NCBI GenBank assembly: GCA_036925085.1
Contig: JAUPFP010000011.1
Coordinates: 372,001-436,000, forward strand
Source: Brachycybe producta
Lineage: Eukaryota; Arthropoda; Diplopoda; Playtdesmida; Andrognathidae
Direction: 5' to 3'
Length of the DNA stretch: 64,000 nt
In this document: positions 1 through 64,000 of the stretch, piece by piece
How the letters are laid out: the number at the start of each line of letters is the position of its first letter
Position numbering within the stretch: position 1 is the first letter of the stretch
The notes under the pieces: generated by a model
The model's database searches: none
The model's input: only the letters and a program-made list of their open reading frames with translations
What the model was told of the DNA's origin: nothing
Position numbers and translations under genes: made by a program

Positions 1-21
1 TTAATATTACATGTGTTTCAG

Positions 22-2982
22 GTGTTGAGGTTCAATCTGGGCCTAAGTTTGCCAAGGAGCCACCTTCTAAAGTTGAGTTTGTTAACACCAAAGGAGCTCA
101 AGTGGATTGTTCTGCCGCTGGAAATCCTTTGCCCACCGTTAACTGGACACTCATCGATGGAAGCGAAGTTGTCGATGTCCGTGGTTTGCGTAAGGTCACC
201 AAGTCTGGAAGTCTCGTGTTTCGTTCCTTCAGAGCAGAAAATTTTCGTCCCGACGTTCATTCTGCTATTTATCGTTGTGTTGCTTCTAATGTTGCCGGTG
301 TAATTCACAGCCGAGACGTTAATGTTCACGGTGGTAAGTTGCACATTTACTTTTTAGCTGTTTCAGTTTATTTGAATGAATGGTTTAAAAGTCGTTCTTC
401 AGAGTCATGAAGTACTAGTCTACGACTCGTATGCCATCGACGGCAACACCGCCGTTTTCAAATGCCACATTCCGACTGTTCTCAAGGACTTCGTAACAGT
501 CACGGCTTGGATCAAGAATGACAACTTGCTACTTCGTCCATCTTTTGAAGAAGGTGCACTCGAAGAGAAATAAATCTCTAATCATCGTTAGCATTCATTG
601 CTAATTTTGTTTCAGTTTTGAGTGGCAAATTTGCCGTCATGCCATCTGGAGAATTACACATTCGCAATGTAACTGTAGGAGAATCCGGATCAAGATACAA
701 ATGCAAAACAGCCCATAGGTTAACCGGAGAGACTCAGATTAGTTCGGCGGATGGACAACTGTATGTGACTGGTACAACATCATTGATAATTTTTTCATAA
801 ATGTGTGTTTGTATCTTAATTACTGATGTTGTTTTTATGCACTTAAGAATCCCGTGGATTAATTGCGCCAAAAATAATTGAAAGTGATGATTCAGTTTCC
901 GTTGCTGTTGGGGAAACTGTTGTGCTTGCGTGTGCATCACAAGGAAGTCCTTTACCCTCAATTAAGTTAGTTAATTTTTTATAGATTTTGCGATTTCTTT
1001 GTATGCACTATAATTTTAATTTAAAAAAACCTTTTAACAAAATTTTGTTTGTACATCAAAATTAATTTTACACACCTTACGTTACAAAAACCCCATGCAA
1101 ATGAAAGTGAACAATAAATATACAATTCTAGTTAATTTGTGTTTTAGAAGCAGCATTATGGCTGAAGATTTTTCTGATTTGAATTGAAAGTTTTTTAGAA
1201 ATGAGAAGCAGGGTTGATTGATTTAAATCGCGATTTAAATCATTGGATTTCTTCATTAAAATCAACCTGATTTAAATGAAACAATTGACAACACCATAAA
1301 AATCCAGTCATTTAATTATAATAATGTGCTAGACAGACGAATAAACCTATTGAACACTTTGTCATGCATGGAATTTCAGTTAATAAAAGAGCAATTTTAT
1401 GAAATTTAAATAAATAAATAAAAAAAACTGATTCAAATATAAACTAAATAAATCCGATTTTCTTGAATTTTCTAAAAACAAAATTATGATTATTATCCAC
1501 CCTGATTAAAAGAGTGAATGAATCACTTTATGGGATTTTCACGTTGACAACTTCGAAAATAATATTTTAATGACAATTTTAACTTGTTCCAAAATTTGGA
1601 AGAAAATAATAATTGGAAAACATACATAAACTGAAAATTTGATTTTAAAAAACATGCCATGGAGTCTTTATTTAGTCTGAAAATTTTTTGTAGGTGGTAC
1701 AAAAGGGATTCTAATAATGAAATGATTGAAGTGATTTTTGATGATCGGATTGTGAAGACTGAAAGTGCGATAGTCATCAAAAGCAGCGTTACTTCAGACA
1801 AAGGAATTTACACGTGTGAAGCGATGAGTGATTTGGGAAAAGAAGTCTTAGAAATGATCTTGATTGTTACCGGTAAATATTGTTTTTTTTATGTCAGTAG
1901 TTGTTAGTTTTATGTTAGATTACTGTATGTAATTAGTCTCGATGTTTGCAAAAATAGAACCATTGTCAGTGAATATTGCACCTTCCGTTCGGAGCTCTAA
2001 ACTCAACGAGAGAGTTATTTTCGAATGCACCACATCTGGGAAGATATCTTCTTTAAGTTGGTTTCACAATGGAGTTCCAATGCAGGATATTTCTAGCAAT
2101 CGTCTTGTTGTTGAAAGTGTTACGATGTCTGATCGTGGCATGTATCAATGTTTTGTTAAGAACGAATCTGGTTATATGATGCAGTCCTCTTCCGAACTCA
2201 TGCTTTCAGGTTAGATATCAGCAGCGTCTGCGTTTCTTATTATTCGTTGAATTGTTTATCTGTCATTGCTTGTTTTAGAAATTTCTCCCCAATTTCTTGA
2301 GGTGTTCGACGAGATTGCTGTTCAACCGGGCAATTCGGTTACTCTCAAGTGTGCAGCAACTGGAATTCCACTTCCAACTATTTTGTGGACAATCGATAGG
2401 ATGCCCCTGAATAATACCTCTGGGGTTCGCATTACAGCAACTGTAGATCGTGATGGAAAAGCAACTAGCACTTTAAAATTGACGTCGACCGTTGTGGAAG
2501 ACGGTGGTGTCTACAGTTGCATTGCTTCTAGTCTATCTGGTCGTTTATTCCATTCTGCCCGAGTCAACATTTATGGTAAATTATGCTATTTGGGGGCATT
2601 AATAAGTTTGTTTACTAAATTCATAGTTTCTATTTAGGTCCTTTGGGAGTTCGTGTAGTTCCTGATGTTTTTACAGTTTCTGGTCAAAGTTTGCTATTGA
2701 ACTGTCCAATTTATGGCTATCCATTTACAAATGTTGTTTGGGAAAAAGGTATATTTGTGTGTGGCTGGGGGGTTTACTTGTTTATATATTACCATATATA
2801 TGTATGTATAATGTTTACAGACAACAGGCAGTTACGTTTAAGCCGAGTACTTAAATATTTTCTAAATGGAACTTTGATTGCTGATGATATTGATAGAAAA
2901 ACTGATTCTGGAACATACAAATGTATAGCTAGAGGTGAAAAAGGACAGGAGGTGGAGGCCAAAGTGAATCTTATCATAATGG
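22..2982 (+). CDS. Dscam: Gene A exons for Ig1-Ig6
   Basis: Exons are 22-333 (Ig1), 392-553 and 616-771 (Ig2), 848-965 and 1694-1872 (Ig3), 1958-2209 (Ig4), 2279-2575 (Ig5), 2638-2748 and 2821-2982 (Ig6). Each domain shows the B-strand Cys, the core Trp and the Y-x-C of strand F, for example YRCVASN in Ig1 and YTCEAMS in Ig3. The split exons for Ig2 and Ig3 sit where Drosophila Dscam1 has its variable exons 4 and 6; here each is single. Junctions are phase 1 except Ig3 (phase 2). The donor after 553 (gtgcac) is weak. The 728-nt intron inside Ig3 carries a hAT-type element at 1209-1504. Confidence 0.9.
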
Positions 2983-5900
2983 GTAATATTTACAAACCTC
3001 TTTTTAAAAAAAACATTTTATAAAATCACAAAGAATTGATTTGTGGTTATGTTTGAGTGTGACATAGTTCCCACCAATATGGAAATTCTAGAAACCGTGG
3101 AATTCTCAGAAAATATGTGAAATTTATATATCACGATATTTTTGATTTTTCCTTTTCTCGCCAGAGTATTAAATATATTTTTTTTTCAATGTGCAGGCTA
3201 TTGTTAGTCTGAAACATAGTGTAAATTACCCTGAAGAAACGTGGAAAATTGAAAATTGGCATTTGGTGGGAACCCTGTGTTAATTAAATAACTTCTTCGT
3301 AGTTGTACGGGGATTCAATTGGTTCTCATTATTTGATTGATTATAGATTTTGATGAAATCACACTTTATCTGTTAACTTATTAATTTTAAGTTTGCCATT
3401 TCAAGAAGGGGCGGTTCTATTTGTTTGTGTTGGGTAGAAACAAAATTCTTTTATCTCCTATGTCCTAATTAGTTGATCTCTGTGTTTCATAATTCCTATT
3501 TAAAATTTCAAATGTGCCACATACTCAAGCTTACCATATTAAAATCTTTGTATATTTACTATTGGTCCAGTCATCAAAACTCATCATAAATAATGAGAGC
3601 CCATTGAATTGAAAGTAATGAATTTTTTTATGAATAGCTTCATGATAGCATATGTGGTTTTCGATTATTTATTGCAAAAAAGGCAACTACTGTAGGTGTT
3701 TCCAATTGCCTTACAGTTGCTCCCAAAATTGTTCCGTTTGAGTTTCAAGATGAACTTTTACGTGAGGGGATGAGAGCCAGACTACAATGTGTTGTTAGTG
3801 ATGGGGATTTGCCCTTAACTGTCTCCTGGCTCAAGGATGGAATACCCCTCTCGTCATCGCTTGGTGTTTTGGTCCGTGTTTTGGACGAATATTCCAGCAT
3901 TCTAACGATTAACAGCATAACCCCCAACCACAACGGCAAATACACCTGTGTGGCCTCAAATAGAGCTGCCACCGTGACACATACAGCGGAATTGTCCGTC
4001 AACGGTAAACAGTGCTTTATGTCTTGATTTCCTTTTTTCAGTTCCTCCAAAGATCATCCCATTTGCGTTTCTCGATGACCAGTTTTACAAAGGAATGCGA
4101 GCTCATGTCACTTGTGCGATCAGTCAGGGCGATTTGCCAGTCACTTTTAAGTGGCTGAAAGATGACTTTAAGCTAGAATCTTCTGAGTTAGGAGTGTCAA
4201 GTCGCAAATACGACGAGCAAACTGAGTCTCTGAGCATTGATAATGTGAGCTCTCAGCATTCTGGCAACTACACTTGTGTGGTTAGCAACAGGGCGGGGAC
4301 AACAAGTTGGACTGCCGAACTACTTGTACGCGGTAATAATTCCCGCCTTAGTTATTTTGTTTCATTGTTTTGTTACAGTGGGCCCCAAGATAGTCCCCTT
4401 CCAATTTGGCGCCATTCATTATGAAGGGTCTGCAGCCAGAGTGATGTGTGGCTTGCAAGAAGGAGACGCCCCTATCCAGTTCTCATGGCTTCGGGATGGT
4501 GTCCCATTATTCGGTGGCGATTCTACCATCTCGGTCCATGAGGTGGATGGCCTGTCGAGCATTATCTCTTTCGAGAGTCTCACTGCCGATCATGCTGGCA
4601 CCTACACTTGCATCGCCAAGAATATGGCGGGCATCGACCGGCACAACGCCAATTTGACAGTGAATGGTAATTCTAAGTGATCGTATTTGCATGTTCCAGT
4701 AGCACCGAAGATCGTGCCCTTCTCGTTCCAAGGAGAACATGTGTTCGAGGGAGCGCTAGCGCGCCTCACTTGCGTGGTTTACCAGGGTGACCTACCCTTG
4801 ACCATCAACTGGCTTAAAGATCACAAGCCCATTTCCTCATTTTCTCCAATGGGCATACAAGTTCGTAATATTGACACCTACACGAGTATACTGACCATCG
4901 ACCATGTTGGAGTCGAGCACGGTGGCAACTATAGTTGTGTGGCCAAGAACCAGGCAGCTTCTGCAAGCCACACTGCAGTTCTGATCGTTAATGGTAGGGG
5001 CCTCCGCTTGAACCATGTTATCCTCTTGTGTTTCAGTTCCCCCGAAAGTGGTGCCGTTCTCGTTCCAAGACGAGCACTTAGCCGAGGGTCAGCTGGCCAG
5101 AGTGTCTTGCATTGTGAGCCGTGGAGATTTGCCATTGCGACTTGTTTGGGAGAAAGATGGCGTTGATATTTCGCCACAGTCTTTAGGTGTTCAGTTCAAG
5201 TCATTCGATGAACACTCGAGTATTCTGTCTATTAAAAGTGTTACTCCCGAACACAATGGAGTTTACACTTGTGTTGCGAGCAATGGGGCTGGTTCGGCCA
5301 GACACTCAGCCCAGCTGATTGTCAATGGTAATTTTCTTATTGAAGTAAATGGCAGCATTTTGTGTCTTGGCAGTTCCATTGTAAATAATGTTTGGGTGTT
5401 TTTTTATTTATTTTGTGCTCACTTGTTTCCTAATAATGTATATATGAGCTCGTATATTTTATGATGGCATTGCTATGATACACTGCACATTATCCTAATT
5501 ATAAATGTTTATTTTACTGATTATTATACAAGTATACTTTTATTTTTACAAATTTTTAACTTTTGCGTCTGGTTGCTTTTTTAGTTCCACCACAATGGAG
5601 CGTCGAACCCGAAGACATTTCTGTCTTGAAGGGAAGCAGTGCAATGTTACACTGTGGCGTTCGAGGGTTTCCGCAGCCTGAAATTTCTTGGATGAGAGTT
5701 TCTGGTGATTAGTGTAGATTTTAGAAGATTTTACAAAGATAATTACAACTGTTTTTCTTTACATTAATTTTAAAAAGGTACTCTACTAAATCAAAAATAT
5801 ACACCATTGAGCAGTGGCCCTGGTATCAGTTTGTACCCAAATGGAACGCTTTTCATTACGGCCACTGACGATAGTGATGCAGGAGATTATTATTGTGAAG

Positions 5901-8900
5901 CTTCAAATGGTATTGGAAAAGTATTAAGGCGACAAGTTCAGATAAAAATTCAAGGTGTCATTTTCATTACGTTTTTCACACTGTATAAACTGTGACATTT
6001 AGTTTTCTTTTAATTTTTAGCACCTCCTGTTTTTGAGACCGGATTAACAGACCAAACGGTTTCTCTTGGAAAAAATATTCAATTGCAATGTCTTGTTCGT
6101 GGAGATTCTCCACTTAAGATTGAGTGGCACAGAGATAACAAACTCATACAAGGTGGACATTCAAGGTAAAAAAAGTAGGTCTCAAAGAAGTTCTGGTCGA
6201 GATTTTGAAACGAGTTACTTCATTTCAGATTGGAGATAGTTACAACAAATACAACATTGAACTCCGTTTCGGTATTGACGATCAATAAAGTAGCTCGGGA
6301 GGATAGTGCAAATTATAAATGTGTTGCTGAAAACATTTATGGGACAAATCGATCATCTGGAATACTAAAAGTTATTGGTGTGTTCTGTTTGATACAATTT
6401 AAATGTTTTGCTCCATACGAATTTTATTTATGCCAGTTATGCTTTGGGCTTAGCATGACCTGAAGTTTTGAAACTGAAGTTGATGAGTCCTATTATATGC
6501 TATAAAACAGTGACTCCCAAACTTTTGTTGCTCACGGCACAGTATTTTGTTGTTCACGGCAGTGTTTTTTTTTTCTGTAGAAATCACGGCACACCTAGCA
6601 AAAATTATTGCTCTAACTAATGTGACACACCACGCCTTTTAGAAACTATTGGTATAGTACAGTGTTTCCCAAATGGTGCTCCGCCAGAAAATTAAGAAAA
6701 TTAAAAATTTCATGACATAAAAAGTCACAGCCTATTTATCTCTAGACATGTGAATATTACTGAAAACAAGTAAACCGGACATAAACAAGAATTTGCCAAA
6801 AATATTATAATTTTCTTCTTAAAATATGTTGTAATTTGTTTGCGACTTATTAACAAACAGTAAATCTGATACCCTAATTATAAATTTATTAAGAGCGTGT
6901 ATCTATTATTTTTATCGAACAGTATTATGTAAGGTATTATGACAAAATATTATTATGGTTTGTAATGTTTTGAAGATTAAAAACGGGGTTTTAAGAAAAA
7001 TTAAATTTGGAAATAAACTGCTTTAATGCATTAGAAAAGTTTTATTTATTTTCCTTCTTCTAATAGAGTTAAAATTTATTAAAAATGTAAAATAAAATAA
7101 TTTTAGATTTTTAATAAATTTTAACTTTTACACCTTCAATGTAACATCTAAAATTTCGCGGCACACTTAGAAAAACGCATGGCACTCCAGTGTGCCGTGG
7201 CACAACCTTTGTGGAACACTGACTGTATAACAAATTCAGGAAATCGTTATTGTTATATTTTTTTGTAATGTGAAATAGTTGTAAGTGACAATGTATCACT
7301 GCTTAGACGCTTAAACATTATGTTTTTCACTATAAAAAAGAGTTTATACGAAAAGTTGCAAACAAAGTTGTCATAACACTGTTGAAATTATGTTATGTTT
7401 GAGAAACAATAAAAATTTAAATAGATGCCTTTATACTTTAAAGAACCACCAAGCGCGCCTCAAGAGTTGAAGGCAGCTATAATTGAAAGCAGAAAAATTG
7501 AATTGACTTGGAAAGCTTCATATGATGGCAACGTTGCAATTAAGAAGTACATTATCCAGTACAAATTAGAATCTGGTAATTTCAGTGTTTTTAGGAGATC
7601 TTAATGATTTGTATTTAAAAATTATTTTTCTTCTAGATTCGTGGCAGAAAGCAATAATGATGGAGACCGTGAATGGAATACCTACAAATAGCATTGTCAG
7701 CCACCTTCAACCTGCGGCCAATTACATGTTTCGTGTTTTCTCCGAGAATTCGCAAGGACGTAGTTTAGCCAGTCAGAGTATTCATGTTACAACTGATGAT
7801 GATGGTCACGATGACATATAAATTCATTATTAGAGTTTGCGCCTTATTGACACATTTTAAATTATTAGTTCACTTTTGATTGTAGTTCCAACAGGGACAC
7901 CATTAAATGTTCAAGTAGAACCAGTCAACGTTGAGACCTTCAAAGTATTTTGGAAGGTTCGTTTTCACATTCTTTTATCAATATAAATGTTAGCTAAATA
8001 ATTTTTCAATACAAAAGGCACCAGAAGATAAATTATGGAATGGCAAAATTCAAGGCTACTACATCGGTTACAAAGAAACGGACAGCAGTGACCGTTACCT
8101 CTTTAAAACTCTTATGACAGCCGAACCAAAGGCGGATGATCTACACGTACAAATTGGTGGTTTAAAGCAATTTACAAAGTATTCCATTGTGGTCCTGGCA
8201 TACAACAGTAAAGGCAAAGGACCACAAACGGATCCCATTGTGGTTATGACCTCGGAAGGAGGTAAATTGGCTGCTCTGTTGTGCATTTGCTGTGTTGTTT
8301 AACTAATGTGAAAGTTATTAGCCCCCACTTTGGCTCCTTCCGATGTCCACTGCACCACACTGACCTCCCAAAGTATCCATTTGACTTGGACAGCACCACA
8401 TTCGGATTCGATGAATGGAATACTCAGAGGTTACAAAGTGGCTTACAAACCAACGTCCGAATGGTTTGGTGGGTAAGGTGCACCATGTTATTTACTCGTG
8501 GTGTGTTGTCCTTGCAATAAACTTTTATTTCACTCACTCATTTCGAATATTTTTTAATAGATGACTTGCCCGAGAACTTCAACGTTACCTTAACTACTTC
8601 AATTACTCTGGCAAATTTAGAAAAGTTTGCAAACTATAGTGTTCAAGTTCAAGCATCCACTAAAGCCGGTGACGGACCACGAAGCTCTGCTGTTTTTTGC
8701 AGAACACTTGATGATGGTATTATCTGAGGACATTGCTGTTATCTTGGACGCATTTATTCTTTTTTTTCATTTATAGTACCTAGTCCTCCTTTGGATATAA
8801 AAGCTTTAGCAACTTCAGAAAACTCTGTGATTGTATCTTGGAAGTCTCCCGAACACCCAAATGGTGTCCTGAAATCATATACTTTATATTGGAAAGATGC

Positions 8901-11900
8901 AAACCGTGACAATGTAAATTATTGTTTTTTTTTCTCATTGTTGTGGCTATAGATATAAAAATGATTACATTAGGCAGAAAATAGTTTCAAATAAACACGA
9001 GCTTGGCCAACAATTCATAAGCATTATGTTATGTCTCAGCTTTATAAGGATTGCCACAAAATATCAATTTTTTTCATGATGCAAATATTCAGATATTGTG
9101 TAGGTGGTTGTGTTGTTGAATTGTGCAGTACATGAGTGAAACATTATTTGCGAGCAAACAAATAACAGTATTTTTAATGTGACATGTAAAACTGACAAAT
9201 GCACTTTACTGTCTATAGTAATATAATAGTTATGTATTAAATAAGAAATTTGGCTTTTGAATAAATGGGACCAACGCCCCCGGCCATGCCAGTATTGCCC
9301 AGGTGCTCATGTTGTGGTTTTGTTTTTAACTTTCCTCTACCATTAGGATGTGTCAAAAATCAAAGTTACTTCGTCTATGAAGTATCACGAAGTTTCCAGA
9401 TTAGAAAAAGGAAACCAATATGCATTTTGGGTAACTGGATCTACATTGGCCGGTGATGGCCTACCTTCGAAAACGGTGGTGCAAGTTCCGAGTGGTCCTA
9501 AAAGTACCGATTAGCATAAATTTATAAATTGATCTGTTTTAGTAGCAATCTTTTGTATTGATTACGTGCAGTTGCGGCTAAAATTGTATCTTTCGAAGAA
9601 AAGGTCCTTGTAAGTTGGAAATCTGATGTCCAACTTCTTTGTGTGGCAGTGGGGCTGCCACATCCGAGGAGAAGGTGGCAATTTAGGTAATTTTATTAAC
9701 GAGTGTTCGTTTTGCAGTTGCTGGTTACATTTACTTTAAAACTACACTAGGAATGACTTTATTGAAAACACCGAAACGACTGTGTTGTCATCCGATGGAA
9801 CGCTGGCAATGAAAGATGTGAGAGAAGCGAATTCAGGCGATTACACTTGCCTCGTTGAGAATGATGGTGGAGAAGACAGAATAACTTACACCGTTATTGT
9901 TTTATGTAATTAAAAGTTCATTTGCATTAATTAATGAAGGTGTAGTGTAAATAAGAATATTTAATTGTTTCGTAGCTCCTCCATCAGTGGTCGCTTTGGA
10001 GCTTCTGAATGTCGCACCGAACAGCATCGAAGTTCAGTGGAAAGCACCTATAAGTAAAATGTTGAAAATCACAGGTAAATTGAATTTAAACGATACACAT
10101 CATAGAAACGTTGTCAAAATATCGATACTAGTCATAAAAGCGATATAAAGCCCAGTACACGTTACAAACAAACTCATACAAAATTGTCATTATTTATGTT
10201 GTAGAAAGTTCATAAAAACACATATCACACACAGTTTTTTGAGGAGTCTGGGCAAACGCTTTTTGAGAAATAAATATTTTCTATTTTTTATGGGAAACAT
10301 TGCTCCGATTTTAACTTGTTTTCAATAAAAGTGGAAGATTTTTTACTTTTTTTCTCTTCCAACACCACCCATTTCATTTTACAAGTGGGTGTTTTTTTTA
10401 CTTTATTCTGAAAGTGATGTTGTTAGACGATTATTGCTATAGTGAGGACGTAACATAAATCAAACATTCTCGGCAGTTGTGTCGGATAATTTTGAGTTCA
10501 GAATTTGTGCAGGTCATTGATTACGTGTACACTTTGCCGTCTAAATTCCAAGCAATTAATACGTGCTTCATGTTTTTTACTGGCCATTCAACGGAATGCT
10601 GTGTTACTGTAGATAGCTTGAAGTTGAACAACTTCACAATATAAAGGTATTTTTAGGTTACACATTAAAAGTAAAGGAGGAAGATGGTGAATGGAAAGAG
10701 AATCAACTTAATCCTGAAATGAGAAACTACAAGCTAAACAGTTTGAACTGTGGCACTAAGTACGACGTTGCAATCATGGCTAACAACAGGATCGGATTCA
10801 GCGATTTATCTGATGTTTTAAACGTCTTCACAAATGGATCAGGTAATATTGACATGCTCACTGTGAGCAACCGAATTTAATTTTATGCCTAACTGTACTT
10901 TTAGTACCCATGTCACCCAGCAAATCTGATCTAATCGAGGAAACGTCTTCATCTGTTTCTTTGTATCTGAACACGTGGAAAAACAACGGCTGTCCGATTC
11001 ATTACTACGTTGTAGAATACGCTCCCAAGAGTTCGAACGAGTGGACGCTCGTGTCTAGTTCAGTAAAACCGGAACAACGTAGATTGGTGATTCCAAACTT
11101 GAAATCAGGAACATGGTACGGTCTGCGGATGACGGCTCACAATAGTGCGGGGTCGTCAGTAGCCAAGTACCTCTTTGCCACGCTCACAATGTCAGGAGGT
11201 GTACTTAGAAGCATATAACTTTGTAATTGATTTTATTTGGCTTAAGAAAAGTTGCAGTTGACCAGGATGTCAAACTGTGATATACTCACCACATTTTACG
11301 TTTTGTAACTTGCAGCTACGATTTCTCCTGAGCTTCAGGGAGATGCTCCTTTTGACAAGGTCGACAGTCTCATGGCTCAGTTGAATTTTTATCTAATTGT
11401 GCCAATCATTTGCACAGCAGTCATTCTACTTGCCATTCTGGGTGTCGCTTGTATGTGTGTCAAGCTTAAGCAGTCGGACGAAAGACACCGTGCAGGTACG
11501 TATAGATAACTTAACAATCGTTTATGAATTTTAATGTTGCTTGTCAATAAGTGACGCAGAGGTTGTCTGCTGCCGCGTACGAGTTGAGGAGAGGGGACAG
11601 TGTGGAAAGTTTCGACTACATGCAGCGTGAAAGTATGAGCCGTCCTAGCAGTACAGTCAAGCATGGTAAGTTCAGTTATGGAACTTTTTTAACTGTGACA
11701 CTATTACATTGGCTTATTTTTCTACTTTTTGAAGCTCCAGGCGACATTACTCCTTATGCCACATTGCAACTACATCACCAGCATCATGGGCAGATGAGCA
11801 CTTTAGGCCGTCAATGTGTTGGTCAGTTTGTAGACACCTCAATTAATGTTTGTATGGACTCTAATTTTGTCTTGAATTAAACGTAGCTCCTCCTCTGCCT

Positions 11901-12245
11901 CCACCACGATTTGAAGGATTTCCACACGATGAAGTTCACATGGTGAATCCAACACTATTTTCACCAAAAGCGAAGTAAACGTTTGATACAGTCAAAGTTT
12001 TAATGAGCTCTTGTAATTTCTCCAATTAACATCATGTTATTTAGTTTTATGAGTGACAGCAATGGTCAAATGGTTGAGACTACATTCGTTTTTACAAATC
12101 AAATGGTTGGAAGTCCATCTTCTGCTGTTAATTCTGGCCCTCCTGAATACCAGAACGACTTGATGGTTTGTAACTGTTTTGAAACTGTTTGAGCATAATT
12201 CACACTTAAAACTTGATATTTTAATTTTCTTTATAATAGAAATGA
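22..12245 (+). CDS. Dscam: Dscam-family receptor, gene A (5' partial)
   Basis: Single-pass immunoglobulin-superfamily adhesion receptor of the Dscam type, expected at the cell surface of neurons and possibly hemocytes, where Dscam proteins bind copies of themselves. The domain order read from the exons is Ig1-Ig6, five tandem Ig7-type exons, Ig8, Ig9, FNIII 1-4, Ig10, FNIII 5-6, membrane helix and a short cytoplasmic tail; Ig10 between FNIII 4 and 5 is the hallmark of Dscam. The signal-peptide exon lies left of the window, so the first visible exon is Ig1, opening after the acceptor tttcag. Thirty-seven coding exons are visible and all join in frame. No stop or frameshift was found. A closely resembles B in intron structure (long FNIII 4 intron, similar Ig7-Ig8 intron). 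The last coding exon is only aaa tga at 12240-12245. Family assignment is secure; which paralogue this is called elsewhere is unknown. Confidence 0.93.
1209..1504. mobile_element. hAT-type MITE in the Ig3 intron of gene A
   Basis: About 296 nt bounded by CAGGGTTGATTGATTT on the left and, reversed, CAGGGTGGATAATAA on the right. The 8-bp flanks ATGAGAAG and ATTAAAAG agree at six of eight positions, as expected of an old hAT target duplication. The left end contains a perfect 24-bp palindrome (1219-1242). There is no coding capacity, so it is a non-autonomous element. It is absent from the matching introns of B, C and D. Confidence 0.6.
3717..5327 (+). CDS. Dscam: Gene A Ig7 exon array (five alternative Ig7 exons)
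   Basis: Five exons, each encoding one whole Ig domain: 3717-4004, 4042-4332, 4379-4666, 4700-4993 and 5037-5327 (288, 291, 288, 294 and 291 nt). All start and end in phase 1, and each begins V(A/P/G)PK followed by a PF motif. The gaps are 37, 46, 33 and 43 nt, shorter than any other intron seen in these genes. Drosophila exon 9 also encodes Ig7 and is spliced mutually exclusively; mutually exclusive duplicated Ig7 exons are known from Strigamia Dscam genes. I infer one exon is chosen per mRNA. Exon n is most like exon n of the other three genes, so the array is older than the gene duplications. Confidence 0.9.
5585..6377 (+). CDS. Dscam: Gene A exons for Ig8-Ig9
   Basis: Exons are 5585-5704 and 5778-5954 (Ig8), then 6021-6165 and 6229-6377 (Ig9). 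Ig8 shows LHCGVRGFPQP and YYCEASNG; Ig9 shows LQCLVRGD and YKCVAEN. The Ig9 join is phase 2 (AG|A, Arg). The following intron, 6378-7443, is enlarged by transposon sequence. Confidence 0.88.
6508..7221. mobile_element. hAT-type element(s) in the Ig9-FNIII 1 intron of gene A
   Basis: Left-type ends occur twice, at 6508 (CAGTGACTCCCAAACTTTTG) and at 6661 (CAGTGTTTCCCAAATGG). The right end, near 7221, reads CAGTGTTCCACAAAGG in reverse. The motif cggcacac, typical of hAT-derived MITEs, recurs near both sides. This looks like a truncated older copy with a second one beside or inside it. I could not match an 8-bp target duplication, so the outer limits are approximate. No coding capacity. Confidence 0.6.
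7444..9503 (+). CDS. Dscam: Gene A exons for FNIII 1-4
   Basis: Exons are 7444-7575 and 7637-7804 (FN1), 7886-7956 and 8018-8261 (FN2), 8322-8468 and 8561-8716 (FN3), 8777-8913 and 9347-9503 (FN4). Fibronectin type III hallmarks are visible: the core Trp of strand B, the E-F loop Leu, and Tyr in strand F (YMFRVFSEN, YSIVVLAYN, YSVQVQAS). The FN2 and FN4 internal joins are phase 0. The FN3 donor that keeps frame is gtgggt at 8469; a stronger-looking gtaagg 4 nt later would shift the frame. The FN4 intron is 433 nt here, against about 61-65 nt in C and D. Confidence 0.88.
9572..11198 (+). CDS. Dscam: Gene A exons for Ig10, FNIII 5 and FNIII 6
   Basis: Exons are 9572-9686 and 9751-9905 (Ig10), 9976-10074 and 10657-10842 (FN5), and 10905-11198 (FN6). 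Ig10 carries LCVAVGLPHP and YTCLVEND. FN5 ends in NVFTNGS. FN6 is a single exon, as usual for Dscam, and its protein is almost identical in all four genes. The 582-nt FN5 intron (10075-10656) shows only AT-rich sequence with a T-rich stretch. Confidence 0.88.
11316..12245 (+). CDS. Dscam: Gene A membrane helix and cytoplasmic tail exons
   Basis: Exons are 11316-11495 (membrane), 11552-11665, 11735-11821, 11887-11974, 12045-12165 and 12240-12245. The membrane helix is the run FYLIVPIICTAVILLAILGV followed by Lys residues. The tail is about 140 residues, far shorter than canonical Dscam tails. It carries TPYATL, resembling an ITIM/ITSM tyrosine motif, and the proline run PPLPPPR, resembling an SH3 ligand. 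Exon 11887-11974 ends gcgaa|gtaaac, so retention of that intron gives an immediate TAA and a shorter tail. Confidence 0.88.
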
Positions 12246-12988
12246 AGTAAAATAATTTCTGACAAGATTCCACAGTAGTTCTCTCTGAATGTGGTACATG
12301 TGAGTTTTTATGTATTATTATTCATTTTCTGAATGTTATTTTTTATAAATTACAGGACTTTCTCATAATAGACTGATTATCTCTTTATAATTAATTTCCA
12401 GTTGTCTTTATTGTATTTCTTTTTTAATGTTATGTAGCTAATCAGTTTTCATCTAAAATCTGATAAAAATAATAGCTTAATGTGTATTTTTATTGCAGTT
12501 ACTATTTAATGTGCAGCATTTTGTGAACTATTAAATTTTTTCTAAATGTGGCATCAAATTACTCGATTTGTTAATTTATTTTGTGACATAACCGTGTGGG
12601 GAGAGTTTGCTATCTTCAGTATGGCGTGTATGTCACAGAGTTTTTATTCACCTCGCACTCACTCACTCATTGTAACTGTCTCCGGAGTCGAGGATAACAC
12701 GGTTAGCTCCTGTGACCGGTACTCCACGATCAGTTTCTTTAGAAACGTTGTTTTAGACTAATTTCAGTTGTAGCTTTGGGCATTCAAAGACTTTCAAAGA
12801 ATTAATGGCTAGGACTGATGCATATTTTTGGTCTTTTATTCCTAATGGAATTCTCTTCCTGTGAATAGTTTTTTGTTAGGACGATTTCAATTTCGTGATG
12901 ATGTCTTATTTTTAAATAATGACAATCACTCATGATTGGGAGCAATCCCCCTGCCACATGGCTTTCAAGCTGATTGCAGGTGTATCTA

Positions 12989-13014
12989 ATTGAATTGAAT
13001 TGAATTGAATTGAA
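12989..13014. repeat. (GAATT)n pentamer tract
   Basis: Five tandem copies of the 5-bp unit. It follows a GC-richer stretch (about 12935-12980). Such pentamer tails can mark the 3' end of non-LTR retroelements or SINEs, but no other retroelement feature was recognised here. Confidence 0.7.
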
Positions 13015-13327
13015 AGGCTATGGGTTACCATGGCTAGATTATTTCTCGGTGTCTGTAATGGCATAGATCTACAATATTGAAGAATGGCGATCTAAAAATA
13101 GCTTGATTAATTAACTTTTAGAACTGAAAATACTTTGCTGGAACTCAACTTTACTTATACGTGTATCAAGAATACAAAGACTAATCACATGAAGAATATT
13201 TTAGAATACACACATTTTTCAACAAAACATAAATTCAGGTTGAGCTTTGTCGAGATTTTACATGGTTGGATAAAACCCAGAATAAAACAACTCTTTCCAC
13301 TGCTTATATAATCTTTTGGTAGCCAGA

Positions 13328-13354
13328 AAAAACGAAGGGCCAACCTTCGTTTTT
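13328..13354. repeat. Hairpin, 11-bp arms
   Basis: Inverted repeat AAAACGAAGG / CCTTCGTTTT, extended by one more A/T pair, with a 5-nt loop. The right arm runs into a T tract. It lies 27 nt left of the perfect palindrome at 13381. Confidence 0.7.
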
Positions 13355-13380
13355 CACGCCAAAATTGATGCACCAGCCAA

Positions 13381-13410
13381 TAGTGTGCCTCTCATCTGAG
13401 AGGCACACTA
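13381..13410. repeat. Near-palindrome, 14-bp perfect arms
   Basis: TAGTGTGCCTCTCA, then a 2-nt loop, then its exact reverse complement. No transposon end was recognised around it. Confidence 0.85.
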
Positions 13411-13923
13411 AAGACCAGCCTGGGCCACCAGCAGGACAATACAGGAAGTGGAAGCATTGGAAGGATACATAATTTACATTATGACGACTAAAAATCAGGA
13501 TAACTAAATTACATGACAAACAAAAAGGGCGGAAGACGACACATGAAATCATGAATACACTCAATCATTGTCACAATTGATATTTTTTTGTTAAATGCCA
13601 TCAATATTTAATTTTATCGCAATCGATAACACAAAGGAACCCAATAGCAACACAACCAAACATCTTTTTGAGAATCATATGCATTTTTCAAAAACTTAAG
13701 TGATGCTTAGTAGCTCATGTGTAATTTTTCGTGGAACCTCCCATTATAGGACAAGGTGCTAACCAAGATAAATAAATAGTTGGTGTTAACCACTATACCC
13801 ATGCAGTAGGCGTTGAAAACAACTTTACAAGAAAAACATTGAAAGTGTTTGAAGAATTAGAAGAAATTATTATAATGTGAAAAAGTTGATCAGCTTTTAA
13901 CTTTTAAACAAGTAACTTTTTAA

Positions 13924-13959
13924 GGCAATTTAAAATTCTCATGAGAATTTTAAATTGCC
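13924..13959. repeat. Perfect 36-bp palindrome
   Basis: GGCAATTTAAAATTCTCA followed directly, without spacer, by its exact reverse complement. It is AT-rich except for the GGC/GCC ends and lies about 350 bp left of the conserved upstream block of gene B. Confidence 0.88.
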
Positions 13960-14278
13960 ATAATTTTTTGTAGAAAGTTAGCAATATTGATTATTAATTT
14001 AGTTTCATACATGTAGTTTATGTAGTAACTAATGTTGCTTCTAAAATGTAAAATAAACTATAGGTTCTATTCTATTATTTTTTCATTTGAATATTTTACT
14101 ATGGCTACTTATAAAATGTCTGAAATCATTTTTGAGATGAAGTCGTTTTTGCATTTGCAGTTTGACTAGCTTGAAAGTATATCAGTAGACAAAATAATTA
14201 ATTTATTTTTGCAGTCTTTTGTAACTCGTAGTCGGATCATTTAAGTGATTGGATTGTAACCGAAATTTTATAACTAGT

Positions 14279-14390
14279 CAATATTATGAAAACTGGATAA
14301 TGGGTGGGAAGAGTAGAAATTGACTTAAGCAGCATACAGCAGACGATCCGTTTTTTGGGTTAGTCCACACTATCCCTAAATGTGGGGATA
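14279..14390 (+). promoter_or_regulatory. Conserved upstream block of gene B
   Basis: This stretch is shared, with few differences, at the same distance (about 190-300 nt) upstream of the start codons of B, C and D. It includes the motifs tattatgaaaact, gcagacgatcc and tagtccacactat, the last followed by a CCACA/TGTGG inverted repeat. Conservation between paralogous spacers, plus position, suggests a promoter or 5' UTR. The second copy of B exon 1 (18956) lacks it. Downstream, tttctgcag at about 14545 may be an initiator or a 3' splice site. Confidence 0.5.
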
Positions 14391-14572
14391 ACAAAAACGG
14401 GCTTTATTTCCATTGTCAATCTCAGTTTCTTGAGTTTTGTGAAGTCTGTCAAATTCTGTCTTATTGTGTTCCTTTTAACTGTACCCCATCTCTTTCTCAT
14501 TGCAGTTATTTTCAAAAAATAATAATAAAATTATAATTTCTGCAGTGCTTAATTTAATCTGCACCTGTCAGA

Positions 14573-17500
14573 ATGATTTTAGTGCCTCTTATATTAGGTT
14601 TGGCCCTTTGTGTCATCACAAAAGGTGAAAAAGTGTCACATACTAGTATTATACATAGTGGCATAATTAATTTTAAATGTGTTTCAGGTGTTGAAGTTCA
14701 ATCTGGACCTAAGTTTGTCAAGGAGCCACCTACTAAGGTTGAGTTTGCAAACACCAAAGGAGCTCAAGTGGATTGTTCGGCCTCTGGAAATCCGTTGCCC
14801 ACCGTTAACTGGACACTCATCGATGGAAGCGAAGTGGTCGATGTCCGTGGTTTGCGTGAGGTCACCAAGACTGGAAGTCTCGTGTTTCGTTCTTTCAGAG
14901 CTGAGAACTACCGTCCTGACGTTCATTCTGCCGTTTATCGTTGTGTTGCTTCTAACGTTGCCGGTGTAATTCACAGCAGAGACGTCAATGTGCACGGTGG
15001 TAAGTTGCACCTTTATTTTTTTTCTTTAGCTTTTAATTACAATGCATGGAATGAAAGTTGTTCTTCAGAGTCATGAAGTATTAGTCTACGACTCCTATGC
15101 CATCGACGGTAACACCGCCGTTTTCAAATGCCACATTCCGACCGTTCTCAAGGATTACGTGACAGTCATGGCGTGGATCAAAAACGACAATTTGCTAATT
15201 CGTCCATCTTTTGAAGAAGGTTTGTGTATTCATATAGGAACATTGCAATTCATACTTTGTATTCATGATTATGATTGTAGTTTTGAATGGGAAATTTGCC
15301 GTCATGCCGTCTGGAGAATTACACATTCGTAACGTCACTCTAGGAGAATCCGGATCAAGATACAAATGCAAAACGGCCCATCGCTTAACCGGAGAGACTC
15401 AGATTAGTTCAGCCGATGGACAACTGTATGTAACTGGTCGGTCATGAAAATTTATAACTTTTTCATAAATTTGTATCTTAACTAACACTGTTTGATGTGC
15501 ATTTGCAGAATCCCGTGGTTTAATTGCACCAAAGATAAGTGAAAGTGATGATTCAGTTTCCTTCGCTATTGGACAGACTGTTGTTCTTGCATGTGCATCG
15601 CAAGGGAGCCCTTTACCTACAATTAAGTTAGTTAATTTTTTATTAGTGTATCTACAGAGTGTTCCAAAAATGCATACACACTTTGGTTGTTAATAATTGC
15701 CATATTTATTTTCTTAAATTTAATTTTATAATTAAGAGTAAATGTTACAATAAAGATTAGATATAAAAGCGTTACATGTTTTATGTTTAAATGATGCATT
15801 ATCTCAGGTGTTCAAAATGTCAACCATTCTAGTCATGACACTGCTGACATTGGTGAAAAATGGATTTGCAAACATTAATTAATGTATCTTTTGTATTTTT
15901 GCAACAAATCTCGGCAATTTGTTGTCATAATTGTATTAGATAGCAAGAAATCAAAGAAATAGTCAGAAAAATACACTAAATACGTTAATGGATGTTTGGA
16001 GATCGTTTTTTTTTTACTGAAGTTGTCAATGCTTTGATGACAATAGAGGACATTTAAACGGGTGTTTTTTAAACGTTTCCCAAGGCGGTCTACTAGAAAA
16101 GTAGTCGATGCACATGTGGAACACCCACCTTAAAAGGTCTCACTGGTGCAAGTAGGCTTGAGCCAGTAGTGGGGTACACTCAGTTCGCCTCATATTACAC
16201 ACATCATCACATATCAGGGTTATTGTTGACTTAGTGGACTATAATTTTTTTTTGTACCTTCTGTTCTGACAGTTGGAGTGTAAAAATATTTTTTTCTCTA
16301 TGGTCTCGTCCGCGCACCACCAGGCACACCATTGGGGACCACTGGTGTTTTCCGGACTGCAGTTTGAGAAACACTAATTTAAACGTAAAACATGGAATAC
16401 TTTTATAACTAATTTGTATTGTAACATTTATTATTAGATATTAACAACCACAAGCGTATATGGGGACATGCGTAGACTCACTGTAGAAAGGTTTGACTTA
16501 TGTTCTGGTTTAAGTTTAACTTTATTTGAATTTTTTTGAATATGAGATAATGAGGGAAAGTTCACCATATAAGTTAAATGTGCAAATGAAAGTGAATATC
16601 ATAGTAGAATTTTAGTTAGTCTGTTTGTTTAGAAGCAACATTATGCTTAAATTGAGTATTTTAGAAATTATAGATGTAAATGAATCATGTCAAGGGATTC
16701 TCATGTTAACAACTTAAAAAATATTATTTTAATGACAATATCAAATACTCGATTGTGGTTTTTAACTTCAAATTGGGCCCAAAAATAGAAATTGTCCCGA
16801 AACTAATAATTTGTTCTTGCCATAAATGGCATAAATCGTTCATTTTTATAGATGTGAATGTGAAAATTTACTTACATGATTAAGTTAGTATTCTAGTTTC
16901 TGAAACACACATTAAGTTTTTTAAAATTGTGTTCAACCTGCAGAGTGTCTAGAGTTCCACTGAAATTTTCGTTATTTTAAAGAATTATAATTATGTTTCA
17001 TCATATAATCCATGGAATTTTTCGTAGGTGGTACAAAAGGGGTTCTGATAATGATATGATTGAAGTTACTTTTGATGATCGGATTGTGAAGACTGAAAGT
17101 GCGATAGCCATCAAAACCAGCATTACTTCAGACGAAGGAACTTACACGTGTGAAGCGATGAGTGATTTAGGAAAGGAAGTCTTAGAAATGATCTTGATTG
17201 TTACTGGTAAATATCGTTATTTTTGTGGCAGTATTATACGTTATGTAATTAGTTTCGATGTTTGTAAAAAAATAGAACCATTGTCAGTGAATATTGCACC
17301 TTCCGTTTGGAGCTCTAAACTCAACGAGAGAGTTGTTTTCGAATGCACTACATCTGGAAAGATCTCTTCTTTGAGTTGGTTACACAATGGAGTTTTAATC
17401 AAGGATGTTTCTAGCAATAGTCTTGTTATTGAAAGTGTTACGTTGTCCGATCGTGGAATGTATCAGTGTTTTGTAAAAAACGAATCTGATTATGTGATGC

Positions 17501-18307
17501 AGTCTACTTCCGAACTCATGCTTTCAGGTTAGGTGTCAGCATTTGCGTTCCTTATTATTCATTGTATTGTATATCTGCCATTGTTTGTTTTAGAAATTTC
17601 TCCCCAAATTATTGAGGTGTTCGACGAGGTTGCTGTTCAACCGGGCAATTCGGTTACTCTCAAGTGTGCAGCAACTGGAATTCCACTTCCAAACGTTTTG
17701 TGGACTATCGATGGGATGCCACTGAATAGTACCTCTAGGGTTCACATTACAGCAACTGTAGATCATGATGGAAAAGCAACTAGTACTTTAAAATTATTGT
17801 CAGCGGTTGTGGAAGATGGTGGTGTCTACAGTTGCATTGCTTCTAGTCTATCTGGCCGTTTGTTCCATTCGGCCCGAGTCAACGTTTATGGTAGTTTATG
17901 CTATTTGGCGCATTCATGAGTTTTATTACTAAATTCGTAGTTTCTATTTAGGTCCTTTGGGAGTTCATGTAGTTCCTGATGTTTTTACAGTTTCTGGTCA
18001 AAGTTTGCTATTGAACTGTCCAATTTATGGCTATCCATTTACAAGTGTTGTTTGGGAAAAAGGTATTTTTGTAAGTGTTGGGGGGTGGGTTCTTTTTTTA
18101 CTCGGACATAATTTTTTTCTGTACTTATTTATATAATGGTTACAGACAACGAACAATTACGTTTAAGCCCTATACTTAGATATTTTCTTAATGGAACTTT
18201 GATTGCCAATGACGTTGATAGAAAAACTGATTCTGGAACATACAAATGTATTGTTGGAGGTGAAAATGGACAGGAGGTGGAAGCTGAAGTGAATGTCATT
18301 ATAATGG
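14573..18307 (+). CDS. Dscam: Gene B, first copy of signal peptide and Ig1-Ig6 exons
   Basis: Exons are 14573-14624 (signal peptide), 14688-14999 (Ig1), 15058-15219 and 15281-15436 (Ig2), 15509-15626 and 17028-17206 (Ig3), 17276-17527 (Ig4), 17594-17890 (Ig5), 17952-18062 and 18146-18307 (Ig6). This copy has the conserved upstream block, so it is the one expected to be transcribed from its own promoter. The ATG is preceded by tgtcaga as in gene C. The 1401-nt Ig3 intron holds a mariner-like element with a hAT element inside it. Confidence 0.88.
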
Positions 18308-21300
18308 GTAATATATACCAGCGCCATTTTAACATCGATTTATGGTTATGTGACAGGGATCTCACCAACATGAAAAACCGAGAGAGACTGACATTTTCAG
18401 AAAATATTAAATTTAGTTAGAAATACAGAAATTTGCATTAAAATGGAAAATACAGACAAAAACGCTTAATTTCCACAAAATACATAAAATTTACAAATCT
18501 TGTTATTTTTTATTTTAACCGTGCAAAAATATACAAAATTATCCTGAAAGAAAACTGAAAATTGGCATTTGGTGGGAACCCTGTGGGAATTAAATAATTA
18601 TAGTTGTTGTTCTATATAAATTCATTTTGCTCTTTTTGTTTATGTATTTATGTACTTATGACATATAAGCTTGGTATTTCAAAAAGGGGACAGCTTTTTT
18701 GGCATTATGAATTTTAAACAAAATTCTTCCAGTTAATTTATTCGTGTTAGATGATCTCTTTCCAACATGTACAAAATTTGAATGGGTAACATATTCAAGT
18801 GGATTTCGTAATAAAATTTAAAAGTCTAAGCTTGTATATTTACTAGTATATACACGATCATATGGTGCTATATTAAAATATTGTATCAATCCTCAAAACT
18901 CATCATAAACATTAAGAGCACGTTGAACTAAAAGGTTTAATCTGCACCTGTCAGAATGATTTTAGTGCCTCTTATATTAGGTTTGGCCCTTTGTGTCATC
19001 ACAAAAGGTGAAAAAGTGTCACATACTAGTATTATACATAGTGGCATAATTAATTTTAAATGTGTTTCAGGTGTTGAAGTTCAATCTGGACCTAAGTTTG
19101 TCAAGGAGCCACCTACTAAGGTTGAGTTTGCAAACACCAAAGGAGCTCAAGTGGATTGTTCGGCCTCTGGAAATCCGTTGCCCACCGTTAACTGGACACT
19201 CATCGATGGAAGCGAAGTGGTCGATGTCCGTGGTTTGCGTGAGGTCACCAAGACTGGAAGTCTCGTGTTTCGTTCTTTCAGAGCTGAGAACTACCGTCCT
19301 GACGTTCATTCTGCCGTTTATCGTTGTGTTGCTTCTAACGTTGCCGGTGTAATTCACAGCAGAGACGTCAATGTGCACGGTGGTAAGTTGCACCTTTATT
19401 TTTTTTCTTTAGCTTTTAATTACAATGCATGGAATGAAAGTTGTTCTTCAGAGTCATGAAGTATTAGTCTACGACTCCTATGCCATCGACGGTAACACCG
19501 CCGTTTTCAAATGCCACATTCCGACCGTTCTCAAGGATTACGTGACAGTCATGGCGTGGATCAAAAACGACAATTTGCTAATTCGTCCATCTTTTGAAGA
19601 AGGTTTGTGTATTCATATAGGAACATTGCAATTCATACTTTGTATTCATGATTATGATTGTAGTTTTGAATGGGAAATTTGCCGTCATGCCGTCTGGAGA
19701 ATTACACATTCGTAACGTCACTCTAGGAGAATCCGGATCAAGATACAAATGCAAAACGGCCCATCGCTTAACCGGAGAGACTCAGATTAGTTCAGCCGAT
19801 GGACAACTGTATGTAACTGGTCGGTCATGAAAATTTATAACTTTTTCATAAATTTGTATCTTAACTAACACTGTTTGATGTGCATTTGCAGAATCCCGTG
19901 GTTTAATTGCACCAAAGATAAGTGAAAGTGATGATTCAGTTTCCTTCGCTATTGGACAGACTGTTGTTCTTGCATGTGCATCGCAAGGGAGCCCTTTACC
20001 TACAATTAAGTTAGTTAATTTTTTATTAGTGTATCTACAGAGTGTTCCAAAAATGCATACACACTTTGGTTGTTAATAATTGCCATATTTATTTTCTTAA
20101 ATTTAATTTTATAATTAAGAGTAAATGTTACAATAAAGATTAGATATAAAAGCGTTACATGTTTTATGTTTAAATGATGCATTATCTCAGGTGTTCAAAA
20201 TGTCAACCATTCTAGTCATGACACTGCTGACATTGGTGAAAAATGGATTTGCAAACATTAATTAATGTATCTTTTGTATTTTTGCAACAAATCTCGGCAA
20301 TTTGTTGTCATAATTGTATTAGATAGCAAGAAATCAAAGAAATAGTCAGAAAAATACACTAAATACGTTAATGGATGTTTGGAGATCGTTTTTTTTTACT
20401 GAAGTTGTCAATGCTTTGATGACAATAGAGGACATTTAAACGGGTGTTTTTTAAACGTTTCCCAAGGCGGTCTACTAGAAAAGTAGTCGATGCACATGTG
20501 GAACACCCACCTTAAAAGGTCTCACTGGTGCAAGTAGGCTTGAGCCAGTAGTGGGGTACACTCAGTTCGCCTCATATTACACACATCATCACATATCAGG
20601 GTTATTGTTGACTTAGTGGACTATAATTTTTTTTTGTACCTTCTGTTCTGACAGTTGGAGTGTAAAAATATTTTTTTCTCTATGGTCTCGTCCGCGCACC
20701 ACCAGGCACACCATTGGGGACCACTGGTGTTTTCCGGACTGCAGTTTGAGAAACACTAATTTAAACGTAAAACATGGAATACTTTTATAACTAATTTGTA
20801 TTGTAACATTTATTATTAGATATTAACAACCACAAGCGTATATGGGGACATGCGTAGACTCACTGTAGAAAGGTTTGACTTATGTTCTGGTTTAAGTTTA
20901 ACTTTATTTGAATTTTTTTGAATATGAGATAATGAGGGAAAGTTCACCATATAAGTTAAATGTGCAAATGAAAGTGAATATCATAGTAGAATTTTAGTTA
21001 GTCTGTTTGTTTAGAAGCAACATTATGCTTAAATTGAGTATTTTAGAAATTATAGATGTAAATGAATCATGTCAAGGGATTCTCATGTTAACAACTTAAA
21101 AAATATTATTTTAATGACAATATCAAATACTCGATTGTGGTTTTTAACTTCAAATTGGGCCCAAAAATAGAAATTGTCCCGAAACTAATAATTTGTTCTT
21201 GCCATAAATGGCATAAATCGTTCATTTTTATAGATGTGAATGTGAAAATTTACTTACATGATTAAGTTAGTATTCTAGTTTCTGAAACACACATTAAGTT

Positions 21301-24300
21301 TTTTAAAATTGTGTTCAACCTGCAGAGTGTCTAGAGTTCCACTGAAATTTTCGTTATTTTAAAGAATTATAATTATGTTTCATCATATAATCCATGGAAT
21401 TTTTCGTAGGTGGTACAAAAGGGGTTCTGATAATGATATGATTGAAGTTACTTTTGATGATCGGATTGTGAAGACTGAAAGTGCGATAGCCATCAAAACC
21501 AGCATTACTTCAGACGAAGGAACTTACACGTGTGAAGCGATGAGTGATTTAGGAAAGGAAGTCTTAGAAATGATCTTGATTGTTACTGGTAAATATCGTT
21601 ATTTTTGTGGCAGTATTATACGTTATGTAATTAGTTTCGATGTTTGTAAAAAAATAGAACCATTGTCAGTGAATATTGCACCTTCCGTTTGGAGCTCTAA
21701 ACTCAACGAGAGAGTTGTTTTCGAATGCACTACATCTGGAAAGATCTCTTCTTTGAGTTGGTTACACAATGGAGTTTTAATCAAGGATGTTTCTAGCAAT
21801 AGTCTTGTTATTGAAAGTGTTACGTTGTCCGATCGTGGAATGTATCAGTGTTTTGTAAAAAACGAATCTGATTATGTGATGCAGTCTACTTCCGAACTCA
21901 TGCTTTCAGGTTAGGTGTCAGCATTTGCGTTCCTTATTATTCATTGTATTGTATATCTGCCATTGTTTGTTTTAGAAATTTCTCCCCAAATTATTGAGGT
22001 GTTCGACGAGGTTGCTGTTCAACCGGGCAATTCGGTTACTCTCAAGTGTGCAGCAACTGGAATTCCACTTCCAAACGTTTTGTGGACTATCGATGGGATG
22101 CCACTGAATAGTACCTCTAGGGTTCACATTACAGCAACTGTAGATCATGATGGAAAAGCAACTAGTACTTTAAAATTATTGTCAGCGGTTGTGGAAGATG
22201 GTGGTGTCTACAGTTGCATTGCTTCTAGTCTATCTGGCCGTTTGTTCCATTCGGCCCGAGTCAACGTTTATGGTAGTTTATGCTATTTGGCGCATTCATG
22301 AGTTTTATTACTAAATTCGTAGTTTCTATTTAGGTCCTTTGGGAGTTCATGTAGTTCCTGATGTTTTTACAGTTTCTGGTCAAAGTTTGCTATTGAACTG
22401 TCCAATTTATGGCTATCCATTTACAAGTGTTGTTTGGGAAAAAGGTATTTTTGTAAGTGTTGGGGGGTGGGTTCTTTTTTTACTCGGACATAATTTTTTT
22501 CTGTACTTATTTATATAATGGTTACAGACAACGAACAATTACGTTTAAGCCCTATACTTAGATATTTTCTTAATGGAACTTTGATTGCCAATGACGTTGA
22601 TAGAAAAACTGATTCTGGAACATACAAATGTATTGTTGGAGGTGAAAATGGACAGGAGGTGGAAGCTGAAGTGAATGTCATTATAATGGGTAATATATAC
22701 CAGCGCCATTTTAACATCGATTTATGGTTATGTGACAGGGATCTCACCAACATGAAAAACCGAGAGAGACTGACATTTTCAGAAAATATTAAATTTAGTT
22801 AGAAATACAGAAATTTGCATTAAAATGGAAAATACAGACAAAAACGCTTAATTTCCACAAAATACATAAAATTTACAAATCTTGTTATTTTTTATTTTAA
22901 CCGTGCAAAAATATACAAAATTATCCTGAAAGAAAACTGAAAATTGGCATTTGGTGGGAACCCTGTGGGAATTAAATAATTATAGTTGTTGTTCTATATA
23001 AATTCATTTTGCTCTTTTTGTTTATGTATTTATGTACTTATGACATATAAGCTTGGTATTTCAAAAAGGGGACAGCTTTTTTGGCATTATGAATTTTAAA
23101 CAAAATTCTTCCAGTTAATTTATTCGTGTTAGATGATCTCTTTCCAACATGTACAAAATTTGAATGGGTAACATATTCAAGTGGATTTCGTAATAAAATT
23201 TAAAAGTCTAAGCTTGTATATTTACTAGTATATACACGATCATATGGTGCTATATTAAAATATTGTATCAATCCTCAAAACTCATCATAAACATTAAGAG
23301 CACGTTGAACTAAAAGGAACGTATTGTTTCGCATCGATTAATTCATAAGAGTATGTGTAGGTTTTAATTATTTACTGCAAAAAGGCAACTAGGTGTTTCC
23401 TATTGCCTTACAGTTGCTCCCAAAATTGTACCGTTTGAGTTTCAAGATGAACTTTTACGAGAGGGGATGAGAGCCCGACTACAATGTGTTGTAAGTGATG
23501 GGGATTTACCCTTAACTGTCTCCTGGCTTAAGGATGGATTACCCTTCTCGTCATCACTTGGGGTTCTGGTGCGTGTTCTGGATGAATACTCCAGCATTCT
23601 AACGATTAACAGCATAACCCCCAGCCACAACGGCAAATATACCTGCGTGGCCTCTAATAAGGCTGCCACAGTGACACATACAGCGGAATTGTCTGTCAAC
23701 GGTAAACAGTGCTTTATGTTTTCACTTTTTTTCAGTTCCTCCCAAGATCATTCCATTTGCGTTTCTCGATGACCAGTTTTACAAAGGAATGCGAGCTCAT
23801 GTGACATGTGCGATCAGTCAGGGCGATTTGCCAGTCACTTTTAAGTGGCTGAAGGATGGCTTCATGTTAGAATTCTCTGAGTTAGGAGTGTCGAATCGCG
23901 AATATGATGAGCAAACTGGGTCTCTGAGCATTGATAACGTGAGCTCTCAGCATTCTGGCAACTACACTTGTGTTGTTGGCAACAGGGCGGGAACAACGAG
24001 TTGGACTGCTGAACTACTTGTACGCGGTAATCATTCCCGCCTTAGTTATTTTGTTTCAACGTTTTGTTACAGTGAGCCCCAAGATAGTTCCTTTCCAATT
24101 TGGCGCCATTCATTACGAAGGGTCTGCAGCCAGAGTGATGTGTGGCTTGCAAGAAGGAGACGCCCCAATCCAGTTCTCATGGCTTCGAGATGGTGTTCCT
24201 TTATTCGGTGGCGATTCTACCATCTCGGTCCATGAGGTGGATGGAATGTCAAGCATTCTCTCTTTCGAGAGCCTCACTGCCGATCATGCCGGCACCTACA

Positions 24301-27300
24301 CTTGCATTGCCAAGAATAGGGCGGGCATCGACTGGCACGACGCCAATCTGAAAGTGAATGGTAATTCTAAGTGATTGTATTTGCATGTTCTAGTAGCGCC
24401 GAAGATCGTGCCCTTCTCATTTCAAGGAGAACATGTGTTTGAGGGAGCGCTGGCACGCCTCACTTGTGTGGTTTACCAGGGTGACCTGCCCTTGACCATC
24501 AGCTGGCTTAAAGATTACAGTCCCATTTCGTATTTCCCTTCAATGGGCATCCAAGCACGTAACGTTGACACCTACACGAGCATACTGACCATCGATCATG
24601 TCGAAGTCGAGCACGGTGGCAACTATAGTTGTGTGGCCAAGAACCAGGCAGCTTCTGCAAGCCACACAGCAGTTTTGATAGTTAATGGTAGGGATCTTTC
24701 CTTGAACCATGTTATCCTCTTGTGTTTCAGTTCCCCCGAAAGTGGTGCCATTCTCATTCCAAGACGAGCACATAGCCGAGGGTCAGCTGGCCCGAGTGTC
24801 TTGCATTGTGAGCCGTGGGGATTTGCCATTGCAACTTGTCTGGGAGAAAGACGGTGTGGAAATTTCACCTCAGTTTTTAGGTGTTAATTTCAAGTCATTC
24901 GATGAACACTCGAGTATTTTATCCTTTACTCGTGTTACTCCGCAACACAACGGAATCTACACTTGTGTTGCAAGAAATGGGGCTGGATCGGCCAGACACT
25001 CAGCCCAGCTGATTGTCAATGGTAATCAATATAATTGGCCAGCATTTTGTCTTGGCAATTCCGTTCTAAATAATTTTGTTTTACCCCACTGTAAACCCTA
25101 TAAAGAAGTAATCTTATGATGTAATTATAATGTGTGGAACCTCATTTTTATTTTTTTCTGCACAATTGTTTCCCAATGCACATATGTTTTTATACGAGCT
25201 CCCATTTTTTTCATTAGCATTGCCATGATACAATGTACATTTCGTAATTTTAAATACTTAGCTCTAATCACCTTTAAATACTTTTTATTTTTTACGCATA
25301 ATTTAACTCTTGCATCGGGTTGTTTTTAGTTCCACCAAAATGGATTGTTCAACCCAGAGACATTTATGTCTTCAAGGGAAGCAATGCGATGTTACACTGT
25401 AGTGTTCGAGGGTTTCCTCAGCCTGTAGTTTCTTGGAAGAGAGTATCTGGTAACTCATGTAGATTTTAGAAATTTTTGTAAAAGTAAATTACAATTTTTT
25501 TTAACATTAATTTTATGAAGGTAGTTTATTGAATCAGAAATATACACCATTGAGCAGTGGCCCTGGTATTAGTTTGTACCCAAATGGAACGCTTTTCATT
25601 ACGGCCACTGACAATAGTGATGCAGGAGATTATTATTGTGAAGCTTCAAATGGTATTGGAAAAGGATTAAGGCGACAAGTTCAGATTAAAATTCAAGGTG
25701 ACATTTCGTTCATAATACATTTTTCACACTCTATAAACAATGGCATTTATTTTTTTTTTAATTTTTAGCACCTCCTGTTTTTGAGACTGGATTAAGAAAC
25801 CAAACCGTTTCTGTTGGGAAAAAAATTCAGTTGCAGTGTGTAGTTCATGGAGATTCTCCGCTTAAGATTGATTGGCAAAGAGATAACAAACTCATACAAG
25901 GTGGACAATCAAGGTACAAAAGTATGTCTCAAAAAGGTTCAGTGGTCAAAGTTTTGAAACGAGTCATTTTATTTCAGATTTGAGGTAGTTACAACAAATA
26001 CAACATTGACCTCTATTTCTGTACTGACGATCAATAAAGTAGCTCGGGAGGATAGCGCAAATTATGAATGTGTTGCTGAAAACGTTTATGGGACGAATCG
26101 ATCATCTGGAATACTAAAAGTTGTTGGTGTGTTTTGTTTGATACAAATTAAAGATTTTGCGCCACATGTTAACTATGCACAACAGCTGCATGTTTTGATT
26201 AAATATGACCATATTCAAATGAAGTTGACAAATCCTATTAGATGTTGTACAATAGCTTCGAAAATTGTTATAGTATTGTTGATAGGTTGGCTTCAGTTAT
26301 ATATTCATTTGTATAGCATAAAATGGTGGCACAGTTTAGAAGCTACAACTACTTTAAAAACGACTTTATATTGAAAGTTGTAGTTACAAAGTTGTCACAG
26401 CACTGTTGAATATAACTGTTGTAAATATGTCTTTATACTTTAAAGAACCACCAAGCGCACCTCAAGAGTTGACGGCAGCTGTAATTGAAAGCAGAAAAAT
26501 TGAATTGTCTTGGAAAGCTTCGTATGATGGCAACGATGCAATTAAGAAGTACATTATCCAGTACAAATTAGAATCTGGTAATTTATGAGGTTTTTAGAAG
26601 GATCTTAATAAGCTGTATTCAAATTTCTTCTTCTTCTAGATTCGTGGCAGGAAGCAATAATGATGGAGATCGTGAATGGAGTACCTACAAATAGCATTGT
26701 CAGCCAGCTTCAACCTGCGACAAATTACATGTTTCGTGTTTTCTCTGAGAATTTGCAAGGACGTAGTTTAGCCAGTCAGAGTATTCATGTTACAACTGAT
26801 GATGATGGTCACTATTACATATAAATTAGTGGTTGCTCCTCATTGCCACGTTTTAAATTCTTAGTTCACTTTTGATTGTAGTTCCGTCAGGGACACCCTT
26901 AAATGTTCAAGTTGAACCAATCAACGTTGAGACATTCAAAGTATTTTGGAAGGTTCGTTTTTACATTTTTTAACCGACGTCACTACTAGCTAAGTATTTT
27001 TTCGATATAAAAGGCACCGGAAGACAAACTGTGGAATGGCAAAATTCAAGGCTATTACATTGGTTATAAAGAAACGGACAACAGTGACCGTTATCTTTTT
27101 AAAACCCTTATGACTGCCGAGCCAAAAGCGGATGATCTATACGTACAAATTGGTGGTTTGAAGCAATTTACAAAGTATTCCATTGTGGTCCTGGCATATA
27201 ACAGTAAAGGCAAAGGGCCACAGACGGATCCCATTGTGGTTATGACCTCAGAAGGAGGTAAATTGCCTTCTTTGTTGCTTATTTGGTTTGTTGTTTAACT

Positions 27301-30300
27301 AATGTGAAAGTTATTAGCCCCAACGTTGGCTCCTTCTGATGTCCATTGTACCACACTGACCTCCCAAAGTATCCATTTGACTTGGACAGCACCACATTCG
27401 GATTCGATAAATGGGATACTCAGAGGTTATAAAGTGGCTTACAAACCAACGTCCGAATGGTTTGGTGGGTAAGGTGCACCATGTTGTTTACTCGTGGTGT
27501 GTTGTCCTTTCAATGACTTTTTATTTCATTCACTAATTTTGGCTATTTTTTAGTAACAGATGACTTATTCGAGAGCAGCAATGTCACCTTAACGACTTCG
27601 ATGACTTTGGCAAATTTGGAAAAATTTACTAACTATAGTGTTCAAGTTCAAGCAGCGACTAAAGCCGGTGACGGACCACGAAGCTCTGCGGTTTTTTGCA
27701 GAACACTTGATGATGGTATCATCTAAGGACATTGCTTTTCTTTTGGATGCATTTAATCTTTTTTTTACTTTCTAGTGCCTAGTCCTCCATTGGATATAAA
27801 AGCATTAGCAAATTCAGAAAACTCGGTGATTGTATCTTGGAAGTCTCCTGAACACACAAATGGTGTCCTGAAATCCTATACTTTGTATTGGAAAGATGCA
27901 AACAGTGACAATGTAAATTATTTTTTTTTGTTCTTATGGTCCAGCGGGCAAGTAAAAGAAGGCTAGATATGAACATGATTACATTAGGCAGAAAATAGTT
28001 TTAAATAACACAAGCTTAGCCGCCCATTCATAAGCGTTATGTCATGTCTCAGCTTTCCACAAAATATTAGTATTTTATCACTGAGTTATGAGGGTTTAAA
28101 TACTCAGACATTTAGTGAAATTGTGTAGCAAATTAGCGAAAAATGATTTGTGAGCAAAACATTTTTTTTAGAAAGTTTTTCTTTGTAAATTCTGTCTAAC
28201 ATAGTGACCCGTAAAAAATAACAGCATTTTTCAATGTGACATGTAACAGTGACTTAAACACACTTTTTTAAATATAAAAGTTTCATATTAAATAAGAAAT
28301 TTGGCTTTTGAAAAAAGGGGCCAACGCCCCTTGGCCAGTATCATGTTTTTAATTTTCCACTATCATTAGGATGTGTCAAAAATCAAAGTTACTTCGTCTA
28401 TGAAGTATCACGAAGTTTCCAGATTAGAAAAAGGAAAGCAATATGCATTTTGGGTAACTGGATCTACTTTGGCCGGTGATGGTCTACCTTCGAAAACGGT
28501 GGTGCAAGTTCCGAGTGGTCCTAAAAGTACCGATTACATATACATTTATAAATTGATCTGTTTTAGTAGCGATTTTTCTGTATTGATTACCTGCAGTTGC
28601 GGCTAAAATTGTATCCTTCGAAGAAAAGGTCCTTTTAAGTTGGAAATCTGATGTCCAACTTTCATGTGTGGCAGTGGGCCTCCCACATCCGAAGAGAAGG
28701 TGGCAATTTAGGTAACTTTTTTTTAACAGTTGTCGTTCTCCGAGTTGCTTGTTATGTTTACTTTAAAACTTCTTCAGAAATGACTTTATTGAAAACACTG
28801 AAACAATTGTGGTGTCATCTGATGGAACCCTAACAATGAAAGATGTCAGAGAAGCAAATTCGGGTGATTACACTTGTCTTGTTCAGAATGATGATGGAGA
28901 AGACAGAATAACTTACACCGTTATTGTTTTGTGTAAATAAAAATCGATATACATGAATTAATAAAGGTGTAGTGTAAATAAGAATATTTAATTATTTCGT
29001 AGCTCCTCCATCAGTGGTCGCTTTGGAGCTTCTGAATGTCGCACCAAACAGCATTGAAGTTCAGTGGAAAGCACCTATAAGCAAAATGTTGAAAATCACA
29101 GGTACATTTTATTTAAGAAATATGTTCCACAGCAGTTTTGTCAAATGCACCGGCCACGTTGCCATCACTAATCGTAATGGCAATTTAAAGGAAGTGATGT
29201 TTATGCTCATTGATTGTTCATTGTGTGTTCACTTTGCCATCTAAAGTTCTAAACCCAAGAACAGTCGATACAATTATGCAGTGTTAATGTCGATAATCGC
29301 TGTTGAATGACACCACTATATACACGGTGTACAAAATGGGTACCTGTTTTCAAAAAGTGTTATCTCCTAAACAAGTAAAGGAACAATGATCAATTTTCTT
29401 TATAGTCATATGTTCGTTTTTAACTTATGGATTAGCGTTACCATAATTAGCATTTGAAAAAACCTATCTATAAAAATTAGCACAATTGAGTTTCTATAAA
29501 TAATTTTTTTTTCTGTTTCACTTTGTGAGCTGCGTTATAAAAATTCAATTCATAAATACAGTGTACAGTTTACCTAGCCACAACTGGTTTAATATGGTTG
29601 CAGTGAGCTACAATCGCCCTCACCATTTACCAATACCGTTCCCGTATTGTCTGTCGAACTTTTTCTTTCAATTACGTTGGTGGATGAGTGGTGAAAGAAT
29701 GGTCAGAGATATAATAAAGTGAATGTTTTCATCATGAGCATGCTGTGCAGTAGAGAGGAATAATAAATAAATAACAAAATTTGTGATAAATCAGGCATGG
29801 TTTGTTTGCGGAAATTTTTCAAACGTCAATTGCAGAGTTAGTAGTTATTTGTTTGGCCGAAACCATTTTACTATAAACAATGCGTTATTACTTTGGAAGA
29901 TATGAATTTTTCAAAACAGGTATCGTTTTTTTTTACCAACTCTAAAAATCTTTTTTAGGTTACACATTAAAAGTAAAGAATGAAGATGGTGATTGGAAAG
30001 AAATTCAACTTAATCCAGGATTAAGAAATTACAAGCTAAACAATTTGGACTGTGGCACTAAGTACCAAGTTGCTATCCTAGCTAACAACAAGATAGGAGT
30101 CAGCAATTTATCTGAAGTTTTAAACGTCTTCACAAATGGATCAGGTAATTTCGATATGCGCAACCGAACTTGAGCAACCGAACTTAACTTTATACCTAAC
30201 TGTACTATTAGTACCCATGTCGCCAAGCAAATCCAATCTTATAGAGGAAACATCTTAGTCTGTTTCTTTGTATCTGAACACGTGGAAAAACAACGGCTGT

Positions 30301-31557
30301 CCGATTCATTACTACGTTGTAGAATATGCTCCTAAGAGTTCGAACGAGTGGACTCTCGTGTCTAGTTCAGTAAAACCGGAGCAGCGTCGATTGGTGATTC
30401 CAAACTTAAAGTCGGGAACTTGGTATGGTCTCCGAATGACGGCTCACAATAGTGCTGGATCATCGGTAGCCAAGTACCTCTTTGCCACGCTCACAATGTC
30501 AGGAGGTGTACATAGACGCATATAACTTTGTAATTGATTTTATTGTTGTTTAAGCAAAGTTGCAGTTGACTGTGTCGTCAAGCTGTGATATGCTCACCAT
30601 ATTTTACGTTATGTAATTTCTTTTCAGCTACAATTTCTCCTGAACTTCAGGGTGATGCTCCTTTCGACAAAGTCGACAGTCTCATGGCTCAACTTAACTT
30701 TTATCTCATTGTGCCGATCATTTGCACAGCCGTCATTCTACTTGCCATTCTGGGTGTAGCTTGTATGTGTGTCAAGCTGAAACAATCGGATGAAAGACAC
30801 CGTGCAGGTAAGCATGCATAATTTAATAATCGTTTATAAATTATAATATTGTTTTTGTGTTTCTTCAAAAAGTTACACAGAGGTTGTCGGCTGCCGCCTA
30901 TGAATTGAGGAGAGGAGAAAGCATTGAAAGTTTCAACTACACCCAGCGTGGAAGTATGAACCGTCCTTCTAGTACACTCAAGCATGGTCAGTTCAGTCAT
31001 TCAACTTTTTTTAATGTAGCACTATTAAATTGATTCATTTTTGTACTTTTTGAAGCTCCGAGCGACATCACACCTTATGCCACATTACAACTCCATCATC
31101 AGCATCATGGGCAGATGAGTACTTTAGGCCGTCAGTGTGTTGGTCAGTTTGTGGTCTCCTTAATTAGTGTTTGTTTGAACTCTAATACTGTTTTAAATTG
31201 TTTTGAAACGTAGCTCCTCCTCTGCCTCCACCACGATTTGAAGGATTTCCGCACGATGAACTTCATATGGTGAATCCAACATTGTTCCCACCTGCAGCGA
31301 AGTAAACGCTTGATACATCTGTAATTTTAATGAGTATTAAGTCTGATGTTATTTAGTTTTCTAAGTGGCAGCAATGGTCAAATGGTTGAGACTACATTCG
31401 TTTTTCCAAACCAAATGGTGGAAAGTCCATCTTCAGCTCTTAATTCCGTTCCTCCTGGATATCAGAATGACTTATTGGTTTGTAATTGTTTCTAAACTAT
31501 TTTTGCGTGATTTAAACGTAGAATTTGATATTTTGATTTTCTTTATGCTAGAAATGA
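14573..31557 (+). CDS. Dscam: Dscam-family receptor, gene B (duplicated 5' half, in-frame stop before membrane helix)
   Basis: Same architecture as gene A, with its own signal-peptide exon (MILVPLILGLALCVITK). Exons for signal peptide to Ig6 occur twice (14573-18307 and 18956-22689), followed by one set of Ig7 array, Ig8-Ig9, FNIII 1-4, Ig10, FNIII 5-6, membrane helix and tail. All Ig1-Ig6 junctions at the repeat ends are phase 1, so Ig6 of copy 1 could join Ig1 of copy 2, or the Ig7 array, in frame. An in-frame TAG at 30256-30258 in FNIII 6 replaces a serine codon (tcg in A/C/D context). Every other exon is open and all splice sites look sound. B may therefore encode a secreted protein, be a target of nonsense-mediated decay, or be newly inactivated. 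A polyadenylation signal aataaa lies at 31843-31848. Confidence 0.88.
15660..16467. mobile_element. Mariner-like palindromic MITE (gene B, copy 1)
   Basis: The left end agtgttccaaaaatgcatac and the right end (reversed: tgtccccatatacgctt) are degenerate forms of the inverted repeat seen best at 61650-62175. The interior consists of two arms that are largely reverse complements of each other. Its original length was about 490 nt; it is enlarged by the nested element 16061-16377. Confidence 0.65.
16061..16377. mobile_element. hAT-type MITE nested in the mariner-like element
   Basis: 317 nt flanked by the exact 8-bp direct repeat TTTAAACG (16053-16060 and 16378-16385). The ends are GGTGTTTTTTAAACG and, reversed, TTAGTGTTTCTCAAAC. 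Related mariner-like copies at 36083 and 61650 show the same target with a single catttaaac site, confirming the insertion point and direction of nesting. Confidence 0.75.
18956..22689 (+). CDS. Dscam: Gene B, second copy of signal peptide and Ig1-Ig6 exons
   Basis: Exons are 18956-19007, 19071-19382, 19441-19602, 19664-19819, 19892-20009, 21410-21588, 21658-21909, 21976-22272, 22334-22444 and 22528-22689. Only 20 nt before the ATG were duplicated, so the conserved upstream block is missing and exon 1 has no visible acceptor site. Unless a new promoter exists in the preceding intron, this exon 1 should be silent. Exons 2-10 could still be used downstream of copy 1. Confidence 0.85.
20043..20849. 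mobile_element. Mariner-like palindromic MITE (gene B, copy 2)
   Basis: Duplicate of 15660-16467, carried along with the 4.38 kb repeat. It contains the same nested hAT element at 20443-20759 with the TTTAAACG flanks. Confidence 0.65.
23414..25021 (+). CDS. Dscam: Gene B Ig7 exon array
   Basis: Exons are 23414-23701, 23736-24026, 24073-24360, 24394-24687 and 24731-25021. Gaps are 34, 46, 33 and 43 nt. All five are open and phase 1-1. The fourth acceptor is gttctag instead of cag. Exon 4 has the Ser-Trp-Leu-Lys-Asp core followed by YSPISYFPSMG, a hypervariable loop that differs most between the four genes. Confidence 0.9.
25330..26126 (+). CDS. Dscam: Gene B exons for Ig8-Ig9
   Basis: Exons are 25330-25449, 25521-25697, 25769-25913 and 25978-26126. 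Ig8 reads LHCSVRGFPQP and YYCEASNG; Ig9 reads LQCVVHGD and YECVAEN. Lengths match gene A exactly. The upstream intron 25022-25329 shares a cagcattttg...cttggca stretch with gene A but not with C or D. Confidence 0.88.
26446..28526 (+). CDS. Dscam: Gene B exons for FNIII 1-4
   Basis: Exons are 26446-26577, 26640-26807, 26882-26952, 27014-27257, 27318-27464, 27560-27715, 27776-27912 and 28370-28526. All are open. FN3 differs from the other genes at its G-rich start (DDLFESSNV). The FN4 intron is 457 nt and resembles that of gene A. Confidence 0.87.
28597..30505 (+). CDS. Dscam: Gene B exons for Ig10, FNIII 5 and interrupted FNIII 6
   Basis: Exons are 28597-28711 and 28778-28932 (Ig10), 29003-29101 and 29959-30144 (FN5), and 30212-30505 (FN6). 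In FN6 the codon after Glu-Glu-Thr-Ser is TAG (30256-30258), where A, C and D have a serine codon. One base change from tcg explains it. The rest of FN6 remains perfectly conserved, so the stop is recent. The 857-nt FN5 intron holds no recognised feature. Confidence 0.88.
30628..31557 (+). CDS. Dscam: Gene B membrane and cytoplasmic exons (downstream of the stop)
   Basis: Exons are 30628-30807 (membrane), 30873-30986, 31056-31142, 31214-31301, 31357-31477 and 31552-31557. They are fully intact, with the TPYATL and PPLPPPR motifs, but lie after the in-frame TAG. They are translated only if the stop is bypassed, edited, skipped with the phase-1 FN6 exon, or is a sequence error. Skipping FN6 (294 nt, phase 1-1) would restore the frame. 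Confidence 0.8.
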
Positions 31558-31842
31558 AGTGGAATAATTTTTGACAGGATTCTTTCTGGATATGGTACGT
31601 TCTGAATTCTTGTTTATTATTATTAGTTTTAAGATTGTTATTTTTTTTTTCTAATTTGCAGGACCATCTTATTATAGGCTTATTATGTCTTTCTAATTTT
31701 TAATATTCTGTTTTATAGTTGTCTTTATTGTTTTGAACGTTTTTAGGAAACCATCTTTTTCCAAAATATGATAAAAATAGTGGTTTAATGTGTAGTGCAA
31801 TTTTATTGCATTTACTATTTAATGTGCAGTGTCTTGTGAACT

Positions 31843-31848
31843 AATAAA
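31843..31848 (+). terminator. Polyadenylation signal of gene B
   Basis: AATAAA within gtgaactaataaaattttc, which is repeated at the 3' end of gene C. Confidence 0.6.
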
Positions 31849-32344
31849 ATTTTCGAAGTGTCGCATCAAATTTATGTTTTTTTTAAATTAAGTTTTTTTA
31901 TTAATCACCCAATAACGACACAACCAAAACTGATGAGAATCACAAGAGAGTTACAGTTGCATAATGTAAATGTCTTGTGTATAAACTAGGAAACACATTA
32001 AAAAAAATTAAATTTGAATGAATTATAACTGTTACAGTTATTTCAACTAACTTTCATATCAAATTGTAACTCGAAATGTGGATGTTTTATGCTTTGTATA
32101 CAACTTTACAACAAACAAGATAAACGTTAAAAACATTTTAAGAACTTCGAGGGTAAGTAATACACTTAAGGGGATTTTCTTGTTATATGCTCATATATTT
32201 AAAAACTGAATTCTATTTCACTATTTTGTCATTTAAATATTTTGCAATGGCTCTAATTTATGTATGCGTTTTTTATGTGACTCATATATAGTCTGATCTT
32301 TAAGTGACTTGATTGTTCTATAATTTTTTATAAATGGTTTAATC
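31849..32344. other. Spacer between genes B and C
   Basis: AT-rich, no gene seen. Its right half (from about 32160) closely matches the spacer before gene D, indicating that the upstream regions of C and D were duplicated together with the genes. Confidence 0.6.
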
Positions 32345-32460
32345 AATATTATGAAAACTGAATAATGGGTGGGAAGAGGAGAAATTGACTTAGTAAGCAG
32401 CATAAAGCAGACGATCCTTTTTTTGGGATTAGTCCACACTATCTCTAAATGTGGGGATTT
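32345..32460 (+). promoter_or_regulatory. Conserved upstream block of gene C
   Basis: Counterpart of 14279-14390. It has tattatgaaaact, gcagacgatcc and tagtccacactat, with the same CCACA/TGTGG inverted repeat. The proximal motif tttctgcagtgctt follows at about 32610. Confidence 0.5.
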
Positions 32461-32647
32461 TAAACCTGTTTTATTTCTATTGTGGTATTGTCAATCTCAA
32501 TATCTTGACTCCTGTCCTGTAAAGGCTGTCATAATTGTCATTGTGTTCATTTTAAGTTTTTAACTGTATCCCAGCGATTTCTTATTGATATTTTCTTAAA
32601 AGAATAATAATTTCTGCAGTGCTTAAATTTATTCTGCATCTGTCAGA

Positions 32648-35600
32648 ATGGTTTTAGTGCCACTTGTGTTAGTGTTGGCCCTTTGTGCCATCACAAAAGG
32701 TGAGGAACTGTCAATTTATAAATAATGCCAAACAATCCATAATTAATTTTAATTGTGTTTCAGGTGTCGAGGTTCAGTCTGGACCTAAGTTTGTTAAGGA
32801 GCCACCTGCTAAAGTTGAGTTTGTGAACACCAAAGGAGCTCAAGTGGATTGTTCGGCCTCTGGTAATCCTTTGCCCACCGTTAACTGGACACTCATCGAT
32901 GGAAGCGAAGTGGTCGATGTCCGTGGTTTGCGTGAGGTCACCAAGTCTGGAAGTCTCATATTTCGTTCATTCAAAGCCGAAAATTTCCGTCCTGACATTC
33001 ATTCTGCCCTTTATCGTTGTGTTGCTTCTAACGTTGCAGGCGTAATTCACAGCAGAGACATTAGTGTGCACGGTGGTAAGTTGCTCATTTATTTTTTATC
33101 TATTTCAGTTTATTTAAATGCATGGTTTTAAGTTGTTTTTCAGAATCACGAAGTTCTCGTCTACGACTCGTACGCCATCGACGGCAACACTGCCGTTTTC
33201 AAATGCCACATACCGACCGTTCTCAAGGACTACGTGACAGTCACAGCTTGGATAAAGAACGACAATTTACTCATTCGTTCATCTTTTGAAGAAGGTCTGT
33301 GCCTTCAAGTTTCAATTTCTTAGTTTGCATTCATTGTTATGATTGTAGTTTTGAATGGCAAATTTGCCGTCATGCCATCTGGAGAATTACACATTCGCAA
33401 CGTAACTCTAGGAGAATCCGGATCAAAATACAAGTGTAAAACGGCCCATCGCTTAACCGGAGAAACTCAAATTAGTTCGGCCGATGGACAGTTGTATGTA
33501 ACTGGTACGAAATAATCTAGCGTTTTTCATAAGTGTGTGTTTATATTTTAAATGATATTGTTTCTATGCATTTTTAGAATCCCGTGGTTTAATTGCACCA
33601 AAGATAATTGAAAGTGACGATTCAATTTCCGTTGCTGTTGGACAAACTGTCGTTTTTGCATGTGCATCACAAGGAAGTCCTCTACCCACAATTAAGTCAG
33701 TGAAACATTTATCATAAACTCATAATCCACCACCTCTTTATGCGCACCAAATGTTTGCAAAAATATAATTATTAGTTATTTTTTGATTTTTTAATTTTTT
33801 TGTTTACCTTATTTTGGTGAAAATTCGTCCATTTTCACATGCCATTTTGATTAAGTTAAAATTAGCAGTCAAATGTGATCAGTGGTGGATTAAATAAGGA
33901 AAATGGGAAGGGCTGACACGGCACAGGGGAGACGCTTGTGTGGAATTATATGAGGGGTTAATAGGGAACAATAGGGTGGCCTATTTGTTCAGGTAAAGAG
34001 GTTGATGTGACAGCAGTAAATGAGCAAAAGGGGCAAAAGACCTAGCAAAGGTGAGAAGAAGAGCAGAAAAAGTGTACCCGTCGAAGACATTGTTTCTTCA
34101 TTTTTGTTTACATACATAGGCAATACGAATTTGTATCTTTTATAATGTATAATTCTTCTTTTTTGAAATAATTTAAATAAATAATTTCTCAAAATAGTAA
34201 AAAGGCCATTATTTATTTTAAAATTTGATATGTTATTAATTTTAATAATTTGCTGGAATTAATTATTTTAAATTATTTTAAAGAAATAAGTTTATTCTGG
34301 ATTATATTTGTTTAATTAAAAGCTTAATACATTTCCTTTGTAGGTGGTACAAAAAAGGTTCTGGTAATCAAATAATTGAACTCACTTTCAATGGTCGGTT
34401 TGTGAAGACTGAAAGTGCCCTGGTTATCAAAAGCATTGTTTCCTCGGACAAAGGAATTTACACGTGTGAAGCGATAAGTGATTTGGGAAAAGAAGTGTTA
34501 GAAATCAACCTGGTTGTTACTGGTAGAATGTTCTGTTTTTATTTAAATTTCAGTATTGTATTTTATGTATTTATTGTTGCTGTTTATAAAAAAAATAGAG
34601 CCGTTTTCAGTGAGTGTGGCACCATCCATTCGGAGCTCCAAACTAAATGAGAGAGTTGTTTTTGAATGCACCACATCTGGAAAGATCTCTTCTTTAAGTT
34701 GGTTACACAATGGACGTGTAATGAATGATATTTCGAGCAATAGTCTAGTGATTGAAAGTGTTACGCTGTCCGATCGTGGAATGTATCAGTGTTTTGTTAA
34801 GAATGAATCTGGTTATTTGATGCAATCCACTTCCGAACTCATGCTTTCAGGTTAAATATTCGTGTTTATATTTTTTATTCTTAATTAGATTATTTATTTG
34901 TCTGTGGCTTGTAATTCATATTGTTTTCTTTAGAAATTTCTCCCCAGTTTCTTGAGGTTTTTGACGAGGTTGTTGTCGAGCCAAGCAGTTTGGTTACTCT
35001 CAGGTGCACAGCAACTGGGATTCCTCTTCCAATAATTTCCTGGACTATCGATGGAATGCAACTGAACAGTAGCTCAAAAGTTGACATTACATTTGCTATG
35101 GCTCATGATGGAAAAGTATTTAGTATTTTGAAGTTGATATCAACCGTTGTTGAGGATGGTGGTGTCTACAGTTGCATTGCTTCTAGTTCTTCTGGACGTT
35201 TGGTTCATTCTTCGAGGGTCAACATTTATGGTATGCTAACTTATACTGAGTATAATTGAGTTATATGCTTTTTAGAACTAGGAGTTTTGTTTAAGGTGCT
35301 TTGGGAAGCCGTGTTGTTCCTGATGTTTTTGCAGTTTCTGGTCATAGTTTGCAAATGAATTGTCCTGTTTATGGCTATCCAATTGCAACTGTTCTTTGGG
35401 AAAAAGGTATGTGTTGATGTCAAGCTATCATTTAGTTGTTATTTGTGCAGCTTTTCGGTTATAATGTTTTTATTGTTTAAACTATTTCAAGACAATAGCC
35501 CATTGCTTCTTAGTCGAATGCTGACGTACTTTCACAACGGGACGTTGATTGCTGCTTATGTTGACAAAAAAACTGATTCTGGGACATACAAATGCATAGC

Positions 35601-35653
35601 CAAAGGTGAAAATGGCCAGGAAGTGGATGCCAAAGTGAATGTCGTCATAATGG
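32648..35653 (+). CDS. Dscam: Gene C signal peptide and Ig1-Ig6 exons
   Basis: Exons are 32648-32699, 32764-33075, 33133-33294, 33349-33504, 33578-33695, 34344-34522, 34599-34850, 34934-35230, 35296-35406 and 35492-35653. The start is the first ATG after the shared ctgtcaga leader. Ig6 begins GALGSR instead of the GPLGVR of A. The Ig6 second-exon acceptor is ttcaag, a weak site compared with tttacag in A and B. Confidence 0.9.
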
Positions 35654-38600
35654 GTAATATTAAAAGCTTGTTGCAATTTTTGTTTTCATAATATTTTGTT
35701 TGGGTAATTTATTTAACGCTTATCTGCTTTTCTATAAGTCTTACACACAATATTAGCTTAATTAAATATTATATCAAGAATAAAAAACATTATTTTTTCA
35801 ACATACAAACATTGTTAAGAAATGCCTCCTCCAAATGAACATTTACATACAGGCTTTATTAGAAATTAGATTAGGAAGCGAATGTTGTAAATGAGTAAAG
35901 TATAATTTTGTGATGAAATTTTTAAGTTAGTTTCACACTGTCATAAAATGTTAAACACTTTTTACTGCCAATCATAGTTGTTGGTCAATCGTATAATCAA
36001 TGGGATTTTTATTACTGTTCAGCACTGAGTTATGTTTTTGAGAATTTATGCAAATTTTGTAAAATAATTTCTGGCCATTATACAGTGTCCCAAAAATGTA
36101 TACACACTTTGGTTGTTTGTTAATATTTATTATTGTTAATTTGATTATATAATTAAGAGTAAATGTTACACTTAAGATTAGTTATAAAAGCATTATATGT
36201 TTTCTGTTTAAATGATGCATTGTCTCAGGTTTTCAAAACGCCATCCATTCTCGTAGTGGCATTCCTGACATCGGTCAGAAATGGATTTGCAAGCATCAGT
36301 TAATGCATTTTTTGTATCTGTGCAACAATTCTCAGCGATTTCTTGCCATAACTGTATTAGAAGGCAAGAAATCGAAGAAAATAGTCACAAAAATACAAGA
36401 GACACTTTAATTGATGTTTGGAGATCTTACCAATGCCTTCATGACAATGGACTGCATTGTGACTATTTGATCTAATGCCGCATTTAAACGTAAACATGTA
36501 ATGCTTTGATACACTTGTATCTAATCTTTATTGTAACATATGCTCTTCATTGTGAAATTAAATTTAAGAAAATAAACGTGGCAGTTGTTAACAACCAACT
36601 TGTGTATACAATTTTAGGACATGTTGTAGTGTGCATTTAAACTATATTCACATCTAAAATTGTGAAATTATGTTAGCTTTGTGTGTTTAATTTTTGTTTA
36701 CTGCAACAATTGGCTAGTAGTTGTTTCCAATTGCCCTTTCAGTTGCTCCTAAAATTGTACCGTTTGAGTTTCAAGATGAACTTTTGCGAGAGGGGACGAG
36801 AGCCAGGCTACAGTGTGTTGTTAGTGATGGGGACTTGCCCCTACTAGTGTCTTGGCTCAAGGATGGATTTCCCCTCTCGTCATCGCTGGGTGTATTGGTA
36901 CGTGTTCTGGACGAATATTCCAGCATACTAACGATTAACAACATAACCCCCAGCCACAACGGAAAATACACCTGCGTGGCCTCAAACAGGGCTGCCTCAG
37001 TGACACATACGGCGGAATTATCTGTCAATGGTAAACCGTGTTTTATCTCTAAACTTCATTTTTTCAGTTCCTCCAAAAATTATCCCGTTTGCGTTTCTGG
37101 ATGACCAGTTTTACAAAGGAATGCGAGCTCACGTAACTTGTGCGATCAGTCAGGGCGATTTGCCAGTCACTTTTAAGTGGCTGAAGGATGGCTCCATGCT
37201 TACCTCCTCTGAGTTAGGACTGTCGAATCGCAAATATGATGAACAGACTGAATCTTTAAGCATTGACAATGTGAACTCTGAGCATTCTGGCAACTACACT
37301 TGTGTTGTTAGCAACAGGGCGGGGACAACAAGTTGGACTGCCGAGCTACTTGTTCGCGGTAATCATTCGCGCCTTAGTTATTTTGTTTCATCGTTTTTAT
37401 TGCAGTGGGCCCCAAGATAGTTCCCTTTCAATTTGGGGCCATTCATAATGAAGGGTCTGCAGGCAGAGTGATGTGTGGCTTGCAAGAAGGAGACGCCCCA
37501 ATCCAGTTCTCGTGGCTTCGAGATGGTGTCCCTTTATTCGGTGGCGATTCTACCATCTCGGTCCATGAGGTGGATGGCCTGTCGAGCATTCTCTCTTTCG
37601 AGAGCCTTACTGCCGATCATGCCGGCACCTACACTTGCGTCGCCAAGAATAGGGCGGGCATCGACCGGCACGACGCCAATTTGACAGTAAATGGTAATTC
37701 TAAGTGATCGTATTTGCATGTTCCAGTAGCGCCGAAGATTGTGCCCTTCTCGTTCCAAGGAGAACATGTGTTCGAGGGAGCGCTGGCACGCCTCACTTGC
37801 GTGGTTTACCAGGGTGACCTACCCTTGACCATCACCTGGTTGAAAGATGACATCCCTGTTCCCTCTTTTATTCCTTCTATGGGCATCCAAGTTCGTAACG
37901 TTGACACATACACAAGTATACTGACTATCGACCATGTTAAAGTCGATCACGGTGGCAACTACAGTTGTGTGGCCAAGAACCAGGCAGCCTCTGCAAGCCA
38001 CACTGCAGTCCTGATTGTTAATGGTAGGGCTCCTCTTGAACCATGCTATCCTCTTGTGTTTCAGTGCCCCCCAAAGTGGTGCCATTCTCGTTCCAAGACG
38101 AGCACTTAGTCGAGGGTCAGCTGGCCCGAGTGTCTTGCATTGTGAGCCGTGGTGACTTTCCATTGCGACTTGTCTGGGAGAAAGATGGTGTTGAAATCTC
38201 GCCACAGTTTGTGGGAATTCAGATCAAGTCGTTCGATGAACACTCAAGTATTCTCTCTATTACAAGTGTTACACCCGAATACAACGGAGCCTACACTTGT
38301 GTTGCTAGCAATGGAGCAGGATCTGCTAGACACTCAGCCCAGTTGACTGTTAATGGTAATCACTATACAGCTTATTGATAATTTAGGATTCCTGTAGTTT
38401 ATTGGCAGTATCATGATACATATCATAAAATAACTAGACTAATAAATTATAATTTCGCCTATATTATAATTTATACTCAAATAATTATTAAAAGTTAATA
38501 ATTAAGTTTGATTTATCACGAAAACTGTTTTCGATATTAAATCTATTGCTGTAAATTTATAACAACAACATGTCTGTACCTTTGTTGGCAATTGCTATTA

Positions 38601-41600
38601 TTGGTGGTTTTTATGATGAAACTGCCTTGATACTACTTATGTTTGTCTGTTTTTTTGAAATTGCATATTTACATATATTTAACATCAATATTTTATAGTT
38701 CCACCACAATGGATTGTCCAACCTGAAGATGTTTATGCCCTAAAAGGAAGCAATTTCATGCTACATTGCAAGGTTCGGGGGTTTCCGCAGCCGCAAATAT
38801 CTTGGATGAAAGTATCTTGTAAGTATTATCAATTTTCGCTTTTTTTTTACTATTTTGCGGAAATTAATTTTGATGAATTTTTTTTCATCTGGAAAATTTG
38901 TCTAAACTCCTTTTGATATGTTAGTATATAAGAAGAAGACCCCAGGGGACTTTAAAGAAAGATTTTTACTAAGGCTGTACCGAGCCGATTTTGCCGAAGC
39001 GATTTACTGCTGGTCGGCAAAAATCAGATCGGCGAACAAAGGTTAACCCATTTCCGATTTCCGCACTAAGCAATTAGGTCTACTCTCCAATGAAACGGCA
39101 ACGGTGAAGTTTAATAATGTAGAGCTCTTGTTACGGGGCTCAGGTGTAGAATCTCTTAGTTCGAGCGGATACCGCTTTTCGCTAAGAGATGTTAGTGTAC
39201 TACAATCTGAATCCAACGGTGCCCGGGTCGTTCTCCAAGATATTTCGTAGATCGACGATGCTGGAAAAGAATGGTTAAAAACAGGCGAGACGAATGCAGG
39301 TTGTCGTTGTACTTCTTTTAATGATTACAACCATTAAGAATACATTAAAAGAGAGAATAGTTTCAGTGTGGTATGCTTTCGCCACTGGACCATTGAATGA
39401 GTTATTTCATAGTTTCAGTATCAGAGAATGGACTCAGAATCTATCGAAACATGGTCTTTTATACCTAGGGCCTGTGTACACCTTTGCAGGTGTACCCATG
39501 CCCTAGGCGCCATGCATCGACAGGTATCCATCCGCCGATACCAGAACCAGGATGTGTCTTGCAGCTTTTGGGTCTCTAAGGGTTGGTTTATACTCCCTTG
39601 CTAAGCGGCAAAGCAGCCTGCGAAGCTTCAAAAATGACGTCAGAGCTTCAGGTTTTTGCCTTCGCCAGAGCATGAAGCTAGCTTTGAAATTGTTCAACTT
39701 TTCAAAGCTTAGCAACTCAAAGCACCAATCAGGAAACAGATACACAAAAGGGGTGAATAAGTCACACCTTTTTTCTTCCAGAAGGGGAAGGGTTCTATTG
39801 TTTTGTGTATCTGTTTTATAGGATATAAAGGTCACAAAATAGGGTAAACTTTGCAAGACCACATGTATGTGTGAACAAGCTAAGCTTTGGGGAGCTAATT
39901 TTACAGAACTTCAAAGCTTGCAAATCTTAGCAAAGTTTGGAGTATAAACCTACCCTAAGAGGGAGGGAAAGGATGGAAATACGTCCCTCAAATCCCCAGA
40001 GACCCCCAGGCTACGGGAGAGATGAAAAGGCGAAATACAGGGTGTCACAGAAGGGCCAATCAATTTATTACCAACTTTATCACTAATTCATCTTTAAAAG
40101 GAAATTATTGTCTTGCCATTGCTTTGTAAACTCGAAAATTATAATTTAACTTTTTCCATACATTCTTGTGCGAACCGCTTCTCTCTTGGCCGACACAAGC
40201 AGCAAAAATCGGTAGTGAAAATCGGCATGATCGGCTTGGTTAAATCGATCGGCATGTCAATTTTTTTTGTGTGATCGGTTCGGTATTGGCTCGGTAAAAA
40301 AAAAGTGTGATCGGTACAGCCTTAATTTTAACAGGTTCGACCTTCAGACCAATGAAGAGTCCAATGTTTTATTGGATGATTTTATTTGGTTACAAACTTA
40401 AAAAAAATTGAATAATCCTTTTTGGACTTTGTATACACACAATGTCCAAGTAAACAGTTAATTTCTATTTATTGCATACATTTTTTATTACTAATTATAA
40501 TATGAAAAGCTCCGAGATTACTAGTAATTAGTCATACAGTGTTATAAAACTATGAAAGAATTACAGTGGAATTAAAAACTATAACCCTTGTAATACTTTA
40601 TATTTTGGTTGATATACACGTAACGCCCCATCATAGGGCATGCACATTTAGAAATAGATAATTTTTCCAAACCCATTGAAGTTCTAAACATGTTGGGTGT
40701 TTTCTAATGGATATATTTTGACACTTAACATTTGTAATAACGTGTAGCATTTTTAATAAATATGTTTTAATTTTTTTGAAGATAATTTAGCAGGCCGAAT
40801 ATACACACCTCTAAGTAGTGGACCAGAAATTCGCTTGTATCCAAATGGATCACTCTATATTACAAACACTAACGATGGTAATGCAGGATATTATTATTGT
40901 GAGGCTTCAAATGGCATCGGAAAGGGATTAACTCGACAAGTACAGATAAAAATACAAGGTGGGGATATAACTTTTCATACATTACATACATAAATATTAC
41001 ATATATTTTTTGTTTAATCTTGGTTCATTTTGTGTTTAGCACCGCCTGTTTTCAAGACCGGGCTAATGGATCAAACCGTTTCACATAGAGAAGAAGTTCA
41101 ATTGCAATGCATAGTTCAAGGAGATTTTCCTCTTTCAATTGTATGGTACAGAGATGGTAAAATTTTACAAACTGGACAGTCAAGGTAAAGTTTATGTAGT
41201 ATAAATTTGATGCAGTTTTGTAATCTTCATACTACTTATCAGATTGGCATTAGTTAAGAAAAATACAACTTCGGGCTTTCTTTCATTGTTAACAATCACT
41301 AAAGTTGCTAGAGAGGATAGTGCTAACTACGAATGTGTTGCTGAAAACGTCTATGGAACAAACCGATCTTCTGGAATACTAAAAGTTGTCGGTATGTTGT
41401 GTGTTAGGTAAACTTACTGTAGGTTTGAAATACAATCAAATGTCCAAATAAATTTGTATGTAAAAGAACCACCAAGTGCACCTCAAGAATTGAAAGCAGC
41501 CATAATTGGGAGCAGAACAATGGAATTGACTTGGACAGCTCCGTATGATGGCAATGATGCAATTAAGAAGTACATTATTCAGTATAAGTTAGAATCTGGT

Positions 41601-44600
41601 AATTTTAGTGGTTACTTTCAAGAGGTCATTGATAATTTGTATTAAAAAAATTTTCATCTTAGATTCGTGGCTGAAAGCAATTATGATGGAGACTGTAAAC
41701 GGATTACCCACAAATAGCATTGTTAGCCAACTTCAACCTGCAACCAATTACATGTTTCGTGTGTTTGCAGAGAATTCCCAAGGACGTAGTTTACCCAGTC
41801 AGAGTATTCATGTTGCAACTGATGATGATGGTCACTATTACATATAAATTAGTGGTTGCTCCTCATTGCCACGTTTTAAATTCTTAGTTCACTTTTGATT
41901 GTAGTTCCGTCAGGGACACCCTTAAATGTTCAAGTTGAACCAGTCAACGTTGAGACCTTCAAAGTATTTTGGAAGGTTCGTTTTCACATTTTTCTTACAA
42001 CATAAATGTTAGCTAATTAAATTTTCAATACAAAAGGCACCAGAAGACAAATTATGGAATGGCAAAATTCAAGGCTACTACATTGGTTACAAAGAAACTG
42101 ACAGCAGTGACCGTTACCTCTTTAAAACTCTTATGACAGCCGAACCAAAGGCAGACGATCTTTACGTGCAAATTGGTGGTTTGAAGCAATTTACAAAATA
42201 CTCCATTGTGGTTCTGGCATACAACAGTAAAGGCAAAGGGCCACAGACAGAACCCATTATTGTTATGACCTCAGAAGGAGGTAAATTGCCTTTTTGCAAA
42301 TTCGGTGTTTTGTTTAACTAATATGAAACGCATTAGCCCCCACATTGGCTCCTTCGGATGTCCACTGCACCACACTGACCTCTCAAAGTGTCCATTTGAC
42401 TTGGACAGCACCACATTCGGATTCGATAAATGGAATACTCAGAGGTTACAAAGTGGCTTACAAACCAACGTCTGAATGGTTTGGTGGGTAAGGTGCACCA
42501 TGTTATTTACTCGTGGTGTGTTGTCCTTGCAATTATCATTTATTTCACTCACTCGTTTTAACTATTTTTCAACAGATGATTTTCCCGAGAGCTTCAACGT
42601 TACCTTAACTACTTCGATTACTCTGGCAAATTTGGAAAAGTTTAGTAACTATAGTGTTCAAGTTCAAGCATCGACTAAAGCCGGTGACGGACCGCGAAGT
42701 TCTGCTGTTTTTTGCAGAACACTTGATGATGGTATTTACGGAGGACATTATTTTTCTTTTTGACATATCGGTACTTAATTTTTTATTAATTTTTTTTAGT
42801 TCCTAGTCCTCCTTTGGATATTAAAGCGCTTGCAACTTCGGAAAACTCAGTGACTGTGTCTTGGAAGTCTCCTGAACACCCAAATGGTGTCCTGAAATCA
42901 TATACTTTGTATTGGAAAGATGCAAACAGTGACAGTGTAAATTATTGGAGTGTTTGGTTGTTGTTGGTGTCATGTTTTTTACTTTTTTTATCATTAGGAT
43001 GTGTCAAAAATCAAAGTTACTTCGTCTCTCAAGTATCACGAAGTTTCCAGGTTAGAAAAAGGAAAGCAATATGCATTTTGGGTAACTGGATCTACTTTGT
43101 CCGGTGATAGTCTACCTTCGAAGACGGTGGTGCAAGTTCCGAGTGGTCCAAAAAGTAACTATTGCATATGAATTCAGAAATTGATCTGTTTTACTAGCAA
43201 TTTTTTCGTATTGATTACTTGCAGTTGCGGCTAAAATTGTATCCTTTGAAGAAAAGGTCCTCGTAAGTTGGAAATCTGAAGTACAACTTTCTTGTGTGGC
43301 AGTGGGGCTGCCACATCTGAAGAGAAGGTGGCAATTTAGGTAATGTTATGAACGAGTGTTTGTTTTCCAGTTGCTCGTTGCATTTACTTTAAAACTACTC
43401 TAGGAATAACTTTATTGAAAACACTGAAACGAGTGTGGTGTCATCTGATGGAACGCTTGCAATGAAAGATGTAAGAGAATCGAATTCAGGCGATTACACT
43501 TGCCTCGTTGAGAATGATGGCGGAGAAGACAGAATAACTTACGCCGTTGTTGTTTTGTGTAAGTAAAAATCCATATACCTTAATTACTGAAGCTGCAGTT
43601 TAAAGAATGATATTAAGTTATTTTGTAGCTCCTCCATCTGTGGTCGCTTTGGAACTTCTGAATGTCGCGCCAAACAGCATCGAAGTTCAGTGGAAAGCTC
43701 CAATAAGCAAAATGTTGAAAATCACTGGTAAATTTTATTTAAGAAGTATGTTCCACAGAAGTGTTGTCAAATGTGCCCGCCACTTTGGCAACACTTGTCA
43801 TAACGGCAATCTGTATGAAGTTATTCTTATGCTCATTTATTGCCATCTGAACTCGATGACAGTCTGCATTTAATACGTGGCAATCCAATTCTGGCAATTT
43901 AGTGAAATGCTGTGTTATTATAGATTACTTGATATTGCGCAAAAAATGATATTCACTTTGAAAAATCCATTTCTCTGAAAGAAGTAAATATACAATGATG
44001 TAGAAAACATCAATACGAAGTACATTAAATTTTCTTTCTAGTTATATATTCGTTTTTATCTAATGGATAATCGTTAACACCATAATTAGCGTTTTAAAAA
44101 CAACTACCTTTGTCTTGACCTGCATGATAAGAATTCACTTTCTAGTTCATCTTGTCACAAGTGATTAAATATGTCCGTCAAGTTTCCATACAGTAGGCCC
44201 CAATTCTACTCACCATTTACGAATAGCGTTCGCAATTGTCGTTTGGCAAATTTAACTATAAACAGAATTGAGTGAACTTTATTTCTGTATTTTTTTCTAT
44301 CACCATAACGTTATTAGTTTAGGATATATGAATTTTTGAAAACATATATCGTTTTATTTGGTTCATGTTGATAATGTATTTTTAGGTTATGTATTAAAAG
44401 TAAAAGATGAAGATGGTGAATGGAAAGAAATTCAACTTAATGGAGAATTAAGAAATTACAAGCTAAACAATTTGGACTGTGGCACTAAGTACCAAGTTGC
44501 TATCCTAGCTAAAAACAAGATAGGAGTCAGCGATTTGTCTGAAGTTTTAAACGTCTTCACAAATGGATCAGGTAATTTTGATATGTTCGCCATGAGTAAC

Positions 44601-45958
44601 TGAACTTAACTTTATACCTAACTGTACTTTTAGTACCCATGTCGCCCAGCAAATCCGATCTTATAGAGGAAACTTCTTCGTCTGTTTCTTTGTATCTGAA
44701 CACGTGGAAAAACAACGGCTGTCCGATTCATTACTACGTTGTAGAATACGCTCCCAAGAGTTCGAACGAGTGGACTCTCGTGTCTAGTTCAGTAAAACCG
44801 GAACAACGTCGACTGGTGATTCCAAACTTAAAATCGGGAACATGGTACGGTCTCCGAATGACGGCTCACAATAGTGCGGGATCGTCGATAGCCAAGTACC
44901 TTTTTGCCACCCTCACAATGTCAGGAGGTGTACATAGACACATATAACTTTGTAATTGATTTTATTGTTGCTTAAAGAAAGTAGCAGTTGACTGGATTGA
45001 CACAGCTGTGATATGCTCACCATATTTTATGTTATGTAACTTCTTTTCAGCTACAATTTCTCCCGACCTTCAGAATGATGCTCCTTTTGATAAAGTCGAC
45101 AGTCTCATGGCTCAACTTAACTTTTATCTCATCGTGCCGATCATTTGCACAGCCGTCATTCTACTTGCCATTCTGGGTGTCGCTTGTATGTGTGTCAAGC
45201 TGAAACAATCGGATGAAAGACAACGTGCAGGTAGGCTTGCATAATTTAATAATCGTTTATAAATTATAATATTTTTGTTTCTTCAAAAAGTGACGCAGAG
45301 GTTGTCGGCTGCCGCCTATGAGTTGAGGAGAGGAGATAGCATTGAAAGTTTCAACTACACGCAGCGTGGAAGTATGGGCCGTCCTTCTAGTACAGTCAAG
45401 CACGGTCAGTTCAGTTATTCAACTTTTTTTAATGTAGCACTATTAAATTGATTCATTTTTGTACTTTTTGAAGCTTCGAGCGACATCACACCTTATGCCA
45501 CATTACAACTAAATCATCAGCATCATGGACAGATGAGTACATTGGGCCGTCAGTGTGTTGGTCAGTTTGTGGTCTCCTTAATTAGTGTTTGTATGAACTC
45601 TAATACTGTTTTAAATGAAACGTAGCTCCTCCTCTGCCTCCACCACGATTTGAAGGATTTCCGCACGAAGAACTTCATATGGTGAATCCAACATTGTTCC
45701 CACCTGCAGCGAAGTAAACGCTTGATATGTCTGTAATTTTAATGAGTATTAAGTCTGATGTTATTTAGTTTTCTAAGTGGCAGCAATGGTCAAATGGTTG
45801 AGACTACATTCGTTTTTCCAAATCAAATGGTGGAAAGTCCATCTTCAGCTCTTAATTCCGTTCCTCCTGGATATCAGAACGACTTAATGGTTTGTAATTG
45901 TTCCTAAACTATTTTTGCGTAGAATTTGATATTTTGATTTTCTTTATGCTAGAAATGA
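32648..45958 (+). CDS. Dscam: Dscam-family receptor, gene C (complete)
   Basis: The complete gene starts with MVLVPLVLVLALCAITK, a signal peptide cut before the Ig1 exon. The predicted mRNA with one Ig7 exon has 34 coding exons totalling 5337 nt, an exact multiple of three, giving 1778 residues. The membrane helix falls at about residues 1606-1629. With all five Ig7 exons included it would be about 2167 residues. Gene C is closest to D: the FN4 intron is short (61 nt), the FN5 intron is nearly identical, and 5' flanks and Ig8 are shared. The Ig6-Ig7 intron holds a mariner-like element and the Ig8 intron a 1.36 kb hAT element. No lesion was found, so it is expected to be a functional homophilic adhesion receptor. 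Confidence 0.93.
36083..36628. mobile_element. Mariner-like palindromic MITE in the Ig6-Ig7 intron of gene C
   Basis: The left end is CAGTGTCCCAAAAATGTATA preceded by TA; the right end is the inverted form, ending ttgtgtatacaattttagg. Arms are imperfect inverted repeats. It sits in the intron directly upstream of the alternative Ig7 exons. The right limit is approximate. Confidence 0.65.
36743..38355 (+). CDS. Dscam: Gene C Ig7 exon array
   Basis: Exons are 36743-37030, 37068-37358, 37406-37693, 37727-38023 and 38065-38355. Gaps are 37, 47, 33 and 41 nt. Exon 4 is 297 nt, one codon longer than in A and B. The acceptor of the first exon lies in a possible hairpin (CAATTGG 36707-36713 with CCAATTG 36727-36733). 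Confidence 0.9.
38699..41391 (+). CDS. Dscam: Gene C exons for Ig8-Ig9
   Basis: Exons are 38699-38818, 40782-40958, 41040-41184 and 41243-41391. Ig8 reads LHCKVRGFPQP and YYCEASNG. Its first exon ends tatctt|gtaag, giving Tyr at the join where A has Gly. The 1963-nt Ig8 intron is expanded by the hAT insertion. Confidence 0.87.
39464..39506. repeat. Hairpin inside the hAT element
   Basis: Nested inverted repeats: outer CTAGGGC/GCCCTAG and inner GTACACCT/AGGTGTAC around a 4-nt loop. Confidence 0.75.
39577..39959. mobile_element. PIF/Harbinger-like MITE nested in the hAT element
   Basis: Ends GGGTTGGTTTATACTCC and GGAGTATAAACCTACCC are inverted repeats with one mismatch and are flanked on both sides by TAA, the 3-bp target duplication typical of PIF/Harbinger. 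The inside is non-coding as far as can be seen, with repeated agcttc/gaagct motifs. Confidence 0.7.
41467..43154 (+). CDS. Dscam: Gene C exons for FNIII 1-4
   Basis: Exons are 41467-41598, 41663-41830, 41905-41975, 42037-42280, 42337-42483, 42576-42731, 42800-42936 and 42998-43154. FN4 carries STLSGDSLP, where A, B and D read STLAGDGLP. The FN3 donor gtgggtaagg and the first 45 nt of its intron are conserved with all other genes. Confidence 0.88.
43225..44927 (+). CDS. Dscam: Gene C exons for Ig10, FNIII 5 and FNIII 6
   Basis: Exons are 43225-43339, 43404-43558, 43629-43727, 44386-44571 and 44634-44927. The 496 nt following FN5 exon 1 are colinear and nearly identical to gene D. FN6 is open, with serine codons where B has TAG. 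Confidence 0.88.
45051..45958 (+). CDS. Dscam: Gene C membrane helix and cytoplasmic tail exons
   Basis: Exons are 45051-45230, 45291-45404, 45474-45560, 45626-45713, 45769-45889 and 45953-45958. The exon before the membrane starts SPDLQN where A, B and D read SPELQG. Alternative short tail: retention after 45713 gives TAA directly. The polyadenylation signal aataaa is at 46228-46233. Confidence 0.88.
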
Positions 45959-46502
45959 AGTGGAATGATTTCTTACAGGATTCTTTCTGAACATGGTACG
46001 TTCTGAATTCTTGTTTATTATTATTAATTTTAAGATTGTTATTTTTTTTTTCTAAACTACAGAACCATCTCTTCTGACCAGTTCTTTCTGTTTTATAGTT
46101 GTCTTTAATGTTTTGAATGTTTTTAGGATAGGCTACCATCTTTTTCCAAATTATGATACAAATAATGTTTTAATGTGTAGTGTAATTTTATGGCATTTAC
46201 TATTTAATGTGTAGTGTTTTGTGAACTAATAAAATTTTCGAAGTGTCGCATCAAATTTATTTTTTTTTAATTAATTTTTTTTATTAATCATCATTGATAT
46301 TTAATTTTATCGCAATCGAAAACATGTGCACCCAATAACAACACAACCAAAACTTACGAGAATTAAGTATAAAACAGTTAACAGTTATTTCAACTAACTT
46401 TCATATCAAATGTGGATGTTTTGTGTTTTGTATACCATTGTATAACAAACAAGAAAACATTAAAATATTTTACGAACTTCAAGGGTAAGTAATACTCTTA
46501 AG

Positions 46503-46713
46503 GGGATTTTCTTGTTATATGCTCTTATATTTTAAAACTGAGTTCTATTTCACTATTTTTTTTTCATTTAAATATTTTGCAATGACTGTAGTTTATGTAT
46601 GCGTTTTCTGTGTGACTCATAGTCTGGTCTTTAAGTGATTTGATTGTAAAATAATTTTTTTTTATAAATGTTTAATCGATATTATGAAAACTGAATAATT
46701 GGTGAGAGGAGGA
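46503..46713 (+). repeat. 211-bp tandem duplication upstream of gene D, copy 1
   Basis: It begins gggattttcttgttatatgc and ends ttggtgagaggagg. It is repeated immediately in the same direction, with both poly-T runs of equal length. Confidence 0.9.
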
Positions 46714-46924
46714 GGGATTTTCTTGTTATATGCTCTTATATTTTAAAACTGAGTTCTATTTCACTATTTTTTTTTCATTTAAATATTTTGCAATGACTGT
46801 AGTTTATGTATGCGTTTTCTGTGTGACTCATAGTCTGGTCTTTAAGTGATTTGATTGTAAAATAATTTTTTTTTATAAATGTTTAATCGATATTATGAAA
46901 ACTGAATAATTGGTGAGAGGAGGA
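46714..46924 (+). repeat. 211-bp tandem duplication upstream of gene D, copy 2
   Basis: Identical by eye to 46503-46713. Its end overlaps the start of the conserved upstream block, so the tattatgaaaact motif is present twice before gene D. Gene C has a single copy of this stretch. Confidence 0.9.
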
Positions 46925-47003
46925 GAAATTGACTTAGTAAGCAGCATAAAGCAGACGATCCTTTTTTTTGGGATTAGTCCACACTATCCCTAACTGTGGG
47001 GAT
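46888..47003 (+). promoter_or_regulatory. Conserved upstream block of gene D
   Basis: Counterpart of 32345-32460, with gcagacgatcc and tagtccacactat. The distance to the ATG is close to that in B and C. Confidence 0.5.
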
Positions 47004-47175
47004 TTTAAACCTGTTTTATTCCCATTGTCAATCTCAGTATCTTGACTCCTGTCCTGTCAAGGCTGTCATTGTGTTCATTTGAAGTTTTTAACAGTATCCC
47101 AGCGATTTCATATTGAATTTTTCTTAAAAGAATAATAATTTCTGCAGTGCTTAAATTTATTCTGCATCTGTCAGG

Positions 47176-50100
47176 ATGGTTTTAGTGCCACTTGTGTTAG
47201 TGTTGGCCCTTTGTGCCATCACAAAAGGTGAGGAACTGTCAATTTATAAATAATACCAAACAATCCATAATTAATTTTAATTGTGTTTCAGGTGTTGAGG
47301 TTCAGTCTGGACCTAAGTTTGTTAAGGACCCACCTGCTAAAGTTGAGTTCGTGAACACCAGAGGAGCTCAAGTGGATTGTTCGGCCTCTGGTAATCCTTT
47401 GCCCACCGTTAACTGGACACTCATTGATGGAAGCGAAGTGGTTGATGTCCGTGGTTTGCGTGAGGTCACCAAGTCTGGAAGTCTCGTGTTCCGTTCCTTC
47501 AAAGCCGAGAACTTTCGCCCCGACGTTCATTCTGCCATTTATCGTTGTGTTGCTTCTAACGTTGCCGGTGTTATTCACAGCAGAGACGTCATTGTGCACG
47601 GTGGTAAGTTGCACGTTTATTTTTTAGCTGTTTCAGTTTATTTGAATGGGTGGTTTGAAAGTCGTTCTTCAGAGTCATGAAGTTCTCGTCTATGACTCGT
47701 ATGCTATTGATGGTAACACCGCCGTTTTCAAATGCCACATACCGACTGTTCTTAAGGACTACGTGACAGTCAAGGCTTGGATAAAAAATGACAATTTGCT
47801 AATTCGTCCGTCGCTTGAAGAAGGTGCACTCGAAGAGGAATAATCTCCTAGTCATCGTTAGTATTCATTGCTATTGTTTTTTCAGTTTTGAATGGGAAAT
47901 ATGCCGTCTTGCCGTCTGGAGAATTACACATTCGAAACGTCACTCTAGGAGAATCCGGGTCACGATACAAGTGCAAAACGTCCCATCGCTTAACCGAAGA
48001 GACGCAGATTAGTTCGGCCGATGGACAGTTGTATGTAACTGGTAAGAAATATTCCAGCATTTTTCATAATTGCATGTTTATATTTTAAATGATATTGTTT
48101 TTATGCATTTTTAGAATCCCGTGGTTTAATTGCACCAAAGATAATTGAAAGTGACGATTCAATTTCGTTTGCTGTTGGACAGACTGTTGTTCTTGCATGT
48201 GCATCGCAAGGAAGTCCTCTGCCCACAGTTAAGTCAGTGAAACGTTTATCATACATTCATAATCCACTACCTCTTTTTGTGCACCAAATGTTTAAGAAAA
48301 TATCATTATAGTTATCTTTTAGATTTTTTAATTTTTCCGTTTATGGTACCTTATTTTCGTCAAAATTCGTGATTAATTAAGTTAGTAAATAAATTTCTCT
48401 TGTTAAGTTAAAATTAGTTGACCACTGTAATTAGTGGTGGATTCTACAAGTGAATTATTTGCGGAAGGGATGATACGGCAAAGAAGAGAACCTGGTTTAA
48501 GGGGCTTCTATTCCAAAACATGTATACACACTTTGGTTATTAATTAAGAGTTACAATAAACATTAGATATGACAGCATTATATGATTTGTTTAAATGATG
48601 TATAATCTCAAGTTTTCAAAATATTATTCATTACCATCAAGGCATTGCTGACATCGATGAGAAACTGATTTGCAAGATCAATTAACGTATCTCTTGTAAT
48701 TGTGCAGCAATTCCCTTAGATGTCTTGCCATAATTGTAGAAGCGGGAAGAAGTCAGTTTCTTACCGATTTTAGCAATGCTTTGATGAGAATGGACTATAT
48801 TTTGAACACTTGAGATACTGCATCATTTGAACGTAAACATGAAATACTGTTACATCTGTTCTTTATTGTAACATTTACTCTTAATTATAAGAATATAAAT
48901 TAATTTTCAGAAGAAAAAAACATGACCGTTACTAACAAGCAAAGTGTGTATATACGGCACATTTTTTGGACATTGTAGTAAAAAAATATTAATATGCCTT
49001 AATTTATTTTAACAGTTTACATTTTATTAATTTTTTTTTTATAATTTACTGGAATTAAGATGTTTTATGAACAGTTGATTTTTGAACATTGGTTATTCTG
49101 CGTTTTAATTAACAATCAGTTATAATTAATTATTAACACAATTTTTTTATATTTTACAGCTTATTTATTCTTTAATAACTTTCTGGTATTAATTATTTGG
49201 CACTGTTTTAAAGAAATAAAGTTTTATTTCATTTTAATCGTTTAATTAAAAACGTCACGTGAATTTTCTTCGTAGGTGGTACAAAAAAGGTTCTGGTAAT
49301 GACATGATTGAAGTTACTTTCAATAGTCGTATTGTGAAGACTGAAAGTGCGATTGTTATCAAAAGTATTGTTTCCTCTGACAAAGGAATTTACACGTGTG
49401 AAGCGACGAGTGATTTGGGAAAAGAAGTCTTAGAAATCACCTTGGATGTTACTGGTATAAATTGCTGTTTTTTTAATTTCAGTATTGTATTTTTTGTAAT
49501 CATTGTTTATGTCTGCAAAAAATAGAGCCGATGTCGATAAATATTACACCTTCTATTCGAAGCTCTAAACTCAATGAGGAAGTTGTTTTTGATTGCAACA
49601 CATCTGGAAGCAATTCTTTAAGTTGGTTACACAACGGTGTTCCAGTGAAGGATGTTGCTGGCAACAGTCTAGTGATTGGAAGTGTTAAAATGTCCGATCG
49701 TGGAATGTATCAGTGTTTTGTTAAGAATGAATCTGGTTATGTGATGCAGTCCACTTCCGAACTCATGCTTTCAGGTTAGATATTGGTGTTTGTATGTCAT
49801 ATTCTTAATTGTATTGTATTGTTTGTTTTTGGTTGTTTATTTATATTGTTTGTTTTAGAAATTTCTCCACAGTTTCTTGAATTTTTTGATGAGGTTGTTG
49901 TCGAACCAAGCAGTTTGGTTACTCTCAAGTGCACGGCAACTGGAATTCCTCTTCCGGTAATTTCCTGGACTATCGATGGAATGCAACTGAACAGTAGCTC
50001 AAAAGTGGACATTACGTCTGCTGTGGATCGTGATGGAAAAGTAGTTAGTACATTAAAGTTAATGTCAACTGTTGTTGAAGATGGTGGTGTCTACAGTTGC

Positions 50101-50588
50101 ATTGCTTCTAGTTCCTCTGGACGTTTGGTTCATTCCTCGAGGGTCAACATTTATGGTATGCTTACTTATACTGGTAATTGAGTTAGATGCTTCTTAAAAC
50201 CAGGTGTTTTGTTTAAGGTGCTTTGGGAAGTCGTGTTGTTTCTGACGTTTTTGCAGTTTCTGGTCACAGTTTGCAAATGAATTGCCCCGTTTATGGCTAT
50301 CCAATTGCAACCGTTCTTTGGGAAAAAGGTATGTGATAAGCTGTATAAGATGGTATAAGATATCATTTCGTTGTTATCTATGCACCTGTTCGGTTTTAAT
50401 GTTTTTATTGTTTAAACTATTTCGAGATGATAGCCCATTGCTTCTAAGTCGAATGCTTAAATATTTTCGCAACGGAACTCTGATTGCTGCATATGTTGAC
50501 AAGAAAACTGATTCTGGAGCATACAAATGCATAGCAAAAGGTGAAAATGGACAGGAGGTGGATGCCAAAGTGAATGTTATTATAATGG
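47176..50588 (+). CDS. Dscam: Gene D signal peptide and Ig1-Ig6 exons
   Basis: Exons are 47176-47227, 47292-47603, 47662-47823, 47886-48041, 48115-48232, 49276-49454, 49526-49774, 49859-50155, 50218-50328 and 50427-50588. The donor after 47823 is gtgcac, as in gene A. The Ig6 second-exon acceptor is ttcgag, a non-consensus G before AG. Confidence 0.9.
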
Positions 50589-53500
50589 GTAATACAATAA
50601 ACTTAATGCAATTTTTGTGTTTAAAACATTTTAGTTCATGCTCATAAATTGTAGGGTGGTTCTAATAGCAATTATAGTTTTTCTAAGTTATGCATCTCAC
50701 CCCTTTTAAAATGTTTTCTTACATAGAAAATATTTACATTGTTGTAGCCTCCAAGGTTTCCTCGTTTTTAACATTATTTTGGCGTACATGTATTTTGTAC
50801 ATCTTTGGTTGATCTTCTTTTGATAATTTTTAATATTATCACTATTTTCACTACTGTACCGTGGGGGAGTTTAAGTTTTCAAAATTAAGAACCACCCTAC
50901 TTTACATAAATAAATATCTTTGCAATAATTTTATTTAGGTGGAGCTTAGAAAAGTGAAAGAAATGCTGTGTGGCACAAGTAAAACGTTTTTTATTTAATG
51001 GTGACTCGCGATTATCTCAAAAGCTATAATTGTTACACTAGTCGTGTACTTGTTAACAAGTTGTATATTTATTGAATCATGGTGTAGATACAATTTGGCT
51101 CTCAGTAGAGGTGGTACGATCTATTGGCTGCACTCAGCCCTATAGGCAAAGTTTTTATTTCAGCTATCTCTGTATTATTTATGTTGAGGTCATCAAATAG
51201 AAAAGTTAGTGAAATTTGAAAATGATGTTAAAAAGTCGTTGTCTGATGCTGAAGCAACAAAGAGAAAGCATTTTCAGTTTTGATGTCTGTGTTGATATTA
51301 TAACTTAATAATTATTAAAAAAATAACATGATCACAAGTATATTTTAAACAGCAACAAAAACAATAATCAAAAGTAACGTGAAGTATTCGTGAAACAACT
51401 TATTTTATACCACATTTTCAGTATTCAATAACTATTTTACTTTTGACTAATATTTTTCAACCAATATTTAACAACTACAATAAATGTTAAATGTGTAGCT
51501 GTAATAGTTGGAGATATTCATCATTAAATAAGAGATGGTTTACATGCGCCACTTTGTATTTTTTTAGTTTTACATTTCAGAAAAAAATATTTAATTATCA
51601 TAAAAGAGTAAAAGTAATTTCATAATGATATTTTTTGAAAAAAAAAAAACATTTGTGACAATTTGAAATTTTATTTTCACGCCTAAAATTGCCCTTACAG
51701 TTGCTCCCAAAATTGTACCGTTTGAGTTTCAAGATGAACTTTTACGAGAGGGGATGAGAGCCAGACTACAATGTGTAGTTAGTGATGGGGATTTACCCCT
51801 GACAGTGTCTTGGCTTAAGGATGGATTGCCCCTCTCGTCATCGCTGGGGGTTCTGGTGCGTGTTCTGGATGAATATTCCAGCATTCTAACGATTAACAAC
51901 ATAACCCCCAGCCACAACGGGAAATACACCTGCGTGGCCTCAAACAGGGCTGCCTCAGTGACACATACAGCGGAATTATCTGTCAATGGTAAACCGTGCT
52001 TTATCTTTAAACTTCATTTTTTCAGTTCCTCCAAAAATTATCCCGTTTGCGTTTCTGGATGACCAGTTTTACAAAGGAATGCGAGCTCACGTAACTTGTG
52101 CGATCAGTCAGGGCGATTTGCCAGTCACTTTTAAGTGGCTGAAGGATGGCACCATGCTTACCTCCTCTGAGTTAGGAGTGTCGAATCGCAAATATGATGA
52201 ACAGACTGAATCGTTAAGCATTGACAATGTGAACTCTCAGCATTCTGGCAACTACAGTTGTGTTGTTAGCAACAGGGCGGGGACAACAAGTTGGACTGCC
52301 GAACTACTTGTTCGCGGTAATCATTCACACTTGGGTTATTTTATTTCATCGTTTTTGTTGCAGTGGGCCCCAAAATAGTTCCCTTTCTATTCGGGGCCAT
52401 TTATTATGAAGGGTCTGCAGCCAGAGTGATGTGTGGCTTGCAAGAAGGAGACGCCCCAATCCAGTTCTCATGGCTTCGAGATGGTGTCCTTTTATTCGGT
52501 GGCGATTCTACCATCTCGGTCCATGAGGTGGATGGCCTGTCGAGCATTCTTTCTTTTGAGACCCTCACTGCTGATCATGCCGGCACCTACACTTGCGTCG
52601 CCAAGAATAGGGCGGGCATCGACCGGCATGATGCAACTTTAACAGTGAACGGTAATTCTAAGTGATCGTATTTGCATGTTTCAGTAGCGCCGAAGATCGT
52701 ACCGTTTTCGTTCCAAGGAGAACATGTGTTTGAGGGAGCTCTTGCACGCCTCACTTGCGTGGTTTACCAGGGTGACCTACCTTTAACCATCAGCTGGTTG
52801 AAAGATGACATTCCCATTCCCTCTTCCTTCCCGTCTATGGGCACACAAGTTCGTAACGTTGACACTTATACAAGCATACTGACCATCGACCACGTTAAAG
52901 TTGATCACGGTGGCAACTATAGTTGTGTGGCCAAGAACCAGGCAGCTTCTGCAAGCCACACCACAGTCCTGATTGTTAATGGTAGGAGCCTCCGCTTGAA
53001 CCATGTTATCCTCTTGTGTTTCAGTTCCCCCAAAAGTGGTGCCGTTCTCGTTCCAAGACGAGCACTTAGCCGAGGGTCAGCTGGCCAGAGTGTCTTGCGT
53101 TGTGAGCCGTGGGGATTTGCCATTGCGAATTGTTTGGGAGAAAGACGGCGTTGAAATTTCACCGCAATTTTTGGGAGTTCAGATTAAGTCGTTTGATGAA
53201 CACTCGAGTATTCTTTCTATTACAAGTGTTATTTCCGAACACAATGGAGTCTACACTTGTATTGCTAGCAATGGGGCAGGATCAGCCAGACACTCAGCCC
53301 AGCTGACTGTCAATGGTAATTAAAAATTAGCTAGGTGGTTTTTTGGCAGTCTCATTGTAATACATTGACATTGTATTGTCTCAGTTTAATTTCATTGGTT
53401 GATTTTTAAGTGTATGACGTCGCTCAATTACGTTTGAGAAGGAGATTCACATACTGTACATTCATACGGTTTAGTCGTTATGGAAAACGTGACGTCAAAA

Positions 53501-56500
53501 TTATATCACTTTATTTTGTAAAAATACAAAATAACGTAAACACTATTTATAAATTGGAAATTTAATACAATGATAAATTCTTACGTTTGACTGTATTTTA
53601 AGTGCCCCATTTTAATTGGCGCCCTTAGGTTATTGCCTACATGTGCCTGTTCGCAGATCAGGATATTCGTTACATGGAATGCCTTGAAAAATGCTGCTGA
53701 CCATCTGACCCTTTCTTGACCGCATGAAAGTGGGACTATTTTCTTACATCAAGACTAATATATTATATACTATAATATTCCTATTTGCCAATATTTTTTT
53801 TTGTTTTTGTGTTAATTAAATTATGTAAAAATTAAAAGTATTCATTTTAAATCTAAATACTATGATGTGGCCATATGAATTGTCGTCCGTAATTTACCTA
53901 TTAAGTATGCATGCTCTTGTTTATGCAGTCAAACATTTGTTAATTTTATAATGTGATTGCCAAGATATTACACCTAAGTTTATTTATTTTATGATAAATT
54001 GTATATGAATTTAACATTATTTTATAGTTCCGCCACAATGGATTGTTCAACCTGAAGATGTTTCAGTCCTAAAAGGAAGTAATGCCATGATACATTGCAA
54101 GGTTCGAGGGTTTCCTCAGCCACAGATAACTTGGATGAGGGTCTCTGGTAATTAACAAATAATAAGTCTTGTTTTCAATTCAATCTTGTTTTCACCTGGT
54201 ATTTTGTAATAATATCGAGTATTTATAATAAATTTTAATTTTTTAAAGATAGTTTAACAGATCAAATATACACACCATTAAGTACTGGGCCAGGAATTCA
54301 TTTGTATCCTAATGGATCGCTCTATTTTACGAATACTAACGATGGTAATGCAGGATATTATTATTGTGAAGCTTCTAATGGAATCGGAAAGGGATTAACT
54401 CGACAAGTGCAGATAAAGATACAGGGTGGATAATAGTAGACTTTAATACTTATCAATTATATGTTTAATCTTGTTTCATTATGTGTTTAGCACCGCCTGT
54501 TTTCAAGACCGGGTTAATAGATCAAACCGTTTTACATGGGAAAGAAGTTCAAATGCAATGTCTAGTTCAAGGAGATTTTCCCCTTATGATTGTGTGGTAC
54601 AGAGATGGTAAAATCTTACAAAGTGGACAATCAAGGTACAGTTACAGTATAGCATCACTTTAGGATATGGTGTAACATGCTGGAGGGAGACCTGGGTTGG
54701 TCGTCAATCTTTTTAGACTACTTTTTTTTTTAAAAAAAATGTGCAAACAGTAAGAAAAAAATTGAGTCATGACTCGCAAAGTGTCACGTGTGCCAACCAA
54801 TTCCGAGTGTGGGGCAGATTGGCACGAACTATTGTGTAAGTTGGCACTTGGTAGAGATCTGCATATAATATCTAAAAGAATTGATTAAAGGAAATGCTAA
54901 GCTTTATTAAACAAATGAGTACAACTTATACAACATGTATTATTCTGAATAAGTAGAGTATTCAGACTCACAGTTTTGACAGGTGCAGTGAAGGGTTCTA
55001 TCTATACATTCCAAATGTGTCCACGTATGATATGGCATGCATTGAAATTATTTTTCTTTAAGATGACTGTTTGAGAAAGTTTTCATACAGACTAGGCAAA
55101 AGTGTTAATGTCAGTCATCATCTTAGTGGATATGATATGTTGATCTCATATTCTTTTTTATGCATTTTTGTTTTCGTTTTAATTTTATGAAACAAGACGT
55201 CATTTAGCGATTGCAGTACTTGTTTTTTGGGGATATTTTTTGTCATTGCTTTTCTTGATGTTCATTTTTCTAATTTTACTGATAGTATAGCTGAGGATTT
55301 TTTCCTACTGTTGATCGCTGTGGTTTTTTTATTCAGCCCGCTTTAGGTAATAATCAAACCGCTTCAGGTAATAGAGCTAGGATTTTGCCTACATGGCATG
55401 TCGTTGCATCATTTAACAAATCTTATGGACTCCTTCATGTTAAACATTATTCGTAACCAGTAGAAGGATAATATGGATTAGAAATAACCAATTTAACTGT
55501 GTACCATCCTGTCCACTAAAAATGTGTCAACCAACCCAAATGCTATGTTTTGACTTAATTATTTATTTAATTCATGAAAATCATCAGTAATACATATTAA
55601 CTCTAAACAACATAATTTATTAATTTCTGACAGTATCAAATTTATTTACCATAGTTGGTCGTAATATTTCAAAACTATGCTGGCACCATTTTAGCAATAC
55701 ACAACATCTTTGACTTTGAATGTGGTGAAATCGATCAATAACTTTAGTAGTTCTTATGTCGGTACCAACCTACCCCTGTTGCCAACCAAACCCGGTCTCC
55801 TCTACTCAATAATAAGATTTACCGACTTTGCAATCTTCACGCTACGTTACAGATTGGCAATAGTTACGAAAAATACAACTTTGGGCTCTCTTTCATTGCT
55901 GACAATCACTAAAGTTGCTAGAGAGGATAGTGCAAACTACGAATGTGCTGCTGAAAACGTTTATGGAACAAACCGATCTTCTGGAATATTAAAAGTTGTC
56001 GGTATGTTGTGTTAGGTTTGAAATACAATCAAATGTCCAAATAAATTTGTATTTAAAAGAACCACCAAATGCACCTCAAGAATTGAAAGCAGCCATAATT
56101 GGGAGCAGAACAATGGAATTGACTTGGACAGCTTCGTATGATGGCAACGATGCAATTAAGAAGTACATTATTCAGTACAAGTTAGAATCTGGTAATTTGA
56201 GTGCTTACTTTCAGGAGGTCATTGATAATTTGTATTAAAAAAATTTTCATCTTAGATTCGTGGCTGAAAGCAATTATGATGGAGACTGTAAACGGATTAC
56301 CCACAAATAGCATTGTTAGCCAACTTCAACCTGCAACCAATTACATGTTTCGCGTGTTCGCAGAGAATTCCCAAGGACGTAGTTTACCCAGTCAGAGTAT
56401 TCATGTTGCGACTGATGATGATGGTCACTATTACATATAAGTTAGTGGTTGCTCCTCATTGCCACGTTTTAAATTCTTAGTTCACTTTTGACTGTAGTTC

Positions 56501-59500
56501 CGTCAGGGACACCATTAAATGTTCAAGTTGAACCAGTCAACGTTGAGACCTTCAAAGTATTTTGGAAGGTTCGTTCTTACATTTTTCAACCGACATCACT
56601 ACTAGCTAAGTATTTTTTCAATATAAAAGGCACCGGAAGACAAACTGTGGAATGGCAAAATTCAAGGCTACTACATCGGTTACAAAGAAACGGATAGCAG
56701 TGACCGTTACCTTTTTAAAACTCTTATGACAGCCGAACCAAAGGCGGATGATCTTTATGTACAAATTGGTGGTTTGAAGCAATTTACAAAATACTCCATT
56801 GTGGTTCTCGCATACAACAGTAAGGGCAAAGGGCCACAGACAGAACCCATTGTGGTTATGACATCAGAAGGAGGTAAAGTGCCTGCTTTGTTGCATATTC
56901 AGCTTGTGTGCGTGTTTCTAATGTGAAAGTTATTAGCCCCCACTTTGGCTCCTTCCACTGTCCACTGCACCACACTGACCTCTCAAAGTGTTCATTTGAC
57001 TTGGACAGCACCACATTCAGATTCGATAAATGGAATACTCAGAGGTTACAAAGTGGCTTACAAACCAACGTCTGAATGGTTTGGTGGGTAAGGTGCACCA
57101 TGTTATTTACTCGTGGTGTGTTGTCCTTGCAATTATCATTTATTTCACTCACTCGTTTTAACTATTTTTCAACAGATGATTTTCCCGAGAGCTTCAACGT
57201 TACCTTAACTACTTCGATTACTCTGGCAAATTTGGAAAAATTTGCTAACTATAGTGTTCAAGTTCAAGCATCGACTAAAGCCGGTGACGGACCACGAAGT
57301 TCTGCTGTTTTTTGCAGAACACTTGATGATGGTATCTAATTAGGACATTATTTTTCTTTTTGACATATCGGTACTTAATTTTTTATTAATTTTTTTTAGT
57401 TCCTAGTCCTCCTTTGGATATTAAAGCACTTGCAACTTCGGAAAACTCGGTGACTGTATCTTGGAAGTCTCCCGAACACCCAAATGGTGTCCTGAAATCC
57501 TATACTTTGTATTGGAAAGATGCAAACAGTGACAGTGTAAATTATTGGAGGGTTTGGTTGTTGTTGATGTGGTCATGTTTTTAACTTTCCTCTATCATTA
57601 GGATGTGTCAAAAACCAAAGTTACTGCTTCTCTCAAGTATCATGAAGTTTCCAGGTTAGAAAAAGGAAAGCAATATGCATTTTGGGTAACTGGATCTACT
57701 TTGGCCGGTGATGGTCTACCTTCGAAAACGGTGGTGCAAGTTCCGAGTGGTCCTAAAAGTAACTAATGTATATGAGTTCAGAAATTGATCTGTTTTAGTA
57801 GCAATTTTTTTGTATTGATTACTTGCAGTTGAGGCTAAAATTGTATCCTTCGAAGAAAAGGTCCTCGTAAATTGGAAATCTGATGTCCAACTTTCTTGTG
57901 TGGCAGTGGGGCTGCCACATCCGAAGAGAAGGTGGCAATTTAGGTAATTTTATGAATGAGTGTCTGTTTTGCAGTTAATTGTTATATTTACTTTAAAACT
58001 TCTCTAGGAATGACTTTATTGAAAACACCGAAACGAGTGTGGTGTCACTTGATGGAACGCTTGCAATAAAAGATGTGAGAGAATCGAATTCAGGCGATTA
58101 CACTTGCCTCGTTGAGAATGATGGTGGAGAAGACAGAATAACTTACACCGTTATTGTTTTATGTAAGCAAAAATCCACATAACTTAATTACTGAAGCTGC
58201 AATTTAAAGAATGATATTAAATTATTTTGTAGCTCCTCCATCTGTGGTCGCTTTGGAGCTTCTGAATGTTGCGCCTAACAGCATCGAAGTTCAGTGGAAA
58301 GCTGCAATAAGCAAAATGTTGAAAATCACTGGTAAATTTTATTTAAGAAGTATGTTCCACAGAAGTGTTGTCAAATGTGCCCGCCACTTTGCCAACACTT
58401 GTCATAACGGCAATCTGTATGAAGTTATTCTTATGCTCATTTATTGCCATCTGAACTCGATGACAGTCTGCATTTAATACGTGGCAATCCAATTCTGGCA
58501 ATTTAGTGAAATGCTGTGTTATTATAGATTACTTGATATTGCGCAAAAAATGATATTCACTTTGAAAAATCCATTTCTCTGAAAGAAGTAAATATACAAT
58601 GATGTAGAAAACATCAATACGAAGTACATTAAATTTTCTTTCTAGTTATATATTCGTTTTTATCTAATGGATAATCGTTAACACCATAATTAGCGTTTTA
58701 AAAACAACTACCTTTGTCTTGACCTGCATGATAAGAATTCACTTTCTAGTTCATCTTGTCACAAGTGATTAAATATGTCCGTCAAGTTTCCATACAGTAG
58801 GCCCCAATTCTACTCACCATTTACGAACTTTGCCAACACTTGAACTTGGATGAAGTTATTTTTATGATCATTTGTTGCCATCTAAACTCGATGACAGTCT
58901 GCATTTCATACATGCTGCATTTTTTTCTGGCAATTTCGTGAAATATATCGTTTTATTTTGTTCTTGTTGCAAATGTATTTTAGGTTACGCATTAAAAGTA
59001 AAAAATGAAGATGGTGAATGGAAAGAAATTCAACTTAATCCAGAATTAAGAAATTACAAGCTAAACAGTTTGGACTGTGGCACAAAGTACCAAGTTGCTA
59101 TCCTAGCTAAAAACAAGATAGGAGTCAGCGATTTGTCTGAAGTTTTAAACGTCTTCACAAATGGATCAGGTAATTTCGATATGCTCACCATGAGCAACCG
59201 AATATAACTTTATATCTGACTGTACTTTTAGTACCCATGTCGCCCAGCAAATCCGATCTTATAGAGGAAACTTCTTCGTCTGTTTCTTTGTATCTGAACA
59301 CGTGGAAAAACAACGGCTGTCCGATTCATTACTACGTTGTAGAATACGCTCCCAAGAGTTCGAACGAGTGGACTCTCGTGTCTAGTTCAGTAAAACCGGA
59401 ACAACGTCGATTGGTGATTCCAAACTTGAAATCAGGAACATGGTACGGTCTGCGGATGACGGCTCACAATAGTGCGGGATCGTCGGTGGCCAAGTACCTT

Positions 59501-60552
59501 TTTGCCACGCTTACAATGTCAGGAGGTGTACTTAGACGCATATAACTTTGTAATTGATTTTATTGTTGCTTAAACAAAGTTGCAGTTGACTGTGTCGTCA
59601 AGCTGTGATATGCTCACCATATTTTATGTTATGTAACTTCTTTTCAGCTACAATTTCTCCTGAGCTTCAGGGAGATGCTCCTTTTGACAAGGTCGACAGT
59701 CTCATGGCTCAGTTGAATTTTTATCTCATTGTGCCAATCATTTGTACAGCCGTCATTCTACTTGCCATTCTAGGTGTCGCTTGTATGTGTGTCAAGCTTA
59801 AGCAATCAGACGAAAGACACCGTGCAGGTACGTTTATATGACCTAATAACTGTTTATGAATTTTAATGTTGCTTGTAAATAAGTGACGCAGAGGTTGTCG
59901 GCTGCAGCGTACGAGTTGAGGAGAGGGGGCAGTGTGGAAAGTTTCGACTACACGCAGCGTGGAAGTATGAGTCGTCCTTCTAGTACAGTCAAGCATGGTC
60001 AGTTCAGTTATTTAGTTTTTAACTTCGGTACTGTTACCGTGGTTCATTTTTTCTACTTTTTGAAGCTCCAGGCGACATCACACCCTATGCCACATTACAA
60101 CTGCATCATCAGCATCATGGGCAAATGAGTACTTTGAGTCGTCAGTGTGTTGGTTAGTTTGTGGCCACCTCAATTAGTGTGCATGAACTCTGATTTTGTT
60201 TAAATGTAATTTAGCTCCTCCTCTGCCTCCACCACGATTTGAAGGATTTCCGCACGATGAACTTCACATGATGGATTCAACACTGTTTCCACCAGCAACC
60301 AAGTAAAAATGTGATACAGCGAGTTTTAATTTTCTCCATTTAATCGTATATATTATTTAGTTTTGTGAGTGGTAACAATGGTCAAATGGTTGAGACAACA
60401 TTCGTTTTTCCAAATCAAATGGGGGGTACTCCATCTTCTGCTGTTAATTCTGTTCCTCCGGGATACCAGAACGACTTGATGGTTGGTATTTTCCATTGTG
60501 TAGTCAATTTCATATTAACTTGATTTGATATGTTTTATTTTTTTAGAACTGA
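47176..60552 (+). CDS. Dscam: Dscam-family receptor, gene D (complete)
   Basis: The complete gene has the same signal peptide as C. Exon lengths equal those of C except Ig4, which is 249 nt against 252 (one residue shorter in the B-C loop). One Ig7 exon gives about 1777 residues. Introns are larger than in C in the Ig3, Ig6-Ig7, Ig7-Ig8 and Ig9 positions, three of them through transposon insertion. The last coding exon reads aac tga instead of aaa tga. No stop or frameshift was found. Confidence 0.93.
48515..48980. mobile_element. Mariner-like palindromic MITE in the Ig3 intron of gene D
   Basis: The left end is ccaaaacatgtatacacact; the right end has gtgtgtatatacgg followed by ttttttggaca. 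Interior arms are imperfect inverted repeats of the family described at 61650-62175. Limits are approximate. Confidence 0.6.
50651..50900. mobile_element. 250-bp inverted-repeat element in the Ig6-Ig7 intron of gene D
   Basis: GTAGGGTGGTTCTAAT on the left and, reversed, GTAGGGTGGTTCTTAAT on the right. Non-coding. The transposon family is unassigned and no target duplication is clear. Confidence 0.65.
51701..53315 (+). CDS. Dscam: Gene D Ig7 exon array
   Basis: Exons are 51701-51988, 52026-52316, 52364-52651, 52685-52981 and 53025-53315. Gaps are 37, 47, 33 and 43 nt. Exons 1 and 2 are nearly identical to those of gene C, including the gap between them. Confidence 0.9.
54028..56001 (+). CDS. 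Dscam: Gene D exons for Ig8-Ig9
   Basis: Exons are 54028-54147, 54249-54425, 54491-54635 and 55853-56001. Ig9 is split by a 1217-nt intron, where A, B and C have 58-64 nt; both intron ends still resemble gene C, with inserted sequence in between. One residue of Ig9 differs at a conserved place (YECAAEN, elsewhere VAEN). Confidence 0.86.
54682..55803. mobile_element. Probable DNA transposon in the Ig9 intron of gene D
   Basis: The ends are imperfect inverted repeats: gagggagacctgggttggt on the left and, reversed, gaggagaccgggtttggttgg on the right. Further ttggcac/gtgccaa motifs occur inside. The insertion is missing from the same intron in A, B and C. No transposase reading frame was seen, and no target duplication could be fixed. 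Confidence 0.5.
56060..57758 (+). CDS. Dscam: Gene D exons for FNIII 1-4
   Basis: Exons are 56060-56191, 56256-56423, 56498-56568, 56630-56873, 56937-57083, 57176-57331, 57400-57536 and 57602-57758. The FN2 intron resembles gene B rather than C (acatttttcaaccgac), while FN1 and FN3 introns match C, so this stretch is a mosaic. Confidence 0.88.
57829..59525 (+). CDS. Dscam: Gene D exons for Ig10, FNIII 5 and FNIII 6
   Basis: Exons are 57829-57943, 58008-58162, 58233-58331, 58984-59169 and 59232-59525. The FN5 intron is nearly identical to C up to 58827. It then repeats a diverged copy of its own 58386-58475 stretch at about 58828-58915. Confidence 0.88.
59648..60552 (+). CDS. Dscam: Gene D membrane helix and cytoplasmic tail exons
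   Basis: Exons are 59648-59827, 59884-59997, 60066-60152, 60215-60302, 60361-60481 and 60547-60552. The tail has LSRQCV where the others read LGRQCV, and HMMDST where A to C read HMVNPT. Retention after 60302 again gives an immediate TAA. Confidence 0.88.
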
Positions 60553-60596
60553 GCTTTTTGCATCGGATGAAACTCATTTAATCGTAAGGTATTTAT

Positions 60597-61037
60597 GGTA
60601 GGTTTACATCTGACACTTATTGCCAGGTGTGTGTTTCAACAATCAATCTCCTGGATAAGTTCCTTAGAAAAATATTTGTTAGTTGATATATAAAAGTAAC
60701 CTTCTTAGAAGAATAATATCTAAATTCATTATTATATGCTGGAACCCTGCTCTTACTGCTCAAATTGAAATTTAAGGATCATATTGTAACTGATTTTTAA
60801 GTCAAAGCTAGTGCTAATCTCATCAACTTTTACATGAAACCTCCGTTCAACCGCTCATGAGTTTTAAACTTTCCTTGACTATCATTGTTTCTATGACTAT
60901 CATTAAGAATGTTACACTTTGATGCTAAATTTCATTGCCAAGAAAGTTGGTTTAAAATGTATTTTTGAAAGAGAAAAATGTTCTATGTAATTTTATTCAC
61001 ATCTTATTGCAGATAATGTGTCAGATGTAAACCACCC
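60597..61037. mobile_element. 441-bp inverted-repeat MITE just after the stop codon of gene D
   Basis: Ends GGTAGGTTTACATCTGACAC and, reversed, GGGTGGTTTACATCTGACAC. Non-coding. It lies 45 nt after the stop of gene D, where it may have displaced or replaced the original 3' UTR, since the aataaa context of B and C is not found here. Confidence 0.65.
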
Positions 61038-61336
61038 TGAAATCCACTTTCATATCGGTATGTTCACATTTTATAAATTGTTTCATGTCATAGACTATCT
61101 GGATGACGACCTACAATTTTGAAAGTTTTCATTTACATTTTTTATTAATATTTTTCATATAATATTAACATACCTGTAGATTTATTGTAATTAGTACAAT
61201 TTAGAAATTAATTTATGTCTATCTCTATGACTTAGAAATTCAATCTAGTGACTTTCAGTAAATGTGTTGCATTAATGTGGTTGTATTCTTTTTTTCTCAA
61301 TATGCAAGAGAAATTGTCTGTGTCATTCTGTAAGCC

Positions 61337-61504
61337 TCAGGCGCTAGATGTATACACAAAAGACAAGATTGGTTGGTTAGCAAAGTGGAGTTCATAAACA
61401 GCACGGTTGATGTAGGTTGTAACCAACGAGTCATTTCGTTGGCTACAGCCTGCATAGGCCATGAGCTGGAATCGTAAGCAGTCGTCACACTTCTTTTGAG
61501 TAAC
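61337..61504 (-). other. Possible isolated minus-strand terminal exon
   Basis: Reading right to left, the acceptor-like acacttag at 61505-61512 is followed by an open frame of 55 codons ending in TGA. The frame is cysteine-containing (KKCDDCLRFQLMAYAGC) and richer in GC than its surroundings. No partner exon or start was recognised. It could be a last exon of an unseen gene, a pseudogene fragment, or chance. Confidence 0.25.
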
Positions 61505-61649
61505 CTAAGTGTGGTAAAAAGGTCTGCCAAACAAAAACAGGGCAAAAAATTGCATGGGCACATACAACACATCATTATATGTATAATTGCATATGGACAG
61601 TAACCAGTCAATACCTGAAATTCATTATTTCTTGGAAATATGTACAATA

Positions 61650-62175
61650 CAGAGTATGTGCCAAAAATGTATACACAATTTGGTTCTTAATAACTGCCAT
61701 ATTTATTTTCTTAAATTTAATTTAATAATTAAGAGTAAATATTGCAAAAAAAAAATTAGATCTAACAGCATTGCAATATACATTATCACAAAGTGTTCAA
61801 ACTCGCACTGCTGACATTCGTAAGAAACTGTTTTGTAAACATCAATTAAGTTTTATCTCTTGCAATTGTGTGACAATTCGCTTCGATTGCTTCACACTTA
61901 TACATTATACCAAGAAATCAAAGAGAATTGTCGCACAATTATAAGAGATATGTTAATTGCTGTTTTTAGATCAGTTTCTTACCGATGTTAGCAATGCCTT
62001 GATGAGAATGGACGACATTTTGACAACTAATGCCTCATTTAAACATAAAATATGCAATGCTGTTATATCTAATCTATTGTAACATTTACTCTCAATTAAA
62101 TATATCAAATTATTAAATTAAAGAAAATAAACACGGCAGTTACTAATAACCAAAGTGTGTATACATTTTTGGGGT
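61650..62175. mobile_element. Mariner-like palindromic MITE, best-preserved copy
   Basis: Terminal inverted repeats ccaaaaatgtatacacaatt (left) and, reversed, ccccaaaaatgtatacacac (right). Between them, two arms of about 180 nt are largely reverse complements, for example gcaattgtgtgacaattcgc against gcgacaattct on the other arm. It is non-coding and defines the family seen at 15660, 20043, 36083 and 48515. Confidence 0.7.
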
Positions 62176-63212
62176 CAACGACAATTTTATGGAGATTTCT
62201 ACAACTAAGTGTTTGGTTGTGCGTTTTTGTTGCTGCTTGTGATACTTATGAATATTAATATATAAAGCTAATTAATTATAATTTTGTAGTAATGTAGCGT
62301 AAGTTTTCCTTTTATCGGCTGCTGCTCAGTTATTTGTATTAGTGCAAAAAAAAATAAGATACTTGATCGGTAATCAGTGATCACATTTCACACTGCAAAT
62401 TGACTACTCACGTACTGCAGTATATTTAATCGAAGTAACAATAACTGTATTTGAGCAAAAAAAGAAAACATCAACTTTTGTCTACAAAGGTTTTAAGTAA
62501 TTTACTAGCAGCCTGGAAGGCCCACAACAGACTGCAGTATTCAAATTATAGTTCAGACATATTTGTACTGGGTCCAGTCACTGCACAACAAATCAGTGCA
62601 AGGTGGTTAAAAATCATGATATAAAAAAAAAACGGATTTTTTTAATTTAAACTTTTGTCAAGAAAAAAGTTGTGATTTTCTTTTTTAATTTTTGAAATAT
62701 TTTGCAGAACTTATTTAAGTTTCATGTTGAGTACTTTCAAAACAGTAGAAATATGTTTTGCTCCTGACATTATACCCAACTTGTTTCTTCCTTTACTTTG
62801 AATGAAATCAAAGATAGAAAATTTCACTGTTTTTATTCCAGCTGTTGATTCTGTAGCTCTATAATCACAACTGGTAACCAACATTCTGAAATGTTCTGTC
62901 CAGTTTTTCTAAATTTGACCGAACCATGCAAACAACAAATACACACAATGGAGTAACAATGAAAATGAATATTGATAAGAATAATTCACAAATGCCTTGG
63001 TCCAGTTAAAAATGAATTTTGGTCATGTCATTTTTTTTTTTAGATTTTTTAAATTGTAATGATTAAAAATCACTTTTCAATCCTGTTAAAATTGCATGGG
63101 TGATAAACAATTAAGTAGCCTAGTTATAATGGGCCGGCTTTTCATGAATCACTGGGACATCTAAATACTAGTCTATTCAATAATATTAAACACTGAATCA
63201 CACAAACAACAC

Positions 63213-63218
63213 TTTATT
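63213..63218 (-). terminator. Polyadenylation signal of the minus-strand gene
   Basis: TTTATT on the + strand is AATAAA on the - strand, 53 nt beyond the stop codon at 63271. Confidence 0.5.
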
Positions 63219-63270
63219 GAATGAATACTACAAAAAAAAAAAATTAGAGGTAAAAAAAAAGAGTTGCTTT

Positions 63271-63952
63271 TCATTTCTTCGTCTTTTTATTTCTCTTGTG
63301 CTTATCTCTCTTTTTTAGAATGCGTTTCTTTTGCCTCGTCTTCTGTTGGTCTTTCTTTCGTTGCATTCGACGTTGCAACGACATAACTTTGCTCGTCTTC
63401 ATCTGTTGAACCATCTGCTGTTTCAACAAATAGTTCATGTTTCTAAAACAAAGCAAAACGACCGATTAGTTTTGATACATTTCGATAATATCTTGTCATA
63501 ATTTTTATGGTCTAACCCGCTCTTTTGACTTCCTCTCTTCACTTTTAACGTTCCTTTTTCGGTTTCGTTGCCATCCTGCAATTCGTCGTTTTCGTTGCCA
63601 TCCTGCAATTCGTCGTTTTCTTCTATTGTCCGCTCCTAAAGGATGAAATTTGTCAAATGTTAAAACTTGTTAAAATCGAAAAATATATGTTAGCTCAAAA
63701 ATGCAATTAAGTTCGAACCGTGTTCTGCCCAAGTCTGAGATCGTCCGTTCCTTTGAAATCGACGTCCGTGATGGATGAAACCGTGACGGTGTGATTCGGA
63801 AGTTCGTGTATTTCCGATTTCACAAGATGTTCGAATTCTTAAAACGAAACGAAAATCATGATAAAATTGAAAGTATAAATTTGGCATAAACTGAACAGCG
63901 AACCAGGAATGTCTCTGTTCGTGTAATACATCTTCGACAACACTTCTTGTCG
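63271..63952 (-). CDS. Unidentified protein, C-terminal part (minus strand, partial)
   Basis: Four exons join in one frame, read from the right: 63892-63952, 63719-63837, 63517-63635 and 63271-63442. Phases are consistent (61, 119, 119 and 172 nt). The protein starts RQEVLSKMYYTNRD, passes through an acidic segment with the repeat NDELQDGNE twice, and ends in a strongly basic Lys/Arg-rich tail of about 50 residues (for example KKRDKHKRNKKTKK). Such acidic-then-basic ends are common in nucleolar and ribosome-assembly proteins, but I do not recognise the family. The 5' part lies beyond the right edge. Alternative frames of the last two exons are also open, so the exact C-terminus is uncertain. 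Confidence 0.5.
63566..63619 (-). repeat. 27-bp coding tandem repeat
   Basis: Two perfect copies of a 27-bp unit (63566-63592 and 63593-63619), encoding nine residues each (NDELQDGNE) in the acidic segment of the minus-strand gene. Confidence 0.85.
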
Positions 63953-64000
63953 CTAAAAACAACAACAAAACGACTTGTTTGTTAAGAAGGTAGGGCTTAA

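What the first reader, a model, noticed from the sequence alone, without database searches (positions are those of the whole stretch)
3717..5327. Five Ig7 exons separated by 33-47 nt: a steric lock for mutually exclusive splicing
In all four genes the gaps between the five Ig7 exons are 33-47 nt (A 37/46/33/43, B 34/46/33/43, C 37/47/33/41, D 37/47/33/43). The shortest intron I found elsewhere in the same genes is 54 nt. The two size classes do not overlap. Introns this short leave no room for both splice sites and a branch point, so neighbouring Ig7 exons probably cannot be joined. Mutually exclusive Ig7 exons are known in Strigamia Dscam; the tightly conserved sub-minimal spacing as the mechanism is my inference.
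Basis: partly seen in the sequence, partly recalled or inferred. Interest (0 to 1): 0.85.

Follow-up and report, generated by a model that had tools for sequence, protein, structure and literature searches.

The report
Branch-point lock between duplicated Dscam exons
In a Dscam cell-adhesion gene family of what is probably a centipede, five interchangeable exons sit so close together that the splicing machinery probably cannot join neighbours, and the longer spacers nearly always lack the letters that would let them escape this lock; the rule is visible in DNA but not yet shown in RNA.

Summary
All 16 gaps between the Ig7 exons of the four window genes are 33-47 nt; the other 120 introns of those genes are at least 54 nt. 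At least 21 such five-exon arrays were found in the genome, the same set with three Ig7 queries. On the window's contig 48 of 48 gaps are 33-47 nt; in the other nine arrays 13 of 36 are 54-64 nt, so length classes overlap family-wide. What does not overlap is room for a branch point: the 3'-most adenine at least 12 nt from the acceptor lies at most 36 nt from the donor in 84 of 84 gaps, and at least 39 nt in 40 ordinary introns of 64 nt or less. Longer gaps carry an adenine-poor tract; Ig7.1 acceptors, behind a long intron, do not. This supports a steric donor/branch-point lock: a known kind of mechanism in a serial, five-exon setting. It cannot suffice: it blocks 4 of 10 exon pairs, the exons keep frame, and three two-exon loci have gaps of 341, 419 and about 5000 nt. 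One gap fails at a 10-nt cutoff, four at 8 nt. No RNA data were available.

The parts
3717..5327 (+). Gene A Ig7 array: exons 3717-4004, 4042-4332, 4379-4666, 4700-4993, 5037-5327
   Evidence: open frames of 288/291/288/294/291 nt, phase 1-1
4005..4041 (+). Gene A gap 1, 37 nt
4333..4378 (+). Gene A gap 2, 46 nt
4667..4699 (+). Gene A gap 3, 33 nt
   Evidence: interior 96% identical between genes A/B and C/D
4994..5036 (+). Gene A gap 4, 43 nt
   Evidence: interior 90% identical between A/B and C/D
2983..3716 (+). Gene A intron Ig6 to Ig7.1, 734 nt; its acceptor belongs to the Ig7.1 control set
5328..5584 (+). Gene A intron Ig7.5 to Ig8, 257 nt
23414..25021 (+). Gene B Ig7 array: exons 23414-23701, 23736-24026, 24073-24360, 24394-24687, 24731-25021
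23702..23735 (+). Gene B gap 1, 34 nt
24027..24072 (+). Gene B gap 2, 46 nt
24361..24393 (+). Gene B gap 3, 33 nt
24688..24730 (+). Gene B gap 4, 43 nt
36743..38355 (+). Gene C Ig7 array: exons 36743-37030, 37068-37358, 37406-37693, 37727-38023, 38065-38355
37031..37067 (+). Gene C gap 1, 37 nt
37359..37405 (+). Gene C gap 2, 47 nt
37694..37726 (+). Gene C gap 3, 33 nt
38024..38064 (+). Gene C gap 4, 41 nt
51701..53315 (+). Gene D Ig7 array: exons 51701-51988, 52026-52316, 52364-52651, 52685-52981, 53025-53315
51989..52025 (+). Gene D gap 1, 37 nt
52317..52363 (+). Gene D gap 2, 47 nt
52652..52684 (+). Gene D gap 3, 33 nt
52982..53024 (+). Gene D gap 4, 43 nt
33295..33348 (+). Shortest ordinary intron of the four genes, 54 nt (gene C)

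Best explanation
The compact Ig7 arrays work as a chain of steric donor/branch-point locks. In each gap the donor of exon n and every adenine likely to serve as branch point of exon n+1 lie within about 36 nt, too close for U1/U6 at the donor and U2 at the branch point to act on the same gap. Each gap can therefore serve exon n as donor or exon n+1 as acceptor, not both, and neighbours cannot be joined. SHOWN by sequence: gap lengths, the ceiling on donor-to-branch room in 84 gaps at the 12-nt cutoff, the adenine-poor tracts of the longer gaps, the ordinary adenine content at Ig7.1 acceptors, and frame-neutral exon lengths. INFERRED: that this ceiling is below what this animal's spliceosome can use, that selection keeps it, and that exons are used one at a time. 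The lock alone is not enough: joins that skip at least one exon (6 of 10 pairs) stay possible, so a second, unidentified step, such as commitment of one exon by a regulator or a long-range RNA structure, must act on top.
For: Gaps 33-47 nt against 54 nt or more in 120 other introns of the same four genes. In 21 arrays, distance from donor to the 3'-most adenine at least 12 nt from the acceptor: maximum 36 in 84 gaps; minimum 39 in 40 ordinary introns of 64 nt or less and in the 98 of 130 nt or less from the four genes. In the 13 gaps of 54-64 nt the adenine fraction at -10 to -24 is 0.03, against 0.31 in 40 ordinary introns of 64 nt or less. For 8 of 8 lineage-by-position units at 54 nt or more against 0 of 14 ordinary intron positions, exact P is 3.1e-6 at the 12-nt cutoff if units are independent (7 of 8 at 10 nt). 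Internal controls: Ig7.1 acceptors 0.27, n = 21; second exons of three loose pairs 0.47, 0.27, 0.27, and 30 short introns of other paralogues 0.28. No gap of 84 exceeds 64 nt, whereas 27 of 120 ordinary introns exceed 100. Exon lengths in the 21 arrays are multiples of 3 with no stops (at three arrays the aligner ended one codon or so short of an outer exon boundary), so frame cannot enforce exclusivity; retaining a gap meets a stop, in the gap or after a frameshift, in 81 of 84. The five positions each form one group in a 55-exon tree. Human precedent: about 50 nt is needed between donor and branch site, and 35 nt abolished early complex assembly (PMC6692369, passages).
Against: No RNA evidence; no branch point is mapped. 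The adenine measure and its cutoff were chosen after I had read the gaps; at 10 nt one gap fails (C1 gap 4, 54 nt) and at 8 nt four fail. Shuffling gap interiors gives P 0.003-0.03 for six of the eight longer units, but 0.08 for C37 gap 2 and 1.0 for C1 gap 4. One of 30 control introns in other paralogues also has room under 36 nt; I take it for an aligner artefact. Ig8 acceptors vary widely (0, 0.13, 0.47, 0.40 adenine), so low adenine is not unique to gaps. The units share ancestry (C10 and C2 are sisters). Ordinary introns here may have branch points nearer the donor than the maxima I measured, so the margin is narrow. Six of ten exon pairs are not blocked. Three two-exon Ig7 loci lack such gaps.
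Confidence: 0.6

Rival explanations
1. The short gaps are a consequence, not a cause. Exclusivity is enforced otherwise; because no gap is ever removed as an intron on its own, the lower length limit that holds for ordinary introns is lifted and deletions shrink the gaps to little more than donor plus acceptor signals.
For: Gap length crosses 54 nt several times between lineages (with the tree); three two-exon Ig7 loci have gaps of 341, 419 and about 5000 nt; the lock alone cannot explain non-neighbour exclusion.
Against: It does not predict that the longer gaps lack adenines near the acceptor while Ig7.1 acceptors do not, nor that no gap of 84 exceeds 64 nt.
Confidence: 0.25
2. Competing RNA pairing, as proposed for insect Dscam1: one docking site in a flanking intron pairs with one of five selector sequences, so that a single exon is chosen.
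For: Reported for insect Dscam1 clusters; in beetle Dscam1 more than 45% of exon 6 gaps are under 50 bp and selectors reach into exons (PMC8042237, passages; the same passages say that pairing in exons 4 and 9 has been questioned). It would supply the missing non-neighbour exclusion. Gaps 3 and 4 are the most conserved of the 26 short introns and gaps compared between A/B and C/D. Against ordinary-intron selectors several flank tests were positive, and against shuffled flanks some were mildly so.
Against: Among 10 C11 arrays the upstream introns share between subgroups chiefly their last 20-40 nt. Against dinucleotide-shuffled selectors, which keep composition, 1 of 14 flank tests was below 0.01 and 2 of 14 below 0.05 by mean energy, 0 of 14 below 0.05 by weakest partner. 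For six of the ten arrays only about 855 nt of upstream sequence and no downstream intron were tested. A 48-nt block shared by A and B recurs elsewhere in the genome and looks like a repeat. Selectors inside exons were not searched.
Confidence: 0.1
3. The exons are not mutually exclusive; two or three non-neighbouring Ig7 exons may be included together, lengthening the receptor.
For: The exons keep frame; joins such as 7.1 to 7.3 are sterically free.
Against: Published analysis of Strigamia maritima transcripts suggests mutually exclusive use (PMC4244043, passage).
Confidence: 0.05

Closest known systems
Mutually exclusive exons enforced by distant branch points (alpha-tropomyosin, actinin, OGDH)
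   Same: Branch point held within the steric limit of the upstream donor, followed by an adenine-poor pyrimidine tract; intron growth restricted (PMC7969005, passages).
   Different: OGDH is an exon pair; here five exons with four successive locks, repeated in 21 arrays, mostly through very short gaps, and not enough alone for five exons. Branch points here are predicted, not mapped.
Drosophila Dscam exon 17.1/17.2 (steric hindrance plus RNA structure)
   Same: Same gene family, steric rule reported; known to me only from the citing passage and title in PMC7969005, the paper itself is not held.
   Different: Transmembrane exon pair, not the Ig7 array.
Insect Dscam1 Ig7 (exon 9) cluster
   Same: Same protein domain varied by duplicated exons.
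   Different: Attributed to docking-site/selector pairing, which some authors question (PMC8042237, passages); no such pairing was detected here.
Strigamia maritima Dscam genes with 2-5 Ig7 exons
   Same: Same gene family and arrangement; mutually exclusive use reported (PMC4244043, PMC5465998, passages).
   Different: The passages seen give no gap lengths or mechanism; the primary paper (Brites et al. 2013, recalled; looked up) is not held.
Human mutually exclusive exon clusters with donor-branch distance under 50 bp
   Same: 57 clusters (9%) show potential steric interference (PMC5740500, passage).
   Different: Prediction over unrelated human genes.

Membership tests
Steric (donor/branch-point) mutually exclusive exons | Branch point of the downstream exon lies within the steric limit of the upstream donor | tested here: inconclusive
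   Candidate branch adenines at most 36 nt from the donor in 84 of 84 gaps at the 12-nt cutoff, 83 of 84 at 10 nt, 80 of 84 at 8 nt; by sequence only, branch points not mapped and this animal's limit unknown
Steric (donor/branch-point) mutually exclusive exons | Extended adenine-poor tract between branch point and acceptor where the intron is not itself sub-minimal | tested here: met
   Adenine fraction 0.03 in 13 gaps of 54-64 nt against 0.31 in 40 ordinary introns; C1 gap 4 departs at looser cutoffs
Steric (donor/branch-point) mutually exclusive exons | Exons never joined to each other in RNA | not testable with these tools
   No RNA reads available
Dscam | Many Ig and six FN3 domains, DSCAM-type C-terminal part, transmembrane segment | tested here: met
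   Pfam on the gene A protein: 9 Ig_3 stretches, 6 fn3 stretches, FN3_DSCAM-DSCAML_C 176 bits over a cut-off of 39; the Ig7.1 peptide matches the solved Drosophila Dscam N-terminal chain 3dmk at residues 622-710, E 1e-27, though a titin chain scores higher. The order Ig1-9, FN1-4, Ig10, FN5-6 and the transmembrane segment were read by eye and recall
Docking-site/selector mutually exclusive splicing | One intronic site complementary to a selector near every variable exon, conserved among relatives | tested here: inconclusive
   Not found in flanking introns; exon selectors and distant introns not searched
Frame-enforced mutually exclusive exons | Exon length not a multiple of 3 | tested here: not met
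   Exons in 21 arrays are multiples of 3
U2/U12 incompatibility | U12-type donor at one of the exons | tested here: not met
   105 of 105 array donors begin GTAAA, GTAAT or GTAGG; U12 consensus recalled

The most novel reading that the evidence does not exclude
A serial steric lock: four consecutive bistable gaps in which each gap is either donor for the exon before or acceptor for the exon after. Any setting of the four gaps defines at least one exon and never two neighbours; exactly one exon is defined in 5 of 16 settings, so a directional or cooperative step would turn the chain into a one-of-five switch. What evolution conserves is donor-to-branch room, kept at or below about 36 nt in five array lineages by short length in some gaps and by absence of adenines in others, an alternative to the RNA-pairing solution proposed for insect Dscam1.
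Probability: 0.35. Interest if true: 0.8.

Novelty: new variant of a known kind. Interest (0 to 1): 0.6.

Why it matters
How one exon of many is chosen is a long-standing question in Dscam biology and is mostly discussed in terms of RNA pairing in insects. These arrays offer 84 natural variants of one short element, with a simple measurable rule and built-in controls (Ig7.1, loose pairs), so the steric model can be tested by long reads and minigenes. If right, this lineage and the insects solved the same exon-choice problem by different physical means.

Tried and rejected
Docking/selector pairing: a first script had an empty selector and its upstream results are void; the corrected run against shuffled flanks was mildly positive, against ordinary-intron selectors several of 8 tests were positive, which I put down to the gaps being richer in G+C (0.32 against 0.27); against shuffled selectors 1 of 14 was below 0.01. 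Conserved 48-nt block in the upstream intron of A and B: rejected as docking site because copies with 3 mismatches occur on five other contigs. U12 donors and frame enforcement: rejected. Gap length as the conserved quantity: rejected. A 42-nt 'intron' in L013 is at no shared intron position and I take it for an aligner artefact; it is the one of 30 control introns with room of 36 nt or less.

Rows not used: introns flagged uncertain. Of the 54 kept there, one in L028 (60 nt) is really an array gap, the 341-nt one in L009 is the gap of a loose pair, and the model of L027 is out of register; therefore left L026-L028 out.

Papers: PMC4244043, PMC5465998, PMC7969005, PMC3912159, PMC5740500, PMC11802352, PMC8042237, PMC8363638 and PMC6692369 were seen as passages only; the rest as search listings. 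Among the rows listed by those searches I saw no paper on gap length or steric exclusion in myriapod Dscam; several listings were cut (20 or 12 rows of 51-231) and the library lacks most subscription journals.

Full report
WHAT IS THERE. The window holds four Dscam-like genes in tandem. Each model has introns at the same 30 places and 1716 residues (D one fewer); A, C and D have no stop, B has one in-frame TAG at 30256. Pfam finds 9 Ig and 6 FN3 stretches and the DSCAM C-terminal domain in the gene A protein. The Ig7 exon is present five times in each gene. The gaps are exactly as reported, with GT and AG ends. Exon lengths are multiples of three and the junctions phase 1, so including two exons keeps the frame. 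Retaining a gap meets a stop, in the gap or after a frameshift, in 81 of 84 cases.

BEYOND CHANCE. Of 120 non-array introns in the four genes none is shorter than 54 nt, 40 are 54-64 nt, the median is 70 and 27 exceed 100. In other paralogues 30 introns of 130 nt or less were measured, the shortest credible one 60 nt; one of 42 nt sits at no shared position and is probably an artefact. These models rest on homology, not on transcripts.

THE FAMILY. Three different Ig7 peptides found the same 21 five-exon arrays: 12 on contig C11, six on C37, one each on C1, C10 and C2 (150 of 262, 181 and 224 candidates were scored, so the number is a lower bound). I read the sequence of all 21: four in the window, 17 fetched. 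C11: 48 of 48 gaps 33-47 nt. C37: gap 2 is 54-61 nt in the six arrays, the other 18 gaps are 32-40. C1: 31/40/47/64. C10: 59/61/29/60. C2: 43/60/56/61. So 71 of 84 gaps are under 54 nt and 13 are not. In a tree of 55 exons from 11 of the 21 arrays each of the five positions forms one group, four label changes in all, the least possible; support is weak for positions 1 and 3, and the program warned of few columns and long branches. The five-exon array therefore probably predates these lineages, and gap length has since crossed 54 nt repeatedly.

WHAT IS CONSERVED INSTEAD. In the ordinary short introns the word CTAAY, found 19 times, is commonest 12-17 nt from the acceptor; looser words show little peak. 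I measured, for each gap, the distance from the donor to the 3'-most adenine that is at least m nt from the acceptor. For m = 12 and 15 the array maximum is 36 and the ordinary minimum 39 (at 15, one gap has no such adenine); for m = 10 one gap is out (C1 gap 4, 54), for m = 8 four are. The measure was chosen after reading the gaps. The longer gaps achieve this by a tract nearly without adenine: 0.03 at -10 to -24, against 0.31 in ordinary introns of similar length. Ig7.1 acceptors, which face a long intron and need no lock, have 0.27, and the second exons of three loose pairs 0.47, 0.27 and 0.27. By lineage and position, 20 array units average 0.09 and 28 ordinary positions 0.27 (Mann-Whitney P 7e-7). 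Array acceptors are more pyrimidine-rich (0.77 against 0.63) and array donors seldom have G at +5 (18 of 105, all at exon 7.4, against 48 of 116); a stronger tract to make up for weaker donors is an alternative reading, against which stands the ordinary tract of Ig7.1.

HOW IT PROBABLY WORKS. In human extracts about 50 nt between donor and branch site are needed, 46 nt abolished splicing of one substrate and 35 nt abolished early assembly of another (PMC6692369, passages); in OGDH, branch points 25-41 nt from the donor enforce exclusive exons (PMC7969005, passages). This animal's ordinary introns imply a somewhat lower limit than the human one, and the gaps stay below their range. Human introns of 43-65 nt can nevertheless be spliced (PMC8363638, passages), so short length is not by itself proof. 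The lock is thus a likely bar to neighbour joins, not a proven one.

WHAT IT CANNOT DO. It excludes 4 of 10 pairs; 12 of 31 exon combinations remain, 7 with more than one exon. Three Ig7 pairs on C4, C6 and C5 have gaps of 341, 419 and about 5000 nt; whether each pair belongs to one gene was not shown. A further step is needed. I looked for a docking site in flanking introns and found none that survives a composition-matched control; selectors within exons were not examined.

PLACE IN WHAT IS KNOWN. Mutually exclusive Ig7 exons in Strigamia Dscam are published, with 40 genes carrying two to five Ig7 exons (PMC4244043, passage). Steric exclusion is a known kind of mechanism. New here, as far as the rows listed by my searches show, are the serial form, its recurrence in 21 arrays and the trade between gap length and adenine content.

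Noticed in passing
window 14553-18935 and 18936-23317: A 4.4-kb stretch with the Ig1-Ig6 part of gene B is present twice head to tail; 4382 of 4383 aligned columns are identical. Recent partial duplication or assembly artefact.
   Followed up: partly
window 30256: In-frame TAG in gene B, at residue 1477 of the model, before the transmembrane part; gene B may be broken or make a shorter product.
   Followed up: partly
C11:1732600-1829190 (L036, L039, L040): Three arrays about 47 kb apart; the first two gave identical match scores at all five exons and identical gaps, suggesting very recent duplication.
   Followed up: no
window 4667-4699 and 4994-5036 and their counterparts: Gaps 3 and 4 are 96% and 90% identical between A/B and C/D, above fourfold-degenerate sites and the other short introns compared; possible extra regulatory sequence.
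   Followed up: no
window 3244-3291 (gene A upstream intron): 48-nt block shared with gene B at 94%; copies of its core with 3 mismatches on five other contigs, likely an interspersed repeat.
   Followed up: partly
L051 (C5:1576000-1583500): Two Ig7 exons about 5 kb apart whose best matches are positions 1 and 4 of the five-exon arrays; perhaps a decayed array.
   Followed up: partly
L026 (C1), gap 4: 64-nt gap with a GAAG acceptor and TTAAC about 10 nt before it; the one gap that may be spliceable as an ordinary intron.
   Followed up: partly
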